From assembly GCF_014204915.1 (NCBI RefSeq), contig NZ_JACHMH010000001.1:7775501-7839500 (forward strand): DNA of 64,000 nucleotides, read 5' to 3'. Numbering within the stretch: position 1 is the first letter of the stretch; each line of letters begins with the position of its first letter. Made by a program: the position numbers and the translations under genes. Positions 1 through 64,000 of the stretch are shown piece by piece. Origin of the DNA: Crossiella cryophila. Its GTDB lineage: Bacteria > Actinomycetota > Actinomycetes > Mycobacteriales > Pseudonocardiaceae. The notes under the pieces are model-generated. The model made no database searches, was not told the DNA's origin, and saw nothing but the letters and a program-made list of their open reading frames with translations.

Positions 1-1613
1 TTGAGCGGTAGATAGGCCGCGCCCGCCTTCAACACCCCGAGCAGCGCCACCACCAGATCGAAGCCGCGCGGCAGGCATACCCCGACCAGTGACTCCGGCC
101 CGATCCCCTTGCCCCGCAACACGTGTGCGAAACCGTTGGCGCGCTGATCCAGTTCGCGGAAGCTCAGTTCGCCATCCGGACCGCGCAGGGCGACCGCGTC
201 CGGGGTGCGCGCGGCCTGGGCCGCTAACAGCTCGTGCAGGCAGCCGCCGGGCAACGCGGTTGCGGTGTCGTTGTACTTGGCGATCAGATCGCGGTGGTCC
301 TCGGCGGAGATGAGTTCGATCTCGGCAACCGGAGTGTCCGGTGTGGACAGTGCGGTGCGCAGCAGCTGTTGGTAGCCCTCGGCGATCCGGCGCACGGTGT
401 TCTCGTCGAACAACGCGGTGGCGTACTGGAGTCGCGCGGCCAGGGTGCCGTCGGCGCGGATGTCCAGGTCCAGCAACAGGTCGAAGGGCGTGCCCAGCAG
501 CGGGGTTGGCACCAGTTCGGTGTCCAGGCCGGGCAGGGTGATCGGCTCGGCCACCGCGTTGCGCAGTGAGAAGGAGACCTGGAACAGCGGGTTGCGGGAC
601 AGGTCCCGCTCCGGGGCCAGCTCCGCCACGATCCGCTCGAACGGCACATCGGCGTGCGAGAACGCGGCCAGCGCGGTGGCCCGCACCCGGTCCACCAGCT
701 CCCCGAAGGCGGGCCGGCCGGAGACGTCGCCGCGCAGCACCAGGGTGTTGGCGAACAGGCCGATCAGCGGTTCCGCCTCGGTGCGGGTGCGCCCGGCGAC
801 CGGGGTGCCCACGGCGAGGTCGGTCTGCCCGGTGTAGCGGGCCAGCAGCGCCTCGAAGGCGGCCAGCAGCACCATGAACCGGGTGGCGCGGCGGCTCCTG
901 GCGTAGGCGTCGACCTGGGCTACCAGCTCGGGTGGCAGCTGGAACCGGACCACGTCGCCCGCCCCGTCCCAGACGGTGGGGCGCGGCCGGTCGGTGGGCA
1001 GTTCGAGGGGGGTCAGGCCGGCCAGGCCGGTGCGCCAGAAGTCAAGCTGCTTGCCCAGTCGCTCGCCGGTGAGGCGTTCGCGCTGCCAATCAGCGAAGTC
1101 CGCGTACTGCAAGGACAACTCGGGCAGTGCGGCCGCGGGTCCGCCGGTGCGCTCGTGGTACCCGGCGGCCAGCTCACGGGCCAGCACACCCCAGGACCAG
1201 CCGTCGAAGGCGATGTGGTGCACCACGAACAGCAGCAGGTGCTCGTCCTCGGCCAGTCGCACCAGGGTCAGCCGCAGGGGCGGCGCGGTGCTCAGGTCGA
1301 TCGGGCGACGTAGTTCCAGCTCGACCAGCTCGGCCAGCCGGGTTTCCACCTCCGGCGACCCGCTGAGGTCGTGCGGGCTGGGCGCACAGTCCACTTCGGA
1401 CTCCACGATCTGCCCGGCCGCCGTGTACCGGGTGCGCAGGATCTCGTGCCGCGCGATGATCCCGTGGAACGCCCCGGTCAGCGCGGACACGTCCAGCTCG
1501 CCGTGCACCCGCAGCGCCAATGGCAGCAGGTAGTCCGGCGCGCCGGGACGGAGCTGGTCGAGGAACAACAGCCGTTGCTGTGCGAACGACGTCACCCTGG
1601 CACCGCTGTCCAC
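1..1613 (-). CDS. Nonribosomal peptide synthetase, N-terminal part (C-A), cut by window start
   Basis: The first 537 residues of an NRPS are present and the gene continues left of the window. The GTG start at 1611-1613 has a strong GGAGGTGA ribosome site 5 bases upstream on the minus strand. An N-terminal condensation domain of about 440 residues carries the catalytic HHIAFDGWS motif (around plus position 1205) and an LPTDRPRP segment. It is followed by the start of an adenylation domain, with LSFRELDQRANGF and LKAGAAYLPL at the very edge (core A1/A2). A leading C domain suggests an elongation-type module or an acyl-starter module. The amino-acid selectivity residues lie outside the window. 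The gene is divergent from mbtH-sbnA-sbnB, which probably supplies one of its building blocks. Confidence 0.93.
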   Translation of the reverse strand, partial: MDSGARVTSFAQQRLLFLDQLRPGAPDYLLPLALRVHGELDVSALTGAFHGIIARHEILRTRYTAAGQIVESEVDCAPSPHDLSGSPEVETRLAELVELELRRPIDLSTAPPLRLTLVRLAEDEHLLLFVVHHIAFDGWSWGVLARELAAGYHERTGGPAAALPELSLQYADFADWQRERLTGERLGKQLDFWRTGLAGLTPLELPTDRPRPTVWDGAGDVVRFQLPPELVAQVDAYARSRRATRFMVLLAAFEALLARYTGQTDLAVGTPVAGRTRTEAEPLIGLFANTLVLRGDVSGRPAFGELVDRVRATALAAFSHADVPFERIVAELAPERDLSRNPLFQVSFSLRNAVAEPITLPGLDTELVPTPLLGTPFDLLLDLDIRADGTLAARLQYATALFDENTVRRIAEGYQQLLRTALSTPDTPVAEIELISAEDHRDLIAKYNDTATALPGGCLHELLAAQAARTPDAVALRGPDGELSFRELDQRANGFAHVLRGKGIGPESLVGVCLPRGFDLVVALLGVLKAGAAYLPL

Positions 1614-1790
1614 CGGTCACCTCCACCTGCTTGGCCCTGGTCCACCGAAGATTGCGGCCGGCACCCCCTGCCACGCCAGGGAAGGAACAGCAGCGCTCGA
1701 CCGCCACTGCCGGTGCGCGTTTGTCCCTATGGCCCACCACCGGTGCCGGGGGACGCTCGGCGGGCCAGTACACCGACCCGGGAGGACGGC

Positions 1791-2000
1791 ATGACCGAGG
1801 AGAACGACGAGGCCGTGTACCGCGTCGTGCGCAACGACGAGGAGCAGTACTCGATCTGGCGGGCCGACCGGGAACTGCCGCTCGGCTGGCACGCCGAGGG
1901 CACCGAGGGTTCCCGGCAGGACTGCCTGGACCACATCGGCCGGGTGTGGACCGACATGCGCCCGCTGAGCCTGCGCCGCCGCATGGAACAGGTGAGCTGA
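1791..2000 (+). CDS. MbtH-family NRPS chaperone
   Basis: This 69-residue protein belongs to the MbtH family, small partners that bind adenylation domains and are needed for their folding or activity. The visible signature is the spaced-tryptophan pattern: YSIWR, LPLGWH, and a C-terminal DHIGRVWTDMRPLSLR. The ATG at 1791 follows a GGAGGA site at 1781-1786. It stands first in a three-gene unit with sbnA (5-base gap) and sbnB, and is divergent from the NRPS. It most likely serves that NRPS. Confidence 0.95.
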   Translation: MTEENDEAVYRVVRNDEEQYSIWRADRELPLGWHAEGTEGSRQDCLDHIGRVWTDMRPLSLRRRMEQVS

Positions 2001-2005
2001 CCGGC

Positions 2006-3019
2006 ATGAGCGGCTACGGCGCCGGTTCGGCCGGGGTGCTCGGCACGATCGGCGGGACCCCGCTGGTCGAGCTGACCAGGTTGTTGCCCGGCAGCGGGTT
2101 CCGGGTGCACGCGAAGCTGGAGGCGGCCAATCCCGGTGGCAGCATCAAGGATCGGTCCGCGTACGCGATGCTGACCGACGCGGTGCGCACCGGCGCGGTC
2201 ATCCCCGGCCGGTCGGTGGTGGTCGAGTCCAGTTCCGGCAACCTCGGCATCGGACTCGCCCAGGTGTGCCGGATCCTGGAGCTGCGCTTCATCTGCGTGG
2301 TGGACCCGCGCACCAACCCGCAGAACATCGCGATCATGCGGGCCTACGGCGCCGAGGTGCACACCGTCACCGACCGCGATCCGGCCACCGGCGAGTACCT
2401 GCCGACGCGTCGGCGCCGGGTGCGGGAACTGCTGGCCACGCTGCCGGATGCCTACTGCCCCAACCAGTACGGCAACACCCGCAACGCCTGGGCGCATCGC
2501 GGCACCATGCGCGAGATCGTCGAGGCCCTGGACGGCGAGCTGGATTTCCTGCTGTGCACGGTGAGTTCGGCAGGCACGCTGCGCGGGTGCGCGGAGTACG
2601 CGCGGGAGCACGGGCTGGGGGTGCGGATCATCGCGGTGGACGCGGAGAGCAGCGCGATCTTCCACACTCCCGTCGGCAACCGGCTCATTCCCGGGCACGG
2701 CGCGGCGGTGCGGCCGGAGTTGTTCCGGCCGGGGCTGGCCGATGAGGTGGTGCACGTCAACGACCTGGACTGCGTGGTCGGCTGCCGCAGGCTCGCGGTG
2801 CGGGAGGCGATCCTGGCAGGCGGGTCCTCCGGCGCGGTGGTCTCGGCGCTGCACCGGCTGCGGGAGCGGATCCCGGCCGGGGCGAACTGCGCGCTGATCC
2901 TGCCCGACCGCGGTGAGCGGTACCTCGACACGATCTACGACGACGACTGGGTCGCGGCCCAGTTCGGCGACGTCACCGAACTGTGGAAGGACGACGCGAT
3001 GGAGGTGGCCAGGTGCTGA
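2006..3019 (+). CDS. sbnA: N-(2-amino-2-carboxyethyl)-L-glutamate synthase (SbnA-like)
   Basis: This 337-residue PLP enzyme of the cysteine synthase fold matches SbnA, which joins O-phospho-L-serine and L-glutamate in the first step of 2,3-diaminopropionate synthesis. NPGGSIKDRSAYAML holds the PLP lysine, SSSGNLGIGLAQ is the substrate-binding loop, and GGSSGAVV near the C-terminus is the cofactor phosphate site. The N-terminal GTIGGTPLVELTRLLP is typical of the family. The ATG at 2006 sits just after the mbtH stop. The last codons overlap the sbnB start. The reaction is inferred from the family and from the sbnB neighbour; cysteine synthase activity is less likely in this context. Confidence 0.93.
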   Translation: MSGYGAGSAGVLGTIGGTPLVELTRLLPGSGFRVHAKLEAANPGGSIKDRSAYAMLTDAVRTGAVIPGRSVVVESSSGNLGIGLAQVCRILELRFICVVDPRTNPQNIAIMRAYGAEVHTVTDRDPATGEYLPTRRRRVRELLATLPDAYCPNQYGNTRNAWAHRGTMREIVEALDGELDFLLCTVSSAGTLRGCAEYAREHGLGVRIIAVDAESSAIFHTPVGNRLIPGHGAAVRPELFRPGLADEVVHVNDLDCVVGCRRLAVREAILAGGSSGAVVSALHRLRERIPAGANCALILPDRGERYLDTIYDDDWVAAQFGDVTELWKDDAMEVARC

Positions 3020-4023
3020 TCCTCGGCAACGACACGGTCCGGCGGGTGCTGGACGGCCGGGAGCTGGAGGTGCTGGCCGCGGTGCGGCAGGCCTACGTGC
3101 AGCACGCGCGGGGCGAGACCGCGTTGCCGCACTCGGTGTTCCTGCGGTTCCCGGACGACACCCGCAACCGGATCATCGGGCTGCCAGCCTATCTCGGTGG
3201 GGCGCAGGCGGTCGCCGGGATGAAGTGGATCTCCAGCTTCCCCGGCAACGTCTCCCTCGGCCTGCAGCGGGCCTCGGCCGCGATCGTGCTGAACTCGATG
3301 CGCACCGGCAATCCCGTTGCCCTGCTGGAAGGTTCGACCATCTCGGCCCGGCGCACCGCGGCCAGCGCGGCCCTGGCGGCGGCCACTCTGCCTGGCGACA
3401 CACCGGATTCCGGGGTCACCCTGGTCGGCTGCGGGGTGATCAACCGGGAGGTGCTGCGGTTCCTCCGGGTGGTGCGGCCCGAACTGCGCGCGGTGACCGT
3501 GTTCGACCTGGACCGCGAGCGGGCGGCGGCCTTCGCCACCTGCAGTGACCCGGACCTGACCGTCACCGTGGCCACCGACCTGGACCAGGCCCTGGCCGCG
3601 AACCGGTTGATCTCCTTCGCCACCACCGCTTCCGTGCCGCACGTGGACCTCAGCGCCTGCCACCCTGGCACGCTGGTGCTCGGGCTGTCCCTGCGCGATG
3701 TCACCATCGACGGGGTGCTGGGCGCGGTGAACATCGTCGACGACCACGACCACGTGTGCCGCGCGGCCACCTCGCTGCACCTGGCCGAACAGCACCTTGG
3801 CCACCGCGAGTTCATCACCGGTGCGCTCGGCGACCTGCTCGACACCGGCACCAACCACCGGCGGGACCCGCACCGGGTGACCCTGTTCTCCCCCTTCGGT
3901 CTCGGCGTGCTCGACCTGGCCGTGTCCGCGCTGGTGCTGCGGGTCGCGCGGGAGTCCGGGCTCGGGGTGGAACTCACCGACTTCCTACCCGCCGAGGAGG
4001 CCGCCTTGAGTTCCACCGGCTGA
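3013..4023 (+). CDS. sbnB: N-(2-amino-2-carboxyethyl)-L-glutamate dehydrogenase (SbnB-like)
   Basis: This 336-residue member of the ornithine cyclodeaminase/mu-crystallin family is the second diaminopropionate enzyme. It oxidatively splits the SbnA product into 2,3-diaminopropionate and 2-oxoglutarate with NAD. The N-terminal half has GMKWISSFPGN and an RRTAASAALAAATL helix, followed by a Rossmann segment TLVGCGVINREVLRFLR and a downstream VFDLDRERA. The GTG start at 3013 overlaps the sbnA stop by 7 bases, indicating coupled translation. A strong terminator follows 15 bases after the stop, so mbtH-sbnA-sbnB is a complete transcription unit. The product is a likely NRPS building block. Confidence 0.93.
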   Translation: MLILGNDTVRRVLDGRELEVLAAVRQAYVQHARGETALPHSVFLRFPDDTRNRIIGLPAYLGGAQAVAGMKWISSFPGNVSLGLQRASAAIVLNSMRTGNPVALLEGSTISARRTAASAALAAATLPGDTPDSGVTLVGCGVINREVLRFLRVVRPELRAVTVFDLDRERAAAFATCSDPDLTVTVATDLDQALAANRLISFATTASVPHVDLSACHPGTLVLGLSLRDVTIDGVLGAVNIVDDHDHVCRAATSLHLAEQHLGHREFITGALGDLLDTGTNHRRDPHRVTLFSPFGLGVLDLAVSALVLRVARESGLGVELTDFLPAEEAALSSTG

Positions 4024-4037
4024 TCCACCACGGCACG

Positions 4038-4067
4038 AAGGCCCCGTCGCGAACGACGGGGCCTTTT
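4038..4067 (+). terminator. Rho-independent terminator after sbnB
   Basis: A perfect 11-bp stem (AAGGCCCCGTC with GACGGGGCCTT) encloses the 6-base loop GCGAAC and runs into TTCCTTG. It lies between the sbnB stop and the convergent LuxR gene. Because the stem begins with AAG and ends with CTT, it can serve both strands. Confidence 0.9.
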
Positions 4068-4094
4068 CCTTGTGTGCCAGTGATTATCCGGACA

Positions 4095-4712
4095 TCAGAT
4101 GAGCCCGGCGCGGACCGCGCGGGCCACCGCGTGCGAGCGGTTGCGCACCTGGAGCCGGGCCATCAACTCATAGATCACGTTCTTCACGGTGTGCTCGGAA
4201 CAGGACAGCGAACGGGCGATCGCGGCGTTGCCGTGCCCGTCGGCCATCAGGGTCAGCACGGCGGTCTGCCGCGCGGTGAGTGTGCGGGGTGCGGTGACCA
4301 CCGCGGTCTCCGGTCCGGACAGCAGCCGGGCCAGCACCTCCGAGGGCAACCGGCCGTCGCCGTGCCGGGCCGAGTGCACCGCGGCGACCAACTGGTCGGC
4401 GGTGGTGCGCCGGGTGTGCAGCAGCACGCTGACCCCGGTGCGCACCGCGCGCAGCACGCCGGCCGGTGCGAAGGTGTCGGCCAGCACCATCAGCCGCCTG
4501 CCCCGCCCGGGTTCGGTGACTGGAAGTGCCTGCTCCGGGGTGGTGAGGGCGGCGTCAAGGGCCTCCTCCACCGTGCCGCCGACGGCCAGGGTCACCGTCG
4601 GCTCCGCCGGGTCGACGGTGATGCCCGCGCGGGACAACAACTCCAGCGCCCCGGCCCGGACCGTGGCATCGGTCGCGTCCAGCCGCACCCGCAGCTGCGC
4701 CACCGCGGTCAC
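4095..4712 (-). CDS. LuxR-type regulator with degenerate receiver (second of pair)
   Basis: This 205-residue protein has a C-terminal LuxR/FixJ helix-turn-helix (LTARQTAVLTLMADGHGN, SEHTVKNVIYELMARLQVRN). Its N-terminal half has receiver-like spacing but no acidic pocket: the strand where the phospho-accepting Asp should be reads TVTLAVGG. It is therefore probably not phosphorylated and may work as a partner or ligand-controlled regulator. The GTG start at 4712 overlaps the stop of the preceding LuxR gene (GTGA), so the two are translationally coupled. The location beside the NRPS suggests a cluster-specific role, which is inferred. Confidence 0.88.
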   Translation of the reverse strand: MTAVAQLRVRLDATDATVRAGALELLSRAGITVDPAEPTVTLAVGGTVEEALDAALTTPEQALPVTEPGRGRRLMVLADTFAPAGVLRAVRTGVSVLLHTRRTTADQLVAAVHSARHGDGRLPSEVLARLLSGPETAVVTAPRTLTARQTAVLTLMADGHGNAAIARSLSCSEHTVKNVIYELMARLQVRNRSHAVARAVRAGLI

Positions 4713-5320
4713 AACAGACCTGCCCGCAGCGCGTAGGCCACCGCGTGCGCCCGGTTGCGCAGCCGGAACCGGTGCGTGATGTCGTGCACCACGCTGACCA
4801 CGGTCCGCGGCGAGTAGCACAGCTCCTGGGCGATCTCCCCGGTCTCCCGCCCGTCCGCGACCAGCCGCAGCACCTCGCGTTCCCGCTCGTTGAGCGTCAC
4901 CCCGCCGACCCCGGCCCGCGCCACCGGCCGGGCGCGGTGCTCCAGCAGCGAGTCCAGCAGATCCGGCGGCACCGTGCAGTCACCGCCGGCGGCGGCCAGC
5001 ACGGTGCGGGCCAGCCGGTCCGCGCTGGCCTCCCGGCGCCGCAGCAGGCCGCGGGCGCCCGCGGCGATGGCGTGCAGGGCTTCCGCCGGTTCCAGGTCGG
5101 TGGCCACCAGTACCACCTCCGGCCGGTCCGGGCCGTTCCTGGTCTCCCGCACCAGGTCCAGCACGGCCTCGGCCACCGCGTCCACGATCACCACGGTCAC
5201 CTCCGCCACCTCGGCCGGGCCCGCCACGGCCACATCCGGGCAGCTGTGCAATGCACCGGTCGCGCCGGCTTCCAGCATCGGGTCCATCGCGACGACGCTG
5301 ACCCGCACCGGCTCACCCAT
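4709..5320 (-). CDS. LuxR-type response-regulator-like protein (first of pair)
   Basis: This 203-residue protein has a receiver-like N-terminus (VRVSVVAMDPMLEAGA, a possible acceptor Asp in TVVIVDAV) and a C-terminal LuxR helix-turn-helix (LNEREREVLRLVADGRETGE, SPRTVVSVVHDITHRFRLRN). The receiver is short and lacks an obvious acidic pair and a clear signalling Lys, so canonical phosphorylation is doubtful. The ATG at 5320 has GAGGAGGGA upstream. No histidine kinase is adjacent. It forms a bicistronic regulator pair with the downstream LuxR gene and was probably duplicated with it, since the final helix (NRAHAVAYALRAGLL) closely matches the partner's ending. Confidence 0.88.
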   Translation of the reverse strand: MGEPVRVSVVAMDPMLEAGATGALHSCPDVAVAGPAEVAEVTVVIVDAVAEAVLDLVRETRNGPDRPEVVLVATDLEPAEALHAIAAGARGLLRRREASADRLARTVLAAAGGDCTVPPDLLDSLLEHRARPVARAGVGGVTLNEREREVLRLVADGRETGEIAQELCYSPRTVVSVVHDITHRFRLRNRAHAVAYALRAGLL

Positions 5321-5440
5321 CCGGTCCCTCCTCGGTCGTGTTGCCTCCTGTTGACAAGCCAATACGTGGCCGACCGACGGCACATCGGGTCCGACCACCC
5401 ACATTTCCGCCACCCACGTACGCGACCACCCACAATCTCT

Positions 5441-5462
5441 CCCTACCGACCGGTCGGTAGGG
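5441..5462. repeat. Dispersed palindrome, copy A (exact core)
   Basis: An exact CTACCGACCGGTCGGTAG core (5443-5460) is extended on both sides by CC/GG to a 22-bp perfect palindrome. It lies in the 245-bp region between the divergent LuxR pair and the aldehyde dehydrogenase gene. It could be a TetR-type operator or an intergenic hairpin element. Confidence 0.85.
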
Positions 5463-5522
5463 ACGCGGGACCACGGCCACATCGCACAAAAGCCCAGCGG
5501 TCTGTTACCTTGACTCCAGACG

Positions 5523-5559
5523 CCAACTAACCAACTAGTTGGATACGACAGCCCGGAGG
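5523..5559 (+). promoter_or_regulatory. Inverted repeat and ribosome site ahead of aldehyde dehydrogenase
   Basis: A perfect 12-bp palindrome CCAACTAGTTGG (5531-5542) is preceded by a half-site CCAACTA (5523-5529). TTGACT at 5510-5515 could be a -35 box, but no well-spaced -10 is clear. GGAGG at 5555-5559 sets the ATG at 5566. The palindrome is a candidate operator for the LacI protein encoded next door, which is an inference. Confidence 0.45.
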
Positions 5560-5565
5560 TCAGGA

Positions 5566-6999
5566 ATGATCACCTACGACAAGCTCTACGTCGGCGGCCA
5601 GTGGGTCGCGCCGGAGATCGCCGAACCGATCGTGGTGGTCTCCCCACACGACCGGCCGGTAGTCGGACACGCCGCCCAGGCCACCCCCGCCGATGTCGAC
5701 CGCGCGGTCAGCGCCGCCCGCGCCGCCTTCGACCACGGCCCCTGGCCGCACACCACCCCCGAACACCGGCAGGCCCTGATCGCCCGGTTCAACGAGCTGC
5801 ACGCCCAGCGCGCCACCGAGATCGCCGAGCTGGTCACCGCCGAGAACGGCACCCCGTCCTGGTTCACCAGCTCACTACAGACCGCGATGGCCGAGCAGAC
5901 CAACGCCTACCTGCGCGCCGCGGCGGAGTTCGGCTGGGAGGAGCGGGTCAGCACCCCCAACGGGCCTGGCCCGATCGTGCGCCGGGAGCCGGTCGGCGTG
6001 GTGGCCGCGGTCATCCCGTGGAACGCCCCGCACCAGTCCGCGCTGGTCAAGATCGTCCCTGCCCTGCTGGCCGGGTGCGCGGTGATCCTCAATGCCTCGC
6101 CGGAGACCGCACTGGACGCCCTGCTGCTGGCCGAGGTCTTCGCGGCGGCCGGACTGCCCGATGGCGTGCTGAGCATCCTGCCCGCGCACCGGGGGGCCAG
6201 CGAGTACCTGGTCGCGCACCCGGGTGTGGACAAGGTCGCCTTCACCGGATCCACCGCCGCCGGACGCCGGATCGCGGCCATCGCGGGCGAGCAGCTCAAG
6301 CGGGTCAGCCTGGAGCTGGGCGGCAAGTCCGCGGGCATCGTGCTGGCCGACGCCGACCTGCCCACGATGCTGAGCCAGCTGCCGTTCGCCTCCTTCGGCA
6401 ACAACGGCGAGTCCTGCGGTTCGATCAGCCGGCTGTTGTTGCCGCGCAGCAGGTACGAGGAGTTCGTGGACGCGATCGCCGGTGTGGTCGGGGCCATCCC
6501 GGTTGGCGATCCGCGGGACCCGGCCACCTTCATCGGCCCGATGGTCACCCCGGCGCAGCAGGAACGCGTGCGCGGCTACATCCGGCTGGGCATCGCGGAG
6601 GGCGCCCGCCTGGTCGTCGGCGGACCCGAGGAGCCCGAGGGCCTGACCGGCGGGAACTACGTGCGTCCCACGGTGTTCGCCGAGGTGCGCAACGACATGC
6701 GGATCGCCCGCGAGGAGATCTTCGGCCCGGTGCTCTCGCTGATCGCCTACGAGACCGAGGAGGAGGCGATCCGCATCGCGAATGACTCCGACTACGGCCT
6801 CTCCGGCGCGGTCTGGTCCGCCGACCAGGATCGCGCCCTCGCGGTGGCCCGGCGGCTGCGCACCGGCGGTGTGCTGGTCAACGGCGACCCCGGCGGTTTC
6901 GACGCGCCCTTCGGCGGCTACAAGGCCAGCGGGCTCGGCCGGGAGATGGGTGTGGCAGGGCTGTCCGGGTACGTCGAGCTGAAGACGATCAACGCCTGA
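5566..6999 (+). CDS. NAD(P)-dependent aldehyde dehydrogenase
   Basis: This 477-residue enzyme of the ALDH superfamily oxidises an aldehyde to a carboxylic acid in the cytosol. Visible family motifs are VVAAVIPWNAP, the cofactor loop FTGSTAAGRRIA, the general-base Glu in LELGGKSAGIV, the nucleophilic Cys in NNGESCGSIS, and EEIFGPVLSL near the C-terminus. The ATG at 5566 has GGAGG 6 bases upstream, which rules out the longer in-frame ATG at 5539. It converges on and overlaps the lacI-type gene by 11 bases. The substrate cannot be read from the sequence. Confidence 0.92.
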   Translation: MITYDKLYVGGQWVAPEIAEPIVVVSPHDRPVVGHAAQATPADVDRAVSAARAAFDHGPWPHTTPEHRQALIARFNELHAQRATEIAELVTAENGTPSWFTSSLQTAMAEQTNAYLRAAAEFGWEERVSTPNGPGPIVRREPVGVVAAVIPWNAPHQSALVKIVPALLAGCAVILNASPETALDALLLAEVFAAAGLPDGVLSILPAHRGASEYLVAHPGVDKVAFTGSTAAGRRIAAIAGEQLKRVSLELGGKSAGIVLADADLPTMLSQLPFASFGNNGESCGSISRLLLPRSRYEEFVDAIAGVVGAIPVGDPRDPATFIGPMVTPAQQERVRGYIRLGIAEGARLVVGGPEEPEGLTGGNYVRPTVFAEVRNDMRIAREEIFGPVLSLIAYETEEEAIRIANDSDYGLSGAVWSADQDRALAVARRLRTGGVLVNGDPGGFDAPFGGYKASGLGREMGVAGLSGYVELKTINA

Positions 7000-8023
7000 C
7001 CGCGGCGGCCACCGTGCCGCCCTCGTGCAGCACGCAGGGCAACAGCAGGCGATGGCCGGAGTCCGGACTCCGGCCGGCCAGCAGCTCGAGAAGCACCCGC
7101 ACCGCGGTGGCGCCCAGCTCCTCGCGTGGGATGCGGAACATCGACCAGTCCACCGCCGAGTCGCCGCCACCCTGGCTGGGATCGTTGTCCCCCAACAGGA
7201 TAATCGACAGGTCACCCGGCACGTCGAGCCCGGCCGCGGTGGCCCGCGCGTGCAATCCCTCGGCCATCGCGGTGGTCTCGACCAGCACCCCGGTCACCTG
7301 CTCGGCGACCAGTGCCTGCCACGCCTGGTCCGGGTCTTCCTGTTGCAGTACAAGGGGTGTACGCCGGTGGCGGCGGGCGGCCACCTCATAACCGCGCCGC
7401 CGGTCCACGGTGGGTTCGTGGTCCCCGGCCAGGCCCAGCAAGGCGATCCGCCGATGTCCCAGTCGCCACAGCCGGTCGTAGCACTGCCGGGTCGCCTCGA
7501 CGTAGTCCGCGCCGACGTAGGCGATCGGTCCGGCCGGGGACTCGCGGCGGCCGATGAAGACGAACGGGAACCGCTCCCGCGTCAGCCGGGCCAGTTCGGC
7601 CGGATCATTGTGCCGCCCCAACAGGATGCTGCCGTCGGCGATGCCCAGCCGGTTGGTCCCGTTCTCATACACCTGGCGGCGGCCGGCGCGGCGGCCGGAA
7701 CTGGTGAACAGCAACAGGTCATAGCCCTGGGCCTCGGCCTCCTCCTCGATGCCGCGCAGGATCGGGCGGTAGAAGTCGGCGCCGCCGGAGGGGAAGACCG
7801 ACTCGTAGCTGAACACGCCGAGGATGTTGTTCCCCTTGCCGCGCAACCGCCTGCCCATGATGTCCACGGTGTACCCGGTGCTGCGCAACGCCTCCTGCAC
7901 CCTGGCCCTGGTCTCCGGCGCGATCCGCACGTCACTGGATCCGTTGAGCACCAACGAGACCATCGCCTGGGACACACCGGCGACACGCGCTACCTCGGCC
8001 TGGGTGACCCGCTGCCTGCTCAC
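6989..8023 (-). CDS. LacI-family transcriptional regulator
   Basis: This 344-residue repressor has an N-terminal LacI helix-turn-helix (VTQAEVARVAGVSQAMVSLV then LNGSSDVRIAPETRARVQ) and a periplasmic-binding-like sensor domain (NNILGVFSYESVFPSGGADF, RRIALLGLAGDHEPTVDRR). The GTG start at 8023 is 3 bases after the stop of the upstream methyltransferase, so the two are co-transcribed. The effector is probably a sugar or small metabolite, and the adjacent aldehyde dehydrogenase may be a target. Both points are inference. Confidence 0.92.
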   Translation of the reverse strand: MSRQRVTQAEVARVAGVSQAMVSLVLNGSSDVRIAPETRARVQEALRSTGYTVDIMGRRLRGKGNNILGVFSYESVFPSGGADFYRPILRGIEEEAEAQGYDLLLFTSSGRRAGRRQVYENGTNRLGIADGSILLGRHNDPAELARLTRERFPFVFIGRRESPAGPIAYVGADYVEATRQCYDRLWRLGHRRIALLGLAGDHEPTVDRRRGYEVAARRHRRTPLVLQQEDPDQAWQALVAEQVTGVLVETTAMAEGLHARATAAGLDVPGDLSIILLGDNDPSQGGGDSAVDWSMFRIPREELGATAVRVLLELLAGRSPDSGHRLLLPCVLHEGGTVAAAVRR

Positions 8024-8026
8024 CCC

Positions 8027-8857
8027 TCAGTCCGCCCAGCCGGGCCAGGTCAGGGTCACCAGCTCGCGACCTGCGGCGCCCGGATCCGCTGTCAGGTCAG
8101 GGTTGTGGCCGTGCTCGCGGAGCACCCGGCCGACCTCGGCCGCGGATTCCGTTGGCAGGCACAGGCGTCGCCGGGTGGTCTCGACCAGTTCGGCGAAGTC
8201 CCGGGGCTCGAGTCCGGGTGGTCGCCGCCAGCGGGCGACGTGCGGGTGCACGCCGAGTTCGTCCAGCGCGGCCAGCAGATCATCGGCGGTGGGGCCCTCT
8301 GGGCGGGTGATGCCGTGGAAGTGCCGCCACAGCGGGTTGAGGTCGATCAGCGGGTGCCGGGTCGCGGTCTCCAGCACCACCTCGCGCCGGGCGGCCGCGG
8401 TGAGGGCGGCGATGAACGGGGCGAGGTCGGGCACGTTGAACACCACGTTGCCGCACACCACCACATCGGCGGCCCCGGCCCGCATGGCCAGATCCGGCCA
8501 GCGGCCGCGCAGCCCGCGCGTTGGCACGCCGAGGGATTCCGCGCTCTCAACGCAGGCGGCGAGCAGGTCGGCGTCGGCGTCCACCGCGGTGAACCCGGTG
8601 ACCAGCCCGGCGGCCAGCAACGGCAGGCTGCTCGCCCCGGCCCCGGCGCCGATGTCCAGCAGCGACCCGGATTCCGCCAGCGCGGCCCTGGCCTGGTCGT
8701 GGGTGGCCCCGGCGGGTGCGGCGAGCTGGGCGGCGGCGCGGCGGCGGAACACCTGACGCGGCAACACCCACGGCGATTCGGCGGCCCCGGCCAGCACGTG
8801 CGCCGGGATGGCCCAGTCCGCGAGCTGCCGGGCCCAGCGTTGTTGTGCGGTGCTCAC
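8027..8857 (-). CDS. SAM-dependent methyltransferase
   Basis: This 276-residue protein has a class I methyltransferase fold, with motif I LLDIGAGAGASSLPLL followed by an acidic strand end TAVDADADLL and a motif IV-like VVVCGNVVFNVPDL. The N-terminal 60 residues are a helical cap. It starts at GTG 8857 and lies directly upstream of the lacI-type gene. The substrate is unknown. Confidence 0.85.
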   Translation of the reverse strand: MSTAQQRWARQLADWAIPAHVLAGAAESPWVLPRQVFRRRAAAQLAAPAGATHDQARAALAESGSLLDIGAGAGASSLPLLAAGLVTGFTAVDADADLLAACVESAESLGVPTRGLRGRWPDLAMRAGAADVVVCGNVVFNVPDLAPFIAALTAAARREVVLETATRHPLIDLNPLWRHFHGITRPEGPTADDLLAALDELGVHPHVARWRRPPGLEPRDFAELVETTRRRLCLPTESAAEVGRVLREHGHNPDLTADPGAAGRELVTLTWPGWAD

Positions 8858-8869
8858 CGGGCAAGCATA

Positions 8870-8909
8870 GGGCCGGGGCCGCGGGCTCCTCGCCCCGCGG
8901 CCCCGGCCC
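8870..8909 (-). terminator. Strong GC hairpin after cbtA
   Basis: A perfect 16-bp stem (8870-8885 with 8894-8909, sequence GGGCCGGGGCCGCGGG and its complement) encloses an 8-base loop. It sits between the cbtA stop and the methyltransferase start on the same strand. No U-tract follows, so it is a terminator-like hairpin of the kind common in high-GC actinobacteria. Confidence 0.7.
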
Positions 8910-8916
8910 GTTGATG

Positions 8917-9666
8917 CTATGCGGCCAGCGCCTGCGTGTCAGCCTTGCGCAGCTGACGGTCCAGCAGCAGGCCGAACACACTGGCCAGCACCGTCCACAG
9001 GGTGGCCAGCTGGATCAGCGAGTACAGCCGGAACTGCCAGAGCAGCGGGGCCGGGATGTCCGCCGGGATCGGGTCGTTGTTGGCGGGCAGCAGGATGACC
9101 ACCAGCGCCAGCAGGACCACAGTGGACAGTCCGGTCAGCACGAGCCGGACCGAGCGGTCAAGACCCTTGCGGGCCAGGAAACGGTTGAACCACGGCGCCA
9201 GGTTGGCCAGCACCAGGCCCGCGACGATGACCGCCAGGTACAGCAGCGTGCGTTCCTCCACAGTGGACGGATCGCCGACGCCGGGCGGGTTGGCCGGGTA
9301 CTTCAGGCCGGGCAGCAAGGAGATCGTCAGGAACCCGACCCCGCCCAGCAGCAACGCGCGGTCCAGGTCGGCCCGGCCGGGCAGCCGGTGGCGCAGCCGC
9401 GCGAAGGCGACCGCGAAGACCAGGCCGATGGCCAGCCCGATCACCACGGTGGCCAGCAGCCCGCCGACGAGCTGGGTGCCCCGGTCGAACAGCTCCTCGT
9501 GGTGGTCGCCCGCCGAGGGTTCGGCCGGGCGGGCCTCCTCCACGGCGAGTGCGGCCTCCAGGGGGATCTCGGTCAGGAAGTACTGCACCGCGGCGCCTGC
9601 CAGCCCGGCGATCACGCCGGCCAGCCCGCCGCGGAGCAGCGTGGACCCGAAGGTGGGACTAGTCAT
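8917..9666 (-). CDS. cbtA: CbtA-family cobalt transporter subunit
   Basis: This 249-residue integral membrane protein has about six hydrophobic segments, including LLATVVIGLAIGLVFAVAFA and LAVIVAGLVLANLAPWF. CbtA-family proteins are proposed cobalt permeases found with CbtB under cobalamin control. The segment GLKYPANPPGVGDP between membrane helices is typical of the family. The ATG at 9666 is 15 bases downstream of the cbtB stop. Expression should fall when adenosylcobalamin binds the riboswitch upstream of cbtB. Confidence 0.9.
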   Translation of the reverse strand: MTSPTFGSTLLRGGLAGVIAGLAGAAVQYFLTEIPLEAALAVEEARPAEPSAGDHHEELFDRGTQLVGGLLATVVIGLAIGLVFAVAFARLRHRLPGRADLDRALLLGGVGFLTISLLPGLKYPANPPGVGDPSTVEERTLLYLAVIVAGLVLANLAPWFNRFLARKGLDRSVRLVLTGLSTVVLLALVVILLPANNDPIPADIPAPLLWQFRLYSLIQLATLWTVLASVFGLLLDRQLRKADTQALAA

Positions 9667-9680
9667 CTGCGGGTCCCCGT

Positions 9681-9878
9681 TCAGTGGCACGGAACGCCGA
9701 GCGCGTGGCGCCCGTCGTGCGCGAACTCGTGGATCAGCTCGGAGCTGTGCGCCAGCAGCAGACCGTTCTCCTGCAACAGGACGTACAGGACGATCAGCGC
9801 GGCCGCGGCGACCAGCCAGGACCAGGCTGGCACCGCGATGGCGGTCGGTCGATCGGGGGACGCGGCGGATGCCGACAT
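9681..9878 (-). CDS. cbtB: CbtB-family small membrane protein, cobalt uptake
   Basis: This 65-residue protein has one membrane helix (AWSWLVAAAALIVLYVLL) and a C-terminal His-rich tail HEFAHDGRHALGVPCH, the CbtB signature thought to bind cobalt. The ATG at 9878 is preferred over the one at 9890 because GGAGGA lies 5-6 bases before it, inside the would-be extension. It is the first gene of cbtBA and lies just below a cobalamin riboswitch. Confidence 0.9.
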   Translation of the reverse strand: MSASAASPDRPTAIAVPAWSWLVAAAALIVLYVLLQENGLLLAHSSELIHEFAHDGRHALGVPCH

Positions 9879-9911
9879 GTTCTCCTCCATACCTCGTGGA
9901 CGGTTCCGTGC

Positions 9912-10095
9912 GCGCCGCAGCCGGTCTCCTGGCTCCCGGATCATGGCCACGTCTCCTGCCTTCCCAGCCGGCGAACCGGCCAGTGGCCTTGATCGAGACG
10001 GGACTTCCCCGGTCACAGTGGCGAGGACCACGCCGGATTCGCACCGGCTTCCCGAACACTGCGGCCCAGTGACCGTAGGCCACCCGCCAGCGGCG
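9912..10095 (-). promoter_or_regulatory. Cobalamin riboswitch upstream of cbtBA
   Basis: On the minus strand the leader contains GGGAAGCCGGTGCGAATCC, then GCCACTGTGACCGGGGAAG, then AAGGCCACTGG and a 3' B12-box-like AGCCAGGAGACCGGC (about 9920-9936). This order of conserved blocks is that of the adenosylcobalamin riboswitch. The 3' end lies about 40 bases before the cbtB start codon, so it probably controls translation initiation or early termination. The outer boundaries are approximate. The region 9879-10205 holds nothing else recognisable. Confidence 0.93.
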
Positions 10096-10205
10096 CAGCC
10101 AGCTCTGAACGGGTCATCAGGATCACAATCAGGTGGCGATACGGCATTGCGCGGAACTTTCGTCGCGCCCAGACGTTCACCTGCTGGATCCCGGGGTGGG
10201 GGCGA

Positions 10206-10865
10206 TCAGACGTCCGGGGCGATCCGGGTCAGCAGTGCGGCGGTGACGGGGTCGCGGGTGGCGGTGGCCGCGGTCATCGCGGCCAGCTGGTCGATCAACC
10301 AGTCGATCAGTTCCTCACGGCTGTGATCGCGGTCCTGCAACCAGATCAGCAGGGTGCCCTCGACCACCGCGACCCAGCAGCGCAGGGTCAGCAGCATGAA
10401 CGGGCTCGGCTCGGTGACCCCGGTGACGTCCAGGATCTCCCGCACCGCGACGTGCCGGACCTCGTCGACCAGCGTGTCGGTGTCCCTGGTGGCGACCACG
10501 GATCCACTGCGCAGCAACGCGATGTAGGCGGTGGCGTAGGTGTCGGCGACGTCGACGAACACGCCGAGGGCGTAGCGGAGCTGATCGATCAGCGTGCCGG
10601 GCTCGCGCCGGGTCAGCCGGTCCACCAGCTCGTCCACCGCGGTGCGCAGCGCGGCCACGTGCACCTCGCGCAGGCTGCCGAAGTAGCGGTAGAACAGTGC
10701 TCTGGACACGTCGGCGTGGGTGATGATGTCCTCGATCGACACCAGTTCCGGCGCCCGGCTGCTGTACAGCTCCAGTGCGGCGCCGATGAGGTCCTCGCGG
10801 CGTTCGGCCGGGGACATCCGCCGTTTGCGCCGGGGCTGGCCGCTGGTCTCGGTCAGTTCAGTCAT
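10206..10865 (-). CDS. TetR-family regulator, last gene of the EphD-like operon
   Basis: This 219-residue TetR protein has an N-terminal helix-turn-helix (RREDLIGAALELYSSRAPEL, IEDIITHADVSRALFYRYFG) and an all-helical ligand domain. It is 13 bases after the stop of the 2Fe-2S reductase gene, so it is the terminal gene of a five-gene minus-strand unit. It probably autoregulates that unit, with an inverted repeat at the operon start (15373-15394) as a candidate operator. Operator assignment is inference. Confidence 0.92.
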   Translation of the reverse strand: MTELTETSGQPRRKRRMSPAERREDLIGAALELYSSRAPELVSIEDIITHADVSRALFYRYFGSLREVHVAALRTAVDELVDRLTRREPGTLIDQLRYALGVFVDVADTYATAYIALLRSGSVVATRDTDTLVDEVRHVAVREILDVTGVTEPSPFMLLTLRCWVAVVEGTLLIWLQDRDHSREELIDWLIDQLAAMTAATATRDPVTAALLTRIAPDV

Positions 10866-10878
10866 GTCCGGTTCATCA

Positions 10879-11910
10879 TCACAGATCCAGGGTGAGCCGG
10901 GTGCGCCCGCGGGTCACGCAGATGCGCGCCTGGTCCGGTTCGTCGGCCGGATGGACGCGGTCCACTTCGCCGTCGAGCACCCGGACCCGGCAGGTGCCGC
11001 AGAAACCCTGCTGGCAGGAGTAGCCGACGTCGGGCAGCACGGCGCGGATCGCGGTCAGCGCGGAGACCTCGGCCGGCACCGGCACGGTGACGCCGGTGCG
11101 GCGCAGTTCGACCTCGAAGGGCGCGCCGCCCAGGATCGGCGGCGGGCTGAAGCGTTCGCTGTAGAGCGGCCTGCGCACCGGGACGGCCTGTTTGACCGCG
11201 GCCAGCATGGGTGGCGGGCCGCAGCAGTAGAGCACCGAGTCGCCGGGGTCGACCAGGTCCGCCGCGGTGGGTGGGCCGCCGTGCTCGTCGTCGGCGTGCA
11301 CCCGCACCCGGTCGCCGTAGCGGGCCAGCTCGGCCAGGAACGGCAGGCTGGCCCGCGACCGTCCACTGTAGACAAGTCGCCAGTCCGCACCCGCCATGGC
11401 GGCGGCGTGCACCATCGGCAGGATCGGGGTGATCCCGATGCCACCGGCCAGGAACAGGTACCGCGGGGCACGCACGAACGGGAAGGCGTTGCGCGGGCCA
11501 CGGATGCCCAGTTCGTCCCCGGCACGCAGTTCGTGCACCTCGCGCGAGCCGCCACCGCCGTCGGCGATCCGGCGCACCGCGATCCGGTAGCCGACCGAAC
11601 GGTCGGTAGGGTCCCCGCACAGCGAGTACTGCCGTCGCTTGCCCGAGGGCAGGTGCACGTCCAGGTGGTGGCCGGGCTGCCAGGCGGGCAGCTGGACCCG
11701 GTCGACGGCGACCAGACGCAGGCTGACCACGTCCTCGGCCTCGGCCCTGACCTCGGCGATCCGCACCCGCCGCGGTGGCTCGACCGGCCTTTCGGCGGCC
11801 CCGCCGCGGCGCAGCAGCCGGATGTAGCCGTCCATCGCGCGCGCCGCCCAACCGACCAGTCGGTCGGGACCGGCGCCGATGGGGTGCGGCGGGGTGTCCT
11901 GGCGAGTCAT
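10879..11910 (-). CDS. FNR-type oxidoreductase with C-terminal 2Fe-2S ferredoxin domain
   Basis: This 343-residue electron-transfer protein resembles VanB/phthalate-dioxygenase-reductase proteins. The flavin-binding part has RQYSLCGDP, the nicotinamide domain has LFLAGGIGITPILPM and VLYCCGPPPML, and the C-terminal plant-type ferredoxin domain has CQQGFCGTC plus a distal Cys in ARICVTRG as cluster ligands. It passes electrons from NAD(P)H to an oxygenase or desaturase. The ATG at 11910 overlaps the stop of the PF10118 gene by one base. The PF10118 protein, a diiron-like helical enzyme, is the nearest candidate partner. Confidence 0.92.
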   Translation of the reverse strand: MTRQDTPPHPIGAGPDRLVGWAARAMDGYIRLLRRGGAAERPVEPPRRVRIAEVRAEAEDVVSLRLVAVDRVQLPAWQPGHHLDVHLPSGKRRQYSLCGDPTDRSVGYRIAVRRIADGGGGSREVHELRAGDELGIRGPRNAFPFVRAPRYLFLAGGIGITPILPMVHAAAMAGADWRLVYSGRSRASLPFLAELARYGDRVRVHADDEHGGPPTAADLVDPGDSVLYCCGPPPMLAAVKQAVPVRRPLYSERFSPPPILGGAPFEVELRRTGVTVPVPAEVSALTAIRAVLPDVGYSCQQGFCGTCRVRVLDGEVDRVHPADEPDQARICVTRGRTRLTLDL

Positions 11911-12782
11911 CAGTGCTCCGCGGCCCTGGCCGCCGGCGAGGTCGCCAGGTAGGCCACGGCACGGGCGGTGGAGCCCTCCTGGGAGGGGTGGTAGGAGCGG
12001 CGCAGGAAGGTGGACAGCTTGCGCAGCAACGATCCGTAGCCGGGCAGCAGGCCGCGCCGGGCACTGCGCGGCACATCCCGCCAACTCGACTTGACCTGCC
12101 CGCGCAGCACCGGGTCGGCCTGCATCAGGTAGCGCAGGCCGCGCACCCAGCACAGCGTCAGCGCGGGCGCGACGACGGCCATCGCGCGCAGTCGCCGCAG
12201 GTAGCTGCCGTCGATGTGCTGGTACAGGTCGAAGGCGACCGAGCGGTGCTCGACCTCCTCGGCCCCGTGCCAGCGCAGCAGGTCCAGCATGGTCGGGTCG
12301 AGGCCTGCCCGGTCCAGGCCGCGGGCATCCAGGACCCACTGCCCGAGGAAGGCGGTGACGTGTTCCACCGCGGCCACGTAGGCCAGCCGTTCGATCAGCC
12401 AGGCCCGCTGCCCGCGCGCGTCCAGGTCCCGGTCGCCGAGGATCCGGCCGAAGATCCACTCCAACTGCCGCACGTACGGATCCGGGTCGATCCCCTGTTC
12501 CCGCAGGTGTTCCTGGGCGCCCTGGTGGGCTTCGGCGTGCACCGCCTCCTGCCCGACGAAGCCGATCACCTGCTCGCGCAGTTCGGCGTCCCGGATCAGT
12601 GGCAGCGCCTGCTGGAAGACCCGGACGAACCAGCGTTCACCCTCGGGCAGCAGCAGGTGGGTGACGTTGAGGATGTGCGTGGTGAACGGCTCCCCCGGCA
12701 CCCAGTGCAGCGGGGTCTTGGACCAGTCGAAGTGCACGTCTCGCGGGGTGAGGACCAGCCGGTCGGGTTGCTCGTGGCTCAT
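11910..12782 (-). CDS. Metal-dependent hydrolase family protein (PF10118-like)
   Basis: This 290-residue helical protein carries the Glu/His pattern of the PF10118 group: GQEAVHAEAHQGAQEHLRE, AAVEHVTAF and WHGAEEVEHRSVAFDLYQH, which resemble ligands of a diiron centre. The family is annotated as metal-dependent hydrolases, but its ligand pattern and the adjacent ferredoxin reductase would equally suit an oxidative enzyme acting on lipids. It starts 31 bases after the EphD-like gene and overlaps the next start codon. Confidence 0.85.
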   Translation of the reverse strand: MSHEQPDRLVLTPRDVHFDWSKTPLHWVPGEPFTTHILNVTHLLLPEGERWFVRVFQQALPLIRDAELREQVIGFVGQEAVHAEAHQGAQEHLREQGIDPDPYVRQLEWIFGRILGDRDLDARGQRAWLIERLAYVAAVEHVTAFLGQWVLDARGLDRAGLDPTMLDLLRWHGAEEVEHRSVAFDLYQHIDGSYLRRLRAMAVVAPALTLCWVRGLRYLMQADPVLRGQVKSSWRDVPRSARRGLLPGYGSLLRKLSTFLRRSYHPSQEGSTARAVAYLATSPAARAAEH

Positions 12783-12813
12783 CGGACGCTCCGGTGATCA
12801 GGGTTCCGGTGGA

Positions 12814-14547
12814 TCAGTGCGGGGTGAGGTCGTAGCGGGCGGCGGCGCGCAGCAGGCCGGGGGTCAGCCGGGAGAGCAGCAGTCCGGCATGCGCCTCGGG
12901 GGTCACCGGCGCGATCGGCTTGTCCTGGTGCACGGCCAGCAGGATGGCCCGCGCCACCTTCGATGGCGGGTAGTTCCGCCTGCGGTACAACGCGGAGGTG
13001 CTGGCGCGGGCCTGTTCCTGCCCTCGGTCGTCGAGGCCGACGAACCGGGTGCTGCGGGTGATGTTGGTGTTGACGATGCCGGGGCAGACCGCGGTGACGC
13101 CGATCCGGTGCGGGGCGAGTTCGGCGCGCAGGCACTGGGTCAGGGTGAGCACCGCGGACTTGGTGGTGGCGTAGGCGGGCAGGGTGCGCGAGTGCAGGTA
13201 GGCCGCGGCGGAGGCGATGTTGACCAGGTGCCCGCCCTCGCCTCTCTCGACCAGTTGGTCGGCGAAGATGCGGGAGCCGTGGATGACACCCCACAGGTTG
13301 ACGTCGATGACCCGCTGCCAGTCCTGGGTGCTGGTGTCCAGCAACGCCCCGGCCATGCCGATCCCGGCGTTGTTGATCACCACGTCCGGCACGCCGCGGC
13401 CGCGCCGGACCTCCTCGGCGAAGGCGATCATGGCCTTCTCGTCGGCCACGTCCACGGTGTGCGCGCTGGCGCTGATCCCGAACAACTCGGCCAGCTCGGC
13501 GGTGCGCGCGGCCGACTCACCGTCCACATCGGACACAACAACGTCGGCGCCGTGTTCGGCGAAGGCCAGTGCGGTCTCCCGGCCGATGCCGCTGCCCGCA
13601 CCGGTGACCAGCACCAGGTGGTCGGCCCAGCGCTGCTTAGGCCGCAGCGGGCGGGTCCGGCGCAGCGCACGGGTTTCCGGCGCGCCGTCGAGGTGTTCGG
13701 CGAACTCGGTGACGCAGCGGGCGATGACCTCCGGTCGGCTGCGCGGCAGCCAGTGCCCGCCGGCGATCCGGCGCACCCGCAGATCACTGACCCAGCGCGC
13801 GATGTCGGTCTGCACCGAGGTGCTCACGAAGGGGTCGCGGGTCGGGGCGAGCACCTGCACCGGCACGTCGGTGTGCCGCTGGACCGGCTTGGCGAAGCGC
13901 GGCGCCATGTTGGCGCGGTAGAGCTGGAGTCCGTGCACACCGTCGACGGTGGCCGGTGGCGGCAGCGGCACGCCGTCGCCGAGCTTGACCAGGCGGCCCA
14001 TCACCTTGGGCAGCAGGCCGGTGCGCCAGGCGAGTTCGGGCAGTAGCGGGAGCTGGAAAAAGCCGATGTAGCCGGAGAACACCAGCTGCTGCACCAGTTC
14101 CCGCAGCCGTCGCGGGCTGGGCCTGCGGACCCGCTCGCGGATCCAGTGGCCCGCGTGGTCCAGGCAGGGGCCGGAGATCGAGGTGTAGGAACGGAACCTC
14201 GACTTCAACTCGGGATCGGTGACGGCGTGCCAGGCCTGGATCGAGCCCCAGTCGTGCGCGAGCAGGTGCACCGGCCGGTCGGGGCTGACCGCGTCGAGCA
14301 CCGCGGCCAGGTCGGCGGTGAGCCGGTCGAGCAGATAGTCCTTGCGCGCCTTGGGTTTGTCCGAGGCACCCGCGCCGCGCACATCGTAGGTGACCACGTG
14401 GAAGCGCTCGGCGAGCCGGATCGCGACGTCGGTCCACACCGAACTGTCGTCGGGGTAGCCGTGTACACACAGGACGGTCGGCGCGGCCGGGTCGCCCCAT
14501 TCGCGCACGGCGAGCTGGACCCCGTCGCCTTGGACGAACCGTGTCAT
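12814..14547 (-). CDS. EphD-like fusion: alpha/beta hydrolase plus short-chain dehydrogenase
   Basis: This 577-residue two-domain protein has an N-terminal alpha/beta hydrolase (HGYPDD oxyanion region; nucleophile Asp99 in LAHDWGS; catalytic His in GGHWLPRS near residue 270). A C-terminal SDR starts near residue 310 (TGAGSGIG nucleotide site, NNAGIGMAG, catalytic YATTK). The nucleophilic Asp in HDWG is the epoxide-hydrolase type rather than Ser. The arrangement and length match mycobacterial EphD, which acts on mycolate-type lipids. The ATG at 14547 overlaps the M24 gene stop (ATGA). The substrate here is unknown, but a fatty epoxide or hydroxy acid is plausible. Confidence 0.92.
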   Translation of the reverse strand: MTRFVQGDGVQLAVREWGDPAAPTVLCVHGYPDDSSVWTDVAIRLAERFHVVTYDVRGAGASDKPKARKDYLLDRLTADLAAVLDAVSPDRPVHLLAHDWGSIQAWHAVTDPELKSRFRSYTSISGPCLDHAGHWIRERVRRPSPRRLRELVQQLVFSGYIGFFQLPLLPELAWRTGLLPKVMGRLVKLGDGVPLPPPATVDGVHGLQLYRANMAPRFAKPVQRHTDVPVQVLAPTRDPFVSTSVQTDIARWVSDLRVRRIAGGHWLPRSRPEVIARCVTEFAEHLDGAPETRALRRTRPLRPKQRWADHLVLVTGAGSGIGRETALAFAEHGADVVVSDVDGESAARTAELAELFGISASAHTVDVADEKAMIAFAEEVRRGRGVPDVVINNAGIGMAGALLDTSTQDWQRVIDVNLWGVIHGSRIFADQLVERGEGGHLVNIASAAAYLHSRTLPAYATTKSAVLTLTQCLRAELAPHRIGVTAVCPGIVNTNITRSTRFVGLDDRGQEQARASTSALYRRRNYPPSKVARAILLAVHQDKPIAPVTPEAHAGLLLSRLTPGLLRAAARYDLTPH

Positions 14548-15377
14548 CGGGTTTCCGCCTTCCCCTGCCAGTGCCGGACGTGCGGGAGGTCGTCGTCGAG
14601 CCAGTACGCGTCGGTGTCGGTGACCACCAGGATCTCCTCGAACTTCACGCCCACCCCGCGGAAGCCGATGTGCGGTTCCACCGCCCACAGGCCGGGGGTG
14701 GCGGGGTGGTTGGAGATCTCGCCGTTGGCCCACAACGGGGACCGGTGATGCAGGCGCTCGACCAGCAGGTCCCCGAACAGGGTCTGCAGGGAGCGGACGC
14801 CGAACCCGGCCACGATGAACTTCGGCAGCCGGGAGTTGACCTTGCCGACCTGGTGCGCGATCACCCGGCCCGGGTAGACGCGGTGCCGGTTGTCGTAGCC
14901 CTGCCTGGCGCTCAGCGCGTCGACCGCGCGGTAGATGTCGCGCAGGGTGTCTCCGGCGCGGACCTGCTCCACGATCAGTGCGCGGTAGGCGGCCAGGTCG
15001 TCGCGGAGTCGCTCGAAGATCGGGTTGTGGCCGAGGCAGCCGGCGTAGCCGATGTCGGCGACGTAGCCGTCCCGCACCGGGGCGCAGTCCAGGATGAACG
15101 GCATGTTCGCGGACAGCCGCCGGTTGCTCGGGAAGAACTGGGTGGGCACCCGGAAACCGCGGAAGGCGGTGCGGTCGCCGAACCAGGCGAACGGGGTGTG
15201 GAACCAGTCCTGTACCCCGCGTTCGGTGAGCCACTCACGCAGCCGCCGCGCGGCCTCCCGCTCGGTCACCCCTGGTTCCAGGGTGGCCGCCACGGCCTGG
15301 GCGCCCGCGTAGGCGAGTTGTTGCAGCTCCCGGAACCCGGTCAGGTCGGCTGTCTCCAGCACTCCGTTGTGAGACAT
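14544..15377 (-). CDS. M24-family (aminopeptidase P-like) protein
   Basis: This 277-residue protein has the pita-bread fold of M24 enzymes. Metal-ligand positions can be seen in ILDCAPVRDGYVADIGYAG (Asp pair), IAHQVGKV (His) and GLWAVEPHIGFRGVGVKFEE (Glu pair). Some M24 proteins are peptidases and others are creatinase-type or non-peptidase enzymes. In an operon with lipid-modifying genes the substrate is uncertain. It is the first gene of the five-gene unit, and its start codon is embedded in an inverted-repeat operator. Confidence 0.88.
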   Translation of the reverse strand: MSHNGVLETADLTGFRELQQLAYAGAQAVAATLEPGVTEREAARRLREWLTERGVQDWFHTPFAWFGDRTAFRGFRVPTQFFPSNRRLSANMPFILDCAPVRDGYVADIGYAGCLGHNPIFERLRDDLAAYRALIVEQVRAGDTLRDIYRAVDALSARQGYDNRHRVYPGRVIAHQVGKVNSRLPKFIVAGFGVRSLQTLFGDLLVERLHHRSPLWANGEISNHPATPGLWAVEPHIGFRGVGVKFEEILVVTDTDAYWLDDDLPHVRHWQGKAETR

Positions 15378-15400
15378 GATGTCATGTTAGACATTCTGTC
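15373..15400 (-). promoter_or_regulatory. Operator/promoter region at the start of the M24-EphD-like operon
   Basis: Two nested inverted repeats overlap the start codon: ACATGA-TG-TCATGT (15374-15387) and ATGTC-N6-GACAT (15379-15394). TTGACA (minus strand, about 15397-15402) is a good -35 box. No separate -10 can be placed before the ATG, so the transcript may start close to or at the start codon. The TetR protein encoded last in the operon is the likely binder. Confidence 0.55.
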
Positions 15401-15405
15401 AATAG

Positions 15406-15437
15406 CGCGCGTCTACCGACCGGTCGGTAGACGCGCG
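15406..15437. repeat. Dispersed palindrome, copy B (exact core, 32-bp stem)
   Basis: An exact CTACCGACCGGTCGGTAG core (15413-15430) is extended by flanks CGCGCGT and ACGCGCG to a 32-bp perfect palindrome. It sits between the FHA gene stop (15447) and the M24 start (15377), so it is both downstream of one unit and upstream of the next. The flanks differ from copy A yet still pair. Confidence 0.88.
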
Positions 15438-15446
15438 GAAACCGGG

Positions 15447-16244
15447 TCAGAGCGGGGACGGATCGTCCATCAGGCCCAGGTCCGGCGGCACCAGCGTGGT
15501 GGAGAGCACCAGCTCGCGCAGCAGGTTGTCGTTGAGCGCGTTGCCCACCGGTTCGCCCACCTCGGCCTTGGTCAGCCCGGCCACTCCCCCGGCGGACAGC
15601 CGGGCCCGCACCTCGGTGACCATGTGCTCGACCCGCTTGAGCGTCCAGCCGGCCCTGGGCTGCAGGGTGGCCAGCACCTCGGCGGTGTGCTGGCGGGACA
15701 TCGGCTGTGGCCGGGCGTCGTGCAGCAGGTAGCGCTGGCCGAGCACGACCAGCATCAGCTTCTCCTCCGGCCGCAGCACCCAGGTGCGCGGCGGCCGGGT
15801 CGGCTCACCGTGTTTGGGCGCGGGCCTGCCACCGTCCGCACCGGCCACGTAGACCTCGAGGAGGTGTTCCCGGTTGCGCGCGCCGCGGATGAACAGCGGG
15901 GTGTAGCCCTCGGTCAGCGGGACCTCGTCCTCCCCGCCGCACAGCAGCAGCGCACCGGGGAACCGGATCGGCAACCGGCCGGTGTTGCCCACCCACCACT
16001 GACCGAATCGCCTGGTCAGCAACCCGTGCCGTCTGCTGACCTGTACGTCGTCCTCGCCGACGCAGACGTCCACGTCCGGCCGGTTGCGACCGAAGCTGAC
16101 CTGGCGGCCGTCCAGCGGTGACATCCGCACGCCACCGGTGACGGTCAGCGCGTACACCTCGCCCGGCTCGGCGCGCTCGACGCCGTGCGCCAGGCTGCGG
16201 TGCTTGCGGGGCAGCAGTGCGCTGCCCGGCTGGGGTGCGGTCAT
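15447..16244 (-). CDS. FHA-domain protein
   Basis: This 265-residue protein has a forkhead-associated domain: VSFGRNRPDVDVCV, VSRRHGLLTRR and WWVGNTGRLPI contain the Arg, Ser-Arg-Arg-His and Asn positions that bind phosphothreonine. The C-terminal 120 residues (EEKLMLVVLGQRYLL, TAEVLATLQPRAGWTLKRVE) look like a winged-helix-like module. The ATG at 16244 follows GAGGAGG. It is immediately downstream of the Ser/Thr kinase gene, which probably phosphorylates it or its partner. Confidence 0.9.
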   Translation of the reverse strand: MTAPQPGSALLPRKHRSLAHGVERAEPGEVYALTVTGGVRMSPLDGRQVSFGRNRPDVDVCVGEDDVQVSRRHGLLTRRFGQWWVGNTGRLPIRFPGALLLCGGEDEVPLTEGYTPLFIRGARNREHLLEVYVAGADGGRPAPKHGEPTRPPRTWVLRPEEKLMLVVLGQRYLLHDARPQPMSRQHTAEVLATLQPRAGWTLKRVEHMVTEVRARLSAGGVAGLTKAEVGEPVGNALNDNLLRELVLSTTLVPPDLGLMDDPSPL

Positions 16245-16321
16245 TCCGGCCTCCTCGTCCATGCTCGGACCAGTGTCCAACCGGTCGGTCGGGATCCCTC
16301 CCATGTCTGCCCCGCGGCGGG

Positions 16322-18076
16322 TCAGGGCGAGAGCCGGGCGGCCACCTGCCGGGCGACCGTGGTCGTCGCCTCACAGAGCTGCTCGCCCGGCAGGTCGTCC
16401 CGGATCACCACCCGCACCAGTTCGACCATTTGTTTCGCGTTGAGGTCCAGGTAGGGGCGGTGCACGATGGACACGTCGCAGGTCCCCTTGCCGAACCCGT
16501 CCGCGTCGACGTAGGCGGTGTGGCCGCTGAGGGTGAGCTTGGTGCCGTCCAGGCCGGCGGGCTGGTTCCGGTCGAAGATCACGGTCAGCTTCCGGCGCAC
16601 GCGTTCCCAGTCGCATTCCCAGTTGCCGAACCCGGGGTCGGCGGTGCTCGGCCCGCCGACCGCGGCGGTGGCCTCGGCCTCGGTGACCAGCGCGCACGCC
16701 TCCAGCCGGATCAACGCCTCCGGGGCGGGGTCGGCCTCGCGCCGCGGGATCTTGCCGCCGCCCAGCACGAGCACCGCGCCGCTGGTGACCGCGTCGGCCA
16801 TCGCGCAGAGCTGGGCGGGTTTGCCGTCGACGTGTTTGGCGCTGATCAGGACCCGGTTGCCGTCGTTGAGCCGGATGGTCCGGCGGCACTGGCCGTCCTG
16901 TTCCGGGGCGCGCTCGATCGGCCCGATCGCGGTGGCGGTGATCGTGGTCGGCGCGTGGTCACCGCGGGTTTCCAGTTCGAGGCGGACATCCGCCTCGTCG
17001 CCCTCCTGCTCGCTGAGCTGGACCAGCACGTCGCACCGGTTGAAGTTGCCGTAGTCCGGGTCCAGGGTGGCCTGGCCGAACCGGCTCAGTGCGGCGGGAT
17101 CGGTGAGTTTGCACGGGTCCGCGGTGCGCTGGTCGCCGGTGATCGAGTCCGGGGTATCGGGCATGGCCTGCCACACCAGCGTCGCCGCGACCAGCACGAG
17201 CACCGCCGCGACCGCGCCCAGCACCAGACCTCTGCGCCTGCGCCGCGCCGAGGGCGGGATCCGGATGGTGGCCTCGCTGCCGTTGGCCACCTGGCTCAGC
17301 ATCGCCTCGGCCTCGGCGGCGCTCGGCCGGTCGCCGGGTCGCTTGCGCAGCAACGCTTCCAGCACCGGGCCGAGCGATCCCGCCTGACGCTGCGGCTCGA
17401 TCTGGTAGCCGGCCGCGCGGTGCACCTGGCCGTACGGGCTGACCGTGTTCCGGCCCCACGGCGACATGCCCTCCACGGCCGCGAACAGGGTGGCGCCCAA
17501 GGAGAAGACGTCCGCGGCGGTGTCGCCAGCCTCGCCCCTGGCGACCTCGGGGGCGAGGAAGCCGGGGGTGCCGTCCAGGCCGCCGCTGCCGGTGCGGGTC
17601 TCCTCGGTCCAGCGCGCGATGCCCAGGTCGGTCAGCTTGGCCACGCCCCGCTCGGTGACCAGGACGTTGCCGGGCTTGACATCCCGGTGCACCAGGCCCG
17701 CCTCGTGCATGGCGGTCAGCGCGGCGGCGAGTTGCAGGCCGATCCGGGCGACCTGCTCGGGCGGCAGCGGACCGTCGGCCTCGATCAGCTCGTCGAGGTT
17801 GCGGGCGTCGAGGTATTCCATGACCAGCCAACGGTCTTCGCCGTCGAGCAGCACGTCGAAGACGGTGATCACGTTGGGGTGGTTGAGCCCGGCGCCCAGC
17901 CGGGCCTCCCGCCGGGTCTGGCCGCCCCCGTGCGCGCCGTCGGTGGCGTGTGATCGCTTGAGCGCCACCGTGCGGTCCAGTTCGAGGTCGGTCGCCCGCC
18001 AGACGACCCCCATGCCCCCGGCGCCTAACCGCTCCTCCAGTTGGTAACGCTCAGCAATCAACTGGCTACCGCGCAT
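16322..18076 (-). CDS. Membrane Ser/Thr protein kinase (PknB type) with two extracellular repeats
   Basis: This 584-residue kinase has the glycine loop LGAGGMGVVWRA, Lys in VALKRS, catalytic loop VHRDVKPGNVL and DLGIAR in place of DFG. After the kinase domain come SARRRRRG, a membrane helix (LVLGAVAAVLVLVAATLVW) and an external region with two related cysteine-containing units: CKLTDPAALSRF...DPDYGNFNRCD and CALVTEAEATAAV...DPGFGNWECD. These resemble DUF3558-type domains. The ATG at 18076 (MRGSQLIAERYQL) is preferred because the kinase fold begins right there. The FHA gene lies 78 bases downstream on the same strand. Confidence 0.93.
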   Translation of the reverse strand: MRGSQLIAERYQLEERLGAGGMGVVWRATDLELDRTVALKRSHATDGAHGGGQTRREARLGAGLNHPNVITVFDVLLDGEDRWLVMEYLDARNLDELIEADGPLPPEQVARIGLQLAAALTAMHEAGLVHRDVKPGNVLVTERGVAKLTDLGIARWTEETRTGSGGLDGTPGFLAPEVARGEAGDTAADVFSLGATLFAAVEGMSPWGRNTVSPYGQVHRAAGYQIEPQRQAGSLGPVLEALLRKRPGDRPSAAEAEAMLSQVANGSEATIRIPPSARRRRRGLVLGAVAAVLVLVAATLVWQAMPDTPDSITGDQRTADPCKLTDPAALSRFGQATLDPDYGNFNRCDVLVQLSEQEGDEADVRLELETRGDHAPTTITATAIGPIERAPEQDGQCRRTIRLNDGNRVLISAKHVDGKPAQLCAMADAVTSGAVLVLGGGKIPRREADPAPEALIRLEACALVTEAEATAAVGGPSTADPGFGNWECDWERVRRKLTVIFDRNQPAGLDGTKLTLSGHTAYVDADGFGKGTCDVSIVHRPYLDLNAKQMVELVRVVIRDDLPGEQLCEATTTVARQVAARLSP

Positions 18077-18133
18077 GCGCACAGTGTAGGGAGACCGGGG
18101 CTGTTCCCGGCTCCGGGTCACCCGATCCACTCA

Positions 18134-18163
18134 GCGCGTCTACCGACCGTCCGGTAGGTGCGC
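18134..18163. repeat. Dispersed palindrome, copy C (hairpin with G:U pairs)
   Basis: CTACCGACCGTCCGGTAG is a two-mismatch relative of the core. The 12-base arms GCGCGTCTACCG and CGGTAGGTGCGC pair completely on RNA if two G:U pairs are allowed, leaving the loop ACCGTC. It lies between the kinase gene start and the divergent beta-helix gene. This copy is easier to explain as an RNA hairpin than as a dimer binding site. Confidence 0.75.
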
Positions 18164-18279
18164 GAACGCACCGGTCCGCGCTGGACAGCCGAGGCCGGGA
18201 ACCTTCCCAGCGCCCGGCTCTAGCGTCCGCCGCATCCGGTGCGGCAAGGCGCCGGATCAGTGCGAGGAGAGGAATCCAC

Positions 18280-19062
18280 ATGATCGGAAAGGTGTCGGCG
18301 GTCATCGCGGCAGCAGGGGTCGTCGCGGCGCTCACCCCGGCCGCGACCGGGGTCGCCGAACCGGCCAGGTCCCGCCTGGTGATCTCCCAGGGCGGCACCG
18401 CGGAACAGCCGCTGGTCGTCGACGGCACCGGCAAGGACGTCAACGGCATCACGGTCAACGCCAGTCACGTGGTGATCCGCGACTTCCGGCTGGTCGATCC
18501 GGAGGCGCCGGGGATTCGCGCGCAGGGTGACGACATCACCCTCGAGGACAACACGATCACCAAGCCGCGCAACGGTGATGGCGACGGCATCCGGTTCTTC
18601 GGCGCCGGGATCAGGATCCTGCGCAACACGATCTCGGGCACCAGCAACCGGTACGGGCACGCGGACTGCATGCAGACCTACGCCACCAACACCCCGGCCA
18701 GTCAGGACGTGCTGATCGAGGGCAACCGGTGCGAGAAGATCGACAACATGTGCCTGATGGCCGAGGGTCCGAACGAGGGCGAGGGCAGCGGGCGCGGGCA
18801 TTCGCACCACTTCACCATCCGCGGCAACTTCTGCGAGACGCTGAAGGCCTCGCAGACGCTGATGTTCGAGGACATCCAGCACGCCACGATCGAGCAGAAC
18901 GAGTTCGCCGCCTCGCCGGTGAAGGCGATCGGGCTGGCGATCAAGTCCACCAACGCGACCGTGCGCGGCAACAAGGTCAGCCCCGGCATCCGCTACGAGG
19001 TCGGCATCGACGATTCCTCCCGCCCCGGCTACCAGGGCCCCAAGCCCGGCGGCCGTCCCTGA
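18280..19062 (+). CDS. Secreted right-handed beta-helix protein
   Basis: This 260-residue protein has a signal peptide (MIGKVSAVIAAAGVVAALTP, cleavage probably after ATGVAEPA). The rest consists of parallel beta-helix rungs: VNASHVVIRDFRLVD, GDDITLEDNTITK, AGIRILRNTISG, DVLIEGNRCEKI, HFTIRGNFCETL, HATIEQNEFAAS and TNATVRGNKVSPG. Such folds are found in pectate-lyase-like and polysaccharide-degrading proteins. No catalytic set is certain, so the substrate is not assigned. It stands alone on the plus strand. Confidence 0.88.
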   Translation: MIGKVSAVIAAAGVVAALTPAATGVAEPARSRLVISQGGTAEQPLVVDGTGKDVNGITVNASHVVIRDFRLVDPEAPGIRAQGDDITLEDNTITKPRNGDGDGIRFFGAGIRILRNTISGTSNRYGHADCMQTYATNTPASQDVLIEGNRCEKIDNMCLMAEGPNEGEGSGRGHSHHFTIRGNFCETLKASQTLMFEDIQHATIEQNEFAASPVKAIGLAIKSTNATVRGNKVSPGIRYEVGIDDSSRPGYQGPKPGGRP

Positions 19063-19169
19063 TCCACCGGGACCCGGCATGCGGGAAAGTCATCGCCACC
19101 AGAGAGAACCGGCCTTGGACGACCCCTCGGTCCGCCCCGGAAGCTGGGTCCGGACCGAGGAGGACATCG

Positions 19170-19589
19170 ATGACGGACTTGGCCCTGCCACTGGCGGGAA
19201 AGCTGATCGCGCGGGACCACCAGGGCTGGAGCCCGGAGCTGCGCGCGGAGTTCCAGCGCAACGCGCACAACGGCGCGGTCGGCAGCCGCCTGATCGAGGT
19301 GACCAGGTGGACCCGGCTGTGGGAGGTCCGGGTGCAGCCGGGTGCACGCCTGCCAGCGCACCGGCATGTGCTCGACTACTCCTGGACCGCCGTCCACAGT
19401 GGACATAGTCGTCAGCACAGCCATGACGGCAGCACCCGCGAGGTGACCTACCGGTCGGGTGACAGCAGGTTCCTGGCGTTCGCCGCCGGCCGGTTCCTGC
19501 TGCACGACCTGGAGAACATCGGCGACACCCCGCTGCTGTTCATCACCACCGAGTTCCTGAACAGCCCCAACCAACCCCTGCCGCTGTAG
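19170..19589 (+). CDS. Cupin-like small protein
   Basis: This 139-residue protein has a cupin pattern: WEVRVQPGARLPAHRHVLDY with an H-x-H metal pair, followed by TYRSGDSRFLAFAAGRFLLH and a final TPLLFITTEFLNS. The ATG at 19170 follows GAGGAGGA. It may bind a metal, but its second motif is weak. It lies 107 bases after the beta-helix gene and converges with the LysR gene. The function is unknown. Confidence 0.75.
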   Translation: MTDLALPLAGKLIARDHQGWSPELRAEFQRNAHNGAVGSRLIEVTRWTRLWEVRVQPGARLPAHRHVLDYSWTAVHSGHSRQHSHDGSTREVTYRSGDSRFLAFAAGRFLLHDLENIGDTPLLFITTEFLNSPNQPLPL

Positions 19590-19607
19590 GTCAGCGCAGG
19601 CGTCTGC

Positions 19608-20525
19608 TCACTCCCCTACCGACCGGTCGGGTGGCGCGGGCAGGAACTCGGGCACCACGGCCGCCGCCCGCTCCAGGAGTTCCAGGAACGCCCCGGTCAT
19701 CGGATCCGGCGCCCGCCGGGTGAACGCAGCGACCGGCCTGCGCACCGCCGGTTCCGGGAAGGCCACGGTCATCGCGTCGGTGGGCACCAGGATGTTGGCA
19801 GGCACCAGTGCCACGCCCAGTCCCGCCGCGGCCAGCCGGGGCGCGGCGCTGGTCTGCGCGGTGCGCACGGACACGATCGGGTTAAAACCGGCCGCCGCGC
19901 AGGTCTGGTCGACCACCTCGGCCAGCCCGTTCACCGGGTCGAAGTGCACCCACCGCCGCTGCGCGAGGCTCGCCACCGGCACCCGCTCCCGCACCGGAAC
20001 CGACTCACCGGTCGGTAGGACCAGCACGAACTCCTCGGTGCCGAGTTCGCGCACCGGCCCGTCCCACTCCCGCGGCCGCGGGGAGACGGCGACGTCGGCG
20101 AACCCGTCCCGCACCGCCTGCTCCAGGTGATCCCGGTGGGTGAACTCGGTGATCCGCAGTTCGACCTCGGGGTGCTCCTCCCGCCACAGCCGCACCACCG
20201 GCAGCAACGCGCCCAGCGTCAGCGACTGCACCACGGCCACGTGCAGCTCGCCGGTCAGCAACCCGGCCGCGCGCCGCCCGATCTCGCGTACCCGGCGCGC
20301 CTCGGCCAGCGCGCTGCGGGCCGCGGGCAGCACCGCCCGGCCGACCGCGGTCAGCTCCACCCCGCGCGGCAACCGCTCCAGCAACGGCGCGCCGACCACC
20401 CGTTCGAGTTCGCGGACACTGCGCGAGAGGGCGGGCTGGGTCAGCAGCAACACCTCGGCGGCCGCCGTGAACGTGCCACTGTCCACAACCCCGACAAAAC
20501 ACTCCAACTGCCGCACGGTAACCAC
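19608..20525 (-). CDS. LysR-family transcriptional regulator
   Basis: This 305-residue LTTR has the N-terminal helix-turn-helix QLECFVGVVDSGTFTAAAEV followed by LTQPALSRSVRELE, and an effector domain (GELHVAVVQSLTLGALLPVV). It starts at GTG 20525. The C-terminal codons PPDRSVGE lie inside a copy of the dispersed palindrome (19616-19633), and LPTGESV inside the protein is a degenerate one. No divergent metabolic gene is adjacent, so the target is unknown. Confidence 0.92.
   Translation of the reverse strand: MVTVRQLECFVGVVDSGTFTAAAEVLLLTQPALSRSVRELERVVGAPLLERLPRGVELTAVGRAVLPAARSALAEARRVREIGRRAAGLLTGELHVAVVQSLTLGALLPVVRLWREEHPEVELRITEFTHRDHLEQAVRDGFADVAVSPRPREWDGPVRELGTEEFVLVLPTGESVPVRERVPVASLAQRRWVHFDPVNGLAEVVDQTCAAAGFNPIVSVRTAQTSAAPRLAAAGLGVALVPANILVPTDAMTVAFPEPAVRRPVAAFTRRAPDPMTGAFLELLERAAAVVPEFLPAPPDRSVGE
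19616..19633. repeat. Dispersed palindrome, copy D, at the 3' end of the LysR gene
   Basis: CTACCGACCGGTCGGGTG differs from the core at two positions. It forms part of the last codons of the LysR gene (residues DRSVG) just before its stop at 19608. The placement shows that a copy can be absorbed into a C-terminal coding tail. Confidence 0.7.
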
Positions 20526-20559
20526 CCACGAACCCTAGGCCGCGCGGGTCCCCGGCCGC

Positions 20560-21108
20560 TCAGTGGTGGCGCAGCGCCAGGATCGCGTGCGCGCCGCGTA
20601 CGAGTTCGACGTGCAGTTCGTCGGCTGGGACATCGGCGAACAGGGCGACGGGATCGGTCACCGCGCCCAGCGCCTGGGCGGCGAGCAGCTTGCGGCGCCA
20701 GCCGGTGTTGCCGTCGCTGAGCACGTCCATGGCTCGGTCGATCAGCACCTGGAACAAGTCACGGATCTCGGCGGTCTGCTCACCGTGCACGGAGCCGTCC
20801 CGCAACAGCAGGCCCATGGTCTGCCGGTGCGCGATCATGACGCGGGCGAAGCCATTGAGCACGTCGTCCCGGCGCTCTTCGCGTTCCCTCCGCAGGGACG
20901 CGAGTTCGAGCACGCGTTCCAGTTCGACAAGCGGATCCCGCACGAGCGTCGACAGGATCGCGGACTTGCCCGCGTGGTAGTGGTACAGCGAGGCCTTGGT
21001 GATGCCGACCGCTTGGGCGATCTGCTGCATCGAGGTGCCGCCGTAGGTCTGCTGACTGAACAGGGTCCTGGCCTCCTCCATGATCCGCGTCCAGGTCTTG
21101 TCTGGCAT
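20560..21108 (-). CDS. TetR-family regulator
   Basis: This 182-residue TetR protein begins MPDKTWTRIMEEARTLFSQQ and has the helix-turn-helix SMQQIAQAVGITKASLYHYH. It starts at ATG 21108 and is divergent from the pcaIJF unit. Its C-terminal domain (RREREERRDDVLNGFARVMI) is helical and its ligand is unknown. A copy of the dispersed palindrome lies 78 bases upstream of its start and could be its operator. Confidence 0.9.
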   Translation of the reverse strand: MPDKTWTRIMEEARTLFSQQTYGGTSMQQIAQAVGITKASLYHYHAGKSAILSTLVRDPLVELERVLELASLRREREERRDDVLNGFARVMIAHRQTMGLLLRDGSVHGEQTAEIRDLFQVLIDRAMDVLSDGNTGWRRKLLAAQALGAVTDPVALFADVPADELHVELVRGAHAILALRHH

Positions 21109-21185
21109 TCGATTCCCCTCATTTCCGCTGGTCGAACGACCGTAGCAGCAACCATCCAGCTGGCCGGCAGTCCGCTGCGGGCCGC

Positions 21186-21203
21186 CTACCGACCGGTTGG
21201 TAG
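21186..21203. repeat. Dispersed palindrome, copy E, between tetR and pcaI
   Basis: CTACCGACCGGTTGGTAG has one mismatch to the core, which in RNA would be a G:U pair. It lies in the divergent region upstream of both the TetR gene and the pcaI promoter. It is the best-placed copy for a TetR operator role. Confidence 0.8.
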
Positions 21204-21234
21204 ACGCACACGACAGCACGGTGACCGGGGTTTG

Positions 21235-21297
21235 TTGACGGCCGTTTGAGGCGGGACTATGTTCGTATACAGAACTTGTGTGCGCAATGCGAACATA
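21235..21297 (+). promoter_or_regulatory. pcaI promoter with overlapping inverted-repeat operator
   Basis: TTGACG (21235-21240) and TATGTT (21258-21263) are spaced by 17 bases and form a good sigma-70-type promoter, with transcription expected near 21270. An 8-bp inverted repeat TATGTTCG (21258-21265) and CGAACATA (21290-21297) overlaps the -10 box. The inner GTTC-N7-GAAC is a smaller dyad. The IclR-type protein encoded last in this unit is the likely binder. Confidence 0.7.
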
Positions 21298-21306
21298 GGA
21301 GCGGCG

Positions 21307-22128
21307 ATGGCGGAGATCGTGTCGCTGGCGGACGGGATCGCCGAGCTGGTGCGTGACGGTGATGTGGTCGCGCTGGAGGGGTTCACCCACCTCATCCCGA
21401 TGGCGGCAGGGCGCGAGATCATCCGGCAGGGCCGGCGGGAGCTGACCCTGGTCCGGATGACCCCCGATCTGGTGTACGACCAGCTGATCGGCGCGGGATG
21501 CGCGCGCAAGCTGGTGTTCTCCTGGGGTGGGAATCCCGGGGTCGGTTCGCTGCACCGGTTCCGGGACGCGGTGGAGCACGCCTGGCCACGTGCGTTGGAG
21601 CTGGAGGAACACAGCCACGCGGGGATGGCCAACCGGTATGTGGCCGGGGCTTCCGGGTTGCCGTTCGCGGTGTTGCGCGGGTATTCGGGGACCGATCTGG
21701 GTGCGGTGACGCCTACCATCCGGTCGGTTGACTGTCCGTTCACCGGGGAGCGGCTGGCGGCGGTGGCCGCGTTGAACCCGGATGTGACCGTGGTGCACGC
21801 GCAGCGGGCCGATCGGCGTGGCAATGTGCAGCTCTGGGGCTTGCTCGGGGTGCAGAAAGAGGCGGTGCTGGCGGCTCGGCGGAGTTTGGTGACCGTCGAG
21901 GAGGTGGTGGCGGAGTTGTCGCCGGTGCCGGGTGCGGTGGTGTTGCCGTCCTGGGCGGTTGACCGGGTCGCCGTGGTGCCGGGCGGGGCTCATCCCTCCT
22001 ACGCACAGGGGTATTCCGAGCGGGACAACCAGTGGTACCAGGACTGGGACGCGATCTCCCGTGATCGGGAGCGATTCGGAGAATGGTTGCGGGACAACGT
22101 CTTCGCGGACTCCGGGAGCCTGGCGTGA
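21307..22128 (+). CDS. pcaI: CoA-transferase subunit A (3-oxoadipate CoA-transferase type)
   Basis: This 273-residue family I CoA-transferase alpha subunit would move CoA from succinyl-CoA to 3-oxoadipate in the beta-ketoadipate pathway. Visible features are the start IVSLADGIAELVRDGDVVAL, GFTHLIPMAAGREIIRQ and a SWGGNPGVGS loop. The ATG at 21307 follows AGGAG and is preferred to the longer start at 21259, which falls inside the promoter. The stop overlaps the pcaJ start by 4 bases (GTGA). The 3-oxoadipate assignment rests on the thiolase and IclR neighbours. Confidence 0.88.
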   Translation: MAEIVSLADGIAELVRDGDVVALEGFTHLIPMAAGREIIRQGRRELTLVRMTPDLVYDQLIGAGCARKLVFSWGGNPGVGSLHRFRDAVEHAWPRALELEEHSHAGMANRYVAGASGLPFAVLRGYSGTDLGAVTPTIRSVDCPFTGERLAAVAALNPDVTVVHAQRADRRGNVQLWGLLGVQKEAVLAARRSLVTVEEVVAELSPVPGAVVLPSWAVDRVAVVPGGAHPSYAQGYSERDNQWYQDWDAISRDRERFGEWLRDNVFADSGSLA

Positions 22129-22874
22129 GCGAGTACTCCGCGGACGAGATGATGACGGTGGCCGCGGCCAGGGCATTGCGGGACGGCATTCGCTGCTTCG
22201 TGGGGATCGGGCTGCCCTCCACCGCGGCGAACCTGGCCCGGTTGACGCACGCGCCGGAACTGGTGCTGATCTACGAATCGGGGACCCTGGGATCCAAGCC
22301 GGATCGGCTGCCCGCCTCGATCGGCGACGGGATCCTGGGCGAGACCGCGGACGCGGTGATCAGCGTGCCCGAGGTGTTCAACTACTGGTTGCAGCCCGGC
22401 CGGATCGACGTGGGTTTCCTCGGCGCGGCGCAGTTGGACCGGTTCGCCAACATCAACACGACCGTGGTCGGGGACTACCACCAGCCCAAGGTCCGGCTGC
22501 CCGGAGCCGGTGGCGCGCCGGAGATCGCGGCCTCCTGCCGGGAGGTTTTCGTGGTGGTGCGGCAGAATTCGCGGAGCTTCGTGGAGCGGGTGGACTTCGT
22601 CACCTCGGTCGGACACGGGTCAGGGGCCGGTGACCGGGAACGGCTGGGCCTGCGCGGCGCCGGACCGACCACGGTGATCACCGACCTTGGCGTGTTGCGG
22701 CCGGACGCGGAGACGCGGGAACTCACGTTGACGCAGGTGCATCCGGGGATCTCGGTGCAGCAGGTGCGGGCGGCCACCGGGTGGGAGCTGCGGGTCTCCC
22801 CCGAGCTGAGCGAGACGCCGGCGCCGACCGTGGCCGAGTTGACGATGTTGCGGGACCTGAAGGGACGGTCATGA
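22125..22874 (+). CDS. pcaJ: CoA-transferase subunit B (3-oxoadipate CoA-transferase type)
   Basis: This 249-residue beta subunit carries the catalytic glutamate in LVLIYESGTLGSKP, the residue that forms the enzyme-CoA thioester. The N-terminal MMTVAAARALRDGIRCFVGI GLP segment and NINTTVVGDYHQPKVRLPG are typical of the family. The GTG start at 22125 overlaps the pcaI stop, and its own stop overlaps the thiolase start. It acts as a heteromer with PcaI. Confidence 0.9.
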   Translation: MSEYSADEMMTVAAARALRDGIRCFVGIGLPSTAANLARLTHAPELVLIYESGTLGSKPDRLPASIGDGILGETADAVISVPEVFNYWLQPGRIDVGFLGAAQLDRFANINTTVVGDYHQPKVRLPGAGGAPEIAASCREVFVVVRQNSRSFVERVDFVTSVGHGSGAGDRERLGLRGAGPTTVITDLGVLRPDAETRELTLTQVHPGISVQQVRAATGWELRVSPELSETPAPTVAELTMLRDLKGRS

Positions 22875-24046
22875 CCGAGGTGTTCCTGCTGGACGGGGTG
22901 CGGACTCCGTTCGGGCGGCACGGTGGCGCGCTGTCCGGGGTCCGGCCGGATGACCTGGCGGCGGTGGTGTTGCGGGCGTTGACCGAGCGGGTCGGCTTCG
23001 ACCCGGGCTCGGTGGACGAGGTGGTCTTCGGGGCGGCCAACCAGTCCGGGGAGGACAACCGGAACGTGGCGCGGATGGCCACGTTGCTGGCCGGATGGCC
23101 GACCTCGGTGCCGGGTACCACGGTGAACCGGTTGTGCGGGTCCAGTTTGGACGCCGCCATGCACGCCTCGCGGATGATCGCGGTGGGTGACGCCTCGCTG
23201 GTGGCGGTGGGCGGGGTGGAGTCGATGAGCCGGGCGCCGTGGGTTTTGCCCAAGCCCGCCAAGGGTTTTCCGGCCGCGGACGCGACCTTGCACTCCACCA
23301 CGCTGGGCTGGCGGATGGTGAATCCTGCGATGCCACCACAGTGGACGGTGTCGCTGGGCGAGAGCACCGAGATCCTCGCCGATCAGTCCGAAGTGGACAG
23401 GGCGAGTCAGGACGAGTTCGCGTTGCGCAGTCACCGGCTGGCCGCCGCGGCCTGGGCGGCGGGGCGGTTCGACGAGCAGATTGTCGCGGTGCCCGGGATC
23501 GAGCTGGCTCGGGACGAGAGCATCCGGGCGGATACCACGGCGGCGAAGCTGGCCGGGTTGAAGCCGGTATTCCGTCCACAGGGGACGGTCACGGCCGGGA
23601 ACTCCTCGCCGTTGAACGACGGTGCCTCCGCACTGCTGCTGGGCGATGCGGACGCGGCGCGCCGACTGGACGTGACGCCGCTGGCCAGGGTCGCCGGACG
23701 TGGTGCGGCCGGGGTTGATCCGGACGTGTTCGGGCTGGGACCGGTGCGGGCGGCGGAGATCGCGTTGCGGCGGGCCGGGATCGGCTGGTCGGACCTGACC
23801 GCGGTGGAGTTGAACGAGGCATTCGCGGCACAGGCGCTGGCCTGCCTGCGGGCCTGGCCGGAACTGGATCCGGAGATCGTCAACACCGACGGCGGCGCGA
23901 TCGCGCTGGGGCATCCGCTGGGCGCCTCGGGCGGGCGGTTGCTGACCCAGCTCGCGCACCGCCTCCGGCGGGCGGGCGGCGGCTGGGGACTCGCCACCCT
24001 GTGCATCGGGGTCGGGCAGGGCTTGGCCGTGGTGCTGCAGGCGTGA
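22871..24046 (+). CDS. pcaF: Thiolase (3-oxoadipyl-CoA thiolase type)
   Basis: This 391-residue thiolase would split 3-oxoadipyl-CoA into succinyl-CoA and acetyl-CoA. The nucleophilic Cys lies in VNRLCGSSLDAAM, the catalytic His in GGAIALGHPLGASG and the second Cys in LCIGVGQG. NEAFAAQALA supplies the usual Asn/Glu region. The ATG at 22871 overlaps the pcaJ stop. Specificity for 3-oxoadipyl-CoA over acetoacetyl-CoA is inferred from pcaIJ. Confidence 0.92.
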   Translation: MTEVFLLDGVRTPFGRHGGALSGVRPDDLAAVVLRALTERVGFDPGSVDEVVFGAANQSGEDNRNVARMATLLAGWPTSVPGTTVNRLCGSSLDAAMHASRMIAVGDASLVAVGGVESMSRAPWVLPKPAKGFPAADATLHSTTLGWRMVNPAMPPQWTVSLGESTEILADQSEVDRASQDEFALRSHRLAAAAWAAGRFDEQIVAVPGIELARDESIRADTTAAKLAGLKPVFRPQGTVTAGNSSPLNDGASALLLGDADAARRLDVTPLARVAGRGAAGVDPDVFGLGPVRAAEIALRRAGIGWSDLTAVELNEAFAAQALACLRAWPELDPEIVNTDGGAIALGHPLGASGGRLLTQLAHRLRRAGGGWGLATLCIGVGQGLAVVLQA

Positions 24047-24837
24047 GCGGGAGCGAGATGGACGAGCAGGCGGAGCGGGGCGCGCACCACGTGCAGTCGC
24101 TGGCGCGTGGCCTGGCGGTGATCACCGCGTTCGGGCCGGACACCCCGGAGCTAACGCTGAGCGAGGTGGCCAGGGAAACCGGGATGACCAGGGCCGCCGC
24201 CCGCCGGTTCCTGCTGACCCTGGTGGACCTGGGTTACGTGCGCACCGACGGCAAGCAGTTCGCGCTGACCGCGCGGGTGCTGGAACTGGGCTACGCCTAC
24301 CTGTCCAGCCAGTCCCTGCCGGAGGTTGCGCAGCCGCATCTGGAGCGGTTGTCGGCCGAGGTCGGCGAGTCCAGTTCGGTGTCGGTGCTCGACGGCGGGT
24401 TCGTGGTGTACGTGGCGCGGGCGGCGGTGACCCGGATCATGACCGTCGGGATCAGTGTGGGCACCCGGTTCCCGGCGTTCGCGACCTCGATGGGACAGGT
24501 ACTGCTGGCCGAACTGGAGGCCGCGGCGCTGGCGGATGCGTTGGCGGCCAGCGGTTTGGCCCGGCTGACCACCCGGACGATCACCTCGGCGGAGCGGTTG
24601 CGCGAACAGTTGCGGGTGGTGCGCGAGCAGGGCTGGGCCGTGGTGGACCAGGAACTGGAGGAGGGCCTGCGGTCGGTGGCCGCGCCGATCCGGGACCGGG
24701 CGGGCCGGGTGGTGGCGGCGGCGAACATCGCCACGCACGCCAGCCGATTCTCGGCAGCGGCGCTGGAGTCGGAGTTGTTGCCGCGGTTGCTGTTGGCGTG
24801 CAAGGGAATCGAGGGCGATCTGCGCACTCGACGTTGA
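24043..24837 (+). CDS. pcaR: IclR-family regulator of the pca unit (PcaR type)
   Basis: This 264-residue regulator has an N-terminal winged helix (QSLARGLAVITAFG, LTLSEVARETGMTRAAARRF) and an IclR effector domain (FPAFATSMGQVLLAEL, ELEEGLRSVAAPIRDRAGRV). The GTG at 24043 overlaps the thiolase stop, giving a fully overlapped pcaIJF-regulator unit. An ATG at 24058 is an alternative start. PcaR/PcaU-type proteins respond to 3-oxoadipate or protocatechuate. The inverted repeat at the pcaI promoter is a plausible site. Confidence 0.9.
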   Translation: MSGSEMDEQAERGAHHVQSLARGLAVITAFGPDTPELTLSEVARETGMTRAAARRFLLTLVDLGYVRTDGKQFALTARVLELGYAYLSSQSLPEVAQPHLERLSAEVGESSSVSVLDGGFVVYVARAAVTRIMTVGISVGTRFPAFATSMGQVLLAELEAAALADALAASGLARLTTRTITSAERLREQLRVVREQGWAVVDQELEEGLRSVAAPIRDRAGRVVAAANIATHASRFSAAALESELLPRLLLACKGIEGDLRTRR

Positions 24838-24842
24838 GCGCC

Positions 24843-26765
24843 CTACCCGGCCGCGATACGGAAGGTGAAGTCCAGCGACCGCCACGGGCCAGGTCGGCCG
24901 TCGGGGGCGGGTCCCTGATGTGCCGGGAAGTCGACGATCAGACCGGTCTTGACCCCGAAAACCGTGTCGGAGTCCAGATACCGGCCGCCCCGGACGAAGA
25001 GCTGGGTCACCAGCGTGCGGTAGCCGGGCTTGGCGATCATGAAGTGCACGTGCGGGGCACGGTAGGGGTGGCGGCCGACCGCGGCGAGCAGTTGACCGAC
25101 CGGACCGTCCTCCGGGATGGGGTACTCGGCGGGCAGGATCGCGGCGAAAGTGAGCTTTCCCAAGGCATTCGTGTGGAATCGAGCGCGGAGCACCGGGCCG
25201 TCGAGGTCGGGTAGCTGGACGTCGTAGAAGCCATCCTCGTTGGCCTGCCAGACATCCACCACCGCGTCGGCGACCGGGGCGCCGTCGATGTCGGTGACGG
25301 TGATGTCGGCGAACATCGGCGTGCCCGGCAGTCCAGCGGCCAGGTCGGCGCCGTGCGGTGTCTCAGGTGGACCGTCCACATAGAACGGTCCGAGCACCGC
25401 GGACGGCGTGGTGTCGGGGGTTCTGGAGTTGGTGAGGATGTCGACCGCGCTGGAGACACCGAGCACGTCGGAGAGCAGCACGAACTCCTGGCGGGTCGGG
25501 GTGCTGATCTGGCCGGTGCGGGCCAGGAACTCCACCGCCCGCTGCCACTCCGGCTGGGTGAGGTCGTTGCGGCCGACGTAGCCGTGCAGGGTGCGGACCA
25601 GGTCGCCGAGCAGTTCGCGGGTCCGCGGGTCCGGGGTGTTGGCGAAGCTGGCCACGACCTCCTCGGTGAGGGGGTTGAGGTCGGGCGGCCCGGAAGGCGT
25701 TGGGGCACAGCCGTTCCAGGCATCGGTCAGCAACGCGGCGAGTCCCTCGGCGGTGACCGGACGCGGATTCGGGTACGGGGCAGCAGTGGCGAGTTCGACC
25801 ACCCTGGACAGATCACCCCGACCCAAACCCAGTTCCCGCAACGAGATCGGCCCACCCAGCCGGACGATCAGGTCATACAGGCCACGGGGAGCATCGGTGA
25901 CACCGAGCGCCCTCGCGACCAGGCACATCGCGGCCGGGGCGGCGGAAGCGTTGTACGCCATGGCATGCGGCAACACCACGGTGTGAGTCTCCGCATGCGG
26001 AAGACCAAACGAGCCCCCCAAGGTGTGACAGAGCTTGTGATGCAACCCCATGCCAACCGACCCAAGACAGGTCCCCGCCAGCCAAGCTCCCTGCAACGCG
26101 TCCGCGCGAGCCTCGACATCGGCCGGGTCGGCGACGATGCGGGGCAGCGCGCGGGCCAGCAGAGTGATCGACTCGACCGCGAGGCGTTCGGTGACCGGGT
26201 TGGCCTGCGGGGCGTAGAGCGCCTCCACCGCGTGCGCCATCGCGTTGACCCCACTGGTCACCGACAACGCGACCGGCAACCCAAGGGTCAACTCGACGTC
26301 GTAGACCACCGTCTCCGGCAGCACCCCAGGCGAGGCCAACGTACTCTTGCGCCCCTGTTCGGTCTGGCCGAGCACAGCCGTGACCTCGGACCCAGCGTAG
26401 GTCGTGGGCAACACCACCTGGGGCAGATCCGTGCGCAGCGCGAGCGCCTTGGCCAGGCCGATGGCCGAGCCGCCACCGACCGCGACCAGGCAGTCGATGC
26501 CGTTGGCACGCAGCAGTTCCAGCGCCGCCTCGGTGACCTCGACCGGCGTATGCATCGCGGCCCGGTCAAACCGCGCGACCAGCAGCGGACCAAGCACGTC
26601 CGCGGCCCGATCGGTACTCCGCGCGGAGGTACCCAGCAGCAGCGCTCTGGTCCCGCCAAGGGCGCGGACCTCCGCGGGCAACCGGCTCAGCGTGCCGGCG
26701 CCGAAGACGATCCGGGCGGGGTTGGCGGTGTACTCGAAGTTGGCGGTGTGCTCGAACTCGGCCAT
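24843..26765 (-). CDS. Maleylacetate reductase / hydroxyquinol 1,2-dioxygenase single-chain fusion
   Basis: This 640-residue protein joins two consecutive pathway enzymes. Residues 1 to about 355 are an iron-type alcohol dehydrogenase fold like maleylacetate reductase, with VAVGGGSAIGLAKALALRTD, PTTYAGSEVTAVLG, and metal-site region GLHHKLCHTLGGSFGLPHAE. From about 375 to the end is an intradiol dioxygenase: a helical N-terminal dimer segment, then VLGPFYVDGPPE (Tyr ligand), WQANEDGFYDVQ, and HPYRAPHVHFMIAKPGYRTL (Tyr and two His ligands of Fe(III)). It would open hydroxyquinol to maleylacetate and reduce that to 3-oxoadipate, the PcaIJF substrate. It converges with the pca unit, 5 bases apart. 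Confidence 0.92.
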   Translation of the reverse strand: MAEFEHTANFEYTANPARIVFGAGTLSRLPAEVRALGGTRALLLGTSARSTDRAADVLGPLLVARFDRAAMHTPVEVTEAALELLRANGIDCLVAVGGGSAIGLAKALALRTDLPQVVLPTTYAGSEVTAVLGQTEQGRKSTLASPGVLPETVVYDVELTLGLPVALSVTSGVNAMAHAVEALYAPQANPVTERLAVESITLLARALPRIVADPADVEARADALQGAWLAGTCLGSVGMGLHHKLCHTLGGSFGLPHAETHTVVLPHAMAYNASAAPAAMCLVARALGVTDAPRGLYDLIVRLGGPISLRELGLGRGDLSRVVELATAAPYPNPRPVTAEGLAALLTDAWNGCAPTPSGPPDLNPLTEEVVASFANTPDPRTRELLGDLVRTLHGYVGRNDLTQPEWQRAVEFLARTGQISTPTRQEFVLLSDVLGVSSAVDILTNSRTPDTTPSAVLGPFYVDGPPETPHGADLAAGLPGTPMFADITVTDIDGAPVADAVVDVWQANEDGFYDVQLPDLDGPVLRARFHTNALGKLTFAAILPAEYPIPEDGPVGQLLAAVGRHPYRAPHVHFMIAKPGYRTLVTQLFVRGGRYLDSDTVFGVKTGLIVDFPAHQGPAPDGRPGPWRSLDFTFRIAAG

Positions 26766-26916
26766 GCGGGCAGTATCCGGCTGATCTCCGGGTTCGGCAC
26801 TGCACAAATGTGCTGTCCACGCTGCACCGAACACGCGTCACCCGGTCCGGCGAAACGCGACGGGCGTGGCGGGCAGGGCGAGCGTGGCGGGCAGAGCGAC
26901 CAGCGACGAGCGACCA

Positions 26917-26965
26917 GCTGCGGGCTGCGGGCTGCGGGCTGCGGGCTGCGGGCTGCGGGCTGCGG
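26917..26965. repeat. Tandem heptamer GCTGCGG x7
   Basis: Seven uninterrupted perfect copies of GCTGCGG run for 49 bp. This is a simple-sequence tract likely to vary in copy number by slippage. Confidence 0.95.
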
Positions 26966-26984
26966 GCGCAGTATCCAGATGCGT

Positions 26985-27006
26985 GCACCTCACCCGGGTG
27001 AGGTGC
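26985..27006. repeat. 22-bp perfect palindrome
   Basis: GCACCTCACCC is followed directly by GGGTGAGGTGC, giving a perfect palindrome with no spacer, 20 bases after the tandem heptamer tract. It could be a protein-binding dyad or a cruciform. It has no U-tract to suggest a terminator. Confidence 0.85.
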
Positions 27007-27108
27007 CGCTGGTCGCTGAAGCCGGAGTCGGTGGTGGTCCGGGCGATCGACTCGCCCAGCGCGCCGCGTGCCGTGGGCCACGGGCAGCACCGCCCGGCGG
27101 CTCAACCG

Positions 27109-27136
27109 ACCGCCGACCGCCGACCGCCGACCGCCG
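27109..27136. repeat. Tandem heptamer ACCGCCG x4
   Basis: Four perfect copies of ACCGCCG are flanked by partial units (ACCG before, ACGG after). It has the same 7-bp unit length as the tract at 26917. Confidence 0.92.
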
Positions 27137-27388
27137 ACGGATGCTCGCTGGTCGCTCGTGCGGCGCAGCAGCGGAGCGGCCCCGCCCAGGCGTTCGCGCA
27201 GCGGGTGGCGGCGCAGGGACAGGCCGGGCCCCGGCACCAGGGCGGGCCGGGGCAGGACGCGGGGTCGCTGCGGTGCGGCCGTCGCGGCGGGCTGGGCCGG
27301 CGGACGCTGCGGGCGAGTGGGCCGGTGCTGCGGGGCGGCGAGCCGGGCGGCGGTGGGTGCGGTGGTGCAAGGCGGAGGAGCGGTGTGC

Positions 27389-27411
27389 GGGGCTGGGGCT
27401 GGGGCTGGGGG
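27389..27411 (+). other. Canonical G-quadruplex motif
   Basis: Four runs of four or five G are separated by CT: GGGGCT three times, then GGGGG. This fits a very stable four-tetrad G-quadruplex on the plus strand. It lies in the non-coding stretch upstream of nothing on that strand and downstream of the formate dehydrogenase gene. Confidence 0.85.
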
Positions 27412-28014
27412 CGATTTGGGCGGCGGTGCGGGTGGCGCGCTTCCGATTGTTCACGCAACGCGGGAAGTGGTGATTTGGTTCCCAGCGTATCCACAGGACT
27501 GCCGCAGTACTGACGGTTGTCCACAATGCGCAGGTCAGAGCAGTGCTCTGGGCAGCGAGAGGCTTCTTCAGTGTTCCACAGCAGTGGGCCGCTGGCGCTC
27601 AGGCCCTCGGTCTGCCGGACCTCACCTGCCACCTCTCACACCATCTCCTCCGCTAGGTATGCCTGCACCGTATCCAGGGGCTCGCACAGCTCCGGGGCCA
27701 GTTCGCGATGTGCGGGTTGCGGGAGCAGGTCCCCAGCCCGGCCTCGGCGGAGCGCGCCCCGGTCCCGCGCCGCACACCCACCGGGCCGGGCCAAGTCGGA
27801 GGTGTGGGGTGAGTTGGTGGGCTGCGGGCCGGGGCGGGCTCGGCGCGATCACCCCTCCACCCAGCGGGCGTTCGCGCCGGGTGGAGAGGTGGACGTGGCT
27901 CGGGCCGAGCGCGGTGGTGGTTCGCTCGGGCACTGGCCACGGTTGGGCGGGATGCCGTTGGGGTTGGCGACTCTCGGCTCAGGGGGTGGACGTGGGTCAG
28001 CGGGTGCGGGCGGG

Positions 28015-29172
28015 TCAGCGGGTGGAGTAGGAGTGGGCTCCCGTGCCGGCCAGTTTGCCGCCGTCCACGATCAGGTACTCGTCGCGGATCGGGGAACCGT
28101 CGAAGAAGTTCTCCAGGATCTCTCTGGTGCCTGCGGCGTAGCGGGTTTGGGCGGACAGGGAGGAGCCGGAGATGTGGGGGGTCATGCCGTGGTGGGGCAT
28201 GGTTCGCCAGGGGTGGTTGGCGGGGGCGGGTTGGGGGTACCAGACGTCGCCTGCGTAGCCGGCCAGGTGGCCGGACTCCAGGGCCTGGACTACGGCTTCT
28301 TGGGTGGCGATTTTGGCTCGGGCGGTGTTGATCAGGTAGGCGCCTCGGGGCATGGTGGAGATGAGGTGGGCGTTGAAGAGGTCTTCGGTTTCCGGGTGCA
28401 GGGGGGCGTTGATGGTGACCACGTCGCAGTGGGGGACCATCGTGGCCGCGTCCGGGTGGAAGGTCAGGCCGAGGTCCTGCTCGACTTCAGTGGGCAGGCG
28501 ATGCCTGTCCGTGTAGTGCAGGTGTACGTCGAAGGGCTTGAGGCGGCGTAGCACCGCGAGGCCGATGCGGCCTGCGGCGACCGTGCCGACGTGCATGCCT
28601 TCCAGGTCGTAGGAGCGGGCTACTGCGTCGGCGATGTGCCAGCCGCCCTCGTTGACGATCCGGTGCGCGGGCAGGTAGTTGCGGACCAGGCCGAGGATCA
28701 TCATCACCACGTGTTCGGCGACGCTGATGCTGTTGCAGTAGGTGACCTCGGCGACGGTCACGCCTGCCTCGATGGCGGCGGCCAGGTCCACGTGGTCCGA
28801 GCCGATGCCCGCGGTGACCGCGAGCTTGAGGTTGCGGGCCTTGGCGATCCGTTCCGGGGTGAGGTAGGCGGGCCAGAACGGCTGCGAGATCACCACGTCG
28901 GCGTCCACCAGCTCGCGCTCGAACACCGACTCGGGGCCGTCCTTGTCCGAGGTCACCACCAGGGTGTGGCCGCGGCTCTCCAGGAAACGGCGCAGGCCCA
29001 GTTCGCCGGAGACGCTGCCGAGCAGGGCTCCTGGGGTGAAGTCGATGGCCTGGGGGGTGGGCAGGGTCTGGCCGCCGGGGTAGCCGTCGAGGTGTGGCAG
29101 GCCGTCCCTGGCGTAACCGGTCGGGTAGCCGTCCACCGGGTCGTCGTAGAGCACGCACAGCACCTTCGCCAT
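28015..29172 (-). CDS. fdh: NAD-dependent formate dehydrogenase
   Basis: This 385-residue D-2-hydroxyacid-dehydrogenase-fold enzyme oxidises formate to CO2 with NAD and needs no metal. The N-terminus MAKVLCVLYDDPVDGYPTGY, PFWPAYLT substrate loop, VGTVAAGRIGLAVLRRL cofactor loop, INTARAKI (active Arg) and MTPHISGSSLSAQTRY (active His) are characteristic of this class. The ATG at 29172 follows GGAGA. A LysR gene lies 106 bases upstream on the same strand. It may detoxify formate or recover reducing power. Confidence 0.94.
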   Translation of the reverse strand: MAKVLCVLYDDPVDGYPTGYARDGLPHLDGYPGGQTLPTPQAIDFTPGALLGSVSGELGLRRFLESRGHTLVVTSDKDGPESVFERELVDADVVISQPFWPAYLTPERIAKARNLKLAVTAGIGSDHVDLAAAIEAGVTVAEVTYCNSISVAEHVVMMILGLVRNYLPAHRIVNEGGWHIADAVARSYDLEGMHVGTVAAGRIGLAVLRRLKPFDVHLHYTDRHRLPTEVEQDLGLTFHPDAATMVPHCDVVTINAPLHPETEDLFNAHLISTMPRGAYLINTARAKIATQEAVVQALESGHLAGYAGDVWYPQPAPANHPWRTMPHHGMTPHISGSSLSAQTRYAAGTREILENFFDGSPIRDEYLIVDGGKLAGTGAHSYSTR

Positions 29173-29278
29173 CTCGCCGTCTCCTCGCACTGGGGTGGTT
29201 TTCCCTTGCCTCCCACAGCGTTCTGCCCGGCAACGGCGCTGGTCAAAGCGTTCTTCCCTGTTGATCGATAGGTGCGGG

Positions 29279-30202
29279 CTATGACAGGTGGCCGCGTGCC
29301 ACCCGGTCCAGTTCGGCGCGTACGTCGATCGAGCGGGCCACCTCGGCCAGCGCCGCGGCCATCGGCGCCTCCGGATCGCGGTCCGCGGTGACCAGGCCGA
29401 CCCTCGGGGTCTGCGCGGTGCCGTGCAGCCGCAGGACCCGCATCCCGGCGGGCACGCCGAACATGTGCAGCCAGGCGTGCGAGATGACCGAGTACCAGGT
29501 CCGGGTGGCCACATGGGCGTACAGCGCGGCCACCGAGTCGGTCTCCACCGCCGGGGCCACGGTCGCGCCCGCCGCGGCGAACAGCTCGTCCAGGATCCGC
29601 CGGTTGCGCATCTCCGGGGACAGCAGGCACAGCGGCACAGCGGCGGCCTCGGCCCAGCTCGCCGAACCCTGACGGGCAAGATCGCTGTCGCTCGGCGCGA
29701 GCAAGAGATAGCGTTCCTCGTATACGGGGAGTCGCCGGACCCGGCCCAGCTGCTCACCGTCCAAATAGGTCAGTCCGGCGTCCAGTTCGAACTCGGCGAG
29801 GCCGTGTGCGATGTCCCGGGAGGACAGTGCGCGCAGGACCACCTTGGCGTGCGGATGTCGTTGGCAGAACGGGGCTGTGAGCAACGAGACCGCGGTGAGC
29901 GCGGTGGGGATGGCGCCGATCCTGACTGTCCCGGTGAGGCCCTCGCGCATGGCGGAGAGGTCGTCCTGGAGGGCGTCCCGCTCGGCCAGGATGCGGTGCG
30001 CCCACAGCAGAACCCGCTCACCCTCCGCAGTCAGGCCGGCGAATTTGCGGCCGCGGTCGACCAGTGGCGCGCCCAGTTCCTTCTCCAGCGAACGGATCGC
30101 CGCGGACAGCGAGGGCTGCGAGACGTGGCAGGCCGCGGCGGCCCGGCCGAAGTGCCGCTCCCGCGCGAGCGCGACCAGATACTCCAGTTGACGCAACAGC
30201 AC
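29279..30202 (-). CDS. LysR-family regulator upstream of formate dehydrogenase
   Basis: This 307-residue LTTR starts MLLRQLEYLVALARERHFGR and has the HTH core AAAACHVSQPSLSAAIRSLE. The effector domain includes GTVRIGAIPTALTAVSLLTA. It is transcribed in the same direction as fdh and is divergent from the ABC-transporter operon. Regulators of this subfamily often sit beside formate dehydrogenase genes. Either neighbour could be the target. Confidence 0.9.
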   Translation of the reverse strand: MLLRQLEYLVALARERHFGRAAAACHVSQPSLSAAIRSLEKELGAPLVDRGRKFAGLTAEGERVLLWAHRILAERDALQDDLSAMREGLTGTVRIGAIPTALTAVSLLTAPFCQRHPHAKVVLRALSSRDIAHGLAEFELDAGLTYLDGEQLGRVRRLPVYEERYLLLAPSDSDLARQGSASWAEAAAVPLCLLSPEMRNRRILDELFAAAGATVAPAVETDSVAALYAHVATRTWYSVISHAWLHMFGVPAGMRVLRLHGTAQTPRVGLVTADRDPEAPMAAALAEVARSIDVRAELDRVARGHLS

Positions 30203-30241
30203 GCCTCAGCATGGTCCAGCCCGGCGGTCGTGGTCCAGCCC

Positions 30242-30280
30242 CGCGCAACCGATTCCACATTGTCGCGCAACCGATTCCAC
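30242..30280. repeat. Direct repeat CGCGCAACCGATTCCAC x2, 22-bp spacing
   Basis: Two identical 17-mers start at 30242 and 30264, exactly 22 bp (two helical turns) apart, in the divergent region between the LysR gene and the ABC-transporter operon. Same-face spacing suggests co-operative binding by a regulator. Confidence 0.75.
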
Positions 30281-30305
30281 GTGGGGTTTTCACGGTTCTG
30301 AACGC

Positions 30306-30370
30306 GTCCACAATGGACAATCAGTGAATTGAGTCCGACCCGGATGGACGATTTCCCGGAAATGCGGGAA
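30306..30370. promoter_or_regulatory. Two dyads upstream of the ABC-transporter operon
   Basis: GTCCA-CAA-TGGAC (30306-30318) and TTCCCG-N6-CGGGAA (30353-30370) are perfect inverted repeats upstream of the first lipoprotein gene. Either may be the operator for the divergent LysR protein. No clear -35/-10 pair was identified. Confidence 0.5.
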
Positions 30371-30441
30371 CCCCTAGCATCGCCGGGGTGCTGCGGCGGC
30401 GAACCCCACACGTAATTCCCATTCCAGCGACCCGGCAGGTT

Positions 30442-31419
30442 GTGACCACCAGGTTTTCCCTGCGTACCACCGCTTTCGCGCTATCCGGCGCACTGGCCCT
30501 GAGCAGCTGCGCCTCCCCGGTCGCCGGTGGTGGCGACACCCCCGGCACCAGCGGCGCGACCACCTCGGTCAGCCTCGGGGTGGTCCCCGTCATCGACGTG
30601 GCACCCATCTACCTAGGCAAAGAAAAGGGTTTCTTCAGCAAACGGGGTATCGACCTGCGTTTGGAGACCGGCCAAGGCGGCGCGGCCATCCTGCCCGGGG
30701 TGATGAGCAGTCAGCTCACCTTCGGTTTCAGCAACATGACCTCACTGCTCGTGGCCAGGGACAAGGGTCTCGACGTCAAGGTGGTGGCCAATGGCACCTC
30801 CTCGACCGGGAAGTCCGGCGGGGATTTCGGCGCCGTGGTGGTCCGCGGCGACTCCCCGGTGCAGACCGCCAAGGACCTGGCAGGCCGCAGTGTCGCGGTG
30901 AACACCCTGAAGAACATCGGCGACACCACGGTGCGTGCCTCGGTGCGCAAGGCCGGTGGTGATCCGGCGGCGGTGAAATTCACCGAGCTGGCCTTCCCGG
31001 ACATGCCCGCGGCATTGGCCAAGGGCAATGTGGACGCGGCCTGGGTGGTGGAACCCTTCCTCACCATGGCCAAGAACCAGGGCGCCAGGGTGGTGGCCTG
31101 GAACTTCGTGGACACCGCGCCGAAACTGACCGTGGCGGCCTATTTCACCTCGGCCAAGGTGCGCACCGAGCAACCCGATCTGGTGCGCCGGTTCACCGAG
31201 GCGGCCAAGGAATCCGCCACCTACGCCACCGCGCACCCCGATGAGGCGCGGCAGGCGATCACCGGTTACACGAAGATCACCAAGGAGCAGGTCGCGGCGC
31301 TGACCCTGCCGGACTGGCCTGCCGAGGTGAACCGCGAGTCGGTGGCCGTGCTGGCCGATCTCGCCCCGCAGGACGGACTGGTCTCCGGCAAGCCCGACCT
31401 GACCGCACTGCTGCCATGA
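30442..31419 (+). CDS. ABC-transporter substrate-binding lipoprotein (NMT1/SsuA-like), first
   Basis: This 325-residue lipoprotein has a signal TRFSLRTTAFALSGALALSS ending at lipobox Cys in LSSC. The mature part is a type 2 periplasmic binding fold (LGVVPVIDVAPIYLGKEKGF, GRSVAVNTLKNIGDTTVRAS, FPDMPAALAKGNVDAAWVVE). The GTG at 30442 gives a normal-length signal peptide. An in-frame GTG at 30388 would add 18 residues. It is about 45 percent similar by eye to the second binding protein at 35011. The stop overlaps the first permease start. Confidence 0.9.
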   Translation: MTTRFSLRTTAFALSGALALSSCASPVAGGGDTPGTSGATTSVSLGVVPVIDVAPIYLGKEKGFFSKRGIDLRLETGQGGAAILPGVMSSQLTFGFSNMTSLLVARDKGLDVKVVANGTSSTGKSGGDFGAVVVRGDSPVQTAKDLAGRSVAVNTLKNIGDTTVRASVRKAGGDPAAVKFTELAFPDMPAALAKGNVDAAWVVEPFLTMAKNQGARVVAWNFVDTAPKLTVAAYFTSAKVRTEQPDLVRRFTEAAKESATYATAHPDEARQAITGYTKITKEQVAALTLPDWPAEVNRESVAVLADLAPQDGLVSGKPDLTALLP

Positions 31420-32216
31420 TCCTCACCTCCCCGGTGCGCGGCGCCGGCACCTCGGCCACCACCCTCGGCGCGCTCGGCGTGGCGGGGCTGGCGGTCGTGC
31501 TGGAACTGGCGCCGCGCCTGGGGCTGGTGTCCACTGTGTACCTGCCACCGCTGACCGCGATGCTCGGCGCGCTCGCCGCCGAGGCGGCCAGTCCGGTGTT
31601 CTGGTTCTCCCTCTACGAAACCCTGCGCGGGTGGGCCATCGGCCTGCTGCTGGCGGTGGGCGGCGGGATCCTGCTCGGCGTGCCGATCGGGCTGCTGCCC
31701 GTGGTGCGCAAGGCCACCGCCTCCACCATCGAGTTCCTGCGGCCGATCCCCTCGGTCGCGCTGGTTCCCTTGGCAGTGCTGCTCTTCGGCACCGATCTGC
31801 GCTCGACCCTGCTGCTGGTGGTGTACGCGGCCTTCTGGCAGGTGCTGGTGCAGGTGATCGCCGGGGTGCGCGATGTGGACCCGGTCGCGATGGACACCGC
31901 CACGGTGTACCGGCTCGGGTTGTGTGCCAGGGTGCGCCGGGTGGTCTGGCCCAGTGCGCTGCCCTACGTGCTCACCGGGGTGCGACTGGGCGCCAGTGTC
32001 GCGCTGGTGCTCGCGGTCACCGGCGAGCTGGTCATCGGCAGTCCCGGACTGGGCAGGCAGATCGCGCTGGCCCAGTCCAGCGGCGCCATCGCCACGCTGT
32101 ACGCGCTGGTGCTGGTGACCGGTCTGGTCGGCATGCTGCTCAACCTGGTTTTCCGGGCGGTGGAACGGCGTGTGCTGGCCTGGCATCCGGCTGTGCGAGG
32201 TGACTCGGTCCGGTGA
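31416..32216 (+). CDS. ABC-transporter permease (SsuC/TauC type), first
   Basis: This 266-residue inner-membrane permease has about six helices and the cytoplasmic EAA loop AMDTATVYRLGLCARVRRVV. The segment IEFLRPIPSVALVPLAVLLF is typical of nitrate/sulfonate/taurine-type permeases. Start and stop both overlap neighbouring genes by 4 bases. It probably pairs with the second permease as a heterodimer. Confidence 0.9.
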   Translation: MILTSPVRGAGTSATTLGALGVAGLAVVLELAPRLGLVSTVYLPPLTAMLGALAAEAASPVFWFSLYETLRGWAIGLLLAVGGGILLGVPIGLLPVVRKATASTIEFLRPIPSVALVPLAVLLFGTDLRSTLLLVVYAAFWQVLVQVIAGVRDVDPVAMDTATVYRLGLCARVRRVVWPSALPYVLTGVRLGASVALVLAVTGELVIGSPGLGRQIALAQSSGAIATLYALVLVTGLVGMLLNLVFRAVERRVLAWHPAVRGDSVR

Positions 32217-32995
32217 CCGCCAGACTGCTCCGACGCCTCGCCTACGCGGTGGGGCTGCCGGGAGTCCTCTTCGGCCTGTGGTGGTTGTCCTCTTCGGACA
32301 GTCAGAACATCTACCTCCCCCCGTTGTCCCGGATCCTGGCCACCTTCGGCGAGGTGTGGTTCTCCGAGCGGCTGATCGACGACGTGCTGCCCAGTCTCGG
32401 CCGCCTCGCCACCGGATTCGCGCTGGCCGCGGTGCTCGGCGTCGGTCTGGGTGTCCTCATCGGACTCAACCGGACCGTGCGGCTGGCCACCGAACCGGTG
32501 CTGGAGTTCTTCCGGGCCATCCCACCGCCGGTGCTGGTGCCGATCCTGATGCTGTTCGCGGGCATCGAGGACACCATGAAGATCACCGTGATCGCGGCGG
32601 GCGCGGTGTGGCCGGTGCTGCTCAACACGGTGGAGGGGGTGCGCGGCATCGACGAGGTGCTGCGGGACACCGCCCGGTTGTACCGGCTGCGCGGGTTCAC
32701 CGTGCTGTGGCACCTGGTGCTGCGCTCGGCCAGTCCGCGGATCTTCACCGGGTTGCGGCAGGCGTTGTCCATCGCGGTGATCCTGATGGTGGTCAGCGAG
32801 ATGTTCGCCGCCACCAACGGTCTCGGCTTCACGATCATCTCCTTCCAGCGCGGTTTCGCGATCCCGGAGATGTGGAGCGGCATCATCCTGCTCGGACTGC
32901 TCGGCGTCGCGCTGTCCCTGCTGTTCCGCGTGGCCGAACGCCGCGCGCTGTCCTGGTACCTCGGCCTCCGGCGCGCCCAGCGGGACGACGGATGA
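32213..32995 (+). CDS. ABC-transporter permease (SsuC/TauC type), second
   Basis: This 260-residue permease has LEFFRAIPPPVLVPILMLFA and an EAA-type loop VLRDTARLYRLRGFTVLWHL. It begins at GTG 32213, overlapping the first permease, and overlaps the ATPase start at its end. It is related to the first permease but clearly diverged, as expected for a heterodimeric importer. Confidence 0.9.
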   Translation: MTARLLRRLAYAVGLPGVLFGLWWLSSSDSQNIYLPPLSRILATFGEVWFSERLIDDVLPSLGRLATGFALAAVLGVGLGVLIGLNRTVRLATEPVLEFFRAIPPPVLVPILMLFAGIEDTMKITVIAAGAVWPVLLNTVEGVRGIDEVLRDTARLYRLRGFTVLWHLVLRSASPRIFTGLRQALSIAVILMVVSEMFAATNGLGFTIISFQRGFAIPEMWSGIILLGLLGVALSLLFRVAERRALSWYLGLRRAQRDDG

Positions 32996-33801
32996 GCCGG
33001 GACGTCACGGAGGCGAGGCAAGGCATGCTCACGGTGCGGGAGCTGCACAAGGTCTACCCCGGGGAGAACCGGACGGTGGAGGCGGTCCGCGAAGTCAGCC
33101 TGGAGGTCGCGGACGGCGAACTCGTCTGCCTGGTCGGCCCCTCCGGCTGCGGCAAGACGACCCTGCTCAAATGCCTCTCCGGCCTGCTGCCGCCGACAGG
33201 TGGAAGCATCGCGGTGAACGGGAAACCGGTCACCGGGCCGCCGGTGGAACTGGCCATGGTGTTCCAGGAGTACGGGCGCAGCCTGTTCCCCTGGCTGACC
33301 GTGTGGGAGAACGTGCAACTGCCGTTGCGGCAGAAGAAGATGGCCAAGACCGAACGGGAACGCCTCGGCAGGCTGGCACTCTCGGCGGTCGACCTGGCCG
33401 GGGACCACGACGCCTACCCGTGGCAGCTCTCCGGCGGCATGCAGCAGCGGGTGGCGATCGCGCGCGCGGTGGCCTACCAGCCGAGGGTGCTGCTGATGGA
33501 CGAGCCCTTCGCCGCGGTGGACGCGCAGACCAGGGCCGATCTGGAGGACCTGATCCGCCGGGTGTGGCGGGACCTGGGCGTCACGATCCTGTTCGTCACC
33601 CACGACATCGACGAGGCGGTCTACCTGGGTGAGCGGGTGATCGTGCTCTCCAGCGCGCCGACGGTGGTGCAGCAGGAGATCCCGATCGACCTGCCAGCCG
33701 AGCGCGATCAGTTGCACACCAGGGCGTTGCCGCGCTTCGCCGAACTGCGGGCGGAAGTGTACGAGCAGATCCAGAAAGCCAAAGCGTCCGCGACCCGTTG
33801 A
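32992..33801 (+). CDS. ABC-transporter ATP-binding protein (SsuB/TauB type)
   Basis: This 269-residue ATPase has Walker A GPSGCGKTTLLK, Q-loop MVFQEYGRSLFPWL, signature LSGGMQQRVAIARA, Walker B VLLMDEPFAAVD and the switch His in FVTHDIDEAV. It energises uptake through the two permeases. ATG 32992 overlaps the preceding stop. pobA follows after 19 bases. Confidence 0.93.
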   Translation: MSRDVTEARQGMLTVRELHKVYPGENRTVEAVREVSLEVADGELVCLVGPSGCGKTTLLKCLSGLLPPTGGSIAVNGKPVTGPPVELAMVFQEYGRSLFPWLTVWENVQLPLRQKKMAKTERERLGRLALSAVDLAGDHDAYPWQLSGGMQQRVAIARAVAYQPRVLLMDEPFAAVDAQTRADLEDLIRRVWRDLGVTILFVTHDIDEAVYLGERVIVLSSAPTVVQQEIPIDLPAERDQLHTRALPRFAELRAEVYEQIQKAKASATR

Positions 33802-33820
33802 GGAAAGGGGGGAATAGCTC

Positions 33821-34999
33821 GTGCGCACCAGGGTTGGCATCGTCGGCGCCGGACCGGCCGGACTGCTCCTGTCCCACCTGTTGCACCGCAACGGGATCGA
33901 CTCGGTTGTGCTGGAAACCCGCAGCCGCTCCTACATCGAGAAGCGGGTCCGCGCCGGGGTCCTGGAGGCCCCGACCGTGGAACTGTTGCGCGAGGCCGGG
34001 GTGGCCGATCGCCTCGACCGGGAAAGCCTGACCCACCACGGGATCCTGCTGCGCTTCGACGGGGTGGAGCACCGGATCGACTTCGCCGACCTGGTCGGCA
34101 AGGCGGTCACCGTGTACGGACAGCAGGAACTGGTCAAGGACCTGGTCGCCACCAGGGTGCGCGACGGCGGCGACCTGCGCTTCGAGGTGCGGGATGTGAG
34201 CCTGCACGACCTGACCACCGACTCGCCGTGGATCGGCTACACCGACCGGCACGGCAGGCCGCAGGTGCTCGACTGCGAGGTCATCGCCGGCTGCGACGGC
34301 TTCCACGGCGTCACCCGGCAGGCCGCGCCCACGCTGACCGCGCTGGAACACCGCTACCCCTTCGCCTGGCTGGGCATCCTGGCCCGCACGCCCCCGACCC
34401 GCGCCGAGGTGGTCTACGCCGCGCACGACCGGGGTTTCGCACTGGCCAGCATGCGCACCCCCGAGATCAGCAGGCTCTACCTCCAGGTGTCCACAGAGGA
34501 CACTCCGGCGGACTGGCCAGCCGAGCGGATCTGGACCGAGCTGAGCGCCCGGCTGGGCGAGGAGATCCGGCCCGGCGAGATCCTGGAGACCATCAACACC
34601 GACCTGCGGGCCTTCGTCGCCGAACCCATGCGGCACGGGCGGTTGTTCCTGGCCGGGGATGCCGCGCACATCGTGCCGCCCACCGGCGCCAAGGGCCTCA
34701 ACCTGGCCATCGCCGACGTCGCGCTGCTGGCCGATGCCTTCACCGCGTTGCTGGCCGAGAACGACGAGCGCCCCGCCGAGTCCTATTCGGACACCGCGCT
34801 GCGCCGGGTCTGGCGGGCGCAGCGGTTCTCCTCGCTGATGACCGACATGCTGCACCGCTCCCCCGGCGAGGACAGGTTCCAGCGCTACCTCCAGCTCTCC
34901 CAGCTGCACCACACCGTCAGCTCGACCGCCGCGGCGACCAGTCTCGCCGAGGACTATGTCGGACCGCCCTTCGCCCGCACGATCGCCGTGCCGAGTTAG
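33821..34999 (+). CDS. pobA: 4-Hydroxybenzoate 3-monooxygenase (PobA)
   Basis: This 392-residue flavoprotein hydroxylates 4-hydroxybenzoate to protocatechuate. GIVGAGPAGLLLSHLL binds FAD, CDGFHGVTR is the second conserved region, and GDAAHIVPPTGAKGLNLAI is the PobA hallmark. GTG 33821 follows a GGAAAGGGGG stretch. It sits in the middle of an importer operon, between the ATPase and a second binding protein, which links the transporter to an aromatic acid. Confidence 0.94.
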   Translation: MRTRVGIVGAGPAGLLLSHLLHRNGIDSVVLETRSRSYIEKRVRAGVLEAPTVELLREAGVADRLDRESLTHHGILLRFDGVEHRIDFADLVGKAVTVYGQQELVKDLVATRVRDGGDLRFEVRDVSLHDLTTDSPWIGYTDRHGRPQVLDCEVIAGCDGFHGVTRQAAPTLTALEHRYPFAWLGILARTPPTRAEVVYAAHDRGFALASMRTPEISRLYLQVSTEDTPADWPAERIWTELSARLGEEIRPGEILETINTDLRAFVAEPMRHGRLFLAGDAAHIVPPTGAKGLNLAIADVALLADAFTALLAENDERPAESYSDTALRRVWRAQRFSSLMTDMLHRSPGEDRFQRYLQLSQLHHTVSSTAAATSLAEDYVGPPFARTIAVPS

Positions 35000-35010
35000 G
35001 AAAACCCCCG

Positions 35011-36000
35011 ATGAACCCGCGAACCCGCAGACCCCGATCAGTCGCGTTGTTGTTGTCCCTGCTGTTGACCACCGGCTGTGGTGTGTTCAGTGGTGGCGGC
35101 GGCAGCGGGGCGCCGGTGCAGGAACAGCGGATCCGGCTCGGCATCATGCCGGTGGTCGACGTCGCGCCGGTGCACATCGCGCTGTCCAAGGGCTATTTCA
35201 AGGCCGAGGGCCTCAAGGTGGAGCTGACCACCATCCAGGGTGGCGGTCCTGGGGTGCAGGGCATGCTCAAGGACGAGCTGGACTTCACCTTCGGCAACTG
35301 GGTGTCCTTCTTCGCCGCCGAGGCCAAGGGCACCGCCAAGAACGCAGGCGGCATCAAACTGGCCGCGGACGGCTACCAGGCGCGGGCCAACATGTTCCTG
35401 GTGCTCACCGGACCGGACTCGCCGATCCGCGGCCCGAAGGACCTGGCAGGCAAGAAGATCGCCATCAACACCTTCAAGAACATCCTGGAGCTGACCGCGC
35501 GGGCCACCCTGGAGGCCAACAACGTCGACCCGAAATCGGTGACGTTCGTGGAGATGCCGTTCCCGGACATGCAGGCGGCGTTGCAGAGCAAGAAGGTCGA
35601 CGCCGCGTTCATGGTGGAACCCTTCATCAGCAAGGCCGAACGCACCCTGGGCGCGGTCCCGGTGCTGGACGCGGCCAGCGGCCCCACCGCCGACATCCCT
35701 ATCGCCGGGTACGCCACCACCGGGGCCTTCGCCAAGGCCCATCCCAAGGCGGTGGAGGCGTTCCGGCGGGCGCTCAACCGGGGTCAGCAGGACGCGGCCC
35801 GCAAGTCCACTGTGGAATCACTGCTGCCCGGCTTCGCCCAGATCGACGCGGAGACCGCGGCACTGGTGCACTTCGGGGTGTACCCGATCAGCATCGACGC
35901 CACCCGGTTGCAACGGGTCGCCGACCTCATGCGCACCTACGGACTGCTAGAGGCGCCGATGGACATCAAACCAATGCTGCTCGGCGGGAGCCCGGCATGA
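35011..36000 (+). CDS. ABC-transporter substrate-binding lipoprotein, second
   Basis: This 329-residue lipoprotein has a signal RRPRSVALLLSLLLTTGC with the lipobox Cys at TTGC. Its mature part mirrors the first binding protein: LGIMPVVDVAPVHIALSKGY, GKKIAINTFKNILELTARAT, FPDMQAALQSKKVDAAFMVE. The two are paralogues that could give the same permeases two substrates or affinities. It starts 11 bases after pobA, and its stop overlaps the kinase start. Confidence 0.9.
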   Translation: MNPRTRRPRSVALLLSLLLTTGCGVFSGGGGSGAPVQEQRIRLGIMPVVDVAPVHIALSKGYFKAEGLKVELTTIQGGGPGVQGMLKDELDFTFGNWVSFFAAEAKGTAKNAGGIKLAADGYQARANMFLVLTGPDSPIRGPKDLAGKKIAINTFKNILELTARATLEANNVDPKSVTFVEMPFPDMQAALQSKKVDAAFMVEPFISKAERTLGAVPVLDAASGPTADIPIAGYATTGAFAKAHPKAVEAFRRALNRGQQDAARKSTVESLLPGFAQIDAETAALVHFGVYPISIDATRLQRVADLMRTYGLLEAPMDIKPMLLGGSPA

Positions 36001-38594
36001 GCGAGCACGAGAAGCCCAAGTCCCCCAACGGACGTTCGCTGTCACCGCGGAACTGGCCACTGCGCAGCAAACTCGCGGTGGTGCTGCTGGTGCCCGCGCT
36101 GAGCACGGTGACCCTGGCCGGGTTGCGGCTGAGCAGTCAGCTCGGCGACGTGGACCTGTTCGCCAAGGTGCAGCAGGAACTGCAGATCGCGGGCAAGGTG
36201 GTGTCCACCGGGACCGCGCTGCAACGGGAACGCGACGCCGCGGTGTCCTATGTGGCCAGTGGCAGGGCCGCGGGCGGGCCGGAGCACAGCAACCGGATCT
36301 CCGCGGTGGACCTGCAGGTCGGCGAGTTGCGCGCGCTCGGCGCGGCGGCCACCGGGATCGGCGGCGGGGTGCGCGGCTCCTTCGAGGTCGCGCTGGAATC
36401 CCTGGACAAGCTGGGTGCGTTGCGCCGCACCGTGCAGGGCACCAAGTACCCGGTGGGCGCGACCATCACCGGCTACACCCAGATCATGGACTCGCTGACC
36501 CAGGTGCAGCGGGCCGCGACCGCCGGGGTCAACGATCCGGTGCTCACCCCGCTGGCCACCGCGGCCAAGGCCCTGTCCGATGCCAAGGAACAGCTCGCGG
36601 TGCAGAACGCGATCCTGCAGGCCGCGGCCCGCGCCGGGGAGTTCCCGCCCGGTCAGGTCACCGCGCTGCGCTCGGCCCGGTCCCGCTTCGACGCGGCGCT
36701 GGCCGAGTTCGAGAGCACCGCCAGCCTGGCCGACCGGCAGCGCTACCTGGACACCGTCAGCGGACCGCCGGTGGACGGGCTGAACCGGTTGGTGCAGCTG
36801 GCGTTGGTGCAGGCCGATGCCGGGCAGCCGGTGACCATCGACGACATCGAGGTGCTGCGCGACGGGGACCGCACCGTCTCCCTGGTGGCCGAGGTGCTCA
36901 CCAACATCCAGCTCCAGGCGGAGAAATCCGTGGTGACCGTGATCGCGGACGCCCGCGCCGCGGTGTACCGGGACTCCGCGCTGGTCGGGCTGGCCCTGCT
37001 GGCCGCGTTCGCGTTGATGATCATGGTGGCGCGCTGGATGCTGGTGCCGTTGCGCGCGTTGCGTGGTGCGGCACTGGACATCGCGCGGGTGCGACTGCCC
37101 GCGGTGATCAGCCGGATCCGCGCGGAGAAGGACCCGAGGGCCTCGGCGGAGACCGCGGTCGCGCCGGTGCCGGTGCACACCACCGACGAGGTGGGCCAGG
37201 TGGCCCGTGCCTTCGACGTGGTGCACAAGGAGGCGGTGCGGCTCGCGGTGGCGGAGATGGCCTTGCGCGCCAACGTCAACGAGATGTTCACCAACCTGTC
37301 CCGGCGCAGCCAGGAGATGGTGGAACGGCAGATCGACCTGATCGACCGCCTGGAGCAGGAGGAGCTGGACCCCGATCACCTGGCCCGGCTGTTCGAGCTG
37401 GACCACCTGGCCACCCGGATGCGGCGCAACAGCGAGAACCTGCTCGTCCTCTCCGGCACCAGCCCGGAGCGGTGGGTGACCCGGCCGGTGCCGGTGTTCG
37501 AGGTGATCGGCGCGGCACTGTCCGAAGTGGAGGCTTATGCCAGGGTCGAGGTGCTGCCGGTGCCGGACACCCTGATCCAGGGCCGGGTGGTCACCGACCT
37601 CACCCACCTGGTGGCCGAACTGCTGGACAACGCGACCGAGTTCTCCCCGCCCACCACCAAGGTCTCGGTGCGCGCGGTGCAGACCCGCTCCGGCAAACTG
37701 GTGATCAAGATCAGGGACCGCGGCATCGGGATGAGCCAGGAGGACCTTCTCCGGTTCAACGAACGGCTGGCCGCACCACCCGAGGTGGATGTGTCGGTGA
37801 CCCGCGCGATGGGCTTGTTCGTGGTGGGCGAGCTGGCCAAGCGGCACTCGATCACGGTGCAGCTCAAGGACGACGAGTTCGAGGGCGGCACCACCGCGCT
37901 GGTCATCCTGCCCCCGGCGCTGTTGCACAAGGCGGACGCCCCGATCCCCCCGGATCCGTTGCAGCGCAACGGGACCGATGCGAACCCGCTCCCCCGTCCA
38001 CGGGTTCGCATCGGCCGGGGGGACACCACCGTCCGGGCAGGCACCCCGCACCGTGAACTCACGTTGTCCGAGTGGTTCAGCGCCTCCTGCGGCACCGAGG
38101 AACCCAAGGTGCCCGCGCTGCCCGCGCCGCAACGTCCGGTCCGGCCGGAGCAGCCCGCGGTCAGCGTCACCTCGACCTGGGCCTCGCCGGCCGACGACGG
38201 CTGGCAGGCCGCGGCCGCGCTCTCCGCCCCGGCCGAGCACAGCGCGACCGAGGCCGGACTGCCCAAGCGGGTGCCGAAGTCCCTGCTGGTGCCCGGATCC
38301 CCGCAGCGTCGGCACGCCCTGGTGGAGCAACCAGCGTCCCGGCCGGCGCAGGGGCCCAACGCGGAGCAGTTGCGGGACCGGTTCTCCGCCTACCAGCAGG
38401 GTGTCCGGCACGGCCGGGAATCCGCCGACGACCACACCCCGCCGCCGGGCACCTTCGGCGGCGTGATCACCACGGCGGGCACGGGCAACGGCCACCACGC
38501 GTCCGGGATCCCCAGCCAACCCGGCGGTCCCCGGGTCCCCGCGGAGGATCCGCTGGCGGACGACCGAATTCTGGCGAACAAGGAGCGGCAGTGA
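35997..38594 (+). CDS. Histidine-kinase-like protein with NIT sensor domain (CvnA type)
   Basis: This 865-residue membrane protein starts with a helix (LAVVLLVPALSTVTLAGLRL). A nitrate/nitrite-sensor-type extracellular region (about 40-320) follows, with LQRERDAAVSYVASGR. Then come a second membrane helix (LVGLALLAAFALMIMVARWM), a HAMP-like linker, and an ATPase region with NEMFTNLSRRSQEMVERQID, VTDLTHLVAELLDNATEFSP and RDRGIGMSQEDL. The typical phospho-accepting His is replaced by the LSRR/LVERQ type seen in conservon CvnA kinases. The C-terminal 200 residues are Pro/Ala-rich. It overlaps the second lipoprotein and the Roadblock gene. Confidence 0.9.
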   Translation: MSEHEKPKSPNGRSLSPRNWPLRSKLAVVLLVPALSTVTLAGLRLSSQLGDVDLFAKVQQELQIAGKVVSTGTALQRERDAAVSYVASGRAAGGPEHSNRISAVDLQVGELRALGAAATGIGGGVRGSFEVALESLDKLGALRRTVQGTKYPVGATITGYTQIMDSLTQVQRAATAGVNDPVLTPLATAAKALSDAKEQLAVQNAILQAAARAGEFPPGQVTALRSARSRFDAALAEFESTASLADRQRYLDTVSGPPVDGLNRLVQLALVQADAGQPVTIDDIEVLRDGDRTVSLVAEVLTNIQLQAEKSVVTVIADARAAVYRDSALVGLALLAAFALMIMVARWMLVPLRALRGAALDIARVRLPAVISRIRAEKDPRASAETAVAPVPVHTTDEVGQVARAFDVVHKEAVRLAVAEMALRANVNEMFTNLSRRSQEMVERQIDLIDRLEQEELDPDHLARLFELDHLATRMRRNSENLLVLSGTSPERWVTRPVPVFEVIGAALSEVEAYARVEVLPVPDTLIQGRVVTDLTHLVAELLDNATEFSPPTTKVSVRAVQTRSGKLVIKIRDRGIGMSQEDLLRFNERLAAPPEVDVSVTRAMGLFVVGELAKRHSITVQLKDDEFEGGTTALVILPPALLHKADAPIPPDPLQRNGTDANPLPRPRVRIGRGDTTVRAGTPHRELTLSEWFSASCGTEEPKVPALPAPQRPVRPEQPAVSVTSTWASPADDGWQAAAALSAPAEHSATEAGLPKRVPKSLLVPGSPQRRHALVEQPASRPAQGPNAEQLRDRFSAYQQGVRHGRESADDHTPPPGTFGGVITTAGTGNGHHASGIPSQPGGPRVPAEDPLADDRILANKERQ

Positions 38595-39028
38595 GCAGCG
38601 ACACCGAACGGCTGGAAGACTTCCACTGGCTGGTCGACGATTTCGTCAACCGGGCGGCCGGGGTCTCGCACGCGGTGGTGCTCTCCGCCGACGGCCTGAT
38701 GCTGGCCAGCTCCAACCGGCTGCCCGGTCAGCGCGCCCAGCAACTGTCCGCGGTGGTGTCCGGGCTGGTCAGCCTGACCGCGGGCGCGGCGCGGTGTTTC
38801 GAGTCGGGTGAGGTGAAGCAGACCATCGTGGCGATGGAACGCGGCTACCTGTTCCTGATGTCGATCAGCGACGGGTCCTGCCTGGCCGCGCTGGCCGCGC
38901 CGACCTGCGATATCGGCATGGTCGGGTACGCGATGGCACGGCTGGTCGAGCGGGTCGGGCCGCAGCTGACGCCGGAGCTGCGGGCGCAGCTGCACGCGGC
39001 CGCCGCGGTGCCCGCGATGCGCAACTGA
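38591..39028 (+). CDS. Roadblock/LC7-domain protein (CvnB type)
   Basis: This 145-residue protein has the Roadblock fold (FHWLVDDFVNRAAGVSHAVV, LSADGLMLASSNRLPG, YLFLMSISDGSCLAALAAPT). In actinobacterial conservons such proteins act with a CvnA kinase, a DUF742 protein and a small GTPase. Here only the kinase-like and Roadblock genes are present. GTG 38591 overlaps the kinase stop. It is the last gene of the eight-gene operon. Confidence 0.93.
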   Translation: MSSDTERLEDFHWLVDDFVNRAAGVSHAVVLSADGLMLASSNRLPGQRAQQLSAVVSGLVSLTAGAARCFESGEVKQTIVAMERGYLFLMSISDGSCLAALAAPTCDIGMVGYAMARLVERVGPQLTPELRAQLHAAAAVPAMRN

Positions 39029-39045
39029 GCGGGGGTGCCGATTCT

Positions 39046-39077
39046 CGCGTCTCTACCGACCGGTCGGTAGAGACGCG
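39046..39077. repeat. Dispersed palindrome, copy F (exact core, 32-bp stem)
   Basis: An exact CTACCGACCGGTCGGTAG core (39053-39070) has flanks CGCGTCT and AGACGCG, making a 32-bp perfect palindrome. It lies 18 bases after the Roadblock stop and 58 before the DUF427 start. Its flanks differ from copies A and B but still pair, which shows paired-base changes. Confidence 0.88.
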
Positions 39078-39134
39078 TGGAACAAAGCATCCGGATCCGG
39101 GGTTCTGGCCAGGAGAACCCAGTGGAGGTATGTC

Positions 39135-39506
39135 ATGGCGGAGAAGAAGGTCCTGGTACCCGGCCCGGACCACCCGATCACCATCGAGCCGCACCGGGGC
39201 CGGGTGGTGGTGCGGGTCGGGGACACCGTGCTGGCCGACACCAGCGCCGCCCTGACGCTGCGGGAATCCAGCTACCCGGCGGTGCTCTACATCCCGCGCG
39301 CGGACACCAGGGTGGAGCACCTCACCCGCACCGAGCAGTCCACCTACTGCCCGTACAAGGGTGACGCCGCCTACTTCAGCGTGCCCGCGCTCGGCGTGCG
39401 CGGGGAGAACTCGGTGTGGACCTACGAGACCCCGTACCCGGCGGTCGCCGAGATCAAGGAGCACGTGGCCTTCTACACCGACCGCGTGACCATCAGCGAG
39501 TCCTAA
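39135..39506 (+). CDS. DUF427-family protein
   Basis: This 123-residue protein belongs to the DUF427 family. It has HPITIEPHRGRVVVRVGDTV, ALTLRESSYPAVLYIPRAD, TYCPYKGDAAYFSV and NSVWTYETPYPAVAEIKEHV. Its biochemical role is unknown. GGAGG at 39123-39127 precedes the ATG. Its stop interlocks with the convergent TetR gene (CTAA). Confidence 0.9.
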   Translation: MAEKKVLVPGPDHPITIEPHRGRVVVRVGDTVLADTSAALTLRESSYPAVLYIPRADTRVEHLTRTEQSTYCPYKGDAAYFSVPALGVRGENSVWTYETPYPAVAEIKEHVAFYTDRVTISES

Positions 39507-40210
39507 CCGGCCAGGCGGCGCAGCCACTCGCGCAGCAGGTGCGCCTCGCCCTCGCTGAGCCCGGCCGCCGGGTCGCCGTCCAGGGCGGCCAGCAGGGCCA
39601 CCGCCGCACTCGGCACGGTGCCGCCACCCGCGGCGGCGCCGGCCGGGGCGTCGGTGAGCAGGGCGTCGATCACGTTGTCCCGCAACCGATCGGACAGCCC
39701 CAGGTCCCTGGTGGGCTCGGGCTGGGCGATCAGGCTGAGGGCGATGCCCACGTTGGCGGCCACGATCTGCCGGGCCGCCTCCGCCGGGGTCACCCGCAGC
39801 CTGCCCTGCTGGGCGATCCGGCGCAGCAGCTCCAGGAGCATGGCCTCCGCGGCGCCGGTCAGCGCGCACGGGAGGCCGGGTTCGACCTGGCCGTAGAGCA
39901 GCACGTAGAAACCGGGGTGGTCCAGGCCGAACCGGACATGGTTGTCCCAGCCCCGGCGCAGCGCGGTCACCGGATCGCCCTCGGGCACCGGCTGATCGTC
40001 GAGGTACTGGCTGAGGCCGTAGTCGGCGACGCTGTCCAGCAGGCCCTGCTTGCTGCCGAAGTGGTGGTACAGCGTGGGCGCCTGCACCCCGGCCTGTTCG
40101 CAGATCGCCCTGGTGGAGACCTTGCCGTCCGGGGAGGCGTGCAGCAGCTGACCGGCGGCGAGCAGCAGGCGATCCCTGGTGGCGCTGCTCCCCCGCCGCT
40201 TCTCGGTCAT
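39503..40210 (-). CDS. TetR-family regulator
   Basis: This 235-residue TetR protein has LLLAAGQLLHASPDGKVSTR and the recognition segment AICEQAGVQAPTLYHHFGSK. The C-terminal domain resembles TetR_C_33-type sensors by eye only. It starts at ATG 40210. A copy of the dispersed palindrome lies 25 bases upstream, a normal place for an autoregulatory operator. The convergent DUF427 gene is a possible co-regulated neighbour. Confidence 0.9.
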   Translation of the reverse strand: MTEKRRGSSATRDRLLLAAGQLLHASPDGKVSTRAICEQAGVQAPTLYHHFGSKQGLLDSVADYGLSQYLDDQPVPEGDPVTALRRGWDNHVRFGLDHPGFYVLLYGQVEPGLPCALTGAAEAMLLELLRRIAQQGRLRVTPAEAARQIVAANVGIALSLIAQPEPTRDLGLSDRLRDNVIDALLTDAPAGAAAGGGTVPSAAVALLAALDGDPAAGLSEGEAHLLREWLRRLAG

Positions 40211-40234
40211 ATAGCAAGTATAGCGTTTGGCTCT

Positions 40235-40252
40235 CTACCGACCGGTTGGTCA
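40235..40252. repeat. Dispersed palindrome, copy G
   Basis: CTACCGACCGGTTGGTCA has three mismatches to the core. It lies between the epimerase stop codon, which it overlaps, and the TetR start codon. Confidence 0.65.
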
Positions 40253-41107
40253 GGACAGCTCCACGACCGGGTCGGTGTGCCGAGGGGTCCAGCCGAGTTC
40301 GCGGCGGGCCCGCGCACCGCTGACCCGCTGATCCAGCGAGAGCGCCTCGGCGAGCACGCCGAGCTGGGTCTCGACCTGGCCGGGGTCCAGGTTGGCCACG
40401 GTCGCGCCGACCGACTTGGCCACCGCGCCGACGATCTCGGCCTGGGTCGGATAGGTGTCCAGGGTGCCGGCGTAGGTGGCTCCGGCTGGTGCGGACAGGG
40501 CCAGGGCGTACAGCTCGGCGATGTCCTCGACGTGCACCAGCGACCAGTGGTTGCCGCCGTCGCCGATGCACGGCACCGCTCCGGTGATCCGGCCGGGCAC
40601 GGCGAATGCCTGCTCGATGATGCCGCCGCCGTTGCCGTAGACCAGGCCGGGCATGACCAGCACCGGGTGCCCGCCGGAATCGGCGTGCGCGAGCACGATC
40701 CGCTCGTTCTCGGTCCGCCAGGCGGTCAGGCGCGGCGGGCGGTGCGGGGCGGTCTCCTCGGCGATGCCGTCAGTGTCGCCGAAGACCCAGGTGCCGCCGG
40801 TGTGCAGGTACGGGCCGCGCCCGTCGAGTCCGGCCAGCAACGCCTGTGCGGCGGCCAGGTCGATCAGGTGGGTGTCCGCGCTGTAAACCTGCCCGACGTG
40901 GATCACCGCGTCGGCGGCGGAGGCGTTGGCGCGCAACACATCCAGGTCGGTCAGCTCGCCGTGCGCGGGGGTCGCGCCGAGATCGGCGACCAGGGCGGCC
41001 GAGGATTCGCTGCGGGTCAGCGCGGTGACCTGGTGGCCGTGGCCGCGCAGCACGGGGATGAGGTGGCGGCCGAGGTAACCGGAGCCGCCGGTCAGGAAAA
41101 TGTTCAT
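40250..41107 (-). CDS. NAD(P)-binding epimerase/reductase-like protein
   Basis: This 285-residue extended-SDR-type protein starts MNIFLTGGSGYLGRHLIPVL (GxxGxxG dinucleotide site). It contains VIHVGQVYSAD, LHTGGTWVFGDT, PGLVYGNGGGIIEQ and NHWSLVHVEDIAEL. The usual YxxxK is not obvious, so it may be an NmrA/epimerase-like protein with altered chemistry. It is followed 71 bases upstream by the interrupted LysR gene's 3' end, and the two may once have formed a unit. Confidence 0.85.
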   Translation of the reverse strand: MNIFLTGGSGYLGRHLIPVLRGHGHQVTALTRSESSAALVADLGATPAHGELTDLDVLRANASAADAVIHVGQVYSADTHLIDLAAAQALLAGLDGRGPYLHTGGTWVFGDTDGIAEETAPHRPPRLTAWRTENERIVLAHADSGGHPVLVMPGLVYGNGGGIIEQAFAVPGRITGAVPCIGDGGNHWSLVHVEDIAELYALALSAPAGATYAGTLDTYPTQAEIVGAVAKSVGATVANLDPGQVETQLGVLAEALSLDQRVSGARARRELGWTPRHTDPVVELS

Positions 41108-41178
41108 GCCAGCAGTCTGCGTCCGGACGAAGCCGCAGGTCCAAGACCTGTTCCGGCGCCTGTGATGCCCTGCGGGTA

Positions 41179-41970
41179 TCAGACGTCAGCGGCGATGGCG
41201 GCGAACTCGATCAGCAGCGGGTTGCGCCGGGTGCTGTCCCAGGCCAGACAGACCTGGTTGGGCGCGATGTCGGTGATCGGGATGTGGGTGACGTCGGGCC
41301 GCTGGTAGAAGCTGATCGCGGACATCGGCAGCACCACCACGCCGTGCCCGGCGGCCACGTGTTCCAGCTTCTCCTCCATCGTGCGCAGCACCGGTCCCGC
41401 GCTCGCCTGGTCCCGCCATTCCGGCACGGCGGCCGGGGCCTGCAGCAGGTGCTCGCCGGCCAGGTCGGCGATCTCCACCGTCTCCTTGCCCGCCAGCCGG
41501 TGATCGGCGGGCAGCAGCACCGCCCTGGGATCGGTGAACAGGTCCCGGACGGTCAGCCCGGCCGGGTCGATGGGCCTGCGCACGAAGCAGACGTCCACCC
41601 GGCCGTCGTGGATGACCGCGGTCTGCTCGGTCCAATCCACCCGCTGCACGTCCACGGTCAGCTCCGGGTGGCGGCGGCTCAGCTCGCGGACCGCGGCGGT
41701 GACGATCAGGCCGGGCATGAACCCGACGGTGAACCGGTCCCCGCGCGCGGCCCGCCCGACCCGGCGGCGCAACGCCTCCGCGCCGGCCAGCAGCGGCCGG
41801 GCGTCGGCGAGCAGCTGTTCCCCGGCCGGGGTCAGCTCGGTGGCGCGGCGGTCCCGGCGGAACAGCTGGACCTTGAGTTCCTCCTCCAAGGCCCGGATCT
41901 GGCGGGACAGCACGGGTTGGGCGATGTGCAGCGCCTCGGCGGCCCGGCCGAAGTGCAGGTGTTCGGCGAC
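41179..41970 (-). pseudogene. LysR-family regulator, 3' part, split by the integrative element
   Basis: This segment encodes the LysR protein from its 14th codon: AEHLHFGRAAEALHIAQPVL, SRQIRALEEELKVQLFRRDR, then a full effector domain to the stop at 41179. The missing start (13 codons) is found at 52681-52719. Joining the pieces at the shared GT gives an uninterrupted 276-residue LTTR beginning MDVDLRKLRYFVAVAEHLHF. In the present state the frame continues into element DNA to an ATG at 42057, giving a chimeric N-terminus without the first helix of the DNA-binding domain. Function is therefore doubtful. Confidence 0.93.
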
Positions 41971-41990
41971 AACTGTGAAGTTCTTACTGC
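41969..41990. other. attL: element-lysR junction
   Basis: On the plus strand, lysR sequence ends with GTTCGGCG, followed by the putative crossover AC (41969-41970; GT on the minus strand). Then come 11 element bases and the arm TCTTACTGC (41982-41990). The arm is the exact complement of the one found the same distance from the crossover at the other end. Confidence 0.85.
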
Positions 41991-42004
41991 ACTCTTCGTA
42001 CTCG

Positions 42005-42021
42005 CATCTAGCTGCGGAAAC
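42005..42021 (-). promoter_or_regulatory. Repeated regulatory motif near attL (copy 1)
   Basis: GCATCTAGCTGCGGAAA occurs here and, with one change, at 45899-45915 upstream of the XRE/TPR gene. Both face the minus strand. At this end it points toward the split LysR gene. It may be a regulator site or a promoter element of the integrative element. Confidence 0.55.
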
Positions 42022-42095
42022 ACTTCGTGTCTCTGCCCTAGCGCAACACAAGATCATCTATGTCCGGCTAGACGCGTCGCCAGCCGCCGTATGAC

Positions 42096-42317
42096 TCAGA
42101 GCAGCGTGATCCGTTCCGTCTGGTCGCCGTCGCTGATCAGCACCATCTTTCCCTCGACACGATCAGCGCGGTACACGACATCCCCATACGCGACAAGGTG
42201 CCGGACCGCCTCGGTCAGCGTGATGCCTTCCCGCTCCATCACCGCCTGAAGAGCGTCCTCAGTCGCCGGGTTGATGTAGATGGTGATCTTGGTCAGATTG
42301 TGCGCCCCGGTGCTCAC
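42096..42317 (-). CDS. Small ribbon-helix-helix-like protein
   Basis: This 73-residue protein reads KITIYINPATEDALQAVMER followed by EGITLTEAVRHLVAYGDVVY, a beta-strand plus two-helix pattern like ribbon-helix-helix DNA-binding proteins. The GTG at 42317 overlaps the stop of the XRE gene upstream. It is likely a regulator of element genes. No partner toxin is seen. Confidence 0.7.
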   Translation of the reverse strand: MSTGAHNLTKITIYINPATEDALQAVMEREGITLTEAVRHLVAYGDVVYRADRVEGKMVLISDGDQTERITLL

Positions 42318-42571
42318 CAGCTTGGTCCTTTCGACCAGAGAGGATCAGGCCCGATGAGGTAGTCGAGTCGCAGCTTGTGGGCTGCGGACAGGTACAGAAT
42401 CTGTTCCAACGAGGGCGTACGGATGCCGGACTCGATGCGACTCCAGACGGAGTAGCACGATCCCGTACGGCGACCCACTTCCTTGAGGGTCCAGTCACGC
42501 TGCATCCGGAAGCGCTTCAGCCTGGGACCCAGATCGTGCAGTACCTGCTGAACAGCCTTTTCGTTCACCAT
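42314..42571 (-). CDS. XRE-family helix-turn-helix regulator
   Basis: This 85-residue protein is a Cro/CI-type regulator: LKRFRMQRDWTLKEVGRRTG, SCYSVWSRIESGIRTPSLEQ, ILYLSAAHKLRLDYLIG. The ATG at 42571 has AAAGGAG directly upstream. It forms an overlapping three-gene minus-strand unit with the genes on either side and may set the lysogeny-like control of the element. Confidence 0.88.
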   Translation of the reverse strand: MVNEKAVQQVLHDLGPRLKRFRMQRDWTLKEVGRRTGSCYSVWSRIESGIRTPSLEQILYLSAAHKLRLDYLIGPDPLWSKGPSW

Positions 42572-42765
42572 TCTCCTTTCGCTACCCGCTCGGCCTGAGA
42601 CGCCTGCACTCGGATCGCCCCGGGGTTCATCTGCCAGCCGTGCCAGAGGTGCACGTGAACGCTCAGGACTTCCTGCAAGGTGCCAAGCACGTGTCCACGG
42701 ATTTCCATGCCGCACCCGTATGGGCAGACCTCAACCAGGCGACCGTCAGCCCTTGTGCCAGCCAT
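42565..42765 (-). CDS. Small protein with Cys/His cluster, function unknown
   Basis: This 66-residue protein has VEVCPYGCGMEIRGHVLGTL followed by LSVHVHLWHGW, so two Cys and a cluster of His could bind zinc. It starts at ATG 42765 behind GGAGGTGGGG and overlaps the XRE gene by 7 bases. It is the first gene of the minus-strand unit. No family was recognised. Confidence 0.65.
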   Translation of the reverse strand: MAGTRADGRLVEVCPYGCGMEIRGHVLGTLQEVLSVHVHLWHGWQMNPGAIRVQASQAERVAKGEW

Positions 42766-42882
42766 CCCCACCTCCCATGGTGCAAATCCCGCACAGGGTG
42801 GGTGTCCGGCGGCGTCGCAGAGGGATACGGAGCCGCGCGCCGCCGGACACGGTCGGGCGGCTGTATGAAGACGGACCGCCAT

Positions 42883-42920
42883 CGACTAAAATCAGCTTCG
42901 CCTACGCGCTCATTTAGTCG
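42883..42920. promoter_or_regulatory. Divergent control region with inverted repeat CGACTAAA / TTTAGTCG
   Basis: A perfect 8-bp inverted repeat (42883-42890 and 42913-42920) lies in the 216-bp gap between the three-gene minus unit and the plus-strand TPR regulator. The left arm continues as CGACTAAAATCAGCTT, which recurs (less one A) at 46546. It is likely a shared operator of the element. Confidence 0.6.
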
Positions 42921-42981
42921 CCAGGCCGCGCGGGGGACAGGAGCGGGACATTTCGTGACCAGGCAGAGGAAGAGGCGGTAG

Positions 42982-44148
42982 ATGACAGCCGGTGACCAAC
43001 GCGAGGACCCGCCGCGTACCGTGCTTGAGCTGAAGATCCGGGAGCGAAATCAGACGTTCGCGGAGTTCGCCACGGCCGCCGAGAACTTCGCACGTACCTT
43101 CGGAGAACCAGGCTCGGTCAGCGAGCGGCACTTGAAACGCTTGATCGCCGGGCGCAAGCCGGATGGTTCGCCGATCGGTCGCCCACGCCCGGCTACGGCG
43201 CGGCTGCTTGAACGAATGCTGGATCTCACCATTGACGAACTGTTGTCTCCGCCTGATGCGCTCCGGCCCACCGATGCCGGGGAGAGAGACCTACAGCAGC
43301 GGTTGAGCGCCGCCCGTCGCGTGAACGCCGAAGTCCTGACCTTGCTTCACGGCCAGCTCACCGCCGTTCGTCACCTTGACCGGCAGTTGGGCGCGACTAC
43401 GGCACACGATGAGGTATTGACCAAAATCCGGCAGCTCACGCGTCTGCGGTCGCACAGCCTGACCCCGGGCATTCGTGAACAACTCGCGGCCCTACTCTCC
43501 GAGTTCGGCACGCTTGCCGGATGGCAGGCGCTTGACATGGGGTCCGTGGCCGAAGCGTGGCAGTTCTACGAACGGGCCAGAGGCGCTGCCCACGAGTCCG
43601 GAGACGTGGCATTCCAAGTGCACAGCGCCGCCGAACAAGCCTTCGTGCTGATCGAGGTCAACGAGACCGCGTCCGCCGTCGAAGTGCTACACACCACCGA
43701 GCGGCGTGCTCAGCGCGCTACCGGTCGTCTGCTCCGATCCTGGCTTGCCGCCGCGCACGGTGAAGCGCTCGCGGCCGACGGTCAGCGGTCGGCGAGCTTG
43801 CGCGCTTTCGACCGTGCCGCAACGTTGTTGCCCACGGATTCGTCCACAGTGGATGGCCCCTATGTGGTGCTCGACCCAGTGCATCTCGCTCGGTGGCGCG
43901 GTCATGCCCTTGCTCGGATCGGCGAACCGGAAGCTGTTGACGTGCTCTCCTCCGCGCTGAGCCGACTCGACCCGACATTCACCCGAGCTGAGACGGGCCT
44001 TCGGGTCGACTTGGCGACCGCGTTTCTGACCATGGGCGAGCGCGAACAGGGCCGTGCGCACGCGGCACGCGCACGCGCGTTGGCGATCGAGATCGGCTCG
44101 ACTCGGCACCAACGGCGGATCGCCCAACTCCGCACACTGGCGAGCTAG
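42982..44148 (+). CDS. TPR-containing regulator of the element
   Basis: This 388-residue protein has an N-terminal HTH-like part (FAEFATAAENFARTFGEPGS, SERHLKRLIAGRKPDG) followed by TPR-like helices: LAGWQALDMGSVAEAWQFYE, AAEQAFVLIEVNETASAVEV, LRSWLAAAHGEALAADGQRS. Its C-terminal two thirds are paralogous to the XRE/TPR protein at 44751-45878. Such proteins often control transfer genes. ATG 42982 follows an AGGAAGAGG stretch. Confidence 0.82.
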   Translation: MTAGDQREDPPRTVLELKIRERNQTFAEFATAAENFARTFGEPGSVSERHLKRLIAGRKPDGSPIGRPRPATARLLERMLDLTIDELLSPPDALRPTDAGERDLQQRLSAARRVNAEVLTLLHGQLTAVRHLDRQLGATTAHDEVLTKIRQLTRLRSHSLTPGIREQLAALLSEFGTLAGWQALDMGSVAEAWQFYERARGAAHESGDVAFQVHSAAEQAFVLIEVNETASAVEVLHTTERRAQRATGRLLRSWLAAAHGEALAADGQRSASLRAFDRAATLLPTDSSTVDGPYVVLDPVHLARWRGHALARIGEPEAVDVLSSALSRLDPTFTRAETGLRVDLATAFLTMGEREQGRAHAARARALAIEIGSTRHQRRIAQLRTLAS

Positions 44149-44216
44149 CAGGACGTTCACGGGATTGAAGGGACGCCGCACGAACGGGTGACTCGCCAGG
44201 CTCTAGGCTACGCGTC

Positions 44217-44759
44217 GTGTCTGACGAGCATGGGTCATGGAAGACGTTCGGCGAGCGGCCGGTCTACGACAACCGGTGGGTCAAGGTCGGGCTGGTCGAC
44301 GTCGAGGCCCCGAACGGGGAGCGCTGGGAGTACCACGTTGTGCACCTCGCGCGGATCGCCATCGCGCTGATCGTGAATGACCGGGATGAAGCGCTGATGC
44401 TGTGGCGCTACCGGTTCCCCACCAAGCAGTGGGGGTACGAACTGCTTGGTGGCATGGTCGACGACGGCGACGATTCGGCGGGGACGGCTGCACGGGAAGC
44501 AGCCGAAGAGAGCGGTTGGCGGCCGGTCGGCGAGGCTGAGCACTTGGTGAGCTTCGAGCCGCTGCCAGGGCAGGTCACTGCGCCGGTCGACGTCTATCTG
44601 TGGCGCGCGGCTGAGTACGTCGGTGAGCCGACCGACACAGAGGAAGTCGGGCGGGTCGAGTGGGTACCGCTGTCCCGGGTGAACGAACTCGCGCAGAAGC
44701 AGCAGCTACTTGGCTCCGGGACGCTGGTGTCCCTGCTCTACTACCTGAACTCACGCTGA
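44217..44759 (+). CDS. NUDIX hydrolase
   Basis: This 180-residue protein has the Nudix box GGMVDDGDDSAGTAAREAAE followed by ESGW, with the expected Glu residues. It resembles ADP-ribose-pyrophosphatase-type enzymes (LMLWRYRFPTKQWGYELLGG). NUDIX genes are a regular part of pSAM2-like AICEs, next to activator genes. GTG 44217 is the start. It converges on and overlaps the XRE/TPR gene by 9 bases. Confidence 0.92.
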   Translation: MSDEHGSWKTFGERPVYDNRWVKVGLVDVEAPNGERWEYHVVHLARIAIALIVNDRDEALMLWRYRFPTKQWGYELLGGMVDDGDDSAGTAAREAAEESGWRPVGEAEHLVSFEPLPGQVTAPVDVYLWRAAEYVGEPTDTEEVGRVEWVPLSRVNELAQKQQLLGSGTLVSLLYYLNSR

Positions 44760-45878
44760 GCGTGAATCGCCCGGCAGGACAAGGCGTTCGAGTCGGTGCC
44801 GAAGTCGCACGGACCCTACCTGGGAGATGATCCGCCGGGCCTGCTGTGCGTAGGTCCGGGCGGCTTCCCGGTCACCAGCGGCGCTGTAGGCGATCGCGAG
44901 ATCGACGTAGATCGCGGCGCTCGCCCGGACGAACGACGATTGCCTGTCGTCGATCAGTCCTTCGAGATGGTCGATCGCCTCCGGTGCGCCGAGATGAACG
45001 AGCGCGTTGCCTCGCCAGCGTTCGAGATGAGTGCCACCTAGGAAGAGGAACGGCAGTTCGGGGTGATCGACCTCGGGCGGCAACAGGGCGCCCGCTTCAT
45101 CGAACGCGCGCAATGCTTCGTCGCGGTGTCCGGCGATCGCGTGGCCCTCTCCCTCGGCCGCAGCGAGCCACGTGCGCAGCAGGCGCGGCGCGTGCTCGCT
45201 GATCGAGCGGGCTTCCCCGAACAGGGTGATCGCGTCTTCGGTGTTGCCCGCATCGATCAGCACGTACGCCTGTTCAGCCGTGGCGTGGGCGAGCAGCGCC
45301 GCCGATCCGGACTCCAGCGCGGCGGATTTCGCGCGCTCGTAGTGGGTCCACGCCTGGTTGAGCGAGCCGATGTCGAGGGAGGTCCATCCGGCCAATGTGG
45401 ACGCTTCGACGAGCACCCCGGCCAGTGGCGCGCGGTCACGCCGCAGCAAGGTGTGCCGCAGCAGGTCTTCCACTTCGGTGATGTGGCCGCGTAGCCGATC
45501 GAGCCGGACGGCTGACCCGAACCGGCGGTCGGCGTGCCGGACGCTGTCGACCTCCTGTCGGAACAGCGCGACGGTTCGGGCGTCAACACGTCTGGCGATG
45601 ATCAGCCGTTCGGTCAGTTCTTCGCCGAAGGGGGTGCCGCCGGACGGGAAGCCAAGTTCGGCGTCGGTGCGGCCGTAGACCTCGCGCAGGATGGCGCGCA
45701 TGGGTGGTTCGGGCATGACGTGCCCGTTTTCCCACCGGGATATGTCCGTCTTCCGGCTGGCGATCGAGCGCACTGCCAATCCGTGCGCGGGGGCGCGCGC
45801 GTTGATCGCCCGCGCGAGCTTTTCCTGACCCCAGCCAAGCTCGATCCGTGCGGCCTGCAAGGGTGTTGCCGCCGTCAT
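44751..45878 (-). CDS. XRE-family regulator with TPR-like domain
   Basis: This 375-residue protein has an XRE domain (PLQAARIELGWGQEKLARAI, SRKTDISRWENGHVMPEPPM) and a C-terminal TPR-like region (LAGWTSLDIGSLNQAWTHYE, TAEQAYVLIDAGNTEDAITL). ATG 45878 is preferred over 45902, which has no ribosome site. It is a paralogue of the protein at 42982. The two flank the NUDIX gene in opposite directions, suggesting they act as opposing controls. Confidence 0.87.
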   Translation of the reverse strand: MTAATPLQAARIELGWGQEKLARAINARAPAHGLAVRSIASRKTDISRWENGHVMPEPPMRAILREVYGRTDAELGFPSGGTPFGEELTERLIIARRVDARTVALFRQEVDSVRHADRRFGSAVRLDRLRGHITEVEDLLRHTLLRRDRAPLAGVLVEASTLAGWTSLDIGSLNQAWTHYERAKSAALESGSAALLAHATAEQAYVLIDAGNTEDAITLFGEARSISEHAPRLLRTWLAAAEGEGHAIAGHRDEALRAFDEAGALLPPEVDHPELPFLFLGGTHLERWRGNALVHLGAPEAIDHLEGLIDDRQSSFVRASAAIYVDLAIAYSAAGDREAARTYAQQARRIISQVGSVRLRHRLERLVLPGDSRSA

Positions 45879-45898
45879 GGCAACAGACCCTGATAACG

Positions 45899-45915
45899 GC
45901 ATCTATCTGCGGAAA
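45899..45915 (-). promoter_or_regulatory. Repeated regulatory motif (copy 2) upstream of XRE/TPR gene
   Basis: GCATCTATCTGCGGAAA matches the motif at 42005 with one change. It lies 21 bases upstream of the XRE/TPR start codon on the minus strand, a promoter or operator position. Confidence 0.55.
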
Positions 45916-46052
45916 TAACACGAGCTAACACGGGGGATGTCAACCGCGGCCAGCTCCCGGCAGGCGCGGAGATGCCGTTTCGTTGAGGCATGGCACACGA
46001 GAGCAACGAACTCCGAACGGTCATCGAGACCGACCGGGAAACGGGATTCCGG

Positions 46053-46439
46053 CTAAACGTCACGATTCTCGTCACGGCGTACCAGCTCGGTGATATCCGT
46101 CTGAAGGCCGGCGAGCTGTTCGGTGATCTCCGACAGCCGACGCTCGATCACGGCCAACCGTGCCGACACGGCGTCTTCCATGTCCTCACGCGGCTGGCCC
46201 AGGGCTGGCGGGATGCGACCGTGCAGCACAGCCACCAGGTGCTGAGGGTGCAGCCCGAGCGCCACGGACAGTGCCTCAAGGGTGCGGTCGCTGCGCTTGC
46301 GCTCCACCTTGTGGTTCTGGATTTCGCGGACGATCGCTTGGGAGACCTGCGAGCGTTCAGCCAGTTCGCGTTGTTTCCAGCCGAGCGCGAGGACGCGCTC
46401 GTTGATGGTCCTCGCGACCGCCGCCCAGTCTTCTGTCAC
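46053..46439 (-). CDS. XRE-family regulator with C-terminal coiled coil
   Basis: This 128-residue protein has an N-terminal XRE domain (LGWKQRELAERSQVSQAIVR, EIQNHKVERKRSDRTLEALS) and a C-terminal heptad-like tail (LAVIERRLSEITEQLAGLQT). It begins at GTG 46439 and is divergent from the transfer operon, so it is the best candidate repressor of that operon. Confidence 0.85.
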   Translation of the reverse strand: MTEDWAAVARTINERVLALGWKQRELAERSQVSQAIVREIQNHKVERKRSDRTLEALSVALGLHPQHLVAVLHGRIPPALGQPREDMEDAVSARLAVIERRLSEITEQLAGLQTDITELVRRDENRDV

Positions 46440-46545
46440 CCATTCCTCCGTGGTCCGCCTCAGCGCCGAGATTAGCGCTTGACGCGATTCGGCGGTGCCC
46501 CACTCAGGCGTGCGCCGCGCATTTGGACCACTCTGCGCATTCGCG

Positions 46546-46582
46546 CGACTAAATCAGCTTGTTTTTCTCGCTGAAATCAGCG
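46546..46582. promoter_or_regulatory. Control region of the transfer operon
   Basis: CGACTAAATCAGCTT (46546-46560) repeats the element found at 42883. It is followed by the dyad CGCTGA-AA-TCAGCG (46569-46582). Both lie between the divergent XRE gene and the transfer operon. The shared TCAGC half-site suggests one regulator acts at both control regions. Confidence 0.6.
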
Positions 46583-46606
46583 ATCTGACTTTAAGGACTT
46601 CACCCA

Positions 46607-46801
46607 ATGCAGAAGAAAATGCCCGACGCCGGTGGTCCGGCGTTCTACACGGTGGCCGACGCGGCGTGGATTCTCGGCGTCGACCCCGACCGAGTTCACC
46701 GCGCGATCCGGATCGGCGAGTTGCACGCCGTCCGGCGACGTTCCCGGCTCGTGATCCCTGCCGCCGAACTGCGGCGGGTACTGGCCGGGGGTGCGCGATG
46801 A
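46607..46801 (+). CDS. Excisionase-like helix-turn-helix protein
   Basis: This 64-residue protein reads FYTVADAAWILGVDPDRVHR then AIRIGELHAVRRRSRLVIPA, the MerR-like winged helix of excisionases and small DNA-binding proteins. It is first in a chain of genes that overlap by 4 bases each. It may assist the integrase in excision or control the operon. Confidence 0.8.
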   Translation: MQKKMPDAGGPAFYTVADAAWILGVDPDRVHRAIRIGELHAVRRRSRLVIPAAELRRVLAGGAR

Positions 46802-47166
46802 CCGAGCACAAGTACACGGAGATGGCCGCTGAGCTGGACGTGTTCGCATCGCTGGCGGACGACGAACTGTCTGAGGCGGTCCGGCGCGCGGGTTCATGTG
46901 GCTGGCTGTACACCAGCGGCGGGATGCCGGAGTGGACCGGAGACGACCGGGCCGATCGGGAGCTGGCAGCGCCGATCTGTGCCGCCTGCCCTGTCCAGCG
47001 GGAGTGCCTGGAGTCGGAGTTTCGGACTCACGGCTATGCCCTGTCTGGGGTGTGGGGTCCGCTGGCCGAGGACGATCGGCGGGCGGTGTTCCTGCGGTGG
47101 CTGGACCGTCGTGACGGCACCGTGGTCCCCGACCGCGATGACGCCGAGTTCGGCGGTCAGCCATGA
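46798..47166 (+). CDS. WhiB-like iron-sulfur protein
   Basis: This 122-residue protein has the four-Cys WhiB pattern: SCGWLY, then ICAACPVQREC, followed by GVWGPLAEDDRR in the GVWGG position. WhiB-like proteins hold a 4Fe-4S cluster and act as transcription co-regulators. ATG 46798 overlaps the excisionase-like stop, and its stop overlaps the next gene. Confidence 0.9.
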   Translation: MTEHKYTEMAAELDVFASLADDELSEAVRRAGSCGWLYTSGGMPEWTGDDRADRELAAPICAACPVQRECLESEFRTHGYALSGVWGPLAEDDRRAVFLRWLDRRDGTVVPDRDDAEFGGQP

Positions 47167-47513
47167 CCGGGCTGAGCGTGACACCGCAACTGGCAGTGGT
47201 CGGGCTGGCCGTGCTGGTCATCCTGGTGTGGTTGTGGCGGGCGTCGATCCGTCGGACGCGGGCGAAGGCTGAGGCGGCGCGCTCCGGTGTCCGGCTGTTC
47301 TCGTTGGCAGGCCGAACGGTCGCCGGTGCTCTGCTGATCTCCGGGATGCAGTGGCTTGCGCTGACCCACCCGGACAGCACCGTCGTGGCGAAGGTGGCCG
47401 CGCTGGTGGTGCCCGCGCTGTTCGCCTCCTGGGTACTGGTGCGGGCGTTGACCGTGACCGCCGTGGATGACCGGTCCCACCGTCGTGAACGCCGGGGTGG
47501 TGGGCAGCGATGA
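47163..47513 (+). CDS. Small membrane protein of the transfer operon
   Basis: This 116-residue protein has three hydrophobic segments (LAVVGLAVLVILVWLW, VAGALLISGMQWLAL, VAALVVPALFASWVLV) separated by Arg-rich turns, and a basic C-terminus. Position and topology fit a spread (Spd)-type protein used in intramycelial plasmid spreading, but no family was recognised. Confidence 0.78.
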   Translation: MTGLSVTPQLAVVGLAVLVILVWLWRASIRRTRAKAEAARSGVRLFSLAGRTVAGALLISGMQWLALTHPDSTVVAKVAALVVPALFASWVLVRALTVTAVDDRSHRRERRGGGQR

Positions 47514-48409
47514 CCACGGATCAGGAACGGATGCCGCTGAACCGGGCGCAACGGCTTGCCCGGGAGGCCGCCGGGGCGGCTGAGGTGCGCGCGTACCAGA
47601 CACATCCGGATGTGGCGGCGTTGCGCGTGGAACAGGTCCGCAGTCAGGTGGACCTGTTGTGCTGGGCCGGAATCGTGCTCGGGTTGGCGTTCACGATGAC
47701 CAACGTTCAGCAGTTCGCCGCAGCCGGTGCGCAGCCCTGGTCACTGCCCTGGCTCGCGGCGTGGCTGCTGGACCCCACGGTGTCGCTGGTGTTGCTGGCG
47801 ATCCTGCGGGCCGAACAGCTCACCGCCCGCTACCAGGTCCGGACTGGCCGGTGGGTGCGGCGGGCGAAGTGGTTCACCCTGGCGGCCACGTACGTGATGA
47901 ACACCTGGGCGTCCTACGCGGCCGGTTCGCTGTCCGGGATCGTGCTGCACTCGGTGCCGCCGCTGGTCGTGTTCGTGGCCGCTGAGGCGATCACCGACCT
48001 GCGGGACAAGCTCACCGCGACCGTCACGGCCGCGTACACCCACGCGGCGGCCGTGAACGGCGGTGCTGTCATGAACGGCCCGGACCTGGCGGGGGCCGTT
48101 CATGAACGGCCCGCCGCACCAGCTCCGGGCGGTTCCCGGTCGGCAGGTTCGGCGCGGGGTCGGCGCACGCTGTTCGGTGACTACCTGGCCGAGGCTCGAA
48201 CGGCGTGGACACCGGGGGTGGCGGTGACGCCCGCGTGGGTCCGTCAGGTCACCGACTGCTCACGCGGCTTGTCCTCCCGGATCGCCGCCGCGCTCACGGC
48301 CGAACTGGAGACCCTCGGGTCTGCGGGGACGGTCGGCGAACCGGCGACCGTGCCCACAGTGGACGAACGGCCCGCGCGCGGGTTGCGTCGGGGTGGTGGT
48401 CTCCGATGA
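47510..48409 (+). CDS. DUF2637/Spd-like membrane protein
   Basis: This 299-residue protein has about four membrane helices (LLCWAGIVLGLAFTMTNVQQ, LDPTVSLVLLAIL, FTLAATYVMNTWASYAAGSL, PPLVVFVAAEAITDL) as in DUF2637 proteins of actinomycete plasmids. A C-terminal cytoplasmic part may contain an HTH (VTPAWVRQVTDCSRGLSSRI). It overlaps the genes on both sides. It is likely involved in transfer or spreading. Confidence 0.82.
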   Translation: MTTDQERMPLNRAQRLAREAAGAAEVRAYQTHPDVAALRVEQVRSQVDLLCWAGIVLGLAFTMTNVQQFAAAGAQPWSLPWLAAWLLDPTVSLVLLAILRAEQLTARYQVRTGRWVRRAKWFTLAATYVMNTWASYAAGSLSGIVLHSVPPLVVFVAAEAITDLRDKLTATVTAAYTHAAAVNGGAVMNGPDLAGAVHERPAAPAPGGSRSAGSARGRRTLFGDYLAEARTAWTPGVAVTPAWVRQVTDCSRGLSSRIAAALTAELETLGSAGTVGEPATVPTVDERPARGLRRGGGLR

Positions 48410-50718
48410 CGCGTCGGGAGCTGGTCCGCAAGGTGTTCGACGCGGAGATCGTGGATGAAGAAACCGTTGCGCCACAATGTAAGGAGGCCACCGCGGAACG
48501 GTCGCCGGCGGCCCGTGTGATCCGTTCCGCGGTGCGGGCGGTGGCTAGTCACGAAGCCGTGGTCCGGGCACGGTCGGTGCTGGCCTACCGGCTACGCAAG
48601 GCACCCCGTGACCTCGGCCGCCTGGTGTGGTTCCTGGTGCGTGGTGTGGGGCGCTGGAGCGGGAAGGCGTGGCGGTGGGCTTCCTATGCCGACCTGCGGG
48701 CCGATGCCCGCGCTGCGCGGCTCTCGGGGGACGCCGACGCGCGGCGTACCGCTCAGGAGTTGATCCGCGCCGATGCCCGCGCCCGCTGGGCCAAGCTCGG
48801 CATCTTCTTGCGCCGCACGGTGATCACCGCTGCGGTGGTGATCGTCCTGTTGGTGTTGCTCGCGTTGCTTGATCTGGTGGCCGACCGGGCGGAGATGCCC
48901 GGATGGCTGCGGGCGGTCTACGAGGTGCGCGACGCGATCGCCGCCGGGGTGGGCGTGGTGCGGGCGTGGCTGCCCTGGCTGGCCGTGGTCGGGGTGATCG
49001 GGGCGGCGCTCTGGGAGGGCCGGGACCGTAGCCCGGGTGCGGGGTGGCTGACCCGCCCGGACCGGGACGACGCTGACTCATGGGTGGACGAGCGGATGGT
49101 CTCCCGTGCCCTGGCCCATCTGGGGATCGCGCCCCTGAACGCCTTCCTCAAGAACGGCGGCGAACTCGTCTACACCGTCGCGGCCCGCAAGGACGGGGAC
49201 GGCACCTACGCACAAGTCCGGTTGCCGCTCGGCGTGACGGCCGCGATGGTGACCGACCGGCGCAAGGTGCTGGCGGCCAACCTCGGGCGGGCCGCACTGG
49301 AGACCTGGCCAACCACAGGTGAAGAAGACGGAGTACTGGACCTGTGGGTTGCCGACAAGGGCACCCTGTCCGGCGGTGCCGGTGACTGGCCGCTGCTGCA
49401 TGACGGGTTCGTCGACGTGTTCGACGGGGTGCCGTTCGGGCTGTCCCAGCGAGGGCTGGTGATCAACGCTCCGCTGTTCGAGTCGAACTGGCTGGTCGGT
49501 GGGCGGCCAGGCCAAGGCAAGACCAACGTCCTTCGGGTGCTGATGTTGGGCGCGGCACTGGACCCGACCGCAGAGCTATGGGCGTACGTCATGGGCGAGA
49601 GTCCCGATTTCGAGCCCCTAGCGCCGCGCCTGAGCCGCTATCGGGTCGGGATGGATGACTCGGTGCCCGCTGACGCCGTACGGGCGTTGGAGGAGCTTCT
49701 GAAGGAGATGGAGCGGCGCGGCACAGTCCTCGGTGAACAGCCGGGGCAGCCCCCGAAGGTGTCGCGCAGGCTGGCCGACAAGCCCGGGTTGGGCCTGCAT
49801 CCGTTGATCATGAGTATCGACGAGTGTCACGAACTGTTCCAGCACCCCCGCTACGGCAAGCAGGCTGCGGACCTCGCGGTCCGGTTGATCAAGCGTGGCC
49901 GCAAGTACGGGATCATTCTGCTGTTGGCCACACAGTCGCCCACCAAAGACAGCATTCCCAAGGAAATCACCCGCAACATCTCCTGTGGCGTGGCCTTCGC
50001 CGTGGCCGATCACGTTGCGAATGACGGTCTTCTCGGAGCGGGGAAGTACCGGGCCGGTGTCCGAGCAACCGAGCTACGGATGAAGACCGACCGGGGAACC
50101 TGTGTCGCGGTAGGCGTGAGCGACAACGCCTTCGAACTCATCCGCACCTTCTACGTGCCCTTTGAGGACGGGGCCGACATGGTCACGCCCGTTGTCACCC
50201 GCGCCATGGCGCACCGCGCCGAACACCGTCCCGCACTGTCCACACACGACATACCCCGGGAGATCGAGGCCGCACCGGTTGACCACCTGGCCGACATTGA
50301 CCGGGTGATCGGCGGCGAACCGCGCGTGCGGACACAAACCGTGCTCGCCCGCCTGGCCGGGCACAACCCCACCGAGTACGAACCGTGGACCGCGCGTGAC
50401 CTCCGGTCGGTGTTGGACGAACACGGCGTTCCACCGCGCAAGTCCGACGGCGCGATGGTTGTCCGGGCCGACGACGTGGCCGAGGCCATCACCCGCCGCA
50501 CCGACAGGGACGAGGCCAGGGAGCCGTCAGGGAACCAGGGAGTTTCCCCTGTGCCCTCCCTGCCCCCGGCTCCCTCGCCTGATCAGGGCGAACAGTCGAC
50601 AGGGAGGCGAACCGGCGCGGCCTGTGACACCCCCGAACACCCCCTGGAACAGGGGTCGGCGGACACGGTGTCCGGCTCCCTCCCTGACATGGACGGGGGT
50701 GGTGGCCACGGCGACTGA
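48406..50718 (+). CDS. traB: TraB/FtsK-SpoIIIE conjugal DNA translocase
   Basis: This 770-residue motor has two N-terminal membrane helices (VITAAVVIVLLVLLALLDLV, LPWLAVVGVIGAALW) and an FtsK-type ATPase with Walker A GGRPGQGKTN, Walker B-like LIMSIDECHELF and LLLATQSPTKDSIPKEITRN. The C-terminal tail ends with a likely winged-helix part (LARLAGHNPTEYEPWTARDL) that in TraB proteins recognises short repeats, followed by a low-complexity tail. A single such protein transfers double-stranded DNA between mycelia. ATG 48406 overlaps the preceding stop. Confidence 0.93.
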   Translation: MTRRELVRKVFDAEIVDEETVAPQCKEATAERSPAARVIRSAVRAVASHEAVVRARSVLAYRLRKAPRDLGRLVWFLVRGVGRWSGKAWRWASYADLRADARAARLSGDADARRTAQELIRADARARWAKLGIFLRRTVITAAVVIVLLVLLALLDLVADRAEMPGWLRAVYEVRDAIAAGVGVVRAWLPWLAVVGVIGAALWEGRDRSPGAGWLTRPDRDDADSWVDERMVSRALAHLGIAPLNAFLKNGGELVYTVAARKDGDGTYAQVRLPLGVTAAMVTDRRKVLAANLGRAALETWPTTGEEDGVLDLWVADKGTLSGGAGDWPLLHDGFVDVFDGVPFGLSQRGLVINAPLFESNWLVGGRPGQGKTNVLRVLMLGAALDPTAELWAYVMGESPDFEPLAPRLSRYRVGMDDSVPADAVRALEELLKEMERRGTVLGEQPGQPPKVSRRLADKPGLGLHPLIMSIDECHELFQHPRYGKQAADLAVRLIKRGRKYGIILLLATQSPTKDSIPKEITRNISCGVAFAVADHVANDGLLGAGKYRAGVRATELRMKTDRGTCVAVGVSDNAFELIRTFYVPFEDGADMVTPVVTRAMAHRAEHRPALSTHDIPREIEAAPVDHLADIDRVIGGEPRVRTQTVLARLAGHNPTEYEPWTARDLRSVLDEHGVPPRKSDGAMVVRADDVAEAITRRTDRDEAREPSGNQGVSPVPSLPPAPSPDQGEQSTGRRTGAACDTPEHPLEQGSADTVSGSLPDMDGGGGHGD

Positions 50719-50782
50719 CCCACCACCGACCGCCCTCACGTCGACCCGCGACCAAGGAAGCAGCAATGATCAACAAGTCGGA

Positions 50783-51037
50783 GTGTCGGAACCTGATCAG
50801 GAGGAGCCGCCGCAGCGCGGGACACGGTCGGTCGCCGCCCGCACCGCTTGTGAACGTGGGAGGCCCGGTTCCCCGGTCGGCACCGGAACGGGCGCACAGA
50901 TACACGCCGGGCGCGCTGCTGTGCCTACCCCAGAGGAGTGGGCGCAAGAACAGTTGAAGAACGCGCCGCCACGGTCCCCAGCGTGGGCGCGTGCCGTGGC
51001 GGCCATTTACGGTCTGGACAGCCCACAGGAGCGGTAG
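50783..51037 (+). CDS. Small conserved-looking protein after traB
   Basis: This frame encodes up to 84 residues ending VPTPEEWAQEQLKNAPPRSP then AWARAVAAIYGLDSPQER, a tail typical of small AICE proteins. The start is uncertain: GTG 50783 is used here, but the good ribosome site AAGGAAG (50755-50761) fits ATG 50766 in another frame. A frameshift or a short overlapping leader is possible. A terminator follows 11 bases after the stop. Confidence 0.55.
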   Translation: MSEPDQEEPPQRGTRSVAARTACERGRPGSPVGTGTGAQIHAGRAAVPTPEEWAQEQLKNAPPRSPAWARAVAAIYGLDSPQER

Positions 51038-51048
51038 ACTCAACCGAT

Positions 51049-51087
51049 AGCAAAGAGGCCCTGGCAGTCTGCCAGGGCCTCTTTGCT
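51049..51087. terminator. Strong bidirectional terminator between transfer operon and integrase
   Basis: An 18-bp perfect stem (51049-51066 with 51070-51087) begins AGCAAAGAGG and has the 3-base loop GTC. The stem ends in CTCTTTGCT on one side and its complement on the other, so it can stop transcription from both convergent genes. Confidence 0.93.
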
Positions 51088-51101
51088 ATGACTACGCGGC
51101 T

Positions 51102-52646
51102 TTATGTGTCTCGCCGAAATACGGGTATGAGCTGGTCCGGGTGGAACCGAACGCCCTTACCGGCAGACTGGATCACAACAGCGGTTAGGCTCTTGGCAAT
51201 AGCAGCCTGTTTCTGTTCCATCGTGAATTCCGGGCTGTCCCACTCCTTAGCCAGGTCGACTACGAAGTTTCGGCGCGCGTCCTGCCGCGCATTGTATCGA
51301 TGTTGCTCGCGGCGGAGTTCGGCCACTTTCGCCTCCATGCGCGCAAGGCTGGGAAAATGGCGCTCTGCGGAGAATTCACCTGACTCGTACCGACGGATAG
51401 ACTCCTCGATTCGAGCAATATAGCCTTCAAGTTCTTTTTCTTTCGACCACGGCGGCAGTTCCTCCACTTTGCGAGACTCGATTCGCTGCTGGTCTGCGAT
51501 GACCAGGGCCTTAATGTATTCGTCGATCGGTTCGGCCACGCGCCCAATTCCGCTACAGCCCCCGGCCCCTTTAGCCTGACACCGATAGATCGGAATCATT
51601 CTCTTGGTGCGCGGGTCGCGACGGGCTGTCCCGATCATCCGGGCGTTGCACTTGCCGCATCGCACGAACGGCGACAAGAGGTAGATGGTTCGGTAGCCTC
51701 TCCCCTTAGCACCCAACCGGGATTGTTCGCCTCGTGCCGCAGGCGACCATGCCCGCTTGACAGCGTCGTACTGTTCCTCGGTGAGGATCGGTTCCCATTG
51801 TCCCCGTACCGGATTTCCATTCTCATCCCTCAGCACGTCGCCATGATGGGTGACGACTCCACAGATACGCGGGCGAAAAAAGATGCCGCGAATGGTGGCC
51901 GCAAGCCACGGCACGCCGGTGACCGTCTTGATCCCGCGCTTGTTCCATTGCTGCGCAAGGATCAAGGGGCTGACGCCAGCAAGAATACGCGGAACAGCCT
52001 CCTTGATATGGGCGGACTCCCGCTTGTTCAGCGTAAGGCGGTCTTTGCGCCATCCAAACGGGCGCATTCGGCCGCCGTGATTCTTGCCCGCGTACGCGGC
52101 CCGCCGCTTCCCGTCCACTACGCGCCGCGAGGTGTTCCGGGACTCGGAATTGCGCTGGTTCACCAGGCTGCGCGCGGAATCAATACCAGCGTCCGACGAC
52201 AGATCGATGTTCCCGGTCATGCTGACGACATACACGCCGTACAACTCGACCACATCAATCAGGTCTTCCAAGATGCGCGGATCGCGTGTCGCACGGTCGA
52301 TATCCACAACCGCAAGTGCGTTACATTCACCGCGACGCAATGCGGTCAGGATCGCTTCCCAGTCAGGCCGGACCACCCGATAGCCGAACGTGCCATCCGG
52401 CAACTTGACACGCTTTCGCCTGAATGAAGAAACATTCGGCTCAGGCACTTCACGTTCGATTCGTCCGCCAATGCCCTTGACGAACTTACGAAGATCACTC
52501 AACTGGTGATCCACTTGACCCTCATCGTCCGCACCGCGCCCGGACGGTACCTTGGACTCGCGGGCCGACAGTGCCCAAACTAGCTGGTCAGGGTCCCGCT
52601 CGATCAGCGTCCGACCCCGCTCCCGACGTGGCGGCGTGGTAGTCAT
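51102..52646 (-). CDS. Large serine recombinase (integrase)
   Basis: This 514-residue integrase has an N-terminal resolvase domain (LVWALSARESKVPSG with the catalytic Ser, ALAVVDIDRATRDPRILEDL). A recombinase domain follows (RRAAYAGKNHGGRMRPFGWR, GVPWLAATIRGIFFRPRICG), then a zinc ribbon (CGKCNARM and a later C-x-C pair) and a coiled coil (LEGYIARIEESIRRYESGEF). It starts at ATG 52646, 33 bases from the crossover site, so attP lies next to the gene as in phage integrases of this class. In the integrated state it is downstream of the host alkC-lysR promoter. Confidence 0.94.
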   Translation of the reverse strand: MTTTPPRRERGRTLIERDPDQLVWALSARESKVPSGRGADDEGQVDHQLSDLRKFVKGIGGRIEREVPEPNVSSFRRKRVKLPDGTFGYRVVRPDWEAILTALRRGECNALAVVDIDRATRDPRILEDLIDVVELYGVYVVSMTGNIDLSSDAGIDSARSLVNQRNSESRNTSRRVVDGKRRAAYAGKNHGGRMRPFGWRKDRLTLNKRESAHIKEAVPRILAGVSPLILAQQWNKRGIKTVTGVPWLAATIRGIFFRPRICGVVTHHGDVLRDENGNPVRGQWEPILTEEQYDAVKRAWSPAARGEQSRLGAKGRGYRTIYLLSPFVRCGKCNARMIGTARRDPRTKRMIPIYRCQAKGAGGCSGIGRVAEPIDEYIKALVIADQQRIESRKVEELPPWSKEKELEGYIARIEESIRRYESGEFSAERHFPSLARMEAKVAELRREQHRYNARQDARRNFVVDLAKEWDSPEFTMEQKQAAIAKSLTAVVIQSAGKGVRFHPDQLIPVFRRDT

Positions 52647-52658
52647 GAACCCGAGTAT

Positions 52659-52680
52659 GCAGTAAGAGATCCGTAGCTAC
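52659..52680. other. attR: element-lysR junction
   Basis: The arm GCAGTAAGA (52659-52667) is followed by 11 bases, then the crossover AC (52679-52680; GT on the minus strand), then lysR sequence starting CGCGACGAAG. The arm-to-crossover distance equals that at attL. Reconstructed attP is therefore symmetric around the dinucleotide. Confidence 0.85.
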
Positions 52681-52719
52681 CGCGACGAAGTAGCGCAGCT
52701 TGCGCAGGTCGACGTCCAT
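52681..52719 (-). pseudogene. LysR-family regulator, 5' fragment (13 codons)
   Basis: The minus strand reads ATG then MDVDLRKLRYFVA, the start of an LTTR DNA-binding domain, directly after a GGAGGTG ribosome site. It ends at the integration crossover. The continuation is at 41970 and below. It lies 22 bases after the AlkC-like gene stop, so alkC and lysR were probably co-transcribed. Confidence 0.9.
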
Positions 52720-52741
52720 GCCACCTCCCGCGCCGAAGGTA

Positions 52742-53839
52742 TCAGCCGGTGAGCCGGAAGGCGGTCCGGCCGGAGGCGGCGCCGTTGACCTGCACCTCGA
52801 TCTCGTGCTCGCCGGGGTAGTACACGCGGGTGCTGATGACCTTGAAGGAGTGCCTGCGGGAGAAGGTGATCCGCTCTCCCGGTGCGAGTACGCAGGTGGT
52901 CAGCTTGAACACCTTGGGGGTGCGTTTGCCGTTGGCCTTGAGGTGGTGCACCACGTAGTCCACCGCCAGGGTGGCCGGGTTCGCGCCGGTGTTCTCCAGG
53001 CGCACCTCGAAGGGCAGTTCGGCGCCGATGGCGACGGTGCGTCCGGCCAGCTCCGGCCCGTGCACGATGACCCCGGCCGCGGGGGCGAAACCCAGTAGCG
53101 CCAAGGCTTCCGGGTGGCCCTTCTTGATCAGTGTGCGCAGTGCGTGCCGGACCAGCCGGGGCGTGTGCTCGTCCGGTTCGGCCAGCCAGCGGGCCGCGGT
53201 CGCCACCACCAGGTCGCCCTCGGCGCGGCTGAGGTCGTTGAGGTGGTTGGCCACCGAGCGGCGCACGTACTCGCTCTCGTCCCGGTACAGCGCGTCCAGG
53301 ATCGGGATCGTGCACTCCGGGCGGTCCAGGATGGGCCGGACCTTGCGTGCCCACGGCAGGTGCGCCCTGGTGCCCTCGCTGGCCAGCCTGCGCACGTGCT
53401 CGTCCGGATCCCCGGTCCAGGTCTGGATGATCGGCAGCGCCCGGTCCAGGTCGGCGGCGAGCAGCGGGCGGATGGCGAACTCGGCGGTCAGTCGCGGGGT
53501 CAGCGCGGCGAGCAGGTGCAGGGCCTCGGCGATGGCGGGCGGGTCCTGGGCGAGGGCACGTGCGGAGACGGCCTCGGTGACCGGCCAGACCAGCCAGCCG
53601 GTGAACGCCGGATCGCCCAGGGCGGCCCGGAATTGTCGGTCCAGGCTGGGATAGTCGCCGGGCAGGTCGGCCAGCAGCGCGTCCTTGAGCAGGTCGCTGC
53701 GCTCCCGCAGGCTCAGCCCTGCCAGGGATTTGGCCGCGCGGCGCAGCGCGGGCAGCCGGGATCCGGGTGCGATCCGGGCGATGCCCCGGAGAAGGTGGGC
53801 GGCGACGTCAGGGCCGAGCAGCTCGTCCGCGGTGGGCAT
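52742..53839 (-). CDS. DNA alkylation repair protein (AlkC/AlkD-like HEAT-repeat family)
   Basis: This 365-residue protein consists of HEAT-like helical repeats (TWTGDPDEHVRRLASEGTRA, LYRDESEYVRRSVANHLNDL with the typical RRSVANHLND) followed by an immunoglobulin-like beta domain (ELPFEVRLENTGANPATLAV, RVYYPGEHEIEVQVNGAASG). This matches AlkC-type repair proteins that remove alkylated bases. The extra C-terminal domain is a known variation. It starts at ATG 53839 and shares a divergent promoter with the LLM oxidoreductase. Confidence 0.88.
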   Translation of the reverse strand: MPTADELLGPDVAAHLLRGIARIAPGSRLPALRRAAKSLAGLSLRERSDLLKDALLADLPGDYPSLDRQFRAALGDPAFTGWLVWPVTEAVSARALAQDPPAIAEALHLLAALTPRLTAEFAIRPLLAADLDRALPIIQTWTGDPDEHVRRLASEGTRAHLPWARKVRPILDRPECTIPILDALYRDESEYVRRSVANHLNDLSRAEGDLVVATAARWLAEPDEHTPRLVRHALRTLIKKGHPEALALLGFAPAAGVIVHGPELAGRTVAIGAELPFEVRLENTGANPATLAVDYVVHHLKANGKRTPKVFKLTTCVLAPGERITFSRRHSFKVISTRVYYPGEHEIEVQVNGAASGRTAFRLTG

Positions 53840-53856
53840 GCGACTCCCGTTCCAGG

Positions 53857-53887
53857 TGCTATGTTTGCTACACAGTGGACTATAGCA
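53857..53887. promoter_or_regulatory. Inverted repeat between alkC-like and LLM genes
   Basis: TGCTA (53866-53870) and TAGCA (53883-53887) form a dyad, with a further TGCTATG at 53857. The region is the only control space for both divergent genes. Significance is modest. Confidence 0.4.
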
Positions 53888-53906
53888 GCACCTCAAGGAG
53901 GATTCG

Positions 53907-54746
53907 GTGACCGCTCGACTCGGCACGCACGGCGTGTGGCTGGCCCCGCAGCACACCCCTTCGCTGACCAGGTACGTCCAGGAGGCGGAGGACCTCGGCT
54001 ACGGCGCCGCCTGGATCGGCCACGGCCTGGCCGCCCTGGGCGAACTCGAGGAGCACGAGGCGCTGCTGGCCGCGACCAGCACGATCACCGTGGCCAGCGC
54101 GATCGTGAACATGTGGACCAACGAGCCCGAGGCGGTGGCCCGCGGCTTCCACCGGATCGCCGACCGCCACGGCGACCGGTTCCTGCTCGGCGTCGGCGTC
54201 GGCCACCCCGAGGCGGTGGCGGCCTACCAGAAGCCCTACGCCAAGGTCGTGGAGTACCTGGACCGCCTGGACGAGGCCGGGGTGCCCCGGAAGTCGATCG
54301 TGCTGGCCGCGCTCGGGCCGAAAACCCTGAAGCTGGCCGGGGAACGCACCCTCGGCGCGGCCCCGTACCTGATGCCGACCGCGCACACCGCGCAGGCGCG
54401 CGAGCTGGTCGGCGACGGGCTGCTGGTGCCCGAGCAGACGCTGGTGGTGGAGGCCGATCCGGTGCTGGCCAGGGCCGCCGCGCGGGAGTTCCTCGACCTG
54501 TACCTGGGGCTGCGCAACTACATGGGCACGCTGGTCAAGCACGGGCTGACCGAGCAGGAGGTGGCCCGGCCGGGCAGTGACCGGATGATCGACCTGGTGG
54601 TGCCCTTCGGTACTCCCGAGCAGCTGGCGCAGCGGCTGGCCGAGCAGGTCAAGGCTGGTGCGGACCACGTCGGTATCCAGGTGGTGACCAGGGACGCCGG
54701 CGATCCGATGCCGGGCTACCGGGCCCTGGCCAAGGCGTTGTGGTGA
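53907..54746 (+). CDS. LLM-class F420-dependent oxidoreductase (TIGR03620-like)
   Basis: This 279-residue luciferase-like TIM-barrel protein has YVQEAEDLGYGAAWIGHGLA, VASAIVNMWTNEPEAVARGF, FLLGVGVGHPEAV and APYLMPTAHTAQARELVG. Actinobacterial members use cofactor F420. GTG 53907 has the strong ribosome site AAGGAGG. The substrate is unknown. Its location divergent from a DNA-alkylation repair gene may indicate a detoxification role, which is only an inference. Confidence 0.88.
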   Translation: MTARLGTHGVWLAPQHTPSLTRYVQEAEDLGYGAAWIGHGLAALGELEEHEALLAATSTITVASAIVNMWTNEPEAVARGFHRIADRHGDRFLLGVGVGHPEAVAAYQKPYAKVVEYLDRLDEAGVPRKSIVLAALGPKTLKLAGERTLGAAPYLMPTAHTAQARELVGDGLLVPEQTLVVEADPVLARAAAREFLDLYLGLRNYMGTLVKHGLTEQEVARPGSDRMIDLVVPFGTPEQLAQRLAEQVKAGADHVGIQVVTRDAGDPMPGYRALAKALW

Positions 54747-54750
54747 GCGG

Positions 54751-55185
54751 TCAGTAGCTGCTGACCGCCCCCGCGCCCAGCGACAGATGGTGCGCGACCA
54801 GGTCCAGGACCCGGTTCAGCCGGGCCACCTCGTGGTTGAACACGGCGAAACGCAGCGACCCCTGGCGGGCGCGGCGGGCGAAGAGCCGGGTCTGGTGCAC
54901 CACGAACCGGGCCGGGCCGACCGCGCTGTCGGTGGACAGCCCGCCGCTCTCCCTGGCCAGCACCGACTCGATCCGGTCGGCGAGCTGGTCGGCCTTGCGT
55001 GCCTGGGCGGCGGCCAGTTCCTGCAGGGTGCTCGGCGCGCTGCGCTCGGCCGCCGGCAACAGCGGCTCGAACCGGTCACGCCCGGAGAGTTCGGCCCACA
55101 GCATCACCCCTAGGGCCTGGTTGGCCACCCGGAGCACGGACGCGTGTTGGCCACGTGGCGACCCTCCGTTGACTTCTGGCGTCAC
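54751..55185 (-). CDS. Hypothetical helical protein
   Basis: This 144-residue protein is mostly alpha-helical (LQELAAAQARKADQLADRIE, FNHEVARLNRVLDLVAHHLS) with no recognised family. It converges with the LLM gene, 4 bases apart. The frame has normal codon composition for the region. The start at 55185 is not supported by a clear ribosome site. Confidence 0.6.
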   Translation of the reverse strand: MTPEVNGGSPRGQHASVLRVANQALGVMLWAELSGRDRFEPLLPAAERSAPSTLQELAAAQARKADQLADRIESVLARESGGLSTDSAVGPARFVVHQTRLFARRARQGSLRFAVFNHEVARLNRVLDLVAHHLSLGAGAVSSY

Positions 55186-55379
55186 TCCGACGGGTTAACC
55201 GTTGCTCCGATACGCCAAACTCACCCGCCGCCGAAAGATCCATAACGCCGCTACGACCGGCCGCGTCCGTTCGCTCACCCCGGCGTGTTCGCGCAGCTCA
55301 CCGGGGTGGCGATCGTGGTCGCGGAACTGCGCGACCGGCAGAAACATCACCGGATGGAGTGCGTTTAGGGCTGGCCCGT

Positions 55380-55757
55380 TCAGCTGATCGGCGCCAGGTA
55401 CACCCACGCCCCGTCGACGCGCTCGAACCGGCTGTTCTCGTGCAGCCGGTCGTCCTTGTCCTGGTAGCGGTAGTGCGCGTTGAACTCGACCGTGCCCTCC
55501 TGGTGGAACAGCCCGCCGCCGGTGGCGCCGAGGATCTCCAGGTGGGTCCAGCGCAGGTCGGTGTCGAAGTCGACCTCGACCGGGCGGGTCCTCGGGTGCC
55601 AGCTGCGCAACAGGTACGCCTCGTCGCGGAGCGCGTAGGCGGTGAACCGGGAGCGCATCAGCAGTTCGGCGGTGGCGGCGGCGCGTTCGCCGCGGTGCAG
55701 CGCGCCGCAGCAGTCCGGGTAGGACGTGGGCAGGCCGCAGGGACAGGATTTCGCCAT
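55380..55757 (-). CDS. ychJ: YchJ/UPF0225-family protein with SEC-C motif
   Basis: This 125-residue protein starts MAKSCPCGLPTSYPDCCGAL, the Cys-rich metal-binding segment of this family. It continues AELLMRSRFTAYALRDEAYL and VEFNAHYRYQDKDDRLHENS with a nuclear-transport-factor-2-like fold. The cellular role is unknown. It is divergent from the methyltransferase gene. The 194-bp stretch upstream toward 55186 shows no feature. Confidence 0.92.
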   Translation of the reverse strand: MAKSCPCGLPTSYPDCCGALHRGERAAATAELLMRSRFTAYALRDEAYLLRSWHPRTRPVEVDFDTDLRWTHLEILGATGGGLFHQEGTVEFNAHYRYQDKDDRLHENSRFERVDGAWVYLAPIS

Positions 55758-55813
55758 GGCGTCATTGTCCGCAGCGGTGGCCCGGTGGTGGCAACCGGGC
55801 CGATACTGACCGC

Positions 55814-56641
55814 ATGGACCGCGAGAAGGTCGACCTCACCGGTGCCCCGGCGACCATGCTGGCCACCCTCTACAGCAAGGCGGTGGACTCGCGGGCGCCC
55901 GATTCGGTGCTGCACGACGAGACCGCGGCGCGCGCGGTGGACCGGATCGAGTACGACTTCAGCCGCACCGGCCTGCGCGAACGCGACGGGATCTCGGCGG
56001 TCGTGCGCTCCAAGGAGTTCGACCGCCGCGCCCAGGCCGTGCTGGACCGGCACGCCGAGCTGACCGTGCTGCACCTGGGCTGCGGCCTCGATACCCGGGT
56101 CTACCGCCTGGACCCGCCGTCGACGGTGGCCTGGTACGACATCGACTACCCCGAGGTCATCGAGCTGCGTCGCCGGCTCTACCCGGAGCGGCCGGGCCTG
56201 CGGATGATCGGCTCCTCGGTCACCGATCCGGTTCTGCTGGCCGACATCCCCGGTGACCGGCCGGTGCTGGTGATCATGGAGGGCGTGACGCTGTACCTGC
56301 GCACGGCCGAGGGGCTGGCCACCTTCCGGCGCGTGGTCGAGCACTTCCCGGCGGGCACGCTGATCTTCGACGGGTACAGCTCGGCCGGGATCTGGGTGCA
56401 GCAGCGCACCGGGGTGGTCAAGGCGTCGGGGTCCCGGCTGGAGTGGGCGATCGACGATCCCGGGGAGCTGGCGCGAGAGGTGCCGGGGCTGGTGTTCGAC
56501 CAGGAGTGGTGGTTCCCCGGTCCGGCGGATCTTCGCGCGCACTACCCGTGGGCCCAGCGGCAGGTGTTGCGGGCGTTGTTCGCCTCGCCGTTCAAACGAC
56601 TTGGCCGCGGTTTGACCTATCACTTCGGGAGTGCGTCATGA
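55814..56641 (+). CDS. Leucine-carboxyl-methyltransferase-type protein (PPM1/TcmP-like)
   Basis: This 275-residue SAM-dependent methyltransferase has TVLHLGCGLDTRVYRLDPPS (motif I), AWYDIDYPEVIELRRRLYPE and LVIMEGVTLYLRTAEG, all typical of the O-methyltransferase family related to TcmP. Members methylate carboxyl groups in secondary metabolism or protein C-termini. Its stop overlaps the TPR gene start by 4 bases. Confidence 0.9.
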   Translation: MDREKVDLTGAPATMLATLYSKAVDSRAPDSVLHDETAARAVDRIEYDFSRTGLRERDGISAVVRSKEFDRRAQAVLDRHAELTVLHLGCGLDTRVYRLDPPSTVAWYDIDYPEVIELRRRLYPERPGLRMIGSSVTDPVLLADIPGDRPVLVIMEGVTLYLRTAEGLATFRRVVEHFPAGTLIFDGYSSAGIWVQQRTGVVKASGSRLEWAIDDPGELAREVPGLVFDQEWWFPGPADLRAHYPWAQRQVLRALFASPFKRLGRGLTYHFGSAS

Positions 56642-57117
56642 CCGATCCGGAATGGGAGGGGCGCCTCGCGGCGACCTGGGCTCAGCGGTACACAGTGGAC
56701 GGTCGGGAGCTGGTGGGGCGGGTCGAGGATCTGGCCGCCGAACTTCCGCCGTGCAGTTCGGTGGCGGCGTTCGAGCGGGCTTGTTCCTGGGATGCGGCTG
56801 GGCATGGTGAGCGGGCGGTTCCGTTGTATCGGGAGGCTTTGGCGCGGGGGCTGGATGAGCATCGGCGGCGGCGGGCGGTGATCCAGCTGGCTGGTTCGTT
56901 GCGGCGGTTGGGTGAGGCGGAGGAGAGCGTGCGGCTGCTCACGGCTGAGCGGGAGCGGGCTTCGGATGAGTTGGATGACGCGGTGCGGGCTTTTCTGGCG
57001 CTGGCGTTGGCTGATTGTGGGCGGGATCGGGAGGCGCTGGCGGTGGCCATGGAGACGTTGGCGCCGCATGTTCCTTGCTATCAGCGGGCGTTGAGCAGTT
57101 ACGCCCGGCAGCTCTGA
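56638..57117 (+). CDS. Tetratricopeptide repeat protein
   Basis: This 159-residue TPR protein has units FERACSWDAAGHGERAVPLY, IQLAGSLRRLGEAEESVRLL and FLALALADCGRDREALAVAM. It resembles the TPR_5-type small proteins. ATG 56638 overlaps the methyltransferase stop, so the two may function together, possibly with the TPR protein as a partner. Confidence 0.88.
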   Translation: MTDPEWEGRLAATWAQRYTVDGRELVGRVEDLAAELPPCSSVAAFERACSWDAAGHGERAVPLYREALARGLDEHRRRRAVIQLAGSLRRLGEAEESVRLLTAERERASDELDDAVRAFLALALADCGRDREALAVAMETLAPHVPCYQRALSSYARQL

Positions 57118-57138
57118 TCTTTGGTCTCGGGTGCGCGT

Positions 57139-57182
57139 GTTGGCCGTTGTTGTACGGCGTGTTGGCCGGTGTGGGGCACGAG
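57139..57182 (+). repeat. 22-bp repeat, left pair (forward)
   Basis: A full unit GTTGGCCGTTGTTGTAC plus 5 spacer bases starts at 57139. A decayed unit, GTTGGCCGGTGTGGGGC, starts at 57161, exactly 22 bp later. They use the same orientation as the right-hand forward array. Confidence 0.8.
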
Positions 57183-57275
57183 CGAAGATCAAGAGCGTCC
57201 TCGCCGGACGGGCAGAAATCAAAGGATGGGGGGGAAAGTCAAGAACAAGAGCAAAGAAGAAGAGCAGTGCTCGTA

Positions 57276-57428
57276 CGGTTCCCCCATCCCCGTCAGCCCT
57301 CCGATACCAAACCACATCCCGGCAAGCAGCCCGGTTGCGTTTGTGTTGACTTGGCGGCGGTTTGTGTTGCGGGGCTGCTTGCCGGGATGTGGTGTGTCCT
57401 CTCCAGGCTGACGGGGATGGGGGAACCG
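57276..57428. repeat. 153-nt two-part inverted repeat (long hairpin)
   Basis: The outer arms (57276-57298 and 57406-57428) pair over 23 bp without a mismatch, and the inner arms (57312-57332 and 57372-57392) pair over 21 bp without a mismatch. They are separated by a symmetric 13 x 13 internal loop. The 39-base terminal loop contains GTTTGTGTTG twice. Such a structure could be a MITE-like element, a structured RNA or an attenuating hairpin. Confidence 0.9.
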
Positions 57429-57467
57429 CTTGGGGAGTGTTGAAAAGCCACCCCGGCCGCCTGTCCT

Positions 57468-57480
57468 CGGGCTTCGCCCG
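57468..57480. repeat. Small hairpin CGGGCTTCGCCCG, copy 1
   Basis: A 5-bp GC stem with a TTC loop (UUCG-type cap) lies between the long hairpin and the inverted array. An identical copy starts exactly 50 bp later at 57518. Confidence 0.85.
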
Positions 57481-57517
57481 CACGCGACGTGTGGGAACCG
57501 CCTAGCCGCAGCGTTCC

Positions 57518-57530
57518 CGGGCTTCGCCCG
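57518..57530. repeat. Small hairpin CGGGCTTCGCCCG, copy 2
   Basis: This is an identical copy of the 57468 hairpin, 15 bases before the first reverse 22-bp unit. Confidence 0.85.
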
Positions 57531-57544
57531 CCTGCCTGGTTGGC

Positions 57545-57605
57545 GTCCCACAACGGCCAACGTGGTGTACCACAACGGCCAACACTCGGTACGACAACGG
57601 CCAAC
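57545..57605 (-). repeat. 22-bp repeat array, three units in reverse orientation
   Basis: Units start at 57545, 57567 and 57589 (period 22). On the minus strand they read GTTGGCCGTTGTGGGAC, GTTGGCCGTTGTGGTAC and GTTGGCCGTTGTCGTAC. They face the forward array at 57636 across a 30-bp spacer. Confidence 0.92.
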
Positions 57606-57635
57606 ACGCGCGGAGGGTTGAAGCCCTGCCGGCGT

Positions 57636-57701
57636 GTTGGCCGTTCTTGTACCTAGTGTTGGCCGTTCTTGTACGCCTTGTTGGCCGTTGTTGTACGGGG
57701 G
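57636..57701 (+). repeat. 22-bp repeat array, three units in forward orientation
   Basis: Units start at 57636, 57658 and 57680 (period 22): GTTGGCCGTTCTTGTAC twice and GTTGGCCGTTGTTGTAC once, each with 5 variable bases. Together with the reverse array this makes a 157-bp inverted structure. Confidence 0.93.
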
Positions 57702-57725
57702 TGGCGAGGTTTTCGGGGCTGGGGG

Positions 57726-58670
57726 TTATGGGAAGGCGCGTAGGGGGAGGCGGTAGGCGACTCGGCGGGCGGAGACTCGGAGGCCTAGGGCGACCAGGGC
57801 CTGCCACAGGACTCGGTCTCGGGTTTCGGTCAGTTCCACCAGGAGGAGTTCGGGGTGTCGCTGGCGTAGTTCGCGGACCGCGTGGCTGATCAGCGCGGCC
57901 AGTTCCAGGGGGAAGGCGCCGTGGTGGTGGACTCGGGCGATGACCGCCTTGACGCCGTCGCAGACGACGTTGAGCTGGGCCAGGACCTCGCCGGTGCCGG
58001 TGCGGAGGTCGGCGCGCAGGTCGGGGTCCAGGGCGGCCAGGTCCAGGCGGATGTCTTCCGGGGTGTGCGGGTGGGTGGTGCTGGCGGTGTGGAGTTCGGC
58101 GTAGCGCTGGAGTTCGTCGCTGGTGGGAGCGACTGTGCTGCAGCGGGTGCGGGCGGTGGGGATGTCGGCGGGGGGCTGCCAGAACTGGAGGCTGGGGATG
58201 AGCCAGCGGCGGGACAGTTCGCGGTGTTCGGTGGCGCCCAGGGCCTGGGCCAGCTGGTAGTCGATCTCGTCGTCGGTGCTGGACCACAGCAGGGCGGTGC
58301 GGTCGCGGTCCCTGGCCAGGTTCGCGGCGGCGTCGACCAGGGTGGCCAGCAGGGCCAGTTCCTGGTCGGTGAGGCCGAGGAAGAGCGGGAAGCCGTTGGC
58401 GAGCTGGTCGGCCTCGCGTTCGGCCAGGGTCCAGTGCACGGTGGCCACGGGGGCCTCGTCCACGAGCACGGCCCAGCCCACGACCTGGTCCTCGTCCTTG
58501 GCGACCAGGGTGGCCAGCAGGCCGGGCACCGGGTCGGCTTCGAGGGGGTCGAGGCCCGCGGTGCGGCGCAACTCGGCCCGCAGGGCGGCGGGCAGGGCCG
58601 GGTCGGTGCTGGATTCGACGGTGTAGCGGCTCCAGGCGGCGACGGCGTGTTCGATGGTGCTGGTGTTCAC
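57726..58670 (-). CDS. GNAT-like protein, function unknown
   Basis: This 314-residue protein has two possible acyltransferase-like halves: VVGWAVLVDEAPVATVHWTL near residue 60 and GTGEVLAQLNVVCDGVKAVI near 235. The final helix-strand is LRQRHPELLLVELTETRDRV. The acetyl-CoA loop is not clear, so the assignment is tentative. It starts at ATG 58670 and is preceded by the 146-bp divergent control region. Confidence 0.6.
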   Translation of the reverse strand: MNTSTIEHAVAAWSRYTVESSTDPALPAALRAELRRTAGLDPLEADPVPGLLATLVAKDEDQVVGWAVLVDEAPVATVHWTLAEREADQLANGFPLFLGLTDQELALLATLVDAAANLARDRDRTALLWSSTDDEIDYQLAQALGATEHRELSRRWLIPSLQFWQPPADIPTARTRCSTVAPTSDELQRYAELHTASTTHPHTPEDIRLDLAALDPDLRADLRTGTGEVLAQLNVVCDGVKAVIARVHHHGAFPLELAALISHAVRELRQRHPELLLVELTETRDRVLWQALVALGLRVSARRVAYRLPLRAFP

Positions 58671-58749
58671 AAAGCCAGTCTGTGCAGGTCGTGGGCCTCC
58701 GGCCAGGTCGAGGGGGGATCTGTCACGAGTTCCGCACAGGAGTCGAACA

Positions 58750-58801
58750 AGTTCTGCGGGATCCCCTCGCTTGACTCACGATGAGCCGGAGTTCTGCGGG
58801 A
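58750..58801. promoter_or_regulatory. Direct repeats AGTTCTGCGGGA, 40-bp spacing
   Basis: Two identical 12-mers start at 58750 and 58790, and a diverged third, GAGTTCCGCACA, lies near 58727. They sit between the GNAT-like gene and the membrane-protein gene and may bind a regulator of one of them. Confidence 0.55.
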
Positions 58802-58816
58802 AACGGAGTGCGGTAG

Positions 58817-59941
58817 ATGCTGGATCAGGAGCGGCGGCAGGCGGAACGGTGGTTCCGGGCGCAGGGTCTGCCGTGGCTGGTGCACGGGCGGGACGGGCTG
58901 GCCGAGATCCTGCTGCGGGCCGCGCCCGCGGTGGCCGCGCTGCTGGTCTACGACCTGATGCTGACCGAGTTCAACGCGCTGGTGCCGGACACCGACGAGC
59001 AGTTCGGGGTGTTCATGGCCGACCTGTTCTTCGAGCTGCTCTACTACGGCAACTTCCTCCTGGTCTACCTGTTGCCGGTGGTCGTGGCCTGGCAGGTGCT
59101 GCGCTGGTCCCAGGACCGGGAGGCCACCGCGGGCACCACCGTACTGGTGCTGGCGCTGTGCCTGGCCGAGGTGGTCGGGGTGCCGGTGGTCGATCACCTG
59201 CTGGATGTCGAGGACTGGTACTGGCCGAACATCTTCACCGGGCTGGGCTGGGTGCTCGGCCTGATCCTGCTGACCGCGGCGGGCGCGGGCGCGGTGTTCG
59301 TGTGGGCGCTGCGGGTGGCGCTGCGGCAGTTGCGGGTACTGGGTTTGCTGGCCAGCCGGGCGTTGCCGCTGCTGCTGTTGTTCGTCACGTTCTTCTTCTT
59401 CAACGCCGAGGTCTGGCAGATCACCTCGCACCTGCCGCGGCCGATGCTGTGGGGCGTGATGAGCCTGTTCATCGTGGTCGGCCTGCTGTACCTGCTCGCG
59501 GTCGCCCAGGACGAGCTGAAGGAGCAGGCCGCCGAATCGGGTCCGGAGCGGATTCCGTTGCTGCGCAGGGAGAACGCGAACCTGGTGACGGTGCTCGCGC
59601 TGGCCCAGGCGTTGCAGGCGGCGGTGTTCGGACTGCTGGTGTTCGGTTTCTTCCTGTTGCTGGGGTCGATGTCGATCCGGCCGGAGGTGATCAAGATGTG
59701 GGTCACCAAGGATCCGACCACCGGCAAGCTGTTCGGCGTGTTGCTGCCGGTGTCCCAGGAACTGGTGCAGGCCTCGATGTTCCTGGCGGTGTTCTCCGCG
59801 CTGTACTTCGTCACCGCGGTGTTCAGCGACAGCAAGTACCGGGACGCGTTCTTCCACCCGCTGCTGGGTCAGATCACGGTGTCGCTGGCGGAGCGGCAGA
59901 AGTACCTGACCCGCTGGCCGCGGCGGGGAGCCGGAGGGTGA
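58817..59941 (+). CDS. Multi-pass membrane protein, function unknown
   Basis: This 374-residue protein has about eight hydrophobic helices (FELLYYGNFLLVYLLPVVVA, VLGLILLTAAGAGAVFVWAL, ALPLLLLFVTFFFFNAEVWQ, VFGLLVFGFFLLLGSM, FLAVFSALYFVTAVF) and a short cytoplasmic start. No transporter motif was recognised. Its 3' end overlaps the convergent histidine kinase gene by 68 bases. Confidence 0.85.
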   Translation: MLDQERRQAERWFRAQGLPWLVHGRDGLAEILLRAAPAVAALLVYDLMLTEFNALVPDTDEQFGVFMADLFFELLYYGNFLLVYLLPVVVAWQVLRWSQDREATAGTTVLVLALCLAEVVGVPVVDHLLDVEDWYWPNIFTGLGWVLGLILLTAAGAGAVFVWALRVALRQLRVLGLLASRALPLLLLFVTFFFFNAEVWQITSHLPRPMLWGVMSLFIVVGLLYLLAVAQDELKEQAAESGPERIPLLRRENANLVTVLALAQALQAAVFGLLVFGFFLLLGSMSIRPEVIKMWVTKDPTTGKLFGVLLPVSQELVQASMFLAVFSALYFVTAVFSDSKYRDAFFHPLLGQITVSLAERQKYLTRWPRRGAGG

Positions 59942-61676
59942 ACGCCGAGCCCTGACCCAGCGTGCTGGTCGCGGTGACCTCGCCGCCCTGGGCCTCGGTC
60001 AGTCTGCGCACGATGACCAGGCCGAGTCCGCTGCCCCCGGTGCGCCGGCTGCGGGACTTCTCCGCCCGCCAGAACCGGTCGAAGACCAGCGGCAACTCCT
60101 CGGGGTCGATGCCGGATCCGTTGTCCGCCACCGTGATCAGCACGTCGGAGCCATCGGATCGGGCGGAGAGCGTGACCCGCCCGCCGCGTGCGGTGTGCCG
60201 CAACGCGTTGCTCACCAGGTTGGCCACCGCCTGCCGCAGGCGCACCGGATCCGCTTGCACGGTAAGGGTTTCCGCCGCGTCCACGGCCACCGTCAGCCCC
60301 AGTTCGGCGGCCTGGGCCTGGTTGGCCATGGCCACGCTGAGCAGGGTCTCGGCCACCGGCAGCCGTTGCGGGTGCAGCCGGAGCTGACCCGATTCGGCCA
60401 GTGCCAGGTCCTGCAGGTCGTCGATGAGTTGTTGCAGGGTCAGGGTTTCCGTGAGCAGCACGTTGACCAGGTCGGGTTCCATCGGGCGTTGCCCGTCGGC
60501 GGCGGCCTCCAGCCAGCCGCGCAGGGTGGTGAGCGGGCTGCGCAGCTCGTGCGAGATGTCGCCGATCATGTCCCGGCGTTGCCGCTCGGCCTGTTCCAGG
60601 TGCGCGGACAGCTCGTTGAACACCACGGAGAGGCGCCCGATCTCCCCGGCGTCCTTGACCTGCACCCGCGCCGAGGTGTCGCCGTCGCGCATGCGTTCGG
60701 CGGTGGCGGCCAGCGCGTGCACCGGGCGCAGCAACCGGGTGGCCAGGTAGGCGCTGACCCCGACCATCACCAGCAGCACCAGGCCACCGGCCAGCACCAG
60801 CGGCCAGGTCCCGGCCGCGGTCAGTCCGGCCGCCCCCGGCGGTTCGGCCACGAACAGCAGCGCGGACGGCGCGATGGAGGTGACCAGCTGGTGCCTGCGG
60901 CTCTCGGCCAGGCAGGTCAGCAGTTCGTCCTCGTCGTTGCGGTCCTCCGGGACGACGATCTCGCCGTCCTCACCCAGTTCCAGCCGCACCGGCAGCGCCC
61001 CGCGCTCACGCAGGCAGCCCTCCACCCGGCCGGACAACTCGGCCAGCGCCGTCTTCTCGGTGGCGCTGGGCACCCGCAGTTCGGCCGCGCCACAAGGGTT
61101 CTCGGTGTCGGTGTAGTAGTTGGCCGCCACCGACCGGTCGTTGTTGAGCACCTCCACCGCGGAGCGCGATCCGTTGCGGCGCAGGCAGTCCACCACCTCG
61201 CGGGCCCGGTTCGCCGAGTGCTCCCGTTCGGCCGCGCTCAGCCGGAACGGCCCCACCGCGCGCGGGTCGATGCCGTCCAGGGCCCCCTCACTGGTCAGTG
61301 CCGGGTTGAGTTCCATCGGGTCCACTGTGGACGCCGCCTTGGCAGGCAACGGCGTGCCGGGCGCGGAGTCCACGATGACGGTGCGGTCCCTGGTGGTCAG
61401 CGCGATCCGCCTGCCGGTGCCGCCGGCCAGTCCGGTGACCAGCGAGCCGACCTCGTCCCAGCGCGGGTGGGTGGCCGCGTAACCCAGCAGGGACTGGTAG
61501 ATGGTGGTGTCCTCGGCCAGGGTCTGGCCCTGTTCGGCCCGGATGGCCCGGCTGGTGCTGTTCGCGGCCAGCCAGGCGGTGACCGCGACCGTGCACGCGC
61601 CGACCAGCACGGTGGCGGCCAGCAGCCGGACGAACATGCGGTGCCGCAACGGAACCGAGCGGGTCGACTCAGGCAT
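59874..61676 (-). CDS. Sensor histidine kinase
   Basis: This 600-residue kinase has an N-terminal helix (LLAATVLVGACTVAVTAWL), a 270-residue extracellular sensor with four or more Cys, a second helix (WPLVLAGGLVLLVMVGVSAY), a HAMP domain, the phospho-accepting His in GDISHELRSPLTTLRGWLEA, and ATP-binding motifs NLVSNALRHT, DNGSGIDPEEL and GSGLGLVI. It pairs with the response regulator whose gene overlaps its start by 8 bases. The signal is unknown. The C-terminal tail is Ser/Ala/Pro-rich. Confidence 0.94.
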   Translation of the reverse strand: MPESTRSVPLRHRMFVRLLAATVLVGACTVAVTAWLAANSTSRAIRAEQGQTLAEDTTIYQSLLGYAATHPRWDEVGSLVTGLAGGTGRRIALTTRDRTVIVDSAPGTPLPAKAASTVDPMELNPALTSEGALDGIDPRAVGPFRLSAAEREHSANRAREVVDCLRRNGSRSAVEVLNNDRSVAANYYTDTENPCGAAELRVPSATEKTALAELSGRVEGCLRERGALPVRLELGEDGEIVVPEDRNDEDELLTCLAESRRHQLVTSIAPSALLFVAEPPGAAGLTAAGTWPLVLAGGLVLLVMVGVSAYLATRLLRPVHALAATAERMRDGDTSARVQVKDAGEIGRLSVVFNELSAHLEQAERQRRDMIGDISHELRSPLTTLRGWLEAAADGQRPMEPDLVNVLLTETLTLQQLIDDLQDLALAESGQLRLHPQRLPVAETLLSVAMANQAQAAELGLTVAVDAAETLTVQADPVRLRQAVANLVSNALRHTARGGRVTLSARSDGSDVLITVADNGSGIDPEELPLVFDRFWRAEKSRSRRTGGSGLGLVIVRRLTEAQGGEVTATSTLGQGSAFTLRLPAAASGSGTSAAPPATP

Positions 61677-62364
61677 CGGCGGACTGCTCGGCGAGTTTGT
61701 ACCCGACCCCGTACACGGTGAGCAGGTACTCCGGGTTGCGCGGCGAACGCTCGATCTTCTTGCGCAGGTTCATGATGTGCACGTCGATGGCCCGTTCGGT
61801 GACGAACTCGTGCCCGAACACCTGCTCGATCAACTGCCGCCGCTCGAACACCCGGCCCGGCGCGGCGGCCAGCGCGGCCAGCAACCGGAACTCCGCGGCC
61901 GCGCAGTCCACCCGCTGCCCGCGCATGGTCACCTCGTGCCGCACCGGATCCACCACCAGCTCGCCCACCCGGTACTGCGGCTCGGGCGCGGCCGCGGTGT
62001 GCCTGCCCCGCCACAGCAACGCGCGCACCCTGGCCATCAGCTCCCGCGGGCTGTACGGCTTGGTGAGGTAGTCATCGGCCCCGGCGGCGAACCCGCGCAG
62101 CAGATCGTCCTCTGTGGACCGTGCGGTGAGCATGAGCACCGGTAGGTCGAACTCCGCGCGCAGCGACCGGCACACCTCGATGCCCTCGACCTCGGGCAGC
62201 ATCAGGTCCAGCACCAGCAGGTCCGGCCGCCGGGCACGGACCAGGCGCAACGCCGCGTGGCCGTCCTCGGCCACCTGCACGGTGTGGCCCTCCCGGCTGA
62301 GCTGGAAGGTCAGCAGCTCGGCCTGCCTGGGGTCGTCCTCGGCCACGACGATGTAGGCGCACAC
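61669..62364 (-). CDS. OmpR/PhoB-family response regulator
   Basis: This 231-residue regulator has a complete receiver (VVAEDDPRQ acidic pair, acceptor Asp in LLVLDLMLPEVEG, Thr in LMLTARS, Lys in DDYLTKPYSP). Its winged helix ends FVTERAIDVHIMNLRKKIER. It starts at GTG 62364 and is transcribed before its kinase. An unrelated GntR gene lies 34 bases upstream on the same strand. Confidence 0.95.
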   Translation of the reverse strand: MCAYIVVAEDDPRQAELLTFQLSREGHTVQVAEDGHAALRLVRARRPDLLVLDLMLPEVEGIEVCRSLRAEFDLPVLMLTARSTEDDLLRGFAAGADDYLTKPYSPRELMARVRALLWRGRHTAAAPEPQYRVGELVVDPVRHEVTMRGQRVDCAAAEFRLLAALAAAPGRVFERRQLIEQVFGHEFVTERAIDVHIMNLRKKIERSPRNPEYLLTVYGVGYKLAEQSADA

Positions 62365-62397
62365 GAGCCCATTATGGACAGTGCGGCGGACCGGCCG

Positions 62398-63072
62398 TCA
62401 GAACCGGGCCAGCAACCGGTCGCGGGCGATCTCCAGGTGCTCGGTCATCGCCTTGCGCGCGGCCACCGCCTTGCCCTCGATCAGCGCGGTCACGATCAGC
62501 CGGTGCTCCTCGATGGTCTGCTCCCCCGCCGGCTGCTGGTAGGACAGCCGGAAGAAGTGCAGGTGACAGTGGGTGCGGCTGAACGCCTGCTCGACCGCGG
62601 CGTTCCCGGCCACCCGCAGGATGAGCTGGTGCAGCCGGGTGTCGTGCGCGGAGAGCAGCTTGTACCCGTCATAGCCGTCGCCGGTGGGCGCGCTCGGGCA
62701 GCTGGCCAGCTCGGCGGTCAGCTCCGCGGCGAAGGCCTTGGTCATGGCCTTCGCCGCGGTGGCCGCGCTGGGTGGTTCGAGCAGCAGGCGGAGGCCGTAC
62801 ATGTCCTCGACCTCCTTGCGGGTCAGCAGCGGGGTGGTGCGGTAGCCGCGCAGTGGCAGCCTGCTGACCAGGCCCTCCGACTCCAGCCTGGCCAGCGCCT
62901 CGCGCACCGGGGTGCCCGAGACGTCCAGTTCACGGGCCACCTCGTCGATGTTGACCCGCTCGCCCGGCTCGATGCCGTGGTTCATGATCAGCGCGCGGAT
63001 CTGCTCGTACACCCCGTCCGCGAGCACCTGGCGACCCGGCAAGGCCGCCATCCGCCTGCCCCCGTCCGACAC
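62398..63072 (-). CDS. GntR/FadR-family regulator
   Basis: This 224-residue protein has a GntR winged helix (VYEQIRALIMNHGIEPGERV, DEVARELDVSGTPVREALAR) and an FCD-type all-helical sensor domain (DMYGLRLLLEPPSAATAAKA, AHDTRLHQLILRVAGN, CHLHFFRLSYQ, EEHRLIVTALIEG) with His/Asp metal-ligand positions. It starts at GTG 63072, 23 bases after the galactosidase stop, and probably responds to a sugar acid or galactoside product. Confidence 0.9.
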   Translation of the reverse strand: MSDGGRRMAALPGRQVLADGVYEQIRALIMNHGIEPGERVNIDEVARELDVSGTPVREALARLESEGLVSRLPLRGYRTTPLLTRKEVEDMYGLRLLLEPPSAATAAKAMTKAFAAELTAELASCPSAPTGDGYDGYKLLSAHDTRLHQLILRVAGNAAVEQAFSRTHCHLHFFRLSYQQPAGEQTIEEHRLIVTALIEGKAVAARKAMTEHLEIARDRLLARF

Positions 63073-63094
63073 GACACCCTCCCCTAGAACGTTT

Positions 63095-64000
63095 TCACTC
63101 CCGCCGGAATTCGATCAGCATGGCCTGTTGCGGGTCCAAAGTCGGCAACGGCACACCGGCGGTGGTCAGGATCGCACCGGGCAACCGCACCCAGTCCCGC
63201 TGGGCTTCGGTGATCCACCCCGGCGCGGCTACCTGCCGACCGGTCGGTAGGCCCAGCTCGGTGCGGATCCGCACCTGGTAGTCGGCGGTGGCGTCGAGGC
63301 CGGGGAAGCGCACCCGCCCGGACTGGCCTTCCACCGAGCTGGCCAGGCGGGCCCAGCAGAACAGCGCGGAGTCCGGGCCGACCACGCCGTGCAGCAGGGT
63401 GGCCTCGCCCGCCAGGTCGGCGCGGACGACCCGGCCGCCGTGCAGCAGCGGCCGGAACTCGCGGTACAGCCCGGCCCAGGCGGTGAACTTGGCCAGCTGC
63501 TCGGTGGACAGCCTGGTCAGATCGGCCTCGATGCCGGCGTGCCCGAACAGCGCGGTGGCGAAGCGGAAGGAGTCGTCGGTGTCCCGGCCGGTGGTGTGGC
63601 TGTGCCGGTCGCCGACGTGCGCGCCGATCAGCTCCGGCGGGATGAGCTGGGTGGTCCAGCGCTGGATCTGCTGGCGTTCCACCGGGTCGTTGCAGTCCGA
63701 GCCCCACACCCGGTCGGTGCGGGCCAGGATGCCCAGGTCCACCCGGCCGCCGCCGCCCGCGCAGCTCTCGATCTCCAGGGCGGGGAAGCGGGCCTTCAGC
63801 TCGTCCAGCATCCGGTACAGCGCCAGCGTCTGCGCCCTACCGGCCGGTCGGTCGCCTGCCGGGTCGCGGTGCACGGCCTCGTGCAGCTCGCGGTTGTGGT
63901 CCCACTTGAGGTAGTCGATCCGGTACTCCTCGACCAGCGCGACCAGCCTGCCCAGGATGTGCCGGTAGGCGTCGGGGTGGGCGATGTTGAGCACGTACTG
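63095..64000 (-). CDS. Alpha-galactosidase, GH36/GH27-like, C-terminal part (cut by window end)
   Basis: The last 301 residues of a glycoside hydrolase are present and the gene continues right of the window. The nucleophile Asp lies in YLKWDHNREL, ESCAGGGGRVD is the conserved substrate-binding region, and the acid/base Asp lies in VWGSDCNDPVERQQIQ. The C-terminal beta domain follows. This matches GH36-type enzymes that cut terminal alpha-galactosyl residues. The coding sequence contains a palindrome copy (63232-63251) and a degenerate one near 63837. The GntR gene downstream is a likely partner. Confidence 0.93.
   Translation of the reverse strand, partial: QYVLNIAHPDAYRHILGRLVALVEEYRIDYLKWDHNRELHEAVHRDPAGDRPAGRAQTLALYRMLDELKARFPALEIESCAGGGGRVDLGILARTDRVWGSDCNDPVERQQIQRWTTQLIPPELIGAHVGDRHSHTTGRDTDDSFRFATALFGHAGIEADLTRLSTEQLAKFTAWAGLYREFRPLLHGGRVVRADLAGEATLLHGVVGPDSALFCWARLASSVEGQSGRVRFPGLDATADYQVRIRTELGLPTGRQVAAPGWITEAQRDWVRLPGAILTTAGVPLPTLDPQQAMLIEFRRE
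63232..63251. repeat. Dispersed palindrome, copy H, inside the alpha-galactosidase gene
   Basis: CTGCCGACCGGTCGGTAG (63233-63250) has one mismatch to the core and an extra paired base on each side. It encodes part of LGLPTGRQVA in the galactosidase. It shows the repeat can sit inside a conserved reading frame. Confidence 0.75.

What the first reader, a model, noticed from the sequence alone, without database searches (positions are those of the whole stretch)
57118..57725. Two inverted arrays of a 22-bp-period repeat plus a detached pair
GTTGGCCGTTNTNGTAC occurs three times in reverse (57545, 57567, 57589) and three times forward (57636, 57658, 57680), each with exact 22-bp period and 30 bp between arrays. 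A forward pair (57139, 57161) has the same period 400 bp away. Twenty-two bp is two helical turns, so all sites in an array face the same side of DNA. This is the geometry of iterons or of transposase binding sites at transposon ends, but no initiator or transposase gene is near. The unit is not a multiple of three and is not coding.
Basis: seen in the sequence. Interest (0 to 1): 0.88.

Follow-up and report, generated by a model that had tools for sequence, protein, structure and literature searches.

The report
REP-like 22-bp arrays at gene ends
The stretch is one copy of a large family of DNA repeats, built from a 17-letter site repeated every 22 letters, that sits right behind the stop codons of neighbouring genes in the soil bacterium Crossiella, looks mobile, and is probably read by a still unknown DNA-binding protein.

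Summary
In detail: 17-mer sites lie at the stated places with exact 22-bp steps. The locus is not unique: this Crossiella genome (one 10.06-Mb contig) has 845 such sites (≤1 mismatch; reversed control 0), in roughly 130 places. Three of four other Crossiella genomes have about two hundred 22-bp tandem pairs each, with other inner letters; related arrays occur in a few species of one other genus, and in none of 395 genomes sampled outside the family. The arrays lie between genes, mostly convergent ones (31 of 45 regions against 7 of 101 control gaps), close behind stop codons, which are TAA in 25 of 49 cases against 15 of 438 elsewhere. Relatives show empty sites with overlapping stops or a terminator-like hairpin. 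Variable positions do not co-vary between inverted arms, so each site, not a long hairpin, seems to be kept. Best reading: a mobile REP/BIME-like family of 3'-end elements whose unit is an iteron-like protein site instead of a stem-loop; protein and mover are unknown. In two more distant groups the convergent and TAA biases are weak or absent. The segment between the detached pair and the arrays is a second, independent multi-hairpin repeat.

The parts
57139..57155 (+). 22-bp array site, detached left pair, first copy (exact)
   Evidence: 0 mismatches
57161..57177 (+). 22-bp array site, detached left pair, degenerate copy
   Evidence: 3 mismatches, 22 bp after the first
57190..57430 (+). part of a second, independent dispersed repeat (multi-hairpin 'core' element)
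   Evidence: 81-92% identical in 35 other G000 loci (all chosen for similarity to this locus); part of a larger element that in G003/G004 occurs mostly without 22-bp arrays
57276..57428 (+). core hairpin, arms 57276-57332 / 57372-57428
   Evidence: 57-nt arms, 86% complementary; z -10.5; 13 of 50 pairs with two-sided changes
57545..57605 (-). reverse array, three sites (57545, 57567, 57589)
   Evidence: exact 22-bp steps
57606..57635 (.). 30-bp GC-rich near-palindromic centre between the inverted arrays
   Evidence: centres of 20-40 bp in 40 units listed, this one included
57636..57696 (+). forward array, three sites (57636, 57658, 57680)
   Evidence: exact 22-bp steps
57697..57728 (-). C-rich tract plus TAA stop, as read from the right-hand gene (TAACCCCCAGCCCC...)
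   Evidence: this end listed; TAA is enriched beside arrays
56638..57117 (+). left flanking gene, tetratricopeptide protein; its stop is 21 bp before the first site
   Evidence: PF12688 TPR_5, E 9.6e-47
57726..58670 (-). right flanking, convergent gene, 314 aa, no Pfam match at E 0.001; its stop is 29 bp from the last site

Best explanation
The locus is one copy of a dispersed, recently mobile family of REP/BIME-like 3'-end elements of Crossiella. Each element is made of head-to-tail 22-bp arrays of a 17-bp site, often but not always mirrored around a short GC-rich palindrome. Inferred: a sequence-specific DNA-binding protein reads each site separately, contacting GTTGGCCG and GTAC about one helical turn apart, and neighbouring copies line up on one face of the helix because the step is about two turns. 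Inferred: the elements enter the shared TA/CTAG of overlapping stop codons of convergent genes, so that both genes keep a stop (often a new TAA), and purifying selection removes insertions elsewhere. Inferred, less sure: once in place they serve as the boundary between the two converging transcription units, taking the place of the terminator-like hairpin found there in some relatives. Shown: copy number, exact step, position, stop-codon bias, presence/absence between species, absence of arm co-variation. Not shown: the protein, the mover, any effect on transcription.
For: Copy number and control. Exact 22-bp step and centres. Same step with different inner letters in four of five Crossiella genomes: (578, 230, 221, 183 tandem pairs; G003 2; one chance match of the reversed control in 390 genomes). 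Site profile; of 107 sites with G at position 15, 106 have G at position 13. Arms: identity at variable positions 0.33 against 0.355 shuffled, spacers 0.46 against 0.50, 40 units, so no excess. Arrays with one orientation only: 6 of 45 G000 regions, 11 of 13 regions in unselected G002 DNA (degenerate partner sites may be missed there). Convergent location 31 of 45 against 7 of 101 control gaps (p 2e-14), and 9 of 13 against 21 of 209 in unselected G002 (p 2e-6); divergent 1 of 45 against 39 of 101. TAA stops 25 of 49 against 15 of 438 (G000), 22 of 64 against 49 of 716 (G002). Empty sites with overlapping stops, or a terminator-like hairpin, in relatives. CTAG on both sides of a G004 array where G003 has one CTAA. 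Flanking genes diverse: no Pfam family in more than 3 of 58 proteins. Precedent in REPs, PMC3733652 section 15 (read): in the two species diagrammed most convergent REPs lie within 20 bp of both 3' ends, and the ends of GTAG REPs often supply the stop codon.
Against: No transposase or binding protein was found; the IS630 family (TA target, recalled) has 0 matches in G000 and G002, and other transposase families were not searched. A duplicated target is clear at one locus only; elsewhere the two ends differ (TAA/TGA mixtures) or nothing matches. TA preference alone cannot place the elements: only 68 of 3229 TA dinucleotides in the sample lie in called stop codons, so selection or a more specific target is needed. 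In G001 and the other genus the convergent bias is weak or absent (2 of 8; 1 of 8) and TAA is not enriched (0 of 7; 0 of 8). At some loci the whole intergenic region differs between species, so replacement by recombination is as possible as insertion. The boundary function has no expression data. G003, close to G004, does almost without the arrays, so they are not essential.
Confidence: 0.55

Rival explanations
1. RNA-level element: the inverted arrays and the core are transcribed and act as long hairpins, i.e. bidirectional terminators or mRNA 3'-end stabilisers.
For: The inverted arrays fold far better than shuffles (z -12.8), and so does the core hairpin (z -10.5), which shows two-sided changes in 13 of 50 pairs. 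Elements lie close behind stop codons, and some relatives have terminator-like hairpins there (by eye). The array centres are more stable than 95% of shuffles in 19 of 34.
Against: Variable positions and spacers of the two arms agree no more than shuffled arms. Some arrays have one orientation only (6 of 45 regions in G000; 11 of 13 in unselected G002, where degenerate partners may be missed). The exact 22-bp step is not needed for pairing.
Confidence: 0.17
2. Non-autonomous transposon (MITE) of a cut-and-paste element: the 22-bp arrays are transposase-binding repeats at its ends, C-rich tracts are its terminal repeats, TA or CTAG is the target; no host function.
For: Presence/absence between species; inverted ends TAACCCCACCC..GGGTGGGGTTA in a G004 copy; TAA enrichment; CTAG on both sides at one G004 locus.
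Against: No copy was seen flanking a transposase; in the G000 loci only two gaps of 0.7-6 kb between successive sites contain called genes (0.7 kb with one gene, 4.5 kb with four), and I did not identify those genes. IS630-type DDE_3 is absent from G000 and G002. Number, order and orientation of units vary, unlike fixed transposon ends.
Confidence: 0.2
3. Chromosome-architecture sites, like BIME-2 and gyrase: arrays absorb supercoils or anchor a nucleoid protein between converging genes.
For: Convergent location; distances across the centre cluster near 37, 47, 56, 67 and 90 bp, i.e. roughly in helical steps; many copies in both orientations.
Against: G003 has almost none. No exact forward site is listed between 0.30 and 1.74 Mb, so coverage is uneven. 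The phasing test is weak: the main peak shares ancestry, and the other junction type gives p 0.03 with n = 15 at a period of 10.5.
Confidence: 0.15
4. An ordinary minisatellite grown by slippage, with no protein involved.
For: Variable copy number per array; some arrays with near-identical units (G291; G001 478552).
Against: The same 22-bp step and the same GTTGGCC..GTAC frame recur at many unlinked places, in both orientations and in four species, while inner letters differ. Position and stop-codon bias.
Confidence: 0.05

Closest known systems
REP sequences and BIMEs (GTAG- and CGTC-tagged families; PMC3733652 passages and section 15, PMC2817692 passages)
   Same: Hundreds of extragenic copies, both orientations, mosaics with other repeats, close to the 3' ends of convergent genes, ends that supply stop codons.
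   Different: The unit here is a 17-bp non-palindromic site repeated head-to-tail every 22 bp; [quoted passage not shown] No GTAG/CGTC tag was seen; a REP-associated transposase was not looked for.
Plasmid iterons (RK2: 17-bp iterons with 22-bp period; recalled, from no call)
   Same: 17-bp site, 22-bp step, sites on one DNA face.
   Different: Roughly 130 chromosomal places and no initiator gene seen beside this one; position tied to 3' ends of genes.
Miniature transposons (MITEs) and Tn7-type ends with about 22-bp transposase sites (recalled, from no call)
   Same: Repeated sites in inverted arrangement, presence/absence between species, inverted C-rich ends in a G004 copy.
   Different: Variable unit number and orientation, no transposase found, ends not fixed.

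Membership tests
REP/BIME | High-copy, extragenic, dispersed | tested here: met
   845 sites; 0 array sites inside called genes in the G000 loci (4 in the S99.2 set)
REP/BIME | Located at 3' ends / between convergent genes, rarely divergent | tested here: met
   31 of 45 convergent, 1 divergent in G000; weaker in G001 (2 of 8 convergent) and g30 (1 of 8)
REP/BIME | Unit is a 20-40-bp palindrome able to form a stem-loop | tested here: not met
   unit is a non-palindromic 17-mer in direct repeats; a palindrome exists only at the level of mirrored arrays and their centre
REP/BIME | GTAG or CGTC tag at one end of the unit | tested here: not met
   the site profile contains no GTAG or CGTC; GTAC occurs instead
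REP/BIME | Associated RAYT (Y1) transposase | not tested
MITE | Insertion polymorphism with an empty target in relatives | tested here: met
MITE | Fixed-length target-site duplication | tested here: inconclusive
   CTAG on both sides at one G004 locus; TA only or nothing clear at others
MITE | Parent transposase in the genome | tested here: inconclusive
   IS630 DDE_3 absent from G000 and G002; other families not searched
Iteron replication origin | Single or few arrays next to an initiator gene | tested here: not met
   copy number; no initiator family among 10 proteins of window 44217-58670
Rfam RNA family | Match above a curated threshold | tested here: not met
   none of the 12 listed matches in window 56900-57900 reaches its gathering score; the lowest E-values are microRNA-precursor models

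The most novel reading that the evidence does not exclude
A protein-dependent boundary system for convergent genes: a dedicated DNA-binding protein polymerises on 22-bp arrays placed exactly between overlapping stop codons, blocks RNA polymerase from both sides, and thereby replaces intrinsic terminators at more than a hundred places. The arrays spread as mobile elements and keep their step while their inner recognition letters drift with the protein in each species.
Probability: 0.2. Interest if true: 0.85.

Novelty: new variant of a known kind. Interest (0 to 1): 0.6.

Why it matters
REP-type repeats are common in bacteria and their purpose is still debated. Here is a REP-like family whose unit looks like an iterated protein site instead of a stem-loop. 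It turns over so fast that one species (G003) of a close pair has almost none while the other (G004) has about 180 tandem pairs. That gives natural occupied and empty alleles at the same convergent gene pairs, so the old question whether such elements act on transcription between convergent genes, or are merely tolerated there, can be tested directly.

Tried and rejected
Long-hairpin selection on the arms: not supported, because variable positions do not co-vary. Replication iterons: set aside because of copy number. A coding repeat: set aside (22-bp step, no site in a called gene of the G000 loci). A phage or plasmid origin: no match in the phage and plasmid collections or, by exact pattern, in viral contigs. 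IS630 as mover: absent from G000 and G002, and no array lies in the 16 loci around the IS630 genes of G001, G003 and G004, only isolated hits with two mismatches. A Rho-loading reading (C/A-rich strand always first) was dropped because the first site faces either way: 22 with, 34 against the gene direction, of 56 ends. Replacement of the arrays in G003 by another 22-bp motif: not seen in 92 kb; two period-21/23 arrays there have other sequences. Published description: none seen in the listings of eight paper searches (six by topic, one with the genus name, one with the 10-mer GTTGGCCGTT); four of these listings were capped (15 of 25, 15 of 24, 10 of 115 and 8 of 14 papers shown), and most subscription papers are not in that library. 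Of PMC12306157 and PMC2817692 I saw passages only; of PMC3733652 passages and the whole of section 15. Counts not used: one search counted some intergenic regions twice, so one search replaces it; the same-orientation steps of 22 are so by construction.

Full report
WHAT IS THERE. The window carries eight sites of the motif GTTGGCCGTTNTNGTAC in one cluster and no other array in its 64 kb. Three reverse and three forward sites, each 22 bp apart, are mirrored around a 30-bp centre; a forward pair (one exact, one with three mismatches) ends 367 bp to the left of the reverse array. Everything lies between the stop codons of two convergent genes, a tetratricopeptide protein gene ending at 57117 and a 314-aa gene without Pfam match ending at 57726.

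IT IS A GENOME-WIDE FAMILY. The window lies in a single 10,058,141-bp contig. The motif with at most one mismatch occurs 432 times forward and 413 times reverse in G000; the reversed pattern never. In loci in hand, 294 sites with at most one mismatch fall in 45 intergenic regions (which uses a slightly wider motif and two more loci), so 845 sites suggest roughly 130 regions; this is a rough estimate, since most loci were chosen for similarity to the window's copy. Of 20 stretches of 20 kb taken evenly along the genome, four hold array units, six units in all; two of the six include the core hairpin. Coverage is uneven: no exact forward site is listed between 0.30 and 1.74 Mb.

THE STEP IS THE INVARIANT. 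Among neighbouring same-orientation sites with at most one mismatch, 171 of 171 steps are exactly 22 bp; degenerate sites show a few steps of 21, 42 or 44. Across 335 array-member sites in G000 (found with up to three mismatches) the letters GTTGGC, G8, T9, T10, T12 and G14 are present in 95-100%, positions 11 and 13 are free, and position 15 is mostly T or G; of 107 sites with G15, 106 have G13. In other Crossiella the frame GTTGGCC-6-GTAC and the step are kept while the inner letters change: GTT, GAT or GGG in G001, GAA, GAT or GTT in G004, CAA, GAA or GTT in G002. The tandem form with at most two mismatches counts 578 in G000, 230 in G001, 221 in G002, 183 in G004 and 2 in G003; among the other 385 genomes of the family only G089 (1), G291 (3) and G299 (1) match, and the reversed control has one match in one genome. 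A looser exact triple pattern, GTTNGCC every 22 bp, finds 241, 80, 65 and 83 in the same four Crossiella genomes, 1 in G003, and in another genus (g30) 41, 48, 13, 3 and 1 in five species plus 2 of different sequence in a sixth (G281); one more genome (G167) has 1; I saw no control match. In 396 genomes drawn from the phylum only G000 itself matches, while the reversed control matches in three of them (4 places). The exact tandem pattern in the 84,980-species collection returned only Crossiella sp. S99.2 (52 stretches); G001 and G004, which do have exact tandem pairs, were not returned, so that collection lacks or withholds some Crossiella. The phage and plasmid collections (blastn, whole locus) and viral contigs (exact patterns) have no match.

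NOT A LONG HAIRPIN BY SELECTION. The mirrored arrays fold extremely well, but that follows from using one motif twice. In 40 mirrored units the two free positions agree between arms in 0.329 of cases against 0.355 in shuffles, and the spacers in 0.458 against 0.502; neither exceeds the shuffles (410 and 488 of 500 reach the observed value). Some arrays have one orientation only: 6 of 45 regions in G000, and 11 of 13 in 660 kb of unselected G002 DNA, where degenerate partner sites may have been missed. The motif therefore seems to be kept site by site. The 20-40-bp centre is palindromic in many units (19 of 34 distinct centres are more stable than 95% of mononucleotide shuffles). Distances across the centre fall at 37, 45-50, 55-57, 67 and 89-90 bp (37 junctions), which looks like helical phasing, but common ancestry of the main peak weakens the test; the opposite junction type gives p 0.03 with n = 15.

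POSITION. In G000 31 of 45 regions are between convergent genes, 13 between genes in line and 1 between divergent genes; control gaps of 100 bp or more are 7, 55 and 39 of 101. In unselected G002 DNA it is 9 of 13 against 21 of 209, and in pattern-selected S99.2 loci 26 of 44. In G004 it is 7 of 7, but some of these loci were picked as counterparts of convergent G000 loci. In G001 it is 2 of 8 and in genus g30 1 of 8. What is shared is nearness to a 3' end: within 60 bp for 47 of 75 ends in G000, 11 of 21 in unselected G002, 11 of 14 in G004, 4 of 9 in G001 and 7 of 9 in g30. Genes here come from a simple codon-usage caller of my own, trained on this genome; it misses some genes, for example the tetratricopeptide gene in the window. 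Of 58 flanking proteins scanned (58 of 84 collected), no Pfam family matches more than three; 25 of 104 matched families were shown.

STOP CODONS. Beside arrays the stop is TAA in 25 of 49 cases in G000 against 15 of 438 elsewhere, in G002 22 of 64 against 49 of 716 (5 of 13 against 37 of 481 in the unselected part), in G004 4 of 11 against 3 of 62, but in G001 0 of 7 and in g30 0 of 8 (a first count, 27 of 56 against 9 of 268, is). The stretch between stop and first site is C-rich, 56% against 38% after other stops, often TAACCCCACCC or TGACCC. In a G004 copy both ends read TAACCCCACCC(A/G)AGTGTTGGCC. TA itself is not confined to stop codons (68 of 3229 TA in the sample), so a TA target alone would not explain the position.

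EMPTY SITES. Ten G000 loci could be compared with relatives, by reading the aligned intergenic stretches. G002 has an array at 9 of 10, each of different make-up (one only degenerate); it is empty at one, where the stops overlap (GTTAGG), though the flanks there are only 71-80% identical. G004 has arrays at 3 of 6 comparable loci, G003 at 0 of 6, G001 at 0 of 4 (one of these carries another hairpin). At the window locus G003 and G004 have overlapping stops and nothing between them. At two loci relatives have a GC-rich terminator-like hairpin instead (G001 at one, G003 and G001 at the other; by eye). At a further G004 locus with flanks 97% and 94% identical to G003, G003 reads GAGAGCTAAGG while G004 has CTAG on both sides of the array, each copy giving one gene its stop. 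G003 and G004 are 93-99% identical in the compared stretches, yet their tandem pairs number 2 against 183: gain or loss is fast.

THE SEGMENT BETWEEN PAIR AND ARRAYS. 57190-57430 belongs to a second repeat family. 40 places (a capped list) are shown in G000 at 84% identity or more for a 361-bp query. The longer copies have several nested hairpins (by eye). In the nine G003 and G004 loci read, eight have the core without 22-bp arrays; the ninth has a single mirrored pair of sites. So two independent families are combined in this genome. The main hairpin shows two-sided changes in 13 of 50 pairs and 9 broken of 950 cells, in 19 of the 49 distinct sequences collected; the structure was predicted on the same alignment and the sequences are related, so this is support, not proof. 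No Rfam family reaches its gathering score.

READING. The closest known kind is the REP/BIME class: in the REP-rich genomes of PMC3733652 repeats lie mostly between convergent or in-line genes, in two species most convergent copies lie within 20 bp of both genes, and ends of GTAG REPs often supply the stop codon (section 15 read). The position and stop-codon behaviour here are alike. [quoted passage not shown] I conclude 'lives like a REP, but is not one by structure', with a protein that reads each site as the likely partner. The partner and the mover are the open points; an IS630-type transposase is not resident in G000 or G002.

Noticed in passing
window 48205-52646: An FtsK/SpoIIIE-type gene and a large serine recombinase gene; this looks like an integrated mobile element, 4.5-9 kb left of the arrays, probably unrelated to them.
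   Followed up: partly
L124 (G001:C1:6880100-6881400): At the place of a G000 array G001 has another inverted repeat (GTGTTCTCG...CGAGAACAC), possibly a further 3'-end repeat family resembling a hairpin of the core element.
   Followed up: no
L207-L209, L242, L243, L245-L247, L251, L252, L254 (genus g30): 22-bp arrays of GCGAGTTYGCCG near 3' ends in species of another genus of the same family; a cousin family with other letters and the same step.
   Followed up: partly
window 57262-57440 and its copies in G003/G004: The distal stem of the core hairpin differs strongly between copies yet stays complementary, which suggests arm-to-arm copying or strong selection for pairing.
   Followed up: partly
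G000:C1 0.40-1.67 Mb: No array or core copy is listed between 398,804 and 1,665,534 (capped lists); the relation to the replication origin was not determined.
   Followed up: no
window 26917-26967 and 27106-27138: Perfect 7-bp tandem repeats (GCTGCGG 7.3 copies, CCGACCG 4.7 copies).
   Followed up: no
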